Positions 1 to 40,848 of a DNA stretch of 40,848 nucleotides are shown here, piece after piece. The stretch's first letter is position 1, and the number at the start of each line of letters is the position of its first letter. Position numbers and translations under genes: made by a program. A model generated the notes under the pieces. The model was not told where the DNA came from and did no database searches. It worked only from the letters and a program-made list of their open reading frames with translations. Source of the stretch: Gammaproteobacteria bacterium Ga0077554 (GTDB lineage: Bacteria > Pseudomonadota > Gammaproteobacteria > Ga0077554 > Ga007554); contig LNFF01000031.1 in assembly GCA_001464585.1 (NCBI GenBank), positions 131,148 to 171,995 on the forward strand, read 5' to 3'.

Positions 1-2
1 AG

Positions 3-626
3 ACCAGCAAAGCCATGCTCGAAGGCATACGACGCATGGGACTAGCGGCGCTGCCGTGGACGCGTGACGCACGCGAATGGCAGGCGCGCGTGTTGTCGCT
101 GCGTCATTGGTGTCACCCTGATAACAACGGGGATAATTGGCCGGATGTCAGCGATGCGCATCTGGAAGCGACGCTGGAAACCTGGCTGGAACCGCACCTG
201 GACGGCGTCACCCGCCGTGATCATCTGACGCGTCTGGACATGCTCACCTTATTGCAAAATCACCTTGATTGGCAACAACGCACCCGCCTCGACGCCGGCG
301 CGCCCACCCATCTCACCGTACCCAGCGGCTCGCACCTGCGCCTCACCTACACCCCCGGTGAAGCGCCGGTGCTCGCCGTGAAACTACAGGAAATGTTCGG
401 CCTCGCCGACACACCGCGCATCGCCTGGGGACGCATCGCAGTCACACTGCATCTGCTGTCACCCGGCCAGCGCCCCATCCAGATCACGCAAGACCTGCGC
501 GGCTTCTGGGATCGCACTTATGCGGAAGTGAAAAAAGAACTCAAGGGACGCTACCCCAAACACCCCTGGCCCGATGACCCGTGGAATGCCACACCGACGG
601 CGCGGCGCAAACCGCGCACGCCATGA
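3..626 (+). CDS. hrpB: ATP-dependent helicase HrpB, C-terminal part (5' end outside window)
   Basis: The reading frame is open from the left edge, so the N-terminal DEAH-helicase core lies outside the window and only about 207 C-terminal residues are seen. The segment resembles the HrpB C-terminal domain: an RHWCHP-like motif, a VPSGS motif, the run VLAVKLQEMFGL, then GRIAVTLHLLSPGQRPIQ and TQDLRGFW, ending at KGRYPKHPWPDDP and a basic tail. HrpB is a DExH-box helicase-like ATPase whose cellular role is poorly defined. The conserved C-terminal motifs and normal ending argue for an intact gene. The next gene starts about 60 bases downstream and has an unrelated function. Confidence 0.9.
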   Translation, partial: TSKAMLEGIRRMGLAALPWTRDAREWQARVLSLRHWCHPDNNGDNWPDVSDAHLEATLETWLEPHLDGVTRRDHLTRLDMLTLLQNHLDWQQRTRLDAGAPTHLTVPSGSHLRLTYTPGEAPVLAVKLQEMFGLADTPRIAWGRIAVTLHLLSPGQRPIQITQDLRGFWDRTYAEVKKELKGRYPKHPWPDDPWNATPTARRKPRTP

Positions 627-687
627 TCACACATCGCAGCAAATAAGCACCCTTAAGAGTTACCCCCAAATGTCGATAAAGGATTGA

Positions 688-2817
688 TTGCCAGGCTCCA
701 CCCCTGGCATGGCCATGCTTGCACATCTTCCAGGGTCACGCGCTATGAAATTGTCTGGAGGGTCGATCGACCCTGTATTTACCACGCATTTAAAAAAGGA
801 CAAGGGCTACTCTTCAATTGGAATAGACCCTATCCCTGCCATACGAAGAAAGACACTATCTTCAGTTACTTTAGCCGTGATGTCGCTTGGCATGAATTCC
901 CTGTGGGCTGCCGATCCTATCGTACTCGCCGACCTTACTACTTTCTCAATTGAGCAGCTCATGGAAATGGAAGTCTCCAGCGCGTCTAAATTTCCCCAGA
1001 AGGTCAGTGAAGCACCTGCGGCGGTGACCATTATTACCGCTGCCGACATCAAGTCGCAGGGTTATCGCACCCTGGCTGATATTTTGCGCAGCATTCGTGG
1101 CTTGTATGTGACGTATGACAGAAATTACAGCTATATAGGCGCGCGCGGATTTGGACGGCCTAATGATTACAACACGCACATCCTGTTCTTACTCGATGGC
1201 AATCGCATAAACGATAACGTGTTTGATAGCGGACGTATTGGCACCGAGTTTATCATCGACACTGAAATTATCGAGCGCGTTGAATTTATACCCGGTCCCG
1301 GCTCGGCAGCCTATGGAAACAATGCCTTCTTTGGCGTGGTCAACATCATCACCAAAAACCCGCAGCAGATGGATGGGCTGGAAGTTGCTGGCGAAGTTGC
1401 AAGTTATGGCGCCCATAAAGAAAGGGTGACTTACGGGCATCAACTGGATAACGGAATGGGATTCGCTTTTTCAGGGTCAGTCTATCGCAGCAAAGGAGAG
1501 GATCAGTACTTTACCGCATTCGATGATCCCGCAAGCAACAACGGCGTGGCCGAGGATCTCGATTATGATCGATACCAACGATTATTCGCAAAACTGGAGG
1601 GGAAGAAATTTACTGCTACGGTAGCCTATTCTGATCGCACCAAAGGCATTCCAACGGCGGCTTTCTACCAAACCTTTAATGATCCACGAAGCCATACCCT
1701 TGATACACAGTCATTAATTAATCTTGGCTACAATGATAACATTGGAAAAGACCTGGATCTGTCAGCACGCGTGTCTCATGGGCAATATGATTACCATGGG
1801 GAATATATCTACACTGGCGGCATAGGTCGTGATAAAACCAAGAGCCGCTGGTGGGGCACGGAATTACGGTTTATCAGCACAACCTTCACTGGGCACAAAC
1901 TGCTTGCGGGGATGGAATACCAATGGAATCCACATCAAGATCAGTATGCATCTTATCCTGATGCAAATACTTATACCCTGAGCGTTCCCTTTAGCAGTTA
2001 CCAATTTGGCATCTATGTTCAGGATGAATATAGATGGAGTGAGAAGCTGATGTTCAATATTGGCCTGCGTAAAGACCGGGATACTCTTAGCAAAACACAC
2101 TTTAATCCGCGCATTGCGGCCATTTATAAAGCAGGCTCACAAACGACGTTAAAAGCGTTGTATGGAACCGCCTATAAGGCGCCCACCCTTTATGAACGAG
2201 CTTATTTTCCTGCAACGGGCTCGCTGAATTCCGAGACAATAAAAACCTTGGAGGGCGTGCTTGAGCATTACATTTCAGGTGACACGCGCCTTTCACTGTC
2301 AGTTTATCGTTACAAAGCCGATGAGCTGATAGAGCTGGATAACAATAGTGGCCTGTTCTTTACCAATCTTGGTGAGGCATCGGCAAATGGCGCTGAAATG
2401 GAGGGGGAGCATCATTTTGAAAACGACGCCCGATTAAAAGTCAGTTATTCCTGGCAAAGTGCCAAGGATGCCAACACGGGCACCACCCTCACTAATTCTC
2501 CTAAGCATCTTGCCAAGTTAAACTTTACGACACCTGCATTCAGCAATGCATTTCAAACGGGGGTAGAGCTGCAATATACCAGTGAACGCAAAACCTGGCT
2601 TGGCGATACCGTGGATGGCTTTATGATTGCCAATCTCACCTTGATCAGCGCCAGGCTCGCCAAGAATACAGAATTTTACGCCAACATCTACAACCTGTTT
2701 GGAAAACAATATTCAGACCCGCCCTCAGAGGAGCATATTGACGAACTAGGCCGACCGCTGACTGGCCTGCGTCAAAATGGACGAAATTTCCGTATCGGTT
2801 TGGCTTATAAATTTTAG
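688..2817 (+). CDS. TonB-dependent outer-membrane receptor
   Basis: The protein is about 709 residues and has the normal receptor layout. There is a signal peptide (hydrophobic run ending NSLWA-ADP, about residues 57-76) and a plug domain with SEAPAAVTIITAADI, GARGFGRPNDYN and GPGSAAYGNNAFFGVVNIIT. A beta-barrel follows, ending in the aromatic FRIGLAYKF. It should take up a ligand across the outer membrane using TonB energy. The substrate cannot be read. The start is uncertain: TTG at 688 has AAAGGA a few bases upstream but leaves an unusually long n-region, and ATG at 745 is an alternative. It is followed by a YfiR-like gene and a GGDEF-EAL gene in the same direction, which suggests a sensing role in addition to uptake. 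Confidence 0.88.
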   Translation: MPGSTPGMAMLAHLPGSRAMKLSGGSIDPVFTTHLKKDKGYSSIGIDPIPAIRRKTLSSVTLAVMSLGMNSLWAADPIVLADLTTFSIEQLMEMEVSSASKFPQKVSEAPAAVTIITAADIKSQGYRTLADILRSIRGLYVTYDRNYSYIGARGFGRPNDYNTHILFLLDGNRINDNVFDSGRIGTEFIIDTEIIERVEFIPGPGSAAYGNNAFFGVVNIITKNPQQMDGLEVAGEVASYGAHKERVTYGHQLDNGMGFAFSGSVYRSKGEDQYFTAFDDPASNNGVAEDLDYDRYQRLFAKLEGKKFTATVAYSDRTKGIPTAAFYQTFNDPRSHTLDTQSLINLGYNDNIGKDLDLSARVSHGQYDYHGEYIYTGGIGRDKTKSRWWGTELRFISTTFTGHKLLAGMEYQWNPHQDQYASYPDANTYTLSVPFSSYQFGIYVQDEYRWSEKLMFNIGLRKDRDTLSKTHFNPRIAAIYKAGSQTTLKALYGTAYKAPTLYERAYFPATGSLNSETIKTLEGVLEHYISGDTRLSLSVYRYKADELIELDNNSGLFFTNLGEASANGAEMEGEHHFENDARLKVSYSWQSAKDANTGTTLTNSPKHLAKLNFTTPAFSNAFQTGVELQYTSERKTWLGDTVDGFMIANLTLISARLAKNTEFYANIYNLFGKQYSDPPSEEHIDELGRPLTGLRQNGRNFRIGLAYKF
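759..774. repeat. 16-bp perfect palindrome near the receptor start
   Basis: AGGGTCGATCGACCCT is a perfect palindrome. It lies inside the long N-terminal extension of the receptor ORF, before the signal-peptide core. If translation starts downstream, it would sit in the 5' untranslated region and could be an operator. If translation starts at 688 or 745 it is coding. The function is unknown. Confidence 0.35.
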
Positions 2818-2848
2818 GTTTACCCAGTGTTACAAGCAGGGATTGTGA

Positions 2849-3433
2849 TTGAAAGCGTTTAACTCAGGGCTAATACGGCCAGCGTCCGCCGTGCAGGGAC
2901 GCACAAGTGCTGTGTGCGCAGGACGCGCAGGAACAGCCATGCTATGGTTTTTACTGGGCTGGTCGTGCGTGTCTGAGGCTTTGGCACAGGTACAAGAGCA
3001 TGAACTCAAGGCGGCTTTTATCTATAATTTCATTAGCTTTACCGAGTGGCCAGGAAAAACCGGCACTAATATTAATATTTGCACGTTGGGTGACGATCCG
3101 TTAAATATTCCTCTTGATGCACTGCAAAAGAAAACAGCAAAGGGCGCCGCTATTGTAGTGCATCATCTGTATATCGGGGATGAAGTGAAAGACTGCCATG
3201 TGATTTTCATCAGCGATTCGGAACGGACCAATTTTCCGAAAATCCTGTCCAGCCTGAAATCCATACCCACCCTTACCGTGACAGACAGCGAGGGTTTTGC
3301 TGCACAAGGTGTGATGATTGAGCTAGGTTTAGAGGAACGACGCATAGTGTTCAAAATCAATGCCAAAGCGGCGAAAGAGGCACGGTTAATGATTAGCTCG
3401 AAACTGCTGCGTCTGGCTAAAGTAGTTTATTGA
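2849..3433 (+). CDS. YfiR family (DUF4154) periplasmic protein
   Basis: The mature part begins around QVQEHELKAAFIYNF and has the YfiR/DUF4154 pattern: YNFISFTEWP, INICTLGDD, a HVIFISDSE strand, PTLTVTDSEGFAAQG and VFKINAKAAKEARLMISSKLL. Proteins of this family are periplasmic and in Pseudomonas restrain a membrane diguanylate cyclase (YfiN). A TTG at 2849 with AGGG seven bases upstream fits a start. The n-region before the hydrophobic core (MLWFLLGWSCVSEALA) is unusually long, and part of it is encoded by a sequence that matches a dispersed repeat (2886-2940). A shorter start at ATG 2939 would remove that part but leave no basic residue in the signal. The stop is 3 bases before the next ATG, so the two genes are coupled. 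Confidence 0.85.
   Translation: MKAFNSGLIRPASAVQGRTSAVCAGRAGTAMLWFLLGWSCVSEALAQVQEHELKAAFIYNFISFTEWPGKTGTNINICTLGDDPLNIPLDALQKKTAKGAAIVVHHLYIGDEVKDCHVIFISDSERTNFPKILSSLKSIPTLTVTDSEGFAAQGVMIELGLEERRIVFKINAKAAKEARLMISSKLLRLAKVVY
2886..2940. repeat. Dispersed-repeat module inside the YfiR-like gene
   Basis: The 20 bases GTGCAGGGACGCACAAGTGC at 2891-2910 recur exactly at 6440-6459 inside an intergenic repeat, and the following bases are also similar. Here the module is read in frame as part of the signal-peptide n-region. It contains a GC-rich inverted segment (GTGC..GCAC). Confidence 0.6.
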
Positions 3434-3435
3434 CT

Positions 3436-5517
3436 ATGGAATTGCGCGCGCTCTTCTTTAATACCCAATCGATCCGCCATAAACTGATGGTTATTGGCTT
3501 GACTACCACGGGATTGGTGTTACTTCTGTTTCTGATGGCAAGTGGATTGCTGATCAGGGAGTTTTTTAACGCAAAACAAACTATGCAGCGCGACCTGTCA
3601 GCGCAAGCGCAACTGATCGCAGAAAATAGTTCCGCAGCGGTCGTGTTCAACGACCGGTCTGGAGCGACGGAAATTCTTTCGACCTTAAATACATCTCCCA
3701 TTATTCTCGAGGCGGCCATTTTATTGCCTAACCGGGAAGTTTTTGCATGGTTCCAACGGCAACCACTTCAAAACAAGCAAAATGATCCACCGGATAAGCT
3801 ATTGAAGCATCCTGCAATTGACAAGGGAGATCTCACGGTAAATAGTGACATTATCGTAGAGGGCAAGCATGTTGGCACATTGCGCATTGGCGCAACCCTG
3901 CAACCCGTTTATGATCGCCTGCTGGTTTTTAGCTTAACTGTCATGGTGCTTACAGCGGCTGGATTAGGAGTTTCATTTTTTCTGCTACGGCGACTACGTA
4001 ATTCCATTACGGGACCGCTGCTCGATTTAACGGATATGATGGAGCGTGTTGCCGCCAGTGAGGATTACAGCTTGCGGGCAAGCATCGAATCGCAAGATGA
4101 AGTGGGCTTGCTAACGAATCGCTTTAATGAAATGCTGGAAAAAATTCAGCTTCATGACCATGCTTTGGCGAAGGAGCTACAGGAGCGGCAACGCACCGAA
4201 GAGCGCCTGGATTATATTGCGCATTACGACCCTGTTACTACGCTTCCCAACCGGCATTTTTTCAACGCCCGCCTTGACCAGCTATCCTCACAGGCGCGTG
4301 GACAGGAACCGCCAGAACCCTGTGCGGCGCTGATGTTTATCGATCTGGATAATTTCAAGATTATTAATGACCACCTGGGCCATCAGGTTGGAGACATGGT
4401 GTTAAAAGCGGTTGCTACGCGTTTGCGATTCACATTGCGCCCAACCGATGTCATTGCCCGCATTGGCGGTGACGAATTCGCCATCCTGTTGGGGGACCTG
4501 CTGGCTCCGGGACATGCCGGAATTGTAGCTGATAAAATAAGCCATTCATTAACGGGTGCATTTCAGATTGGCGAGCACGAAATTTATGTACATGCGAGCA
4601 TTGGCATCGCCATTTTCCCGCAAGATGCAACCGACCCCATGGATTTGTTACGTCTTGCGGACACCGCCATGTACCACGCCAAAGAGCGCGGGAAAAATAC
4701 GTATCAATTTTTCTTGCCGGAAATGCATGGCAAAGCCCAGAAACGCATGGACATGGAAAGCGGGCTGCGCCACGCCCTGGCTAATGGTGAGCTGGAAATC
4801 TATTACCAGCCAAAATATGATCTGATACAGAAAAAAATCATTGGCGCGGAAGCCTTGCTGCGCTGGAAACGCCCCGGCATTGGCATGGTGGGCCCTTACG
4901 ATTTCATCCCTGTCGCAGAAGAAACAGGACTCATCGTGCCGATAGGCGAATGGGTATTGCATCAAGCCTGCCAACAGGTTTCACGCTGGAATGCGCAATT
5001 TAGCATCCCGATTCATATTGCCGTCAATCTTTCTGGACGCCAGTTCAAAGAACGAAACCTGGTGGATATCGTACGCAGCGCCCTACAGCAAGCCGACATC
5101 CCCGCACAGCAGCTTGAGCTTGAAATTACTGAAAGCATTGTGGTCGGCACAGAGGGAGCCACCATTGACAAGCTCAACGAGCTGCGGGCGATGAATTTAA
5201 ATATCTCAATCGACGATTTTGGCACGGGTTATTCTTCGATGAGTTATTTGAAACGTCTGCCTATATCCACGCTCAAGATAGACCGTAGCTTTATCAAGGA
5301 TACTCCGGGAGACAGTGACGATGTCGCCATCACCTCAGCCATTATTGCCATGGCTAAAATCCTCAAGCTTGATATTGTTGCAGAGGGCGTCGAAACCCAG
5401 GAGCAGATTGATTTTCTCTTGGGCCAAGGCTGCAACGTCATCCAGGGCTACTTCATTAGCCCTCCCGTACCTGCGCAGGCATTCGGCGAAATGCTGCAAG
5501 CACAAGCTGATTTTTAA
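3436..5517 (+). CDS. Membrane GGDEF-EAL cyclic di-GMP enzyme with periplasmic sensor and HAMP
   Basis: The 693-residue protein has a transmembrane helix (about 19-42), a periplasmic sensor resembling the YfiN/CHASE8 type, and a second helix (about 162-187). A HAMP domain, GGDEF (from about 258) and EAL (from about 442) follow. The cyclase motif is intact (RIGGDEF at about 344), with an RPTD inhibitory site five residues before it. The phosphodiesterase motifs are intact too (EALLRW at about 472, DDFGTGYSS at about 593, EGVET at about 651). Either or both activities are possible. ATG 3436 was chosen; a TTG at 3430 would overlap the yfiR-like stop. The gene order implies that the YfiR-like protein binds the periplasmic sensor domain. 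Confidence 0.9.
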   Translation: MELRALFFNTQSIRHKLMVIGLTTTGLVLLLFLMASGLLIREFFNAKQTMQRDLSAQAQLIAENSSAAVVFNDRSGATEILSTLNTSPIILEAAILLPNREVFAWFQRQPLQNKQNDPPDKLLKHPAIDKGDLTVNSDIIVEGKHVGTLRIGATLQPVYDRLLVFSLTVMVLTAAGLGVSFFLLRRLRNSITGPLLDLTDMMERVAASEDYSLRASIESQDEVGLLTNRFNEMLEKIQLHDHALAKELQERQRTEERLDYIAHYDPVTTLPNRHFFNARLDQLSSQARGQEPPEPCAALMFIDLDNFKIINDHLGHQVGDMVLKAVATRLRFTLRPTDVIARIGGDEFAILLGDLLAPGHAGIVADKISHSLTGAFQIGEHEIYVHASIGIAIFPQDATDPMDLLRLADTAMYHAKERGKNTYQFFLPEMHGKAQKRMDMESGLRHALANGELEIYYQPKYDLIQKKIIGAEALLRWKRPGIGMVGPYDFIPVAEETGLIVPIGEWVLHQACQQVSRWNAQFSIPIHIAVNLSGRQFKERNLVDIVRSALQQADIPAQQLELEITESIVVGTEGATIDKLNELRAMNLNISIDDFGTGYSSMSYLKRLPISTLKIDRSFIKDTPGDSDDVAITSAIIAMAKILKLDIVAEGVETQEQIDFLLGQGCNVIQGYFISPPVPAQAFGEMLQAQADF

Positions 5518-5527
5518 AAAGTACGCC

Positions 5528-6373
5528 CTATTTTACGCCTTCAATACCTAACTGCATGGTACGCTTTGAAAATGATTCATCGGTAAGGCCAACATTTATC
5601 CGCACATCGCTCACGGTCAAGGTGGTTTTATTACCGCTGAGCATATTTATACCTTTGACCTCTTCCCACATCCAGGCATTGCCAATTTTTTTCCATTTCG
5701 TCATCTGCTGCTTGTGCATTTTTCCATGTTCATTGTAATAATCAACGCGTAATGGCAGAAAATTATCTTTTGATATCCACTTTACAACCTTGCTATAGGG
5801 ATAAGCTTCTTCCGCGTTTGGTTTAGGTATACCCTGAATAATATAACAATCTACATCACCCAGTTTTTCTGTACCTATAAGTTGCTGCGTGTCGTACTCG
5901 GGATGGCGCGGCATCAAGTCATATTGCCGCAACTCAGAGGGCGCGAATTCTTCCTGCTTGGCGTGTTTGGGGCCACTGTGGCTCAATTTTCTTACCATGC
6001 GCAATTCAGGCAAATACACCCATTCGTCATCATTTCGGCTAGGATTTGGCGTGTAAAAAAACCCCATGTATGACACGCCCTTTGCATCAGGCGGGAACTC
6101 ACGGAACATCATCACCTTTGCTTCATACTCACCTTGGGTAAAATGTTTCCAGGCCATGGTATACACCAACTTCTTTTCTGGAAATCCTTTTTCCTGAAAG
6201 GTAAAGGTAATGCGCGACAATGAATCATCACCGCTATACACCGCGTAGGATTTCTGCATAATGGCATCGGCGCTGGTTTCTTCCGCCCGTGCGTTGTGGG
6301 CTAAAAAAGCTGCCCACATGACGAAGCAGATAACCATCTTGACTAAAATCACGGAATTTTTGCGGTTAATCAT
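5528..6373 (-). CDS. LolA-like outer membrane lipoprotein-sorting family protein (first copy)
   Basis: A signal peptide (ends HNARA-EE) precedes a roughly 250-residue domain of the LolA-like family (PF17131 type). Typical strings are FREFPPDAKGVSYM, DEWVYLPELRMVRKLS, LPLRVDYYNEHGK and a C-terminal VSDVRINVGLTDESFSKRTMQLG. These proteins are periplasmic, with a fold that binds lipids or acyl chains, and often accompany RND/MMPL transporters. AAAGGG lies seven bases before the ATG. The gene is convergent with the GGDEF-EAL gene, with only 10 bases between the stops and no clear terminator. It is a distant paralogue of the gene at 20329-21177. Its RND partner is not adjacent. Confidence 0.82.
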   Translation of the reverse strand: MINRKNSVILVKMVICFVMWAAFLAHNARAEETSADAIMQKSYAVYSGDDSLSRITFTFQEKGFPEKKLVYTMAWKHFTQGEYEAKVMMFREFPPDAKGVSYMGFFYTPNPSRNDDEWVYLPELRMVRKLSHSGPKHAKQEEFAPSELRQYDLMPRHPEYDTQQLIGTEKLGDVDCYIIQGIPKPNAEEAYPYSKVVKWISKDNFLPLRVDYYNEHGKMHKQQMTKWKKIGNAWMWEEVKGINMLSGNKTTLTVSDVRINVGLTDESFSKRTMQLGIEGVK

Positions 6374-6389
6374 GGTTAATCCCTTTAAA

Positions 6390-6545
6390 TGTCATCCCGA
6401 ACAAAGTGAGGGATCTTAGGTTTCTCGCTACGCTTCGATGTGCAGGGACGCACAAGTGCCGTGACCGCATGCGACCGCCACGGATGGCGGAAGGTAGAGC
6501 AACGCAGGAGCAGTTGCCGGGATGCGCAGGAGCGGCGAAATGACA
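6390..6545. repeat. Modular palindromic repeat, copy 1
   Basis: The element starts GTCATCCCGAACAAAGTGAGGGATCTTAGG-like and ends in CGAAATGACA, the mirror of its start. Inside are a GTGCAGGGACGCACAAGTGC module (shared with 2891-2910) and, in reverse orientation, a module also found at 10120-10160 and 21400-21440 (GCAACTGCTCCTGCGTTGCT and following). It fills most of the space between two minus-strand genes. Confidence 0.75.
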
Positions 6546-6572
6546 CGCATCAGCGATGCTGTCCACAGTGTT

Positions 6573-7616
6573 TCACGCCAACCCAACACCAATCGCGCTG
6601 CCGATAAAATATGTCACTACACCCGCACTGCCGCCAATCGCCACCATGCGCAGGCCGCTTCGCCAGGCGCTTCTGCCGGTAAACAGGCTCAGCATTGCGC
6701 CGACACCAAATAGCGCGACGCAGGTTAATCCTGCCGAGACGGTTACAGCATACTGATCCAAGCCCATCAAGAACGGCAACAAGGGCACCGCACCACCTGC
6801 GGCAAATGCGAAAAATGACGCAGTGGCGGCGCCCCACGGTGAACCTAAATCATTGGGATTCAAGCCCAACTCTTCACGCGCCAACGTATCCAGCGCATGT
6901 TCCTTGTCCTGCATCAAATCCTGCGCAAGGCGGCGCGCGTCCGCCATCGGCACACCGCGCGCATTATAGATGAGCGCAAGTTCCTCGGTTTCTTCTTCAG
7001 GATATTCGGCAAGCTCTTCGCGTTCCAAACCAATTTGATACTCAAACAATTCACGTTGCGAGCGCATCGAAACATACTCACCTGCCGCCATGGAAAACGC
7101 CCCTGCCAGCAAGCCTGCCATGCCGGATAGCAGAATTATTTTAATATCGCTAGAGGCACCTGCCACACCCATCATCAAGCTGGCATTGGACACCAACCCA
7201 TCATTAACGCCAAACACCGCCGCACGCAAATTACCACCCGACGACGCGCCCTTGTGGCCGCGCCCCACGTCTGTGACGGACGCCGGCATGGGGTGATGGC
7301 CTCCACCCCTCTGCCCATCACTATACACCGATACACCGCGCACCTTCATCGCCGCCAACACCGGGCGTATCGCGCGTGGCCCCAGGGTGCGGATCAAACG
7401 CTTCACCAGACGGGCGCGTTGCGAAGGATGGTATTCGCGCGGCATGGTCACACCTTCGGCACGCAGACGCTGCTCCCATAGCCCCGCCTGTGATTCGGCG
7501 GCATCGGCCAGCGCAATAAACAGCGCATGCTTGATGACGTCAGGCTCCGCTTCGGCGACGGCGCGATACAACCACGCTGATTGTTTTTCTTCGTGCCAGT
7601 TTTCGATTGACGACAT
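6573..7616 (-). CDS. VIT1/CCC1 family transporter with N-terminal helical domain
   Basis: The C-terminal two thirds (about residues 128-347) is a CCC1/VIT1 membrane domain: NLRAAVFGVNDGLVSNASLM, GLLAGAFSMAAGEYVSM, the charged loop with SQRELFEYQIGLEREEL, and three more hydrophobic segments ending at the C-terminus. Family members move iron or manganese. The first 125 residues are helical and charged (ENWHEEKQSAWLYR, AEAEPD, ADAAESQAGLWEQRL) like the ferritin-like domain fused to many bacterial VIT1 proteins, which uses Glu and His as metal ligands. The role is therefore probably iron or manganese handling. The stop is close to the repeat at 6390-6545. tsaD lies 15 bases upstream in the same direction, so the two are likely co-transcribed. 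Confidence 0.85.
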   Translation of the reverse strand: MSSIENWHEEKQSAWLYRAVAEAEPDVIKHALFIALADAAESQAGLWEQRLRAEGVTMPREYHPSQRARLVKRLIRTLGPRAIRPVLAAMKVRGVSVYSDGQRGGGHHPMPASVTDVGRGHKGASSGGNLRAAVFGVNDGLVSNASLMMGVAGASSDIKIILLSGMAGLLAGAFSMAAGEYVSMRSQRELFEYQIGLEREELAEYPEEETEELALIYNARGVPMADARRLAQDLMQDKEHALDTLAREELGLNPNDLGSPWGAATASFFAFAAGGAVPLLPFLMGLDQYAVTVSAGLTCVALFGVGAMLSLFTGRSAWRSGLRMVAIGGSAGVVTYFIGSAIGVGLA

Positions 7617-7631
7617 GGGTTCAGTTCATCG

Positions 7632-8642
7632 TTACGGCGGTGCCAGATCATTCATCGACCAGCGCGGCACAGCGAAAAACGCCAGTGGCTCAGACTGCCC
7701 GGCGCGTAACCGCTGGTACCCCGCATACGCGATCATCGCGCCATTATCCGTGCAAAATTCCAGGCGCGGATAATAGACCTGCGCGCCCAGTTCATGAGTC
7801 ATATCCCGTAGACGTTCGCGCAATAGCGTATTGGCGCTCACTCCACCCGACACCACCAAACGCTGCAAGCCTGTTTCGCGCAAGGCGCGTTGACATTTAA
7901 TTGCCAGCGTATCCACCACCGCCTCCTGAAAAGCATACGCGATATCTGCGCGCGCCTGGTCATCCTGATGCTGCTTCACACTATTCACTGCCTGGGTTTT
8001 CAGCCCACTGAAACTAAAGTCCAGCCCAGGGCGGTTAGTCATCGGGCGCGGAAAATGAAAGCGCTGCGGATTGCCTCTGGCCGCCAGGCGCGCCAGGGCT
8101 GGTCCACCCGGATAGCCCAAGCCCAGTAGCTTGGCGGTTTTGTCAAACGCCTCGCCCGCCGCATCGTCCAGCGATTCCCCCAGAATATGATAACGCCCCA
8201 CCCCATCAACCCGCACCAGTTGGGTGTGGCCGCCCGACACCAGCAGCGCCACAAACGGAAAATCCGGCGGATTCTCTTCCAGCAGTGGCGCCAGCAAGTG
8301 ACCTTCCATATGGTGTATCGCCACCGCTGGCACGCCCCACGCCCACGCCAGGCTGCGGCCAATCGCGGCGCCCACCAGCAGGGCTCCCACCAGCCCGGGG
8401 CCGGCGGTATACGCCACCCCCTGAATATCCGCCGCGCGAGTATCGGCCTGCGCCATCACCTGCCGCAACAGAGGCAGCACCTTGCGCACATGGTCACGCG
8501 ACGCCAGCTCCGGCACCACGCCGCCGTATTCGGCGTGCAGCGCCACCTGGCTGTGCAGGACATGCGCCAGCAGGCGGCGCTGCCCATCGTAAATGGCAAT
8601 GCCGGTTTCGTCGCAGGAGGTTTCTATGCCGATGACGCGCAT
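7632..8642 (-). CDS. tsaD: tRNA N6-adenosine threonylcarbamoyltransferase TsaD
   Basis: This 336-residue protein transfers the threonylcarbamoyl group to A37 of ANN-decoding tRNAs, working with TsaB and TsaE. It begins [19 protein letters not shown] and carries the metal-binding HHMEGH (about residue 110), VSGGHTQLV, the [10 protein letters not shown] loop, [11 protein letters not shown] and [12 protein letters not shown]. Length and motifs are those of a full TsaD. AGGA lies about 10 bases before the ATG. In many gammaproteobacteria tsaD is divergent from rpsU; here the divergent neighbour is an ABC transporter gene, so that linkage is broken. Confidence 0.97.
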
Positions 8643-8679
8643 GTTTAATGATCCTAAACTATTTTCGAGCCAAATCCGC

Positions 8680-8685
8680 TATAAT
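8680..8685 (+). promoter_or_regulatory. Putative -10 box for the ABC transporter genes
   Basis: TATAAT is a perfect sigma-70 -10 hexamer in the 92-base divergent region, about 50 bases before the ABC ATPase start. No good -35 hexamer is seen at the right distance, so an activator or a weak promoter is possible. Confidence 0.45.
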
Positions 8686-8734
8686 CAGTCACCTAGGATA
8701 AACGGCTCTGACCCACTCAACACACTCGGCTATT

Positions 8735-10021
8735 ATGATACAGGTAAGCGGCCTCACCAAGATATTCTCTTCCGGCACCAAGGCGCTCGACGAGCTTGAT
8801 CTCAACGTCAAAGACGGGGAGATTTTCGCTCTGCTGGGGCCTAATGGCGCGGGCAAAACCACCACCATACGTATTCTTTCCACGCTGTCCGGCTTTGATT
8901 CCGGGCAGATCATCGTGGCGGGTCATGACGTTGACCTCAACCCGGAAAAAGTCCGTGAAGCCATCGGTGTGGTGGCGCAGCAAACCGGCATTGACTATTT
9001 TTTAACTGGCCGCGAAAATCTGGTGCTGCAAGGCCACATGTATCGCATGAAAAAAGCCGATATCCAGGCACGCGTCACAGAACTGGCCCAATATTTCGAG
9101 CTGGAAGACAGCCTGGATCGGCTGGTCGCCACCTATTCCGGTGGTATGCGCCGTAAACTGGATATCGCCACCGCACTTATTCACCGTCCCACGCTGGTTT
9201 TTCTGGATGAACCCACCCTCGGCCTGGATATAAAAAGTCGCAAAAATTTGTGGGCTTACGTCGAAAAAATGAACCGAGAGCTGGGTCTGACCATCCTGCT
9301 CACCACCCATTATCTTGAAGAAGCTGACAAGCTCGCCCAACGCGTCGCCATTATCAACGCGGGCAAGATTCGCATTACCGGCACCCCCGATGAGCTTAAA
9401 AACACCATCCACGGCGATGCCGTGGTGCTCAGCTTTGAACAGCAAGACCACGCCACCGCCGCGTTTGCCTATACCATGAAAAGCGAACCCGAGATCAAAG
9501 ACACCCTGTGGCAGGGCAATAAATTGCATCTCTATGTTGCGAACGGCGCCGAAAGCATCCCAAAAATCGCCCTTGTGGCCTCGCAGCAAGGGCTGACCAT
9601 CAAATCCCTGGCGCTGTCTCGCCCCACGCTGGACGACGTATTCCTCAAATACACCGGCAGCAGCCTCACCGAAGCCAAAGAAGACACTGGCGACGAGTGG
9701 TGGAAACAGTGGGCCGGCAAAGGCGGCGGCAACTGGAACAAGAAATGGGCCAACGAAGCGGAAGAATCAACTGGCGAAACAGAAACAACCGTACAGGAGA
9801 CACAACAACATATGACTACCACTAACGACACCGAAAAAGACGAAGGCACGCAACCGCCTGCAACCCCGGCAACGGAAACCCCGGCCAAAAGCGGCGGTGC
9901 CGCGCCTTGGAGTCCCGAGGAAATGGAAGCATGGTGGAAGCAGCAGGGTGGACAACCCCAATGGCCGACTGAAAGTGGTGGCGCGCCCAATACCACGAAA
10001 GATCCTGGCAAAAAAGATTAA
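8735..10021 (+). CDS. ABC transporter ATP-binding protein, DrrA type, with Trp/Gly-rich acidic tail
   Basis: Residues 1-310 form an ABC ATPase of the daunorubicin-resistance (DrrA) type: Walker A GPNGAGKTT (about 35), signature YSGGMRRK (about 134), Walker B LVFLDEPTLGLD (about 155) and switch histidine in TTHYLEEAD. The last 115 residues are not part of the family. They are low complexity, rich in Trp, Gly, Lys, Glu, Thr and Pro, with repeated WWKQW / WWKQQGG strings. The permease follows after a 218-base gap holding a repeat. The substrate is unknown; drug, polyketide, lipid or polysaccharide are all seen in this class. No clear ribosome binding site precedes the ATG. Confidence 0.9.
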   Translation: MIQVSGLTKIFSSGTKALDELDLNVKDGEIFALLGPNGAGKTTTIRILSTLSGFDSGQIIVAGHDVDLNPEKVREAIGVVAQQTGIDYFLTGRENLVLQGHMYRMKKADIQARVTELAQYFELEDSLDRLVATYSGGMRRKLDIATALIHRPTLVFLDEPTLGLDIKSRKNLWAYVEKMNRELGLTILLTTHYLEEADKLAQRVAIINAGKIRITGTPDELKNTIHGDAVVLSFEQQDHATAAFAYTMKSEPEIKDTLWQGNKLHLYVANGAESIPKIALVASQQGLTIKSLALSRPTLDDVFLKYTGSSLTEAKEDTGDEWWKQWAGKGGGNWNKKWANEAEESTGETETTVQETQQHMTTTNDTEKDEGTQPPATPATETPAKSGGAAPWSPEEMEAWWKQQGGQPQWPTESGGAPNTTKDPGKKD

Positions 10022-10052
10022 TCTCTCATTACCGCAAATAACACAATATTTT

Positions 10053-10182
10053 TGTCATCTCGACCGTAGCTTAGCTGTCATCCCGAACGTAGTGAGGGAT
10101 CTTAAGGATCTCTCCCGGCAACTGCTCCTGCGTTGCTCTACCTTCCGCCATCCATGGCGGTCGCCTGCGGTCGAGATGACAG
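10053..10182. repeat. Modular palindromic repeat, copy 2
   Basis: The copy begins TGTCATCTCGACC, contains a second start (TGTCATCCCGAACGTAGTGA) and GGATCTTAAGGATC, and carries the CAACTGCTCCTGCGTTGCTC module with an internal CGCCATCCATGGCG palindrome. It ends in CGAGATGACA. It lies inside the gap between the ABC ATPase and permease genes and would be transcribed with them. Confidence 0.75.
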
Positions 10183-10239
10183 GGAACATTAAAAAACGAC
10201 GATTTAAGCTGGTTCAGCATTACCCACAAAGGACATAGC

Positions 10240-11001
10240 ATGTTAGCCGATACCTGGTATCTTTTTGGCAAGTACATGAGGATCACCATCAGAATGCCCT
10301 GGTGGTCGTTGTTTACCCTGTTGCAGCCGCTGATCTGGCTGGTGATCTTTGGGCAGCTCTTCAAGAATATGTCGCAGCTACCGGGCTTTCCCACCGGCAG
10401 CTATGTCGACTTCTTCGTGCCTGGCGTATTGATCATGACCGTGCTGTTCGGCTCATCGTGGTCGGGCGTCAGCCTGCTGCGTGAAATCACCGCCGGCGCC
10501 GTCGATAAAATGCTGGTTGCTCCGGTGTCGCGCGTGGCGATTGTGCTGAGCCGTGTGCTGCATTCTGCGGTGCAAGTGCTGGTGCAGACCTTGATCATCC
10601 TCGCCGTAGCACTGGGATTAGGCGCCGCCACCAGCGTCAATCCGCTTTATATCGCCATGGCGATGCTGATTATTTTCTTGCTGGGGGTGGGATTTGCGGC
10701 GCTCTCGAATGGTTTTGCGATTCTGCTGCAACGCGAAGAACCGCTGGTGATGATCGGCAATCTCATGACGTTGCCACTGATGTTTTTTTCCACCGCGCTG
10801 ATGCCAAAAAACTTCATGCCGGAATGGATACACTACGTCGCGCTGGTGAACCCGATCAACTACGCCGTAGAAGCCGTGCGCGCTGTGCTGGTCGGCACCC
10901 CGGACTTTGCACTCTACTCCAAAGGCTTGCTGGTATTGGCGATCTTCGCCGCTGCTACACTGGCCTGGGCGGTGAATGCCTTTAATTCCTTGCGCGATTA
11001 A
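10240..11001 (+). CDS. ABC-2 type transporter permease (DrrB-like)
   Basis: The 253-residue membrane protein has about six hydrophobic segments and the ABC-2 permease pattern: PLIWLVIFGQLFK near the N-terminus, DFFVPGVLIMTVLF, SLLREITAGAVDKMLVAPVSR, a central LGVGFAALSNGFAILLQREEP and the conserved LPLMFFSTALMP before the last helices (VNPINYAVEAVR). AAAGGA is seven bases before the ATG. It pairs with the ATPase encoded just upstream to form an exporter. The cargo cannot be inferred. Confidence 0.93.
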   Translation: MLADTWYLFGKYMRITIRMPWWSLFTLLQPLIWLVIFGQLFKNMSQLPGFPTGSYVDFFVPGVLIMTVLFGSSWSGVSLLREITAGAVDKMLVAPVSRVAIVLSRVLHSAVQVLVQTLIILAVALGLGAATSVNPLYIAMAMLIIFLLGVGFAALSNGFAILLQREEPLVMIGNLMTLPLMFFSTALMPKNFMPEWIHYVALVNPINYAVEAVRAVLVGTPDFALYSKGLLVLAIFAAATLAWAVNAFNSLRD

Positions 11002-11043
11002 TTAGAGCCTGTCTGGCACCTTGACCGTATGCATTTCATTTAC

Positions 11044-11072
11044 TGTCATCTCGACCGCAGGGAGAGATCTTA
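11044..11072. repeat. Truncated copy of the modular repeat
   Basis: TGTCATCTCGACCGCAGGGA followed by GAGATCTTA matches one half of the modular repeat. The element stops at, and overlaps, the TAA of the minus-strand FmdE gene, so that gene's stop codon lies in repeat sequence. Confidence 0.5.
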
Positions 11073-11684
11073 TGCACTGGCAGACACGCACTCCGCGCAC
11101 AGCTTCTTCCCATCCTTATCCTGCAACAAATCCGCTTTAGCGAACTCACCACACACCCCGCACGCTTCAGACACGTATTTTGAAGAGCGGGGCGACGGCA
11201 CCAACGTCACAAAACCCAGCTTAAACAACGCGGCTTCATCTGCCACGAGAATCTCCTGCACCTGGGAATCCAGCAATGCACTGAACGCGGCTTTTTGTTC
11301 CGGTGTAGCGCTTGGCGCATACGCTACCTTGCGTTGCTCACGCAATTGCACATGATCAAAATGATCCCAGTAATGGCAGTAGGCGCGCACCGCTTTACCC
11401 GTTTTGGCATTTTGCATCATAAACACCGACTTTCCGGTATTGGTGAGAACAAGGTTACGCTTACCTAACGTACACCCCGTCATTTTCTGAATTGCATCCA
11501 CCGCGCAAGTGGGAGCGCCGACATAGGCATACACATCTTTCATGTTTTTCATGTCATCGCCCATCTCGCGCATCAACGCCTTCGACACGCGATAACCCAT
11601 GGCAATATCCAGGCAATAGCACCCATGAAACCCGACAACCCCACTAAACTCTTTTTTGGCGGCGTCAGCTATAGCTTCACTCAT
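11070..11684 (-). CDS. FmdE family protein with C-terminal zinc ribbon
   Basis: The first 140 residues match the FmdE fold: GFHGCYCLDIAMGYRVSKAL, GAPTCAVDAIQKMTGCTLGK, a TNTGKSVFMMQNAKTGKAVR segment. The C-terminus has a four-cysteine ribbon (CGVCGE...CAEC), as in other FmdE proteins. The usual HGHxC metal motif reads H20-G-C22-x-C24, so the second His is replaced by Cys. FmdE-family proteins occur widely outside methanogens and their role there is unclear; metal or cofactor binding is likely. ATG 11684 was chosen because GGGAGG is eight bases upstream. It is the last gene of the envelope operon, 35 bases after the TPR gene. There is no signal peptide, so it is probably cytoplasmic. Confidence 0.82.
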   Translation of the reverse strand: MSEAIADAAKKEFSGVVGFHGCYCLDIAMGYRVSKALMREMGDDMKNMKDVYAYVGAPTCAVDAIQKMTGCTLGKRNLVLTNTGKSVFMMQNAKTGKAVRAYCHYWDHFDHVQLREQRKVAYAPSATPEQKAAFSALLDSQVQEILVADEAALFKLGFVTLVPSPRSSKYVSEACGVCGEFAKADLLQDKDGKKLCAECVSASA

Positions 11685-11719
11685 AATCATGGCCTCCCAT
11701 ATCGACACAAGAAATGTTG

Positions 11720-14431
11720 TTAGAAGCTCAGCACCATGCCCGCCGTCAATGATATTTTTGTATAATCACCCAGAGACCTACCCACGCCTATCACATCTTC
11801 CGTGCTTAGCGTGAATCGCACCGGCAGATTAGCATCACTCATCTGAAAAGAGCCATTCACATAAGCCCTGATTCTATTATTCATCTCATAATTCAAGCCA
11901 AAGGATATTGAATTAAGGGTAGTCATACGGTTTTTATTTGCACCTGTCACAAAAGAATAAAGTGAATCCGGGTAAAGATAATAATTAAAACCAAAACTAT
12001 ATGACGCGTTACCGGACAAGCGCGGGGAAAATGATTGGTCCAGCCGCATCATCGCCGTAACACCACGATACGCATAATCACGCCCCTGAGGGTTCTTGTT
12101 CTGGCTATCCGTATAACTAAAATCCAACGTGGAGGATCGTCCCTTTCCTAACGATTGTGAAAACGATCCGCCTGTCGAATAGGTGCCCGAATCGAAAAAC
12201 GGACTGCCATGATTGGACACATTCCGGTAGGAAAGATTAAGCCGAACCGAGCTACTGGTTTTTTTTATTTCTTCGGGTTGCGCCAACCATTTCAGCAATG
12301 CGGGCCTATCGAAACGCCAGCCCATATCCGCGTAAAAGTTATCAGTGATGCTGAAACGCTGTTCATTAAGCAATCCCGACATGTCAATACGCGTCATGCC
12401 CACCGTCACATTTCGCGCGGCAGGGCCAAATGTTACAAACGGCCCGATATCCAACCGCAAAAAATCAGACTGGGTATAGTGATAAATAATATAAGCGGGG
12501 CTGAACGAAATTCCACTTCTCAGGTCTCTGGTCAGCTTGTAACGGTAAATAAAATTAGTATTAAGACTTGATATGTATTCATAAAAAGGCTGCTCATCAC
12601 TTAAGTTGCTATTGTTATCATAAATAAGAGAATATCCCATATTATAGGTAAAGCCATTTATCCGCCGCTCCAGCATCGGGATTCTTTTTTCTGCGCTATC
12701 CACCACCGGGCCAGTGCCGCCATTCTGAACTATATAACGATACTCCTTGATCGCCTCCTCTTCCCGGTTAGACTGCTCATAAAGAAATGCCAGGCTGGCG
12801 CGTGCGCCAATATGTCCCGGCGTTATCGCAATAACTTTCTTGTAAAGCCGCTCCGCTCCTCCCAAATCTCCCTGCGCAGATTGAATCAGCGCCTTATAGA
12901 ATAGCGCGGCTACATTATCTGGATTAGCACTCAGCAAGCCATCAAAATAAGATTCGGCAAGATCCCGATTGCCTTCGGCATAGAGTTTTTTTGCGGTTGC
13001 CATTTGTAACAACGCAATCACCTTGGTCGCTTCGGCCGGATCCTGCTCCAGCGATATGGCTTTGCCATACGACTCGATGGCTTCGGCGAATTTTGTTTTG
13101 TCGTCATGAATAATGCCAATATACTGATGCGCTTTCGCATTTCCCGGATCAATGCGCACCACTTCCTGGAACTCATGCAATGCCTCATCGCGCATTGCCT
13201 GACGCGCATATAACACCCCCAGGTTAAAGTGCGCAACGCTATCATTGGGATTTATCTTTAATGTTTCTTGATAACTATCACGTTGATCCGCGAATCTACG
13301 TGCTTCAATTAACTTATCGCCATACGTCGACTGCATGTCCCTCAACATCGCTTCCGCCTGTTTCGCAGGGGGCGCATCCTTGCCTAGCGCAATAACTTTT
13401 TCCAACACTCTGGAGCTCTCAACCAGCTTGCCCATCTCCAGGTAAAGCGCGCCAAGGCGCAAGTGGGCGTCCTGGTTACGTGGCTCAAGTACAGTCAATC
13501 TCTTGAACATCCCTGCCGATTCATCAAGCTTTTTTAATTGGCGATAAATAATTCCAGAATTAAAAAGCGCGTTGGTCTCATTAGGTTCGAGCTCCAGAAC
13601 CAACTGAAACTCTTTTAACGCCCCCTGCAAATCTTCTTTCTTCAGAAAGTCCGAGGCCTTGATGACGCCCAACCTAATGGTAGCCCGGCGCGCAAGATCA
13701 GTCCCCGGCTCCAGCATCACCGCTCTTTTATATTGTTCAACCGCCAGCGGCACCCTGGCAGATCTTTCATACACCCGTCCCAAATAAAAATAGGGCGTAG
13801 CGCTGCCAGGAGAAAGTTGCGCTACCTGTTTAAATACCGCTTCGGCATCTTCAAGACGATTAAAGTTGAAATATGCCAGGCCCACCGCGTGCAATACGCG
13901 GGGGTCAGATGAATAATCACGGCGCAAGATCGCTGTTAATGCCAATGCCGCATCCAGATTTCCGCTTTCGGCATATTGCCTGACCAATAACAGATTAAGA
14001 TTTTTCTCTGACTCAATAGCATCTGTGGTGCCCGGTACTTGCTCTATAACAGTCCGGTATTGCCGAATCGCATCATCAAGCCGGTCAAAACGCTCGTAAG
14101 CCACAGCCAAGGCCATACGCACCCTGGCATTTCCAGGCACCAATCCGACACTTCTTTGCAGAAAACCCAATCCATTCTGCGCATCATTCATACGCACATA
14201 AATAATACCCAGATGATAATAAGCTTCCGCATTATTAGAGTTCAATTTTGTAATCTTATCAAAAACACCTATGGCATGATCAAGGTCGCCATTTTCCATC
14301 AAGCTTTTACCTTGCTTCATCAATTTTTCAATTGCAATGGCCTCGACGGTGGGTTTCTCCTCCGCAACTGCACCCACTGAAAGCGCGAGCGCGCCACTGA
14401 TGAGTAACAAAAAAAGCAGGATTATATGCAC
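11720..14431 (-). CDS. TPR-repeat protein with C-terminal outer-membrane beta-barrel
   Basis: The 903-residue protein has a hydrophobic signal (about 1-24), then about a dozen tetratricopeptide repeats to about residue 590 (for example AYYHLGIIYVRM, PYFYLGRVYERS, AHFNLGVLYARQ). A roughly 300-residue region of alternating strands follows, ending ISLTAGMVLSF, typical of a barrel inserted by BAM. This layout is shared by PgaA/BcsC-type polysaccharide exporters and Slam-type lipoprotein exporters; which applies here is not decided. The start is GTG with AGGGG four bases upstream. The Trp- and Tyr-rich barrel and the upstream RND gene point to export or surface assembly. Confidence 0.82.
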   Translation of the reverse strand: MHIILLFLLLISGALALSVGAVAEEKPTVEAIAIEKLMKQGKSLMENGDLDHAIGVFDKITKLNSNNAEAYYHLGIIYVRMNDAQNGLGFLQRSVGLVPGNARVRMALAVAYERFDRLDDAIRQYRTVIEQVPGTTDAIESEKNLNLLLVRQYAESGNLDAALALTAILRRDYSSDPRVLHAVGLAYFNFNRLEDAEAVFKQVAQLSPGSATPYFYLGRVYERSARVPLAVEQYKRAVMLEPGTDLARRATIRLGVIKASDFLKKEDLQGALKEFQLVLELEPNETNALFNSGIIYRQLKKLDESAGMFKRLTVLEPRNQDAHLRLGALYLEMGKLVESSRVLEKVIALGKDAPPAKQAEAMLRDMQSTYGDKLIEARRFADQRDSYQETLKINPNDSVAHFNLGVLYARQAMRDEALHEFQEVVRIDPGNAKAHQYIGIIHDDKTKFAEAIESYGKAISLEQDPAEATKVIALLQMATAKKLYAEGNRDLAESYFDGLLSANPDNVAALFYKALIQSAQGDLGGAERLYKKVIAITPGHIGARASLAFLYEQSNREEEAIKEYRYIVQNGGTGPVVDSAEKRIPMLERRINGFTYNMGYSLIYDNNSNLSDEQPFYEYISSLNTNFIYRYKLTRDLRSGISFSPAYIIYHYTQSDFLRLDIGPFVTFGPAARNVTVGMTRIDMSGLLNEQRFSITDNFYADMGWRFDRPALLKWLAQPEEIKKTSSSVRLNLSYRNVSNHGSPFFDSGTYSTGGSFSQSLGKGRSSTLDFSYTDSQNKNPQGRDYAYRGVTAMMRLDQSFSPRLSGNASYSFGFNYYLYPDSLYSFVTGANKNRMTTLNSISFGLNYEMNNRIRAYVNGSFQMSDANLPVRFTLSTEDVIGVGRSLGDYTKISLTAGMVLSF

Positions 14432-14524
14432 TACGCCCCTGCCAATACAGATTTATTGAAAAACATGCGTATCATCCTGAAAATGGTAATTGAACCATAG
14501 AGCAAACAACGCTCCTTTGCCGAC

Positions 14525-15427
14525 TTAATAATAAATATTAACCCTTACCAGGGCTTTCCAGCCATTGAAAGAAAGCGACAACGGGTTATATCCCGAACCA
14601 TTTTCCGAGTTATATTCCAGATTCTGAGTCTGGGGATTGGGACGTATCGGCACGTCAACAAAAAGATTATCCGTATCAAGAAAGTCCCTTTTCACGCTGG
14701 AATCCCGCAATGTAAAATCCCTAAGGCCATAGGCGTAGCCTGACTCAAACCCCACTGACAACCATTTCCGCAAATATAATTCCGCGCCAAAATCAAGTTG
14801 CAGCAGCAAAACACCGGTCGCCTGCGATAAAACCACCAAATTCTTCCGGAAACTTTCTACTGGGCCGTCGACAAACAAAAAGGCCCAATCCTCGCGATAA
14901 TCAATGTCAAAAATCTCCCGCAAAGAGAAACGATAATAGAGGTTTAGTTTCTCTGGACGGCGGATTACGTTATGTCGCCATCCCATAAAAAATTCATTAT
15001 ATGAAAGTTTTCCGCGCCGATTATTGCTGGCGCGCGACAATACACCTTGAATAGGTAACACACCACTTGCTGACGCCTCTGAAGAGCCCTCCCATGAGCT
15101 ACCGCCAATCAAAAACCAAACCTCATCGCTCATCTTCCATTGAAACTCTACGCCCGCCAAAGGCCCATAGTCTATACTTGGCAATGGATTTTTGAACTGA
15201 AATGTTCCCTGGGTAGGCGCATCACCTATCAGCAATAAATCTGCCCTGCCGGAAAAGGGAGCGCGGAATACCCCCTCGTTGAGTTGCTGGAGGTTGGGCG
15301 CATGAATCCCCACTATCGGAGAAAAACTCCACTCGCTCGCGTCCTGTTTTGCATAAACAACCTTTGAAACTGTCAGCAAAACAGCCAACAGGTGCGCATA
15401 CACAAAAATCTCCCTGCGGAGTGGCAT
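14525..15427 (-). CDS. Predicted outer-membrane beta-barrel protein, unknown function
   Basis: The 300-residue protein starts MPLRREIFVYAHLLAVLLTV with a signal peptide ending KVVYA-KQD. The mature part is rich in alternating strands and aromatic residues (VEFQWKMSDEVWFLIGG, NEFFMGWRHNV, LNLYYRFSLREIF, VGFESGYAYGLRDF) and ends in ALVRVNIYY, an outer-membrane barrel ending. The family was not recognised. ATG 15427 follows the RND gene's TAG after one base, so translation is coupled. A longer ORF begins at 15511 inside the RND gene but would put extra residues before the signal peptide and is disfavoured. Confidence 0.75.
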   Translation of the reverse strand: MPLRREIFVYAHLLAVLLTVSKVVYAKQDASEWSFSPIVGIHAPNLQQLNEGVFRAPFSGRADLLLIGDAPTQGTFQFKNPLPSIDYGPLAGVEFQWKMSDEVWFLIGGSSWEGSSEASASGVLPIQGVLSRASNNRRGKLSYNEFFMGWRHNVIRRPEKLNLYYRFSLREIFDIDYREDWAFLFVDGPVESFRKNLVVLSQATGVLLLQLDFGAELYLRKWLSVGFESGYAYGLRDFTLRDSSVKRDFLDTDNLFVDVPIRPNPQTQNLEYNSENGSGYNPLSLSFNGWKALVRVNIYY

Positions 15428-15428
15428 T

Positions 15429-17903
15429 CTATTCCACACGATACGCGGCCTCTTGGGGAGTACGCCACTTGATGTATGAAAACACCACGGGCAAGGTGAA
15501 TAACGCAGCAAGGCAGCTTACCACCATATAGGCAGCCACAAAGTATCCCAGCTTTTCATGCGGTGGAAACTGCGAAAAGAACAGCATCATAAAGCCCGTT
15601 GTCACAACCAGCGCATTAAACACAATGGTTTTTCCTACACTGCGTAACGTCTCCTGGGTGGCTTGTAAATTGTCGCCAGATCTGGCGTGCTCGCGCCGAT
15701 ACCGGAAAATATAATGAATCGCAAAATCCACGCCCACACCAATAGCGACACCTGCCGCCAGCGTGGTGGAAACATCAATCGGGATACCTGCAAACCCCGC
15801 ATATCCCGCAATAGTTGCCGTTGCCAGACTCACAGGAATAATTGTTACCAACCCCATCATTGCCGAACGGAACAATACCGCCGCGAGCAGGAATATCCCG
15901 AGCTTCGATAAAATAATCGCCAAGCCCTGGCCCGTAATCAACAAATCTGCCCAGATATAGGAGTTATTTGCCGATCCCGCCAGATTAACTTTTACGTTCA
16001 ACCCCTGCATTTCCTGCTTGATGAAATCATTAACACCATCAATGATAACTTTAAGATCGCCGGTGTGATCCGTTTTTATGAAAAATGTTATGTTTGCCTG
16101 GCGATAATCATAATCCACCACTTCATTCAACAAATCTGGCTGGCCTGAAATAGAAAACAAAAACAGATCTTCCGCAATTTCGGCTTGCGTGGCGGGTAAT
16201 GTATTAGATTCCGGCGCATCGGCATGCAGCGTCTTGTTCATGCTTTTGAGATAATCAACGACCGACAATGAATCACCCACATAGGGCAGCGCTTCAATTT
16301 TATTTTGCAGTTGCTCAATTTTCTGCAGGAGTGGCCGCGATTTAATGGCATCTTTCTGCGCGCCTTCAACCACCACATTCAGGAATATAGTACCGTCAAA
16401 TTTCTTGTTAATCATGTCATTCGACAGCGCAACCTCGGTGTCCTTCTTGAAGTCACTCATCCAGCTGGAATCTACCCGCAGCAATGTCGCACCATAGATA
16501 CTCACCACCAAGACAACCACCAGCCCCGCAACTACGCCGCCTTTATGGGCTACGGCAGCATTACCCCAGGAAACCAGGGTGCGGGTCATTACATCCTGTT
16601 CAGCATGCACGCGTATCGCCCGGCGCTTGGCCAGATAATTTCCTACTTTGGGCTTTAGCTGACTCAACGCTGCGGGTAAAAAAGTCACTGATAAAAGCCA
16701 GCAGTACATAATGCCCAGCACCGTAAACAAACCAAATATCTTGAAGGGTGGCATTTCCGAAAATAACAGCGAAAGAAAACCGATGGCGGTGGTGAGCGAT
16801 GTCGTGATTAACGGCGGGCCTAATTCCACCAGCACTTCAGAAACAATCACCTTGCTGTCACGGTGTGGGTCACTTAATACGTTATCGTAATAATTACTCA
16901 ATAAATGCACCGCATTACCAATCGCCACCGCCACCAGAATCACCGGCAACATGGTAGAAATGGTATACATAGGCACATCCAGTAACGCCATGGTACCCAT
17001 GGTCCAGACAATACCCATTGTCATCATTAACAACGGCAACACCACCGCCCGCAAGGTACGGAACACCAGAAAGAGAATCAGCATGATCGCCCCCATCAAC
17101 AGGGGAATCATAAGTTTCATATCCTGCATGGCATGAAACCCGGAACTGACCTCTATAACCGGGCGACCCGCCAGATAAAACTGATCATTGCTTTTAGCGG
17201 CAGGCGCCACCGTGCTTTGTGCCGGGTCGGGTTGCGCGCCCTGCTGGGAGCCTTGTTGCCATTTCTGCCAATCTCCGCCGCCACCTGCATTCTGCGCACC
17301 ATTCCAGGCACCGCCGCCGCCTTCTTCAGCGGCAATAATACCCTTGATCTGCCAATAGGTCTGGTATCGCGTGGCGATGCCTTCTTTCAGCTTGGCTCGA
17401 ATCATGGCGGCGGTGCCATCTGCCGAGACAATGTTACCGACAAATAAATCCTTATTGCCGTAGACCATCCGCTTAACCTGATCGACACCTGCCGAGTCGG
17501 TCGGCACGGTTTCCATCAGGCGTTTTGTGCTGAGTTCTGATTCAGTGCCGGTAAATACCGTGGCGGTGGATAATGACGCGACATCAATATTGCGATGGGC
17601 AATGACACCGGGCAGCGCCGCCACTTTCTCAGTAATACGCGCAATGCGTTCCAGCGTCCCGGGATTAAATATGCTTTCTTTTTCATTAACGATGCCAATG
17701 ATAACCGCATCCTTGACGCCAAACACATCATGAACTTTTTCGTCATATTGAATTGCCACATGCCCTTTCGGCAAATAAACACGGGCGTCCGTCTCCCAAC
17801 GCAGCTTGGGCAATTGCAGGGCAAGAAATACAGTGATTGCAACAACAAGAAACAGGACAACTTTCGGGAAGCCAATAACCGTAGCGTATAATTTTCTTAG
17901 CAT
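15429..17903 (-). CDS. RND superfamily (MMPL) transporter
   Basis: The 824-residue inner-membrane protein has the doubled RND layout. Helix 1 is at about 14-32, followed by a periplasmic domain and a helix bundle from about 258 (MIPLLMGAIMLILFLVF) with VAVAIGNAVHLLSNYYD and LTTAIGFLSLLFSEMPP. A second half starts at about 451, and its bundle (from about 655) holds AAGVAIGVGVDFAIHYIFRY. It belongs to the predicted exporters of the RND superfamily (COG1033) and should use the proton gradient to move a hydrophobic molecule. An extra Gly/Trp/Gln-rich loop sits at about residues 191-232 in the first periplasmic domain. It lies between genes for outer-membrane barrels. Confidence 0.92.
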   Translation of the reverse strand: MLRKLYATVIGFPKVVLFLVVAITVFLALQLPKLRWETDARVYLPKGHVAIQYDEKVHDVFGVKDAVIIGIVNEKESIFNPGTLERIARITEKVAALPGVIAHRNIDVASLSTATVFTGTESELSTKRLMETVPTDSAGVDQVKRMVYGNKDLFVGNIVSADGTAAMIRAKLKEGIATRYQTYWQIKGIIAAEEGGGGAWNGAQNAGGGGDWQKWQQGSQQGAQPDPAQSTVAPAAKSNDQFYLAGRPVIEVSSGFHAMQDMKLMIPLLMGAIMLILFLVFRTLRAVVLPLLMMTMGIVWTMGTMALLDVPMYTISTMLPVILVAVAIGNAVHLLSNYYDNVLSDPHRDSKVIVSEVLVELGPPLITTSLTTAIGFLSLLFSEMPPFKIFGLFTVLGIMYCWLLSVTFLPAALSQLKPKVGNYLAKRRAIRVHAEQDVMTRTLVSWGNAAVAHKGGVVAGLVVVLVVSIYGATLLRVDSSWMSDFKKDTEVALSNDMINKKFDGTIFLNVVVEGAQKDAIKSRPLLQKIEQLQNKIEALPYVGDSLSVVDYLKSMNKTLHADAPESNTLPATQAEIAEDLFLFSISGQPDLLNEVVDYDYRQANITFFIKTDHTGDLKVIIDGVNDFIKQEMQGLNVKVNLAGSANNSYIWADLLITGQGLAIILSKLGIFLLAAVLFRSAMMGLVTIIPVSLATATIAGYAGFAGIPIDVSTTLAAGVAIGVGVDFAIHYIFRYRREHARSGDNLQATQETLRSVGKTIVFNALVVTTGFMMLFFSQFPPHEKLGYFVAAYMVVSCLAALFTLPVVFSYIKWRTPQEAAYRVE

Positions 17904-17974
17904 GACAAGTAACAGATCCTCTTATTCAGACAGGCGGTTATTTGGTTCTGTTGATATTTGGGATATAGCGACGA

Positions 17975-18006
17975 GCCTTAAGATCCCGCCCTGCGCTCGG
18001 GATCAC
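17975..18006. repeat. Truncated modular repeat in the envelope operon
   Basis: CTTAAGATCCCG, a short spacer and CTCGGGATCACA form a small hairpin (GATCCCG at 17982-17988 with CGGGATC at 17998-18004) that matches the half-palindrome of the modular repeat. It lies in the 168-base gap before the RND gene and could act as an attenuating stem in the transcript. Confidence 0.5.
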
Positions 18007-18071
18007 AATAAACGCCGCGCAGAAGCGCTCACCAGCGCCCCGCGCGCGGCATGAAACTCAGTTTAAACAGG

Positions 18072-19637
18072 TTAAAATGAATATTTAAACTCCATATAAA
18101 TCCTGTCATTATCGTGGAAGTTCCCTAAAAACTGCGGTCTTTGTTGGGTTGCTGCGATAAGATTATTAATGGAACCACCCCCCACATCGCCGAGAAAACC
18201 ACTGTTCCCATAAAAGAGATCGAGCCCGCCACTCACCTGCAATTTATCCGAAACCTGAAAAGTCAGCTTAGGCTTCACCAAAGACTCTTCCATGTTAATA
18301 AGATAAATCCATAGAAATTGAAAGATTGCCGAATTCTGCGGAAACTCCTTGCGCGCAAACAAACTGAATGAACTATCATTTTGCGGCTGAATGAAACCAT
18401 CATCATAGTCGAGGATATGCCACAGAGTGTAACCAGGCGAGAGATCCATACCCAAAACGTTGAAATCCAGCCCGAGTCCCCAACGAATATGATCACGCTG
18501 CGATTCACCGTTGGAATCCGTAAAGCCATCCCCATCCCGATCCACGGTATTCCTTAAGCCGAAATATTTATCCGTAACATACGCCGCTTCGGTTTTCACA
18601 ATGACTGGCCCGACCTGTTTTACTGCGGTAGCGCCATACATGTTCATGCGCGTATAAGTAGGATACAAGATAGGTGGATTATTCGGTGTTTGATCAACGC
18701 GCGCTGTGCGGAAAATCACCGGGAAATCATCCCATGTATAAAAATAACTTAACGACACTTCCGTATCGAGAATAGTGGTATTTACCTTGAACCCCAGTTC
18801 TGAATTCTCCAGGGCAAATGACTTGGGAAATTTCGTCAAGACATTATCCTGGTCATCACGGATGTCTTGCAGTAACTCCCATTCAGAGCCGCGCGGCGCC
18901 GGTTTATGAAATCGAATGTCGGGAATCCAGAGAAATTGGTAGGTCGTATCGCCCCGATAATGATCCAGCTTTACAGTCCACAAGGGAATGCGGTAGTCCA
19001 GCAAATCCGGCAAAATCAACTCTCTAAAATCAATAGGATTAATTTCATCGGTAATGCGCACACCCTCCAGCACGCCCCACACCACATATTGCTTGCCTAC
19101 ACGTATATCCAGGTTTTTCAGAAAAAAATCCAGGTACAACTCGCGTGTCTCGGCTACAGGAGAATCTTTTTCGCGCGGCAGCGTTTCAACAAAGACCAGG
19201 GGTTCCTGTGAATTCCTCTCCGGACGCGCGGCAATCGTGCGGTAGTCAAACAAGTCATATGCCAAATCATAATACGCCCAACCCGTATAATTAAATTTCA
19301 CCGTTTTGCTAATCGGGTATTGCGCGTTCAAATAAGCGATATTGCGGATTTTGGTGATCGAACGCGGCTCCCGCACACGGTAAGCCGTTTCATTTTTCAG
19401 GTAGCCGGTAAAGCGCCATTTTGACCAGAAAGAAGCTTGATCCTGCTGGTCACCATCAAGCTGCCCCGACACTGAAAAATCCTGCGAAGCTGTCTCCGCC
19501 GCAGCATCTTCAATCACTGTTTCTGCCGCTGGGGATGGGGCTGTCACCTCATCGGCCGCCTGCGCCATGGCAACTGCCATCACCCCTATAACGCCCAGCG
19601 CAAACCACCTTACGCCTATCCCTTTCGTGCTTTTCAC
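18072..19637 (-). CDS. Outer-membrane beta-barrel protein, DUF1302-like
   Basis: The 521-residue protein begins with a clear signal peptide (KSTKGIGVRWFALGVIGVMA..., cleaved near AQA-ADE). It has the features of DUF1302-type proteins: a strand with VGKQYVVWGVLEGVRITDEI, then NPIDFRELILPD and YQFLWIPDIRF, and a C-terminal IYMEFKYSF barrel ending. Such barrels are often encoded with an RND exporter and a LolA-clan protein, as here. GTG 19637 was chosen because AGGGG is six bases upstream and the GTGA overlaps the stop of the regulator gene, the normal coupling pattern. A start at ATG 19652 is possible. The cargo is unknown. Confidence 0.78.
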   Translation of the reverse strand: MKSTKGIGVRWFALGVIGVMAVAMAQAADEVTAPSPAAETVIEDAAAETASQDFSVSGQLDGDQQDQASFWSKWRFTGYLKNETAYRVREPRSITKIRNIAYLNAQYPISKTVKFNYTGWAYYDLAYDLFDYRTIAARPERNSQEPLVFVETLPREKDSPVAETRELYLDFFLKNLDIRVGKQYVVWGVLEGVRITDEINPIDFRELILPDLLDYRIPLWTVKLDHYRGDTTYQFLWIPDIRFHKPAPRGSEWELLQDIRDDQDNVLTKFPKSFALENSELGFKVNTTILDTEVSLSYFYTWDDFPVIFRTARVDQTPNNPPILYPTYTRMNMYGATAVKQVGPVIVKTEAAYVTDKYFGLRNTVDRDGDGFTDSNGESQRDHIRWGLGLDFNVLGMDLSPGYTLWHILDYDDGFIQPQNDSSFSLFARKEFPQNSAIFQFLWIYLINMEESLVKPKLTFQVSDKLQVSGGLDLFYGNSGFLGDVGGGSINNLIAATQQRPQFLGNFHDNDRIYMEFKYSF

Positions 19638-20137
19638 ATCAACCCCTGACATTGATCACACAAAATAATGTGCGTTGCACCGGCCTGAACCAATCCAGCC
19701 GCCAATCCTAACGTCACCGATGCCCCCGGCAACAACTGCTTACCACAACCAGAGCAATCCACTTGCCTGTTTAAACGAATCATTTCCCACCCTAGCACCG
19801 CAGGAAAACGCGTCACACATGGAAGAGCGTTAGCGAAGGGTTCTGTAAGTGCTGTGGGCGCAGGATGCACAGGAGCCGCCGCCGTCGCACCCATTCCCTG
19901 TGACGATCCATTGCGCGCGCTATAAGCCGAATTACGGGGACTTTTAAACGCATCTTCCAGAATATTGCGGATCAAGATCGAAACCGGAATCCCCTGCTCA
20001 TTGGCTCGCGCCGTGACCTTGTCACGCAATTCTTTAGGGACTCGGGCACCTAAAAACTCTTCTTTTCGTTTCATAGCCACAGACAAGGCCTGATTCCGCA
20101 TGGTCTGTGCCCGATTGACTCCTCTTTCACGCATCAT
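19634..20137 (-). CDS. Ribbon-helix-helix regulator with C-terminal Cys4 zinc ribbon
   Basis: Residues 24-66 fit a CopG/Arc-type ribbon-helix-helix DNA-binding domain (EEFLGARVPKELRDKVTARA, then ILIRNILEDAF). A low-complexity linker of about 50 residues follows, and the C-terminus has C128-x2-C131 and C160-x2-C163, which should bind a metal. It is likely a repressor of its own operon: a perfect inverted repeat overlaps the promoter just upstream. ATG 20137 has GAGGG seven bases upstream; starting at 20173 would place the start inside the operator. Part of the linker (codons over 19847-19880) matches the dispersed repeat. It overlaps the barrel gene by four bases. Confidence 0.78.
   Translation of the reverse strand: MMRERGVNRAQTMRNQALSVAMKRKEEFLGARVPKELRDKVTARANEQGIPVSILIRNILEDAFKSPRNSAYSARNGSSQGMGATAAAPVHPAPTALTEPFANALPCVTRFPAVLGWEMIRLNRQVDCSGCGKQLLPGASVTLGLAAGLVQAGATHIILCDQCQGLM
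19847..19880. repeat. Dispersed-repeat module inside the regulator gene
   Basis: AAGTGCTGTGGGCGCAGGAT and the following GCACAGGAGCC resemble the modules at 2904-2935 and (reversed) 26205-26250. It falls in the linker between the DNA-binding and zinc-ribbon parts and keeps the frame. Confidence 0.5.
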
Positions 20138-20148
20138 GGTTGTACCCT

Positions 20149-20202
20149 CATATGTATAACGAATGTTATACATATGTTATACGCGCCCGGTACGCACGTC
20201 AA
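20149..20202 (-). promoter_or_regulatory. Promoter and overlapping operator of the envelope operon
   Basis: On the minus strand TTGACG (20197-20202) and TAACAT (20174-20179) are separated by 17 bases, a plausible sigma-70 promoter. A perfect 12-bp inverted repeat, CATATGTATAAC / GTTATACATATG with a 4-base spacer (20149-20176), overlaps the -10 and transcript start. A third half-site (GTTATAC) lies at 20176-20182. The arrangement fits repression by the adjacent ribbon-helix-helix protein. Confidence 0.7.
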
Positions 20203-20231
20203 TCAATATTTAACTCATTAATAATCAACCA

Positions 20232-20287
20232 ATAAAAAAGGCCAGGGACACTCAAATATATCGTACTGATGTGAGTGCCCCGGCCTT
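20232..20287 (-). terminator. Rho-independent terminator after the second LolA-like gene
   Basis: Read on the minus strand, AAGGCCGGGGCACTCA pairs with TGAGTGTCCCTGGCCTT and is followed by a run of T (CCTTTTTTATT). It lies about 45 bases after the LolA-like stop and separates that gene from the regulator operon. Confidence 0.85.
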
Positions 20288-20328
20288 ACTGGAGTCCGTA
20301 CTTATCATCCCAAAAACGGTGATTACGC

Positions 20329-21177
20329 TTAGCGACGATAACCCTGCTGCAAGATTCTCTCAGAAAAAATATCGTCTTTCAGCCCCACGTTAATCTCGAC
20401 ATTGGTGACTTCAAACTGTGACGCGTGCAAGGTTTGCACATTCTGCACCGCGACTTTATCCCAGACATAAGCTGACCCCACTTTCTGCCATTTGAGCTGT
20501 TGCCGTTTCAGCAACTCACCTTTTTTGTCATAATAATCAACGCGAGCCTTAACGCACGTATCCCAAGTAGGCGTTTTCTGAAACCATGACACCTTTTTGG
20601 AATAGAGCGGATTCTTTTCCCGGGGGGTGCTCTCTACTACATAGAACTCATTCGCACCCGACGCCTCGACTTTAACCAACTTGTGATCGTCTTCATCCAG
20701 CATTCTGCCACTGATATCGGCATAGGTCAGATCCGAACCCAGGAAGCTGTCCCCCGGATCGCGGATGGATACACGACGGATTTTGCGTAATGCGGGCAAA
20801 TAAATCCATTGATCGGCATTTTTATCCGATTCGCGGGTAAACGCCCAACGCATGAAGCCTGCCCCCTGGGCATCGGGAGGGAATTCGGTAAATAACACCA
20901 TCTTGTCAACAATACTATTGACGCCCTTATAATCTTTCCATAAACGCAAATAGACATTTTTTCTTTCGCTGCCAGTGCTGTCTTTAAGGATGATAGTTAA
21001 TTTGGAGCGCTGATCTTCCCCCGCATTTTTGTAGTCACAATGCTTTACCACCTCCTCACCCGTCACCGTCGGCGCCACTTCTTCTGCCTGAACCGGCACC
21101 ATCACCGCACAGCCGCACAGCATCAAAAACGGGGCGATTCGACCCAGTAAAGCTTTAAACCTGGCTACATACACCAT
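20329..21177 (-). CDS. LolA-like outer membrane lipoprotein-sorting family protein (second copy)
   Basis: The 282-residue protein has a signal peptide (cleaved near VPVQA-EEV) and the PF17131-type LolA-like domain: LRLWKDYKGVNSIVDKMVLF, FPPDAQGAGFMRW, DQWIYLPALRKIRRVS, GSDLTYADISGR, KARVDYYDKKGELLKRQQLK and a C-terminal VEINVGLKDDIFSERILQQG. Such proteins probably carry a lipid-like molecule across the periplasm. ATG 21177 has GGAGG four bases upstream; the ORF extends to 21285 but that part runs into repeat DNA. It is close to the RND and barrel genes but is cut off from them by a terminator, so it is controlled separately. Confidence 0.87.
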   Translation of the reverse strand: MVYVARFKALLGRIAPFLMLCGCAVMVPVQAEEVAPTVTGEEVVKHCDYKNAGEDQRSKLTIILKDSTGSERKNVYLRLWKDYKGVNSIVDKMVLFTEFPPDAQGAGFMRWAFTRESDKNADQWIYLPALRKIRRVSIRDPGDSFLGSDLTYADISGRMLDEDDHKLVKVEASGANEFYVVESTPREKNPLYSKKVSWFQKTPTWDTCVKARVDYYDKKGELLKRQQLKWQKVGSAYVWDKVAVQNVQTLHASQFEVTNVEINVGLKDDIFSERILQQGYRR

Positions 21178-21200
21178 GAAACCTCCATTACCGTGACATT

Positions 21201-21460
21201 TGTCATTCCGAGCAGCCTTCAGCCCCCACGAAAGCGGGGGGGAGGAACTTCTTAAGGGTGCCTCTAAAAATTCAACAGCCGTCATTCCCGCGAAGGCGGG
21301 AATCCAGAAATTATTGATTTATCATCTGCCTCAGAACGCTGGATTCCCGCCTTCGCGGGAATGACGAATTATTAGAGGTACCCTTAAGATTTCTCGGCAA
21401 CTGCTCCTGCGTTGCTCTACCTTCCGCCATCCATGGCGGTCGCCCTTGGTCGAAATGACA
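21201..21460. repeat. Modular palindromic repeat, copy 3, interrupted by a MITE
   Basis: The left part starts TGTCATTCCGAGCAGCC and runs to AACTTCTTAAG. The right part resumes at CTTAAGATTTCTCGGCAACT, carries the CTGCTCCTGCGTTGCTCTAC module and CGCCATCCATGGCG, and ends CGAAATGACA. The two parts read as one element split by the insertion at 21252-21387. Confidence 0.7.
21252..21387. mobile_element. MITE-like element with TTAA flanks
   Basis: Inverted ends GGGTGCCTCTAAAAATTC and (reverse complement) GGGTACCTCTAATAATTC are flanked on both sides by TTAA, which looks like a 4-bp target duplication. Inside are second inverted arms, GTCATTCCCGCGAAGGCGGG and its complement, each with AATCCAG. There is no coding capacity, so it would be moved by a transposase elsewhere. 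The 4-bp duplication and GG-start ends suggest an IS5-like enzyme (inference). Confidence 0.7.
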
Positions 21461-21467
21461 CACGAAG

Positions 21468-22487
21468 CTAAGGCTTGGTAGCCGTAATCAAAGTAAACGG
21501 GCTAGGCTCAGGCAGCGGCCGGAAACTCACATCACGGAAACCCACCTCTTCAGCCATTTTCGCCACTTCCTGAGCCGAATAGGCGCGTCCCGCCGGGGTG
21601 TGCACTAACTGATTAAGACCAATCAGCACCGGCAACATCGGGCCGGTTTTCTCAGTATTCAAAAACTGTTCCTGCACCATCAACAACCCCCCGGACTCCA
21701 AGGCCTGGTAAGACTTGCTGATAATCGACCTGATCACATCCGGCCCTTCCTGATTGATCATGGAAGACAGCAACACGGCGTCATAATTCGACGAACCAAA
21801 CGCATCTTCGAGATAACTGCCTTCACGCGTCGAAACACTTTGCCCGGCGTTATACATGGCAATAATATCTTTGGTAACGCGCAGGGTCTGCGGCAGGTCA
21901 AACACATCCGCTTTCAACCCCTGATTATGTTGACAGAAAATAATCGAAAAAATTCCCGGCCCGCCGCCAATATCCACCAGACGCTTGCGACCCGCCAGCG
22001 ACACTTCCTGCGCCAGCAACTCAGCCTGCGGAATGCCGCGATACAGCATACCCATGATATAGGTGCGCGTCGCCTCATCACCGTGGTCATGCTGTTTCAC
22101 CACCACCGGCTCGCCACGCACCACGGCATCCTTCAGCTTGGACCAGGCAGGCACCCACGACTCAAACATTGAGACAATCCCACCCTGATAGCGGGGGCTA
22201 CCCTTAACCAGAAAAGTACTCGCCACCGGCGTATTACTATAACGCCCCGCCTGCTTGCTCAGCAGATCAAGACCAATACAGGCAATCAAAATCATCTCCA
22301 TGCCACGCACATCGGCGGCGCAGCGCTTTGCCAACTCTTCAGCGGTCGCAGAGCCTTCGGCAAGCTTGGTAAATACATCCAGGCTGTTAGCCACGTGCAA
22401 GACGCTGGAATGCCAATAGGCTGAGCTGATTTTCATTATTGCCATAGGGTCAAGGGTGGGGGAGGCTTGATGTGTTTGGTTGGTCAC
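21468..22487 (-). CDS. SAM-dependent O-methyltransferase (acetylserotonin O-methyltransferase-like)
   Basis: The 339-residue protein has an N-terminal winged-helix dimerisation region (SSAYWHSSVLHVANSLDVFT, LAEGSATAEELAKR) and a class I methyltransferase domain. This domain holds the SAM-binding RLVDIGGGPGIFSI (about 169), FDLPQTLRVTKD, and a C-terminal GGLLMVQEQFL segment. The family methylates hydroxyl groups on small aromatic or polyketide-like molecules; the substrate is unknown. The start is GTG with AGGTG eight bases upstream. It is upstream of the second LolA-like gene in the same direction, separated by 290 bases of repeats, and might modify the cargo of the nearby transport genes. 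Confidence 0.85.
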   Translation of the reverse strand: MTNQTHQASPTLDPMAIMKISSAYWHSSVLHVANSLDVFTKLAEGSATAEELAKRCAADVRGMEMILIACIGLDLLSKQAGRYSNTPVASTFLVKGSPRYQGGIVSMFESWVPAWSKLKDAVVRGEPVVVKQHDHGDEATRTYIMGMLYRGIPQAELLAQEVSLAGRKRLVDIGGGPGIFSIIFCQHNQGLKADVFDLPQTLRVTKDIIAMYNAGQSVSTREGSYLEDAFGSSNYDAVLLSSMINQEGPDVIRSIISKSYQALESGGLLMVQEQFLNTEKTGPMLPVLIGLNQLVHTPAGRAYSAQEVAKMAEEVGFRDVSFRPLPEPSPFTLITATKP

Positions 22488-22514
22488 AATGATTACACCT
22501 TTTCTGGGTTAGTA

Positions 22515-22662
22515 TAAAGGGCACCTCTATAAATTCGCTGAAGCCGCGATGGCCGCGTTGAAAATAGGCTCAAAATGCTCATGTACTTCGTGTACACTCC
22601 GCTTTTTCGCCTATCTTCGCCTTGCCCTCGCACCTTGATCGAATTTATAGAGGCTCCCTAAA
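22515..22662. mobile_element. MITE-like element with TAAA flanks
   Basis: Inverted ends GGGCACCTCTATAAATTCG and (reverse complement) GGGAGCCTCTATAAATTCG are flanked by TAAA on both sides. The ends clearly belong to the same family as the element at 21252-21387, but the interior is different: it contains GCTCATGTACTTCGTGTACA and other mixed sequence and no ORF. It lies upstream of the methyltransferase gene and could affect its expression. The gap 22488-22852 holds this element, the terminator below and otherwise nothing recognised. Confidence 0.65.
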
Positions 22663-22774
22663 GCGAAACAGCGCCTGTATAACGGCACTGTATGATATAT
22701 CCATAAGTCACAGCGGCGCAATGCCAACTGATAAGACAGCAGCATTTCAATGCAAGAGCAGGGCAAAATCCAGA

Positions 22775-22806
22775 CAAAAAAAGAGAAGGGGGCTACCCTT
22801 CTCTTT
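22775..22806 (-). terminator. Rho-independent terminator of the secreted-protein gene
   Basis: On the minus strand AAAGAGAAGGG pairs perfectly with CCCTTCTCTTT around a 5-base loop and is followed by TTTTTG. It begins about 45 bases after the stop codon of the gene ending at 22853. Confidence 0.88.
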
Positions 22807-22852
22807 AGTTTTGAAGCATCTATCCAAATATCCGCAAATTGTGCGGGTTAAC

Positions 22853-23635
22853 TTAGAAGGTTGGAGCTGGACCAAAAGCACTGGTCCAGACACTGGCATC
22901 TGCCGCTGTGCTACCAAGGTTGGTCGTGGTGCCAATGACTGCGCCAGTAGCCAAGGTTTTAGATACTGTAATGCTGAAATCACCAGCAGCCGTCACAGAC
23001 TGACCAGCCCATAGAGCCTGCTCTGAACCCACATTTCTCAACTCAAAGCGCTGCTTATCTGTAGAAGATCCCAACCCAACTGTCTGCCCAACGCTCAGAT
23101 CCGATATCTGATTAACGCCGGCAGAAGTGGTCACTGCCGTCACGCCAAAGGTAGCGTTAAAGGCATCAAACGCACCAGCTGAACTCTCAGCTATACCCAA
23201 GGTCAAACCCAATGTCGCTTCGGATCTGTTTGCTCCAGCAGTGCCTGCGTTAGCGACACCCCAACCCGTCATAATCTGCGCGCTTGTTTGAAACCCAGCG
23301 CCATCATTAATGGTCATGGTTGAAGCCAAACCATTACCAGTGGTATTGGAATTGTTGGCGCCAATTTTTATAAAATCCTCCGACTCGAAAGTCGCATCAG
23401 CTATGCGGGTGCGGATATAGCGCTCGTTATTGATAGTCAACTCGCACTGCTGAAAACCCGCGCCAGTAACTGCACCCGAACCGCATGGGCTAGGGGCGCC
23501 AGTATCGTCGACAATATCACCGGCACCATTAACCGTCCAATTTCCAAAAGGTGTTGGCGGCGCAGCCATTGCTGCACCTGAAAGCAATAACGCGGCAGCG
23601 CCCAACGAACTTGCAATCTTAAATTTGTTACGCAT
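22853..23635 (-). CDS. Secreted protein of unknown function
   Basis: The 260-residue protein starts MRNKFKIASSLGAAALLLSG, a clean signal peptide cleaved near AAMA-APP. The mature part is rich in Gly, Ala, Thr, Ser and Asn with few charged residues and two cysteines (about 51 and 64) that could form a disulfide. Alternating small-residue strands (SEATLGLTLGIAES, FGVTAVTTSAGV, AGDFSITVSKTLATG) suggest an all-beta secreted or surface protein. No family was recognised and there is no visible PEP-CTERM or LPXTG tail. ATG 23635 has GGGGAGA six bases upstream, better than the upstream ATG. It is a single-gene unit with a strong terminator and a structured upstream region, so it may be well expressed. 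Confidence 0.72.
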   Translation of the reverse strand: MRNKFKIASSLGAAALLLSGAAMAAPPTPFGNWTVNGAGDIVDDTGAPSPCGSGAVTGAGFQQCELTINNERYIRTRIADATFESEDFIKIGANNSNTTGNGLASTMTINDGAGFQTSAQIMTGWGVANAGTAGANRSEATLGLTLGIAESSAGAFDAFNATFGVTAVTTSAGVNQISDLSVGQTVGLGSSTDKQRFELRNVGSEQALWAGQSVTAAGDFSITVSKTLATGAVIGTTTNLGSTAADASVWTSAFGPAPTF

Positions 23636-23715
23636 GTGTATCTCCCCAATCATCAAATCAAAATATAGACGGGGCTGACCCCCATCCCACCAAAAAGACT
23701 CAAAGTTAACGCGAG

Positions 23716-23800
23716 TGGGAGTAGTTTTAGCATGATTTTAAGCCGGGGTCAAGTGTATCGGCATCCATCCGGTAAAACTTAACCCTAAAACTACCCCACA
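23716..23800. promoter_or_regulatory. Long inverted repeat upstream of the secreted-protein gene
   Basis: GTGGGAGTAGTTTTAG (23716-23731) is nearly the reverse complement of CTAAAACTACCCCAC (23786-23800), and inner segments TTAAG and CTTAA can extend pairing. On the minus strand it would lie 80-165 bases before the secreted-protein start, in the promoter or 5' leader. It matches no riboswitch known to me. The rest of the 23636-24040 gap is AT-rich with no gene seen. Confidence 0.4.
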
Positions 23801-24023
23801 ACAAAGTTTTTTTCCATCTACTTTGCTTGGAGTCAGTATAAACCTCCAGAATGATCTGTCAATAGCTATCGCTCATTTTATATTCACTCCGAAAAAACCA
23901 CCCACATACAAATAAATTCATATATATCAATGATAAAACAGGCAAGGCGGATCAATGAACTTCCAGGATACCAATATCTGCAACCAACCCACATTCGCTA
24001 CAGCCTAGCCGTTTAATACACTA

Positions 24024-24032
24024 TGCTATAAT
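24024..24032 (+). promoter_or_regulatory. Extended -10 promoter of lgt, giving a nearly leaderless mRNA
   Basis: TGCTATAAT is an extended -10 (TG, one base, TATAAT at 24027-24032). Transcription would begin near 24039, and the lgt ATG is at 24041. No ribosome binding site fits before that ATG, and the Lgt N-terminus cannot start later. Confidence 0.55.
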
Positions 24033-24040
24033 CCCCGCCC

Positions 24041-24874
24041 ATGCTTACCTACCCTCACATTGACCCGATAGCACTCAGCCTCGGGCCGCTCAAGATCCAT
24101 TGGTATGGATTGATGTATCTGCTTGGCTTTGGCGCGGCGTGGTGGCTGGGTCGCGCGCGCGCCAATACGCCGAACTCGGGATGGACGGCCGAGCAGGTCA
24201 GCGATATGATTTTTTATGGCGCGCTGGGCGCGGTGCTGGGCGGGCGGCTGGGTTATATCCTGTTTTATGATTTACCGACGTATCTCGATAATCCCTTAAA
24301 AATGCTTAAAATCTGGGAAGGAGGAATGTCGTTTCACGGCGGCATGGTGGGCGTGTTGGTGGCGATGTGGCTGCTCGGGCGCAAGACCGGTAAATCTTTT
24401 TTTCAGGTGACGGATTTTCTTGCGCCGCTGGTGCCGATTGGTTTGGGCGCGGGGCGCGTCGGTAATTTCATTAACGGTGAGCTGTGGGGCAAGGTCAGTG
24501 ATGTGTCGTGGGCGATGGTGTTCCCGCAGGGTGGCGCACTGCCGCGCCACCCGTCGCAACTTTATCAGGCGCTGCTCGAAGGTCTGATATTATTCGTGAT
24601 TATCTGGCTCTATTCACGCAAACCGCGCCCCACCATGGCGGTGTCGGGGTTGTTTTTGCTGTGTTATGGCTTGTTCCGTTTTATTGTGGAGTTTGTGCGT
24701 GAGCCGGATCAGCAGTTAGGTTATCTGGCGTTTGGCTGGCTGACCATGGGTCAGGTGTTATCTGCGCCAATGATTGTGGGGGGGGTTGGCCTTCTGGCAT
24801 GGGCTTATACCAGGAATCCAAAAGACACTTCGCAAGCCCCGAAACTCGCCGCCCATAAACAGAAGCGAAACTGA
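24041..24874 (+). CDS. lgt: Prolipoprotein diacylglyceryl transferase
   Basis: Lgt is an inner-membrane enzyme that moves diacylglycerol from phosphatidylglycerol to the lipobox cysteine of prolipoproteins. The 277-residue protein has the multi-helix layout and conserved strings: [30 protein letters not shown], the signature [26 protein letters not shown] and [10 protein letters not shown]. The stop is one base before the thyA ATG, so the lgt-thyA-folA genes are an operon, a common order in gammaproteobacteria. Confidence 0.97.
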
Positions 24875-24875
24875 T

Positions 24876-25670
24876 ATGCAGCAGTATCTCGACCTGATGC
24901 GCCATGTACGCAACCATGGCACGCACAAACAAGACCGCACCGGCACCGGCACCTTGAGCGTGTTCGGGCATCAGATGCGTTTTGATTTGCGCCAGGGATT
25001 TCCGGTAGTGACCACCAAGAAAGTACACCTCAAGTCCATCATCCACGAGCTGCTTTGGTTTCTGCGCGGCGAAACCAACACGCGCTATCTGAAAGAAAAC
25101 GGTGTTTCGATCTGGGATGAATGGGCGCGCGCGGACGGTGAGCTGGGGCCGATTTATGGCTATCAATGGCGCTCGTGGCCCACGGCCGATGGCCGCCACA
25201 TTGACCAGATCAGCCAGGTGATCCAGCAGCTTAAAACCAACCCGGATTCGCGCCGCATTATTGTCAGTGCGTGGAACGTAGGCGAGATCGAGAATATGGC
25301 CCTGCCGCCGTGCCACGCGTTCTTTCAGTTTTATGTGGCGAATGGTGAGTTGTCATGCCAGCTTTATCAGCGTAGCGCGGATATTTTTCTGGGCGTGCCG
25401 TTTAACATTGCGTCGTATGCGCTGTTAACCATGATGGTGGCGCAGGTGACTGGACTGAAGCCAGGCGATTTTATCTGGACCGGCGGTGATTGCCATTTGT
25501 ATAGCAACCATCTTGAGCAGGCTGACCTGCAACTGTCGCGCGAACCGTACCCCTTGCCGCAGATGAAACTTAATCCGGCGGTAACGTCTATTTTCGACTT
25601 CACTTACGGTGATTTTGAATTGACGGGCTATCAATCATACCCCGCTATCAAGGCGCCTGTCGCGGTATGA
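24876..25670 (+). CDS. thyA: Thymidylate synthase
   Basis: ThyA makes dTMP from dUMP with methylenetetrahydrofolate. The 264-residue length equals that of E. coli ThyA. It starts [11 protein letters not shown] and contains the catalytic Cys146 in [31 protein letters not shown] and the GDCHLYSNH segment. A longer ORF from 24774 overlaps lgt and is not the natural start. The TGA overlaps the folA ATG (ATGA), so the two are translationally coupled. DHFR regenerates the folate used here. Confidence 0.98.
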
Positions 25671-26161
25671 TTATATCGCTGATCAGTGCGATGGGACGCA
25701 ACCGCGTTATCGGCATTAACAATACACTGCCGTGGCGGTTGCCTGCGGACCTGAAACACTTCAAGCAGATCACGATGGGCAAGCCAATACTAATGGGGCG
25801 CAAAACTTACGAGTCTATTGGCAAACCTTTGCCAGGCCGCACCAATATTATTGTTAGCGGCGACCGTGATTATCAGGTGCCGGGCTGTATTGTGGCGCAT
25901 TCGATTGATGCTGCGCTGACCGCTGCAGCAGGCCATGAAGAAGTCATGGTGATCGGGGGTGCGGCGCTTTATGAACAAATGCTGCCGCGCGCCAACCGGC
26001 TGTATCTGACGTTGATTGATGAAGACTTCAAGGGTGATGCGTGGTTCCCTGAGATTCAATCCGGGCAATGGCAGGAGCAGGAACGTGTTGCCCATGCGCC
26101 CGATGCTGCCAACCCTTATCATTACAGTTTTTTGATGTTGCAGAGGACGCCACGCGCGTAA
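25667..26161 (+). CDS. folA: Dihydrofolate reductase
   Basis: The 164-residue enzyme reduces dihydrofolate with NADPH. Visible motifs: [20 protein letters not shown] with the active-site Asp in [30 protein letters not shown] and the NADPH-binding [15 protein letters not shown]. Length is normal for chromosomal FolA. The ATG overlaps the thyA stop. The operon then ends at repeat DNA beginning at 26191 with no clear terminator. Confidence 0.97.
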
Positions 26162-26190
26162 CCGAAAAAGTATGGTGCCACCTGAATGTA

Positions 26191-26338
26191 TGTCATTTCG
26201 CCGTTCATGCGCATCCATGCGCCCACGGCACTTGTGCATCCATGCACATCGAACCGCAGGAAGAAATCTTAAGATCTCTCACATTCGTTCGAGACTCGAG
26301 ACTCGAGACAAGGATTTCTCGCTTTGCTCGAAATGACA
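26191..26338. repeat. Modular palindromic repeat, copy 4
   Basis: The copy starts TGTCATTTCGCCG, carries in reverse the GGCACTTGTGCATCCATGCA module, then AAATCTTAAGATCTCTCACA and a short tandem (GAGACTC repeated), and ends CTCGAAATGACA. The last bases supply the ATG used by the next gene. Confidence 0.7.
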
Positions 26339-27502
26339 GTTAAACGGGGGTTTCTTAGAGTATTACTTTTCATCACCTTTCTCCCCACCACCGCACTCGC
26401 TACAAACCCAATAGAGAACAATGAAAACTTCCACGCGGTCATTTTCATGTATAGCCACATTGGTGCATCAAAATATCCGGACACCAATGTCAGCATTAAA
26501 CAGTTTTCTGCGCATCTGGATTATCTGGACAAAAACAAGTATCAGGTGTGGCCGCTGGAAAAAATTGTTGCCCACCTTAAAAATGGGTTCGCCATTCCTG
26601 ATCGCACGGTTGCTATTACTTTCGACGATGGACATATTTCAGTGGCGAAGCACGCTTACCCACGCCTGAAAAAACGTGGCTGGCCATTCACTGTGTTTAT
26701 TTATACCGATGCCATGGATCAACACCCGAAGCGCTATATTACCTGGGAGCAGATGCGTGATATGCGCCAGCACGGCGCGAGCTTTGCCAATCAATCCAAA
26801 ACCCATGACCATTTAATTCGCCGCCGCAACAAAGAAACTACCCCGGCGTGGAAAGCCCGCGTGCGTGCTGATATCGAACACGCGCAGCAGCGCATTGAGG
26901 ACGAACTCGGCCAGACATCAGAGGGAACGCCAATGCTGTTCTCTTATCCTTTCGGTGAATACACGCTGGCGCTGGCAACGATCGTGGCAGAGTTGGGTTA
27001 TGTGGGTATTGGCGAGCAATCTGGCCCGGCCGGGCGGTATTCGGATTTGCGTGTTCTGCCGCGCTATCCGATCTCTGAAGGGCACGACAGTGTGAAAGAA
27101 TTCGCGGCGAAGGCCAGCAGTATGCCGTTACCCGTGACTGAGGTGCAACCGTGGGGAGCGCTGCTGACGCCGTACAGGATGTACAAGTGTTGCGTGAGGC
27201 AGGGATGCCGGGAGCGACAAAAATCCAACCCGCCACGCATGGTGGTGACACTGGCGGTAAGTGATGCGCGCCTCGACCAACTGGCATGCCAGGTGAGTGG
27301 ACAAGGGCGCGTCAAGGTGAAATGGTTAGATAAAAAAGCAAGACGCTTTGCAGTGCATGCACCACAACCTTTGCGCGTGGGGCGCAGCCGTTACAACTGT
27401 TCCGCGCCTTCAATAAAAGAACCAGAGCGTCAGTATTGGTTTAGCCATTTATGGATTGTAAATGCGGATGGGGTTACGGAAAAACAAAAGGCTCTTCCTT
27501 GA
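26333..27502 (+). CDS. Polysaccharide deacetylase family protein, secreted
   Basis: A signal peptide (FLRVLLFITFLPTTALA) precedes a NodB-type deacetylase domain: FMYSHIG, the metal motif AITFDDGHIS (about 95-104), SFANQSKTHDHL, FSYPFGEY and GIGEQSGPAG. In the second metal motif the first expected His is Gln, with the later H-D-H kept; related gammaproteobacterial proteins can have Gln here, so activity is uncertain. The C-terminal third has QGRVKVKWL, VGRSRYNCSAPS and YWFSHLWI, probably a beta-sandwich. The ATG is inside a dispersed repeat and no ribosome binding site is visible; a TTG at 26324 is an alternative. Bases 27183-27220 resemble another repeat module. Confidence 0.83.
   Translation: MTVKRGFLRVLLFITFLPTTALATNPIENNENFHAVIFMYSHIGASKYPDTNVSIKQFSAHLDYLDKNKYQVWPLEKIVAHLKNGFAIPDRTVAITFDDGHISVAKHAYPRLKKRGWPFTVFIYTDAMDQHPKRYITWEQMRDMRQHGASFANQSKTHDHLIRRRNKETTPAWKARVRADIEHAQQRIEDELGQTSEGTPMLFSYPFGEYTLALATIVAELGYVGIGEQSGPAGRYSDLRVLPRYPISEGHDSVKEFAAKASSMPLPVTEVQPWGALLTPYRMYKCCVRQGCRERQKSNPPRMVVTLAVSDARLDQLACQVSGQGRVKVKWLDKKARRFAVHAPQPLRVGRSRYNCSAPSIKEPERQYWFSHLWIVNADGVTEKQKALP
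27183..27220. repeat. Weak repeat-module match inside the deacetylase gene
   Basis: ACAAGTGTTGCGTGAGGCAG followed by GGATGCCGGGAGCGAC resembles the module at 2903-2938, with mismatches and small gaps. It encodes a Cys- and Arg-rich stretch (YKCCVRQGCRERQ) between domains. Confidence 0.35.
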
Positions 27503-27521
27503 GGTTTTGGAGGTTGTGCGC

Positions 27522-27588
27522 GTCATCCCGAACGAATGTGGGGGATCTTAAAGGCTGCTTAAGATCCCTCACATTCGTTCGGGATGAC
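27522..27588. repeat. Modular repeat, hairpin form, between convergent genes
   Basis: GTCATCCCGAACGAATGTGG with GGGATCTTAA pairs almost perfectly with TTAAGATCCCTCACATTCGT with TCGGGATGAC over about 30 bp, with a 7-base loop. It lies between the convergent deacetylase and glucosaminidase genes, where it could stop transcription from both sides although it has no T run. Two partial motifs (GGATGACA-like) follow to about 27640. Confidence 0.75.
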
Positions 27589-27669
27589 GCGGGACGGGTT
27601 TAGCGTCCAGGATGACAAGGGGCGCGGGGTTAGCGTTCGAGATGGCAGGAGATGTGCCAAAAAATATCT

Positions 27670-28683
27670 CTAAATATCTTTATGACGCTCCGGCGCCAGT
27701 TCTGCGGCATCGGCGAGTGTCAGGTCCGCACGCAGATCCACATAATGCAGGGATGCCAAGCGGTTGTTGCTCATGATGGTGCGAATATCTTCGATGTAGT
27801 CCTGGCCGCGCTCCGAATAGGCCATTAGACCGCCTGCCAGCGCAGCAGGATCAAGGAACTCCGCAGTGCTGCGCATACGCTCACGCAAGCGCCACAAATC
27901 GCTGTACACACGGCTGGTATTCAAATTATTGACATAGGCGCGCACTGAGGCGCTCACCGAGGGAAAGGTGCGCATGGCAAGGCCTATGCCAGCGGGACGT
28001 GCGGCGGGTAGCATGCCCTTGTTTTGACTGGCACTAACGTGGCCAAACAGGTTGTTACCTTCCTGGGCAAAGCGCGAAACGCCCCAGCCGCTTTCGCTGG
28101 CGGCTTGCGCCAATGCCAATGAGGTGGGCACCACATCAAGGCGCAACATCAATTGCTTGCGCACTGCCACATAATCCAGCGAACCCCGGATACGATAGCG
28201 TTTTACGCGTTCATCAAGCCACACGCGCTCTGCGCTGCCAATAACGGGGACGCCATTTTCCAGTAAATGCAGCGCGTAGGTGCGCTCCTGGCGGACATAG
28301 TCATTTTCTGCCAGGATAATGGGCAGCAATGCACGGAAAAATAAGGATTTTTTGTGGGACGTGCTGGCAACGGTGTCAAGATCGGCGGGCAGCGACTCAA
28401 TCGCGATGCGCGGCACGGTCTTGCCTGAAGCAGGCGGCCAGGCATAGTCCATGGAATCGAACAGTTGCTCCATTTCGGCAACGCTCGCCACGCTAACCTT
28501 GCGCAACTCAAGACGTGCCGGTACAGGTCGCGATTGATCGACGGCCAACACGCTGGGCGCGGACAGGCTCAGGAGATGACGCTGCTCTAACGCTATTGCA
28601 GTGGTAATTAATGCAACAGCGGTGATGAGGGGAAAAACCACTACACCGGCATTAAAGAGGCGTTTGCTGGGCACCTGTTTCAT
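27670..28683 (-). CDS. Bax-like glucosaminidase-domain protein
   Basis: The 337-residue protein has an N-terminal membrane anchor or signal (FNAGVVVFPLITAVALITTA) and, from about residue 140, a glucosaminidase domain of the Bax type. This has SLALAQAASESGWGVSRFAQ with the likely catalytic Glu, EGNNLFGH, AMRTFPSVSASVRAYVNNLN and a C-terminal GGLMAYSERGQDYIEDI. Such enzymes cut N-acetylglucosaminyl bonds in peptidoglycan. The usual Bax string is ALESGWG; ASESGWG here keeps the Glu. ATG 28683 has GGAGG nine bases upstream; the ATG at 28692 directly abuts it and is less likely. It is a single gene with its own upstream region. Confidence 0.88.
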   Translation of the reverse strand: MKQVPSKRLFNAGVVVFPLITAVALITTAIALEQRHLLSLSAPSVLAVDQSRPVPARLELRKVSVASVAEMEQLFDSMDYAWPPASGKTVPRIAIESLPADLDTVASTSHKKSLFFRALLPIILAENDYVRQERTYALHLLENGVPVIGSAERVWLDERVKRYRIRGSLDYVAVRKQLMLRLDVVPTSLALAQAASESGWGVSRFAQEGNNLFGHVSASQNKGMLPAARPAGIGLAMRTFPSVSASVRAYVNNLNTSRVYSDLWRLRERMRSTAEFLDPAALAGGLMAYSERGQDYIEDIRTIMSNNRLASLHYVDLRADLTLADAAELAPERHKDI

Positions 28684-28714
28684 ACTGTTCATCCTCCGAA
28701 ATCAATCCACTTGG

Positions 28715-28955
28715 TATATACAGTCTCTATATACAACCCCGTGGCATCCCTGCAGGCTGATGTGTCCATCATACCCGAAAACAAGGCGAACCGGAACTGT
28801 TTGGCACATGAAATGTGATGGAACGCACAGTTTTTAGGGGCATGCTCTCGCTTAAATTCTTTTATTTTCTGTAATATTCCCTTAAGTTCTACAAAAATTC
28901 AGGGGGTACGCCATGGAGTGGGTCGCCAAAAACATATACTAAAAAAGTATATACA
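28715..28955. promoter_or_regulatory. Repeated TATATACA boxes upstream of the bax-like gene
   Basis: TATATACA occurs at 28715-28722, 28728-28735 (13 bases apart) and 28948-28955. The last is part of an inverted pair ATATACT-AAAAA-AGTATAT (28934-28952). The first two lie 30-50 bases before the start codon and may include the -10 box. They could be binding sites of one regulator. Confidence 0.4.
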
Positions 28956-28974
28956 ATCCATCAATCTATAACAA

Positions 28975-29005
28975 AAATAGTGGAGATGGGTGGTTTCCAC
29001 CCATC
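28975..29005 (-). terminator. Probable terminator of purL
   Basis: On the minus strand GATGGGTGG, loop AAA, CCACCCATC (28985-29005) is a strong 9-bp stem, followed after a few bases by ATTTTTG. It lies about 85 bases after the purL stop. The T run is slightly displaced, so efficiency is uncertain. Confidence 0.55.
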
Positions 29006-29020
29006 ACGACTGATCGTTAA

Positions 29021-29060
29021 TTGTTCATGATCAGCCCTTCGACAGGCTCAGGGCGAACGG
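29021..29060. repeat. Dispersed repeat fragment, CCCTTCGACAGGCTCAGGGC type
   Basis: CAGCCCTTCGACAGGCTCAG followed by GGCGAACGG is a sequence type found as a dispersed intergenic repeat in many bacterial genomes. Only one copy is in this window. It lies between the purL stop and its terminator. Confidence 0.5.
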
Positions 29061-29090
29061 GGCGGGGGTGCTTTAAGGAACCGTATGCGA

Positions 29091-32000
29091 TTACCCTACC
29101 CAGGTGCGCGCATTACGGAACAGCCTTAGCCATGGAGCGTCTTCACCCCATTCATCGGGATGCCAGGAGTGCTGAACGGTGCGGAATACCCGCTCCGGGT
29201 GGGGCATCATGATGGTGAAACGGCCATCGGGGGTAGTGAGGCCGGTAATGCCCAGCGACGAGCCGTTGGGGTTGGCGGGGTAGGTTTCACTGGGTTGACC
29301 ATGGTTGTCTACGTAGCGCATCACGACCAGGTTGCTGTCCAGGACTTTGCCGGGGGCGGCGTCACGGAACTCGGCACGGCCTTCGCCGTGGGCAACAGCG
29401 ATGGGCAAGCGTGAGCCGGCCATGCCCTGGAAAAACAGCGAGGGTGATCGGGGAATTTCTACCAGGGCGAAGCGTGCCTCGAACTGTTCGGAGGCGTTGC
29501 GCATGAAGCGCGGCCAGGCGGTGGCGCCGGGGATCATGTCGCGCAGGTGCGACATCATCTGACAGCCATTGCACACGCCCAGGCCGAAGCTGTCGGGGCG
29601 GGCGAAAAACGCGGCGAATTCGTCGCGGGCGCGGCTGTGGTGCAAGATCGACTTGGCCCAACCTGCACCTGCTCCCAGCACGTCGCCGTAGGAGAAGCCA
29701 CCGCAGGCTGCGATGCCCTGAAAATCGGCAAGATGAGTATCGCCGCCGATGATGTCGCTCATGTGTACGTCCATGCCGTCAAACCCGGCGCGATCAAAGG
29801 CGGCGGCCATTTCGACGTGACCGTTGACGCCCTGTTCACGCAGGATGGCGACGCGTGGACGCACGCCTTTTTTAATGTAGGGCGCGGCAATATTGTCAGC
29901 GGGGTCAAAACTTAGCGCCACATTCAGGCCAGGATCACTGGCATCGAGGATACGGTCGTATTCCTGCTGCGCGCACGCCGGGTTGTCGCGCAGGGTTTGC
30001 ATGCGCCAGGTGGTTTCGGACCAGGCGCGCTGGAACTCGACGCGTGGCGCGGCCAGCACTTCGCGGCGGTCATGGGTGAAGGCAATGCGATCCGTGCCAT
30101 TGCCCTTATCATCCAAGCCACCGATGACGTGGCTGTGCTTGCCCAGACCGGCACCGCGTAACAGGGCCAGCACGCTGTCGGTGTCGCGGTGGCGCACCTG
30201 CACGACTGCGCCTAGCTCTTCGTTAAACAGCGCAGCGGTGAGGCCATCACCCAGATCATCCAATGCACAGGTGACGCCAGTGTGCGCGGCGAAGGCCATT
30301 TCGCACACGGTGGCGAACAGGCCGCCATCGGAACGGTCGTGATACGCCAGCAGCAGGCCGTCTTGATTCAGGGTCTGGATGGTTGCGAAAAATGCTTTGA
30401 AAGCCTGTGCGTCATCGAGATCCGGGGCATGATCACCCACTTGTTTGTAGACTTGCGCCAGCGCTGAGCCACCCAGGCGGTTGCGGCCTTTACCCAGGTC
30501 GACAAGAATCAGATCGGTGTCGCCCTGGTCGGTGCGTAACTGCGGTGTGAGGGTTTTGCGGCAGTCTGTAACACGCGCAAAGGCGCTGATAATCAGCGAC
30601 AGCGGCGCGGTCATGGACTGTTGCTGGCCTTGTTCATCGCGCCACACGGTTTTCATCGACAGCGAATCTTTGCCCACGGGAATCGCAATGCCGAGCACCG
30701 GGCACAGCTCCATGCCCACGGCTTTGACGGTGTCGAACAGGGCGGCATCTTCGCCGGGATGACCGGCGGCGGCCATCCAGTTAGCGGAAAGTTTGATTTC
30801 GCGGATGTCGGCAATGCATGCGGCGGCGATGTTGGTGAGCGCCTCGCCGATCGCCATGCGCCCTGACGCAGCGGGATTGATGAGCGCGATGGGCGCGCGT
30901 TCGCCCATTGACATGGCTTCGCCACGATAGCCCTGGTAATCACTGAGGGTGACGGCGACATCGGCCACTGGCACTTGCCACGGGCCGACCATCTGGTCAC
31001 GCGTGACCAGGCCTGTGACGGTGCGGTCGCCAATGGTAATCAAAAAGGTTTTGTCGGCCACCGCAGGCAAGCGCAACACGCGCAGCGCGGCGTCATACAG
31101 ATCAATACCGCGCGTGTCGAATGCTGGTTTATGGAAGGGGCGATGATGCGCATCGCGGAACATTTTCGGCGGCTTGCCCAGCAGCAGCGCCATGGGCATA
31201 TCCACCGGGGTGTCGCCCAAATGGGCGTCGCCCACTTCCAGACGCGGGCCTTTATTATATATAGAGGTATTATCGGAGTCCGTGGCCTCGCCCACCACGG
31301 CATAGGGGCAACGTTCACGTTCACAAATCGCCTGAAACAGGTCAAGCTGGTCGGCGCTGACTGCCAGCACATAGCGTTCCTGGGATTCGTTGCTCCAGAT
31401 CTGCATCGGCGACATGCCGGGGTCATCATTGGGGATGGCGCGCAGTTCGATGCGTGCGCCCCGGCCACTCTCATGCACCAGCTCGGGCAGGGCGTTAGAC
31501 AAGCCGCCCGCGCCGACATCGTGGATTGACACAATCGGGTTGGCGTCGCCGAGTTGCCAGCAACGGTCGACGACCTCCTGACAACGGCGCTCCATTTCGG
31601 GATTGCCGCGCTGCACGGAGGCAAAGTCCAGCGCTTCGGCACTGGCGCCGCTCGCCACCGACGAGGCGGCGCCGCCGCCCAGGCCAATCAGCATCGCCGG
31701 GCCGCCCAGCACTATCAGTTGCGCGCCCACCGGAATCACGCCCTTGGCCACGTGGCCGGGGCGTATCGACCCCACACCGCCTGCAATCATGATGGGTTTG
31801 TGGTAGCCGCGCAATTCCATGCCGTCAGCGCCGGGCACCCGCTCTTCGTAAGTGCGGAAGTAGCCGCATAAATTGGGGCGGCCAAATTCGTTATTAAACG
31901 CCGCCGCGCCGAGCGGGCCTTCAATCATGATGTCCAGCGCCGAGGCGATGCGTTCCGGTTTGCCGTGATCCCCTTCCCAGGCTTGAATCGCGCCCGGTAA

Positions 32001-33023
32001 TCGCAGGTTGGATACGGAAAATCCACCTAATCCCGCCTTGGGTTTGGAGCCGCGCCCGGTGGCGCCTTCGTCACGGATTTCGCCGCCGGAGCCGGTAGCG
32101 GCACCGGCAAACGGTGAGATCGCGGTGGGATGGTTATGCGTTTCCACCTTCATGAGGATGTGCGCATCTTCCTGCACATGCACGTAACAGCGGCTCGCCG
32201 CGTCGGGGAAAAAGCGCACGGCGGGATGACCTTCGATGACGGAGGAATTATCTTTATAGGCAGACAACAATCCCGCCGGATGTTGCTGGGCGGTGTTGCG
32301 GATCATGGCAAACAGGCTGAGCGTTTGCGGCTGACCGTCGATCGCCCAGCCTGCGTTAAAAATCTTGTGGCGGCAATGCTCGGAATTCGCCTGCGCAAAC
32401 ATCATTAGCTCAACATCAGTGGGATTGCGCCCCAGTGCATTAAAGCTTTCCAGCAGGTAATCAATTTCATCATCACTCAGCGCCAGACCGAGTTGCTGGT
32501 TGGCTTCAAGCAGTGCATTACGGCCACCTTCCAGTACATCTATGCGCAAAAGCGGCGCCGGTTCAGCCTGGCGGAACAAGGCATCGGCATCATCAAAACT
32601 GGTCAGCACGGTTTCTGTCATGCGGTCGTGGATCAACCCCGCTAAAGCTGCATGCTGAACCGCCGTGAGGCCGCCAGCCACGTCAATATAATAAGCGGTA
32701 CCGCGCTCCACGCGCTGCACCGCAGGCAGACCACAGTTATGCACAATGTCGGTGGCCTTGCTCGACCATGGCGAGAGAGTGCCGAGACGCGGCACCACCA
32801 GGAGCAACTCGCCGCTGGGTGGTTGCGCGTCGGACTGGTGGCCGTGATCAAATAGCGTACTCAGTAGCATCTGCTCGTCCGCCATCAAGGTGCGCTCCAC
32901 ATCCACAAAGTGGACAAATTCAGCAGTAATGCGCTGAATTTCAGGAACACGCTGGCGCGCTGCAGCCATCAGTTTATCGAGACGGAACGAAGAAAGGGCA
33001 GCGGTGCCGCGCAGTCGGAGCAT
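29091..33023 (-). CDS. purL: Phosphoribosylformylglycinamidine synthase, single-chain form
   Basis: PurL converts FGAR, glutamine and ATP to FGAM in purine synthesis. The 1310-residue protein is the large proteobacterial form. It has an N-terminal domain ([15 protein letters not shown]), then FGAM synthetase halves with [36 protein letters not shown] and [14 protein letters not shown]-terminal class I glutaminase follows, with nucleophile Cys in [14 protein letters not shown] (about residue 1150) and MPHPERVFR. No frameshift or missing domain was seen. It is flanked by intergenic regions on both sides and appears to be a single-gene unit. Confidence 0.98.
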
Positions 33024-33138
33024 GGAAATCTCGCAGAGAGGTTAGAAAAGGCTTATTCTATCATTAGTGCGTGTTTGCAGGCATTACGCCCTTCATCAGG
33101 AAACGGGATTTTCGGTGTAGATTTATCCGCCAGAGAAA

Positions 33139-33172
33139 AGCAGGGTATTATAAAATACCAATATACCCTGCT
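33139..33172. promoter_or_regulatory. Inverted repeat before sqr, possible operator
   Basis: AGCAGGGTAT and ATACCCTGCT are perfect 10-bp arms, and GGTATTATAAAATACC lies inside as a second palindrome. TATAAAAT within it could be a -10 box. The site is 46 bases before the sqr ATG and about 115 bases from the divergent purL start. A sulfide- or redox-responsive repressor binding here is an inference. Confidence 0.5.
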
Positions 33173-33217
33173 CCCGGCAGCGCGCTTTTTATCCCACCAC
33201 ACAGGAGCAGCGCAACC

Positions 33218-34492
33218 ATGGCACATATCGTTATTATCGGCGCAAGCACTGGCGGCATGCCCGCCGCGTATGAAATCAAGGCCGCCGTGGGGCCACAACA
33301 TCGCGTCACGGTAATCTCCAATACCGACACCTTTCATTTTGTGCCGTCCAACCCATGGGTAGCGGTGGGCTGGCGCTCACGCAAAGACGTTGCTTTTGCC
33401 ATCGGCCCTGCGCTCAACAAAAAAGGCATTGAATTTATTGCGGTGGGCGCGCAACACATCAAGCCCGCCGAAAAACAGGTGGTGCTTGCCGACGGTCAAG
33501 TGGTGAATTATGACTATCTGGTTATCGCCACTGGCCCGAAGCTGGCCTTTGACGAAATACCGGGGCTGGGACCGCAAGGCTTTACACAATCAGTATGCAC
33601 CATCAACCACGCCGAAGATGCCTATGAGCGCTGGCAGCAATTCACGCGCGACCCCGGCCCTATTGTGGTCGGCGCGGCACAAGGCGCATCCTGCTTCGGG
33701 CCGGCGTATGAATTTGCTTTTATCATAAATACCGATTTGCGCCGCAAAAAAATCCGCGACCGCGTGCCGATGACATACGTCACCGCCGAACCTTACATTG
33801 GACACCTCGGCCTGGGCGGCGTCGGTGACTCCAAAGGCTTGCTGGAACATGAGCTGCGCCAGCATGACATCAAGTGGATCACCAACGCGAAAATCACCAA
33901 GGTTGAAGCAGGCATGATGTTCGTCGCCGAGCATAATGAAAAAGGCGAAGTCATTAAAGAGCATCAACTGCCATTTAAGTTTTCCATGGTACTGCCCGCG
34001 TTCAAAGGGGTGGATGCGGTGGCCGCCCTGGGCGATCCGGTCGTCAATCCACGCGGCTTTGTGAAAGTAGATCAATACCAGCGTAACCCCACCTGGCCGG
34101 ACATCTACGCGGTGGGCGTGTGCATCGCCATTCCTCCCGTGGAAGTAACCCCTGTGCCGACGGGTGCGCCCAAAACCGGCTACATGATTGAGTCGATGGT
34201 CACCGCCGCCGCACATAACATCAGGGACGCCATTGCCGGCATCGAACCCAGCCACAAGGCCACCTGGAATGCTATCTGCCTTGCAGACATGGGCGACACC
34301 GGCGCGGCTTTTGTCGCCCTGCCGCAAATCCCGCCACGCAATGTCGCATGGATGAAAAAAGGCAAATGGGTGCATCTGGCCAAAGTGGCTTTTGAAAAGT
34401 ATTTCATCAGCAAAATGAAAAAAGGCTCAACAGAACCGGCGTATGAAAAATACATCCTCAAGTTGCTGGGCATCAACAAACTTAAAGATTAG
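33218..34492 (+). CDS. sqr: Sulfide:quinone oxidoreductase
   Basis: This 424-residue FAD enzyme oxidises sulfide and passes electrons to the quinone pool. It has the N-terminal dinucleotide fold (HIVIIGASTGGMPAAYEI), NYDYLVIATGPKL, and the three redox cysteines: Cys127 (QSVCTINHAE), Cys159 (GASCFGPAYEF) and Cys354 (WNAICLADMGD), spaced as in Acidithiobacillus-type SQR. The VEVTPVPTGAPKTGYMIESM segment and the C-terminal amphipathic WVHLAKVAFEKYFISKMKKG membrane anchor are also typical. ATG 33218 has AGGAG about 10 bases upstream; the ORF extends to 33071, but the fold starts at this ATG. The next gene follows after 6 bases. Confidence 0.93.
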   Translation: MAHIVIIGASTGGMPAAYEIKAAVGPQHRVTVISNTDTFHFVPSNPWVAVGWRSRKDVAFAIGPALNKKGIEFIAVGAQHIKPAEKQVVLADGQVVNYDYLVIATGPKLAFDEIPGLGPQGFTQSVCTINHAEDAYERWQQFTRDPGPIVVGAAQGASCFGPAYEFAFIINTDLRRKKIRDRVPMTYVTAEPYIGHLGLGGVGDSKGLLEHELRQHDIKWITNAKITKVEAGMMFVAEHNEKGEVIKEHQLPFKFSMVLPAFKGVDAVAALGDPVVNPRGFVKVDQYQRNPTWPDIYAVGVCIAIPPVEVTPVPTGAPKTGYMIESMVTAAAHNIRDAIAGIEPSHKATWNAICLADMGDTGAAFVALPQIPPRNVAWMKKGKWVHLAKVAFEKYFISKMKKGSTEPAYEKYILKLLGINKLKD

Positions 34493-34498
34493 GATAAT

Positions 34499-35047
34499 AT
34501 GGCACGCGTTCTGATACCTCTCGCACAAGGCTGCGAAGAACTCGAAGCCGTCACGCTGATTGATCTGTTGCGCCGCGCCGGAATACATGTGGTGACGGCG
34601 GGACTGGATGAACACCCGGTGCGCGGCAGCCGTGGTACGGTACTGGTGCCCGACACCACGCTTGACCAGGCGCTGCATCAGGCGTTTGACATGATCGCGC
34701 TGCCTGGCGGCCAACCCGGCGCAAACAACCTCAATGCCGATGCGCGCATCCATAGCTTACTGAAAAAAATGGCCGCGCAAAACCAATACACTGCCGCCAT
34801 CTGCGCCGCGCCGCTGGTGTTGGCGAATGCCGGTTTATTGCATGGCAAACGCGCCACCAGTTTTCCCGGCGTGCTGGATAAAATGAACCTGCCTGATGTG
34901 ACATTGCAAACGGCGCCGGTAGTGCAAGACGGCAAGGTGATTACTTCGCGCGGGCCGGGCACGGCCATGGATTTTGCGCTGACGCTGATTGATGTTTTGG
35001 TGGGTCGGGCTAAACGCGATGAAGTGGAGGCAGGGCTGGTGCGCTGA
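34499..35047 (+). CDS. DJ-1/PfpI family protein (YajL-like)
   Basis: The 182-residue protein has the DJ-1 core: RVLIPLAQGCEELEAVTLID with the conserved Glu, DMIALPGGQPGANNL and the nucleophile elbow AAICAAPLVLANAGLL with the reactive Cys, then ITSRGPGTAMDFALTLID. Bacterial relatives (YajL) protect proteins from reactive carbonyl and oxidative damage; the exact reaction is debated. It is six bases after sqr and probably in the same transcript, which suggests a role in sulfur or oxidative stress. It is convergent with ubiB. Confidence 0.93.
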   Translation: MARVLIPLAQGCEELEAVTLIDLLRRAGIHVVTAGLDEHPVRGSRGTVLVPDTTLDQALHQAFDMIALPGGQPGANNLNADARIHSLLKKMAAQNQYTAAICAAPLVLANAGLLHGKRATSFPGVLDKMNLPDVTLQTAPVVQDGKVITSRGPGTAMDFALTLIDVLVGRAKRDEVEAGLVR

Positions 35048-35067
35048 TTGTTTTGTGCGGCTTTAGT

Positions 35068-36729
35068 TTACTTAGAACTGTCATCCGGCCATGCAAGAAG
35101 CAAAATAATCAGCCCCATACCACCCAATAACCAGGTGAGCAATGGTGCGCCGGCCAGCATCGCGGGTGAGTTGCCATCCAGTCCTTTAATAACCGCCGCA
35201 CTGACGATGAATGCAGCGCCCACCACAGCAGCAAAAGTACGTCGAACTGAAACCTTGATCTCACCACGGATTTTTTCCAATTCATCCGATTGCCATTGGA
35301 TGCGTAGCTTGCCATCATGCGCCTGCTTCAACACGTCATGCACCAGCGCGGGCAAATACGGCAACTTCTCTGCCCACTGCGGAGCCTGTTCACGCAGTGT
35401 CTTGAAGAAGGCGCGAAAACCCATTTGCTCGCGCATCCAACGTTCCAGAAAGGGCTTGGCGGTTGTCCATAAATCCAGATCAGGATACAGCTCGCGCCCC
35501 AGGCCTTCGATGTTCAGCAAGGTTTTTTGCAACAGCACCAATTGCGGCTGCACTTCCATGTTAAAGCGCTGCGCTGTCTGGAACAGCCGCAACAACAAAT
35601 AACCGAATGAAATATCCTTGAGCGGGAGTTCAAAAATCGGCTCACACACCGCCCTCACGGCAGACTCAAATTCATCAATGCGGGTTTCGGCAGGCACCCA
35701 TCCTGATTGCACGTGCAATTCCGCGACCCGCTGATAATCGCGATTAAAAAAGGCCAGCAGATTTTCGGCAAGATAACGCTGGTCATCACTGCTGAGCGTA
35801 CCCATAATGCCAAAATCTACGGCGATGTATTTTCCCTGTGGGGAAACAAAAATATTTCCAGGGTGCATATCGGCATGAAAAAAGTTATCCCGGAACACCT
35901 GCGTAAAAAATATCTCAACACCGCGCTCGGCAAGGAGCTTCAAATCAACACCCTGTTCCTCCAAAGCATTAATATCGCTGATCGGCACGCCTGAAATACG
36001 TTCCATGACCATGACATTGCGTCGCGCATGGGGCCAATAAATTTCCGGCACGTAAAGCATGTCCGATCCCGCAAAATTGCGGCGCAATTGCGAGGCATTG
36101 GCGGCCTCGCGCATCAGGTCAAGTTCACCGAGTATGGTTTTTTCATACTCCGCAACCACTTCACGCGGGCGTAAACGGCGCGCTTCTTTCCAATAACGCG
36201 CAGCAAGATCGGCAAGCACATACAGCAAACCCAGGTCACGTTGTATGGTTTTTTCAATCGTTGGGCGCACTACCTTTACCACCACCTCCTGACCACCACA
36301 TAACCGTGCCACATGAACTTGCGCAATGGACGCAGAGCCCAACGGGGTCTCGTCAAACTCTTCAAATATTTCGCTAAATGGCTTGCCGTAAGCACGTTCA
36401 ATAATCATGCGCGCTTCCAGCCCTGGAAAAGGTGGCACGCTGTCTTGCAGCCGCGCCAGCTCTTCGGCAATATCCGGCGGTAACAAATCCGGGCGGGTAG
36501 AAAGCGCCTGGCCAAACTTTACAAAAATCGGCCCCAAATCTTCAAGGGCGCGGCGAATACGTACCGCGCGCGGCAGTTGCTTGGCACGTAGCCAATGCCA
36601 TGGCAACAGATACAACACAAAACGAAATGGCCGGAACAAATGCGTGGCGAGAATAATCTCATCCAGACCGTGTCTCACCAGAATGCGGTTAATATGCAGC
36701 AGGCGCAATACTTGACCGACTTTTATCAC
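35068..36729 (-). CDS. ubiB: Ubiquinone biosynthesis protein kinase-like UbiB
   Basis: UbiB is an atypical kinase/ATPase needed for ubiquinone synthesis, membrane-anchored. The 553 residues are near the usual length. Motifs are [19 protein letters not shown] (KxGQ), [23 protein letters not shown], the catalytic HADMHPGN and [10 protein letters not shown], plus two C-terminal transmembrane helices ([15 protein letters not shown] and [18 protein letters not shown]). The start is 12 bases after the ubiJ stop. The last gene of the hslV-to-ubiB run, it is convergent with the DJ-1 gene. Confidence 0.97.
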
Positions 36730-36741
36730 GTACCACTCACT

Positions 36742-37377
36742 TTACGTATTCCCGGTGTCGCGCCCTGCAAGCCATCCCTGTAGACGTTGCACACGCGCCT
36801 CCAGCCGATCCACATCTGAACGCAGCGTATCAATGCCCGCAAGAAATTCCTCAACTTCGCTGCGTGTGGGCAAGTCACGGCTTTCTTCATGCAGATATTC
36901 CGCAACATCGCGGCTTACCGTATCCAGCGCATTGCGCCCCCACGCCAACACGCCGCGCGCCACATTACCCATCTGATGCGCCAGCACGTCGCCTGTTATA
37001 CGCGACACATGCTCTTCCCAGTCAATATCAATACCATCAAGGATCGCCTTGAAGCGTTGCCCCAATTCTATATCACCGCGAATCTCGACATCTCCGCTAA
37101 ATAGCGTGCCTTTTTCATGTTTGGCAGCACCAAGACGCGCCAGCGCAAGCGGCGTGCCGCTCAGTGACGCGTCCGGCACGCCAGCATCATAAGCGCCCTC
37201 AATACGTATACCTTCCGCGTGCGGCAACAAATAAAATGTCAGGTCGAGGCCACGTAACTCAACAGCAATCACCTTACCCGCCAATGCGCCAAAACGCTGC
37301 AAGGTATTGGCATCAAGACGCAGATAACTGTTTAGCGCCAAGCCTAATGCCGAAAAAAATAAAGCCGGGGGCTTCAT
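36742..37377 (-). CDS. ubiJ: Ubiquinone biosynthesis accessory factor UbiJ (SCP2 domain)
   Basis: The 211-residue protein has an N-terminal SCP2-like domain (LNSYLRLDANTLQRFGALAG, VIAVELRGLDLTFYL, LFSGDVEIRGDIELGQRFK) that binds ubiquinone intermediates. It ends in a helical coiled-coil tail (VEEFLAGIDTLRSDVDRLEA). This layout and the position between ubiE and ubiB identify UbiJ. The ATG is preceded by a weak AGAAG; the bases just before it are the end of the 163-bp palindromic element, which may have changed its translation signal. Confidence 0.92.
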   Translation of the reverse strand: MKPPALFFSALGLALNSYLRLDANTLQRFGALAGKVIAVELRGLDLTFYLLPHAEGIRIEGAYDAGVPDASLSGTPLALARLGAAKHEKGTLFSGDVEIRGDIELGQRFKAILDGIDIDWEEHVSRITGDVLAHQMGNVARGVLAWGRNALDTVSRDVAEYLHEESRDLPTRSEVEEFLAGIDTLRSDVDRLEARVQRLQGWLAGRDTGNT

Positions 37378-37384
37378 AACTTCT

Positions 37385-37547
37385 AGTACCGTGAATCATA
37401 AATATCGGAACAATATAAAACGGATGGATTTTTTCGCCAGGCCAGGCGCAGACCCGCCGCCGCACTCATTGTGCGGCAAGGGGCTGCAACGACGCATGGC
37501 GAAAAAAGACGCCGTTTTATGTTTCGATATTTATGATTCACGGTACT
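37385..37547. repeat. 163-bp palindromic MITE-like element between ubiE and ubiJ
   Basis: The ends AGTACCGTGAATCATAAATA / (reverse complement) identical continue for 23 bp without mismatch. Pairing extends to about 50 bp through TAAAACGG and TTTTTTCGCC with small gaps. The centre holds GCCGCACTCATTGTGCGGC, a smaller hairpin. It fills nearly the whole gap: 4 bases to the ubiE stop and 7 to the ubiJ start. Being transcribed, it would fold into a very stable RNA hairpin that may act as a stability or processing element. It has no ORF of note. Confidence 0.75.
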
Positions 37548-37551
37548 GGCC

Positions 37552-38328
37552 TCACAGTTTATAGCCACGATGCAGGGCGACAATACCCCCGGCCAAATTG
37601 AAATATTCGCATCGCTCCAGACCCGCGCGCGCCATCATGGCCTGTAACGTCTGTTGATCTGGATGCATGCGTATCGACTCCGCCAGATAGCGATAACTAT
37701 CGGCATCGCCCGCGATCATCTTGCCCATGGCTGGCAATAACTTGAAGGAATATACGTCGTACACGGGCTTAAGTCCCGGCACCACTGGCTTTGAAAATTC
37801 CAGCACCAGCAACTTGCCACCCGGCCGCAGCACACGATACATTGAGCGTAATGCAGCGTCTTTATCTGTTACATTCCGCAAACCAAACGCAATGGTAATA
37901 CAATCAAAATAGTTATCAGGAAAGGGTAATCGTTCCGCGTTGGCCTGCACATAGCGCACATTGCCGACAATCCCTTTATCAACTAAGCGGCTGCGTCCGG
38001 TAGTCAGCATGCTGGCATTGATGTCCGACGCGACGACTTCACCAGTAGCGCCCACTTTGCGCGAAAACTCAACGGCCAGATCACCCGTGCCCGACGCCAG
38101 ATCCAGCACGCGCTGCCCCGCGCGCACACCGCTCACTCCAATGGTAAAACTCTTCCACAAACGATGTACGCCAAACGACATCACATCATTCATCACATCA
38201 TATTTCGACGCGACGGAATCAAACACCTGGGCAACCTTGCGCGCTTTTTCCGTGACGGGCACGCGCTCATATCCAAAGTGCGTAGTACCGCCGTCTTTAA
38301 AATCAGGGGGGGATTCAGGGTTGCTCAT
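37552..38328 (-). CDS. ubiE: Ubiquinone/menaquinone C-methyltransferase UbiE
   Basis: UbiE methylates the ring carbon of demethylated quinone intermediates with SAM. The 258-residue protein has [40 protein letters not shown], the SAM-binding [23 protein letters not shown] and [23 protein letters not shown] 38328 was chosen because GGAG is six bases upstream; earlier starts at 38337 and 38343 are in frame. Gene order with DUF971 and ubiJ is the usual one. Confidence 0.97.
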
Positions 38329-38353
38329 AGCCATCTCCATCAAACCATGTCAG

Positions 38354-38737
38354 TCACGATGCCGCAGGGGGCGCTTGCCGCGCATAACCTGCCTTCTCAA
38401 GCCGCGCCAGATATTCCTGCCACAAATCCTCATGGTTCGCGCCTAACCGGTAAAGCACGCTCCACGAATAAAGCCCGGTATTATGCCCATCGTCAAACAC
38501 CAGACGCACGGCATAATTGCCTATCGGCTCAATGGCGGTAATATTCACATTCTCCTTGCCAATCTGTAGCACCTCCTGGCCTGGACCATGCCCACGCACC
38601 TCGGCAGAAGGTGAATACACACGCAGGTATTCACAGGGCAAGCGAAAATGCGCGCCATCATCAAAAAATATTTCCAGGATGCGCGATTGCTGGTGCAGGC
38701 GAATATCGGTCGGCCTGGCCTTATCATCCGTTGTCAT
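38354..38737 (-). CDS. DUF971 family protein
   Basis: The 127-residue protein is a DUF971 (gamma-butyrobetaine hydroxylase-like N-terminal) domain: TDIRLHQQSRILEIFFDDG, FRLPCEYLRVYSPSAEVRGH, ITAIEPIGNYAVRLVFDDGH and TGLYSWSVLYRLG. The family often lies between hslU and ubiE in proteobacteria. The fold resembles iron-sulfur-linked proteins but the function is not established. ATG 38737 or GTG 38749 could be the start; 38737 matches family N-termini. Confidence 0.9.
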   Translation of the reverse strand: MTTDDKARPTDIRLHQQSRILEIFFDDGAHFRLPCEYLRVYSPSAEVRGHGPGQEVLQIGKENVNITAIEPIGNYAVRLVFDDGHNTGLYSWSVLYRLGANHEDLWQEYLARLEKAGYARQAPPAAS

Positions 38738-38763
38738 GCTATCAACCACTCGTTAGGCGCCCG

Positions 38764-40092
38764 TTAGAGAATATACCGGCTCAAATCTTCGTCTTTTGCC
38801 AGGCGGGAAAGATGTTCATCCACGTAAGCCTCGTCAATCTCCAGCGCCTGACCATTTTTATCCGATGCGCCAAAAGAAATCGTTTCAAGCAAGCGTTCCA
38901 ACACCGTATGCAAACGACGCGCACCAATATTTTCAGTGCGCTCGTTCACTTGCCACGCCACTTCAGCAATCCGCGCGATGGCGTTTTTTGAGAACGTGAT
39001 GGTCACACCTTCGGTATCCAGCAAGGCGCGATATTGCTCAGTCAGCGACGCGCTCGGCTCCGTCAAAATGCGCACAAAATCCCCAACCGTCAGCGCTTCC
39101 AACTCCACACGGATCGGCAAGCGTCCCTGCAACTCCGGCACTAGATCCGAGGGCTTCGACAAATGAAATGCGCCCGAGGCAATAAATAAAATATGGTCGG
39201 TGCGCACCGTGCCGAATTTCGTCGATACAGTACAACCTTCCACCAGCGGCAATAAATCACGTTGCACGCCTTCGCGTGACACATCCGGGCCGCTGTGTTC
39301 GCCGCGCTTGGCGATTTTATCTATCTCATCAATAAACACAATGCCGTTTTGCTCAACATTGTTCACCGCACGGATTTTAATTTCTTCTTCATTGAGCAGT
39401 TTGGCGGCCTCTTCGTCCACCAGCAATTTAAAGCCTTCCTTGATCTGCACCTTGCGCGAACGGGTACGCCCACTACCCATGTTCTGAAACAGGCTTTGTA
39501 ATTGACTGCTCATGTCTTCCATACCCGGCGGCGCCATAATCTCCACGCCCACTGGCGCCACACTCACATCAATTTCGATTTCACGCTCATCCAGCTCTCC
39601 TTCACGCAATTTCTTGCGGAATTTTTGCCGTGTGGATGTCGTATCAGCGCCAGATTGGCCTCCATTTATACCGCGCGGTGGCGGCAGCAGAATATCAAGG
39701 ATGCGTTCTTCGGCAGCATCTTCCGCACGATGGCGCACTTTACGCATTTCATCTTCACGCGTCAGCTTGATCGAGACATCCATCAAATCACGAATGATGG
39801 ATTCCACATCGCGGCCCACATAACCCACCTCGGTGAATTTGGTGGCCTCCACTTTAATAAAAGGAGCGTTCGCCAGCTTCGCCAAACGCCGCGCGATTTC
39901 AGTCTTGCCCACACCGGTCGGCCCAATCATCAAAATATTTTTCGGCGTAATTTCATTGCGCAGCGGCTCCGCGATCTGGCTGCGGCGCCAGCGATTACGC
40001 AACGCAATCGCCACAGCGCGCTTTGCGGCGGCCTGGCCAACAATATATTTATCCAGTTCCTGAACGATTTCTCTCGGGGTCATTGCAGACAT
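38764..40092 (-). CDS. hslU: ATP-dependent protease ATPase subunit HslU
   Basis: HslU is the AAA+ unfoldase of the HslUV protease. The 442-residue protein starts [20 protein letters not shown]. It has Walker [18 protein letters not shown], the [18 protein letters not shown] pore loop with GYVG, Walker [10 protein letters not shown], sensor [16 protein letters not shown] and the C-terminal LSRYIL tail that inserts into HslV. The start is 22 bases after the hslV stop, so they are one operon. Confidence 0.98.
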
Positions 40093-40114
40093 AATATTTC
40101 GGCAAAGAATCGCA

Positions 40115-40666
40115 TCAACTGGCGCTGACCGACTCTAACTCCTCTACAGTCAAGTTATGATTAGTATAAACACAAATATCGGCCGCGATGCCCAGCGCTT
40201 TTTCGACAATGGCGCGCGCATCCAGTGCAGTATTTTCCAGTAACGCCCGCGCTGCCGCCTGGGCAAACGCGCCGCCTGATCCAATCGCCATCAAACTGTT
40301 TTCTGGCTCAATCACATCACCATTGCCAGAAATAATCAGCGAGGCGTGCTTGTCCGCTACGGTCAACATGGCTTCGAGACGCCGCAACATACGATCCGTG
40401 CGCCAGTCTTTGGCCAGCTCCACCGCCGCGCGCTGCAAGTTGCCTGAATACTTCTCAAGCTTACCCTCAAACCGCTCAAACAGCGTAAACGCATCTGCCG
40501 TACCGCCGGCAAAACCCGCGATCACCAAGCCGTTATACAAACGCCGCACTTTGCGTGCATTGCCCTTCATCACGGTATTACCCAGCGACACCTGCCCATC
40601 GCCGCCAATCACCACGCGGTTACCGCGCCGCACCGACAGGATAGTCGTACCACGAAATTGCTCCAA
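40115..40666 (-). CDS. hslV: ATP-dependent protease peptidase subunit HslV
   Basis: HslV is the threonine peptidase ring of HslUV. The family start [14 protein letters not shown] is matched by a TTG at 40666, with GAGGGG about six bases upstream, giving 183 residues. The longer ORF to 40762 would add residues encoded by the promoter and IS edge and is rejected. The propeptide MEQFRG is removed to expose the catalytic Thr of TTILSVRR. Also seen: [36 protein letters not shown] and [18 protein letters not shown]. An IS3-family element ends about 85 bases upstream. Confidence 0.95.
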
Positions 40667-40735
40667 GGAAACCCCTCGCCTTTCTTCAGGAAAACCTTGA
40701 TTGTACACTATCTTGATATTTTTGCTGTGCCGTAA

Positions 40736-40763
40736 GGCGGGGACATGAATTGTAGTGGTCAAG
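40736..40763 (-). promoter_or_regulatory. Possible heat-shock (sigma-32-like) promoter of hslVU
   Basis: On the minus strand CTTGACC (40757-40763) and CCCCGCC (40736-40742) are 14 bases apart, resembling the sigma-32 consensus CTTGAAA and CCCCAT. The -35-like box lies in the terminal sequence of the IS element and the -10-like box in the native DNA. A sigma-70-like TACAAT also lies at 40700-40705. Confidence 0.35.
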
Positions 40764-40848
40764 TATTTTCGGACACATCAATAAGTTTTTATGCTGCCAA
40801 TTCCATTTCGTAAATCATCGGTGATAAATTGCCCAGTGTGGAATGCAG
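40751..40848 (-). mobile_element. Right end of an IS3-family insertion sequence (cut by window edge)
   Basis: TGTAGTGGTCAAGTATTTTC followed by GGACAC looks like an IS3-family terminal inverted repeat, with the TG start typical of the family. It is followed inward by the last codons of a transposase. The other end is outside the window, so the target duplication cannot be checked. Confidence 0.75.
40789..40848 (-). CDS. IS3-family transposase (OrfB), last 19 residues
   Basis: The minus strand is open from the window edge and encodes LHSTLGNLSPMIYEMELAA then TAA. The HSTLG.LSP string is the C-terminal hallmark of IS3-family (IS150-like) integrase-type transposases, just after the DDE domain. 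Only this tail is visible, so intactness cannot be judged. Confidence 0.85.
   Translation of the reverse strand: MHSTLGNLSPMIYEMELAA

Follow-up and report, generated by a model that had tools for sequence, protein, structure and literature searches.

A conserved and apparently undescribed composite set of envelope genes, with a candidate secreted cargo family, in uncultured Gammaproteobacteria

Gene Content and Organization of the Locus

The window (i.e. the whole 40,848-nucleotide stretch of DNA that was analyzed) is part of a 172-kb contig from a 2.9-Mb gammaproteobacterial genome. An initial annotation, made from the sequence alone, had named eight consecutive minus-strand genes; all eight open reading frames (ORFs) were present upon checking, and Pfam searches agreed with the assigned names, in the case of the ribbon-helix-helix (RHH) regulator by weak matches only. 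Absent from that annotation were a convergent DrrAB-type ABC transporter, a secreted protein family, and the promoter/operator and terminator candidates. The features of the locus are as follows:

8735–10021, plus strand: ABC transporter ATPase, DrrA-like, with a W/G-rich C-terminal tail (residues ∼305–428); ABC_tran and DrrA1-3_C
10240–11001, plus strand: ABC-2 permease, DrrB-like; PF01061, 105 bits
11070–11708, minus strand: FmdE-domain protein with C-terminal Cys pairs, accessory; PF02663, E 8.6e-29
11720–14431, minus strand: TPR-barrel protein, 903 aa; TPR families, hhalign to DUF560
14525–15427, minus strand: small 8-stranded outer-membrane barrel; AlphaFold2, no Pfam family
15429–17903, minus strand: RND/MMPL permease; PF03176, and TIGR00921 at E 4e-68, below cut-off
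18072–19637, minus strand: DUF1302 outer-membrane protein, GTG start; PF06980, 62 bits
19634–20173, minus strand: RHH regulator; weak CopG/Arc matches below cut-off
20149–20176, no strand: operator candidate; perfect 12-bp inverted repeat
20174–20202, minus strand: sigma-70-like promoter candidate of the operon; TTGACG-17-TAACAT
20225–20310, minus strand: Rho-independent terminator between the LolA-like and RHH genes; −31 kcal/mol, z −3.5, followed by a T-run
20329–21177, minus strand: LolA_like periplasmic protein; PF17131, 146 bits, and PF07044, 39 bits
21468–22487, minus strand: O-methyltransferase, accessory; PF08100 and PF00891
22780–22806, minus strand: terminator behind the secreted protein gene; 11-pair stem and T-run
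22853–23635, minus strand: secreted beta-rich protein, candidate cargo; signal peptide, family alignment and co-occurrence

The tight couplings described in the initial annotation are there in the sequence: the RHH stop overlaps the GTG start of the DUF1302 gene as GTGA, and between the RND stop and the ATG of the barrel gene there is a single base (15428). Relatives show comparable tight gene joints. The ABC transporter gene pair (8735–11001, plus strand) is convergent with the operon, and the secreted protein gene (22853–23635, minus strand) lies upstream of the O-methyltransferase gene. The six genes from RHH to FmdE plausibly form a single transcription unit, whereas the O-methyltransferase and LolA-like genes probably lie outside the operon, since a strong terminator and the candidate promoter and operator stand between the LolA-like and RHH genes.

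For the LolA-like protein, the most likely start is 21177, which is preceded by GGAGGT, and not 21285; the latter start, that of the long ORF, falls within a REP-like palindromic repeat (21260–21425; attcccgc..gcgggaat) that occupies the interval between the O-methyltransferase and LolA-like genes. Elsewhere in the window, TonB-dependent-receptor-like, YfiR-like and GGDEF-EAL proteins, named by eye from their translations, are encoded in a row at 688–5517, followed at 5528–6373 by a second LolA_like paralogue near tsaD that is syntenic in the window's family.

Conservation across Genomes

Searching 95 related genomes with the small barrel produced 13 matches. Twelve of these loci were mapped, spanning several families of the class, and displayed the gene order LolA-like, RHH, DUF1302, RND, small barrel and TPR-barrel, followed by the convergent ABC pair, with some parts missing from some loci. 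Neighborhood searching with the RND gene and the small barrel, as proposed in the initial annotation, found the RHH, DUF1302, RND, barrel and TPR-barrel genes together in other genomes, contrary to the outcome that would have spoken against a single system. This recurrence supports reading the genes as a single, conserved trans-envelope system that carries a regulator of its own. When an RND alignment was scanned against 84,980 species genomes, 48 loci were recovered from uncultured Gammaproteobacteria; no record title named a cultured species, nearly all were metagenome-assembled genomes, and the isolate names suggest groundwater, sediment, vent-type or biocathode samples.

Retention of the individual parts was counted over those loci with enough flanking DNA to judge (36 or 33, depending on the part), and the counts are biased upwards somewhat because the RND alignment was built from barrel-bearing loci. 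Of 36 loci, 35 retained the DUF1302 gene and 30 the RHH regulator, and of 33 loci, 32 retained the small barrel and 27 the TPR-barrel; the LolA-like gene was present in 26 of 36 loci, the convergent downstream ABC pair in 24 of 33, and the secreted protein gene in 23 of 36. The O-methyltransferase (5/36) and FmdE (2/33) genes, which the initial annotation had counted as parts of the system, are rejected as core components on these numbers and are local extras.

A 299-genome draw from the phylum gave the locus's own genome as the sole match, but says little on other classes, as those listed were all of the same class. Plasmids searched with the RND gene yielded only distant paralogues (<30% identity) among the matches listed. 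A literature search returned no paper that combines the key terms of the locus. The composite set of envelope genes is real and conserved, and it is apparently undescribed.

Several observations were made on the surroundings of the loci. The locus comes after cytochrome c maturation (ccm) genes in L053, L062, L069, L070 and L074, and a CxxCH heme-motif protein is encoded beyond the ABC genes in L045, L062, L067, L069 and L075. In an expression study on ‘Candidatus Tenderia electrophaga’, RND goes unmentioned in the main text, where a single TPR gene, unrelated-looking, stands among triheme cytochromes.

A Secreted Protein Family as Candidate Cargo

The protein encoded at 22853–23635 has a signal peptide and, in the family alignment, two conserved cysteines. 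Conservation in the family extends to an N-terminal block with the consensus GFLQRQ...YxQTIITD, and many members end in a C-terminal FGxxPxF-like sequence. No Pfam match was found in 25 members scanned, including any to the 8-stranded C-terminal barrel family of TbpBBD type, and profiles of the secreted family and the small barrel had no match in a PDB sequence search up to E 1. The structural model is beta-rich, of low confidence (pLDDT 60), and yielded no meaningful Foldseek match, nor did it on a second look; the top row, the TbpB C-lobe, reached only E 0.35 and a probability of 0.10.

Co-occurrence was assessed in 274 genomes of the class, 18 of which matched the barrel profile and 17 the secreted-family profile. 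The secreted family was found in 17/18 barrel-bearing genomes and in 0/256 others (Fisher p 4e-26, a value that ignores descent), and the sole barrel-bearing genome without it is a fragmented assembly (G082). On an RpoB tree of 60 genomes, 10 of the 12 placed positives fell into one group, with one negative among them; the other two belong to lineages f36 and f52, each with both components. Parsimony on this tree required 4 changes, versus ∼11 with shuffled labels. Part of the co-occurrence is thus shared descent, as most positive genomes form one RpoB group, and a few joint gains or losses remain beyond it. Genomes carry 1–8 copies of the secreted family, most of them outside the locus on other contigs and some in tandem.

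These data bear on whether the genes form a single system or are neighbors through shared ancestry only. The concentration of 10/12 placed positives in one RpoB group and the presence of tsaD beside many of the loci both speak for ancestry, yet the gene order is retained where the flanks differ (G058, and the ccm-flanked loci L053, L062 and L069), both components are found in the two scattered lineages, f36 and f52, and the secreted family accompanies the system even when unlinked. We consider mere ancestry very unlikely. The family, previously unnamed, is on these patterns a candidate cargo of the system, and two loci with a variant order (L047 and L058) have the TPR-barrel gene directly upstream of a secreted-family gene.

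Two ORFs (L081:6678–8393 and L083:6322–8040) fuse the N-terminal block (the first ∼80 residues) to a YVTN-type beta-propeller and carry a GlyGly-CTERM-like tail. Such fusions suggest that the module may serve surface binding rather than export.

The TPR-Barrel Protein Resembles DUF560 Translocons

Pfam places TPR arrays in the N-terminal region of the TPR-barrel protein, followed by a C-terminal barrel part (residues 585–903). No match to PF04575 (DUF560) at the curated cut-off, nor to BCSC_C or PgaA_barrel, was found in the protein, and the 60 matches listed in a PDB search were all TPR. The C-terminal 319 residues were then aligned as a profile with DUF560 proteins, a set made up of PF04575 model matches in other genomes, most above the curated cut-off and all weak. 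The resulting hhalign probability was 97.8% (E 8e-13, 256 columns). Controls scored far lower: 1.0% for BcsC, 0.6% for PgaA (a single-sequence profile), 0.2% for DUF1302, 2.8% for the small barrel, 0.6% for a TonB receptor and 6.5% for reversed DUF560, while column-shuffled DUF560 gave scores of 18 at most, versus 96 for the real profile. The match held when members were left out one at a time and when the window's family was excluded from the set. The C-terminal part is a remote relative of DUF560/Slam, the translocon of type XI secretion (T11SS), and the protein is a candidate outer-membrane translocon.

This relationship also bears on the nature of the cargo, which the initial annotation had given as hydrophobic or polymeric. 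Were the TPR-barrel protein a PgaA/BcsC-like porin, the locus would export a polysaccharide, in keeping with the joint TPR and barrel architecture and with the weak matches of the TPR region to the PgaA and BcsC models (weak as for any TPR). Against this are the barrel homology, with 97.8% for DUF560 set beside 1.0% for BcsC and 0.6% for the single PgaA sequence, and the recurrent neighbors of the loci, among which neither glycosyltransferases nor any polysaccharide synthase family were seen; the same genome also has a BcsC-like and a weak PgaA-like gene complement at other sites. Polysaccharide export was rejected on the barrel homology and the lack of synthases and is scarcely probable at all, which leaves the proposed polymeric cargo unsupported.

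Compared with T11SS (Slam/DUF560, PF04575; NilB, HrpB), the locus shares the N-terminal TPR and C-terminal barrel arrangement over the 256 aligned columns, as well as beta-rich secreted proteins encoded nearby. It differs in that its TPR-barrel scores below the PF04575 model, its TPR arm is ∼550 residues long where most DUF560 proteins fetched are ∼450–480 residues in all, the sequence of its candidate cargo reveals no barrel domain of TbpB type, and it adds the RND, LolA-like, DUF1302, small barrel, ABC transporter and RHH components. T11SS barrel proteins have been described as necessary and sufficient, with cargo ending in an 8-stranded barrel (PMC8406197); a survey of T11SS cargo mentions neither RND nor LolA in its main text, and the experimentally verified DUF560 members all come from animal-associated cluster 1 (PMC12282271). 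Since the protein falls below the PF04575 cut-off and a cargo barrel is putative, we do not file the locus as a T11SS; it would work like one if our inference of protein export holds.

Known T11SS cargo often consists of haemophores and metal-binding proteins (PMC8406197, PMC12282271), which would also fit a role in uptake or scavenging. The secreted proteins would then bind an external ligand, as hemophilin and TbpB do, and the DUF1302, small barrel, LolA-like and RND proteins would import or buffer it, with the zinc-ribbon-like module of the regulator in 34/34 homologues (see below) and the NikR-like regulators near seven loci pointing the same way. Weighing against it, the neighbor survey revealed no TonB-dependent receptor recurring beside the locus, RND and ABC-2 permeases of these types are exporters in known cases, and no ligand motif was found; we regard uptake as unlikely.

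Components of a Putative Path for a Hydrophobic Molecule

The RND permease matches PF03176 well above the cut-off. Its best NCBIfam model is HAE3 (TIGR00921; E 4e-68, 230 bits versus a cut-off of 352), the HpnN model scores 92 bits versus a cut-off of 752, and sequence matches to Dispatched and HpnN structure chains are weak; HpnN and Dispatched have the RND core in common with the locus but differ in their partner genes. At residue 330, the window's family has AxxIGN where other lineages have AxxIGD, so that of the two conserved acidic positions this family retains only that of GVD. The DUF1302 protein matches PF06980 at 62 bits (cut-off 23), and the LolA-like protein, in addition to its 146 bits with PF17131, matches PF07044 (DUF1329) at 39 bits (cut-off 23).

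The small barrel (14525–15427) was an unrecognised barrel in the initial annotation and still has no Pfam match of its own, although a fold can now be assigned: the AlphaFold2 model (pLDDT 91.7) has 8 strands and aligns at Z 19.8 with the OprF N-domain and at 17–18 with NspA, OmpA and OmpW. The modelled resemblance to OprF, OmpA, OmpW and NspA is one of fold only and does not imply family membership.

The ABC transporter is DrrAB-like in combining an ATPase bearing DrrA1-3_C with an ABC-2 permease whose best NCBIfam model is drrB, below its cut-off. It differs from DrrAB in the W/G-rich tail of the ATPase (residues 305–428), which extends beyond the DrrA1-3_C match and is conserved in 27/27. 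The RND protein has a W/G/Q-rich stretch of its own in the first periplasmic domain (residues ∼195–225). Examples of such low-complexity sequence are EWWKQWAGKGGGNW and GGGGDWQKWQQGSQQG, the ABC tail being cytoplasmic and the RND loop periplasmic. At least five tryptophans within 40 residues occur in 27/27 ATPases, 39/49 RND proteins and 7/301 other ORFs, most of these seven resembling membrane proteins. That so unusual a stretch is common to the ATPase and the RND protein supports their belonging to one system.

The closest parallel to this part of the locus is AmeABCD, the HAE3-type RND cassette for monoterpene efflux of Castellaniella defragrans, which shares with it DUF1302 and LolA-superfamily proteins and an RND permease, that of the locus being nearest to HAE3. 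AmeABCD (RND, DUF1302 and DUF1329) confers protection from apolar compounds, presumably by exporting them, and tolerance of monoterpenes is reduced in mutants (PMC6394551). The locus differs from AmeABCD in adding the TPR-barrel, 8-stranded barrel, RHH-zinc regulator, ABC transporter and secreted family, and in placing the LolA-like gene in a separate unit close to the secreted gene. In 14/18 genomes, the best LolA-like homologue is encoded ≤3 kb from a secreted-family gene (calculated manually from the coordinates); in five of these (G058, G081, G184, G196 and G208), the LolA-like/secreted pair and the barrel/RND locus are on separate contigs.

An Ame-like exporter of a hydrophobe or lipid could by itself be the heart of the locus. 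The RND, LolA-like, DUF1302 and small barrel proteins would move the compound outward, the TPR-barrel would act as an assembly scaffold, and the secreted proteins would be lipid-binding carriers or a coat that leaves the cell by another route, e.g. type II secretion. The monoterpene phenotype of the ame mutants, the OmpW/AlkL-type fold of the small barrel and the GlyGly-CTERM-like tail of a secreted-family fusion all agree with this proposal. It is opposed by the TPR-barrel, a DUF560 relative that is present in 27/33 loci and beside the cargo gene in the variant order, and by the YCF48/COG4447-like AmeC, of which none was detected among the ten Pfam-scanned locus proteins or in the ABC ATPase. 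We consider an exporter of this kind possible but rather doubtful.

Proposed Mode of Action

The reading that we prefer, at roughly even odds (∼0.5), is T11SS-like export of a dedicated protein family, combined with an Ame-like RND/LolA/DUF1302 and ABC pathway for a hydrophobic molecule. Secreted-family proteins, given their signal peptide, would enter the periplasm via Sec, where the TPR arm would take the cargo and the barrel would pass it to the surface in a Slam/DUF560-like manner. The RND, LolA-like, DUF1302 and small barrel proteins would form an Ame-like path for the hydrophobic molecule, which the DrrAB transporter would feed at the inner membrane. The molecule may accompany, load or anchor the exported protein, which would account for the LolA-like gene traveling with the cargo gene.

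More tentatively, and short of even odds, the DUF560-like TPR translocon, the RND/LolA/DUF1302 lipid path and DrrAB may act together as a composite secretion machine. Such a machine might assemble the new protein family into a surface layer or a lipid-loaded matrix in environmental Gammaproteobacteria, with the zinc-ribbon RHH protein as its switch and the tryptophan-rich ABC and RND segments as a coupling or docking device.

If protein export of this kind is real, DUF560-type secretion would extend to free-living bacteria of groundwater, vents and biocathodes, and would gain a new cargo family and extra energized parts. The locus also points to a substrate that can be tested for RND/LolA/DUF1302 sets, for most of which no cargo is known, and the multi-copy secreted family, which marks system-bearing genomes, makes the system traceable in metatranscriptomes and metaproteomes.

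The RHH Regulator and Its Candidate Operator

All RHH homologues (34/34) have a zinc-ribbon-like CxxC...CxxC module at the C-terminus. The inverted repeat at 20149–20176 covers the RHH start (CATATGTATAAC-N4-GTTATACATATG), and 12-bp repeats of this kind had an expectation of 0 in shuffles. Across the 883 kb of related loci, its core, GTWTAAC-N0-14-GTTAWAC, is present at 19 sites, every one of them at an rhh start, with 0.05 expected in base-shuffled sequence; the stricter core GTATAAC-N0-10-GTTATAC has one site in the own genome. The promoter candidate (20174–20202) touches the operator; such matches in the region are no commoner than chance, which makes this one weak by itself.

Control of the unlinked secreted genes by the RHH protein was rejected, the operator being absent from the 20 unlinked loci and present only once in the own genome, and the pattern looks like that of an autoregulator of a single operon. 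The zinc-ribbon RHH protein would bind this repeat, at the promoter of its own gene, and hold down expression of the operon until the repression is lifted by a signal, perhaps metal or redox. Seven loci (L032, L036, L043, L044, L048, L052 and L071) have a gene for a NikR-like RHH regulator nearby, and several of these also carry moaA/moaC/moaE-like genes.
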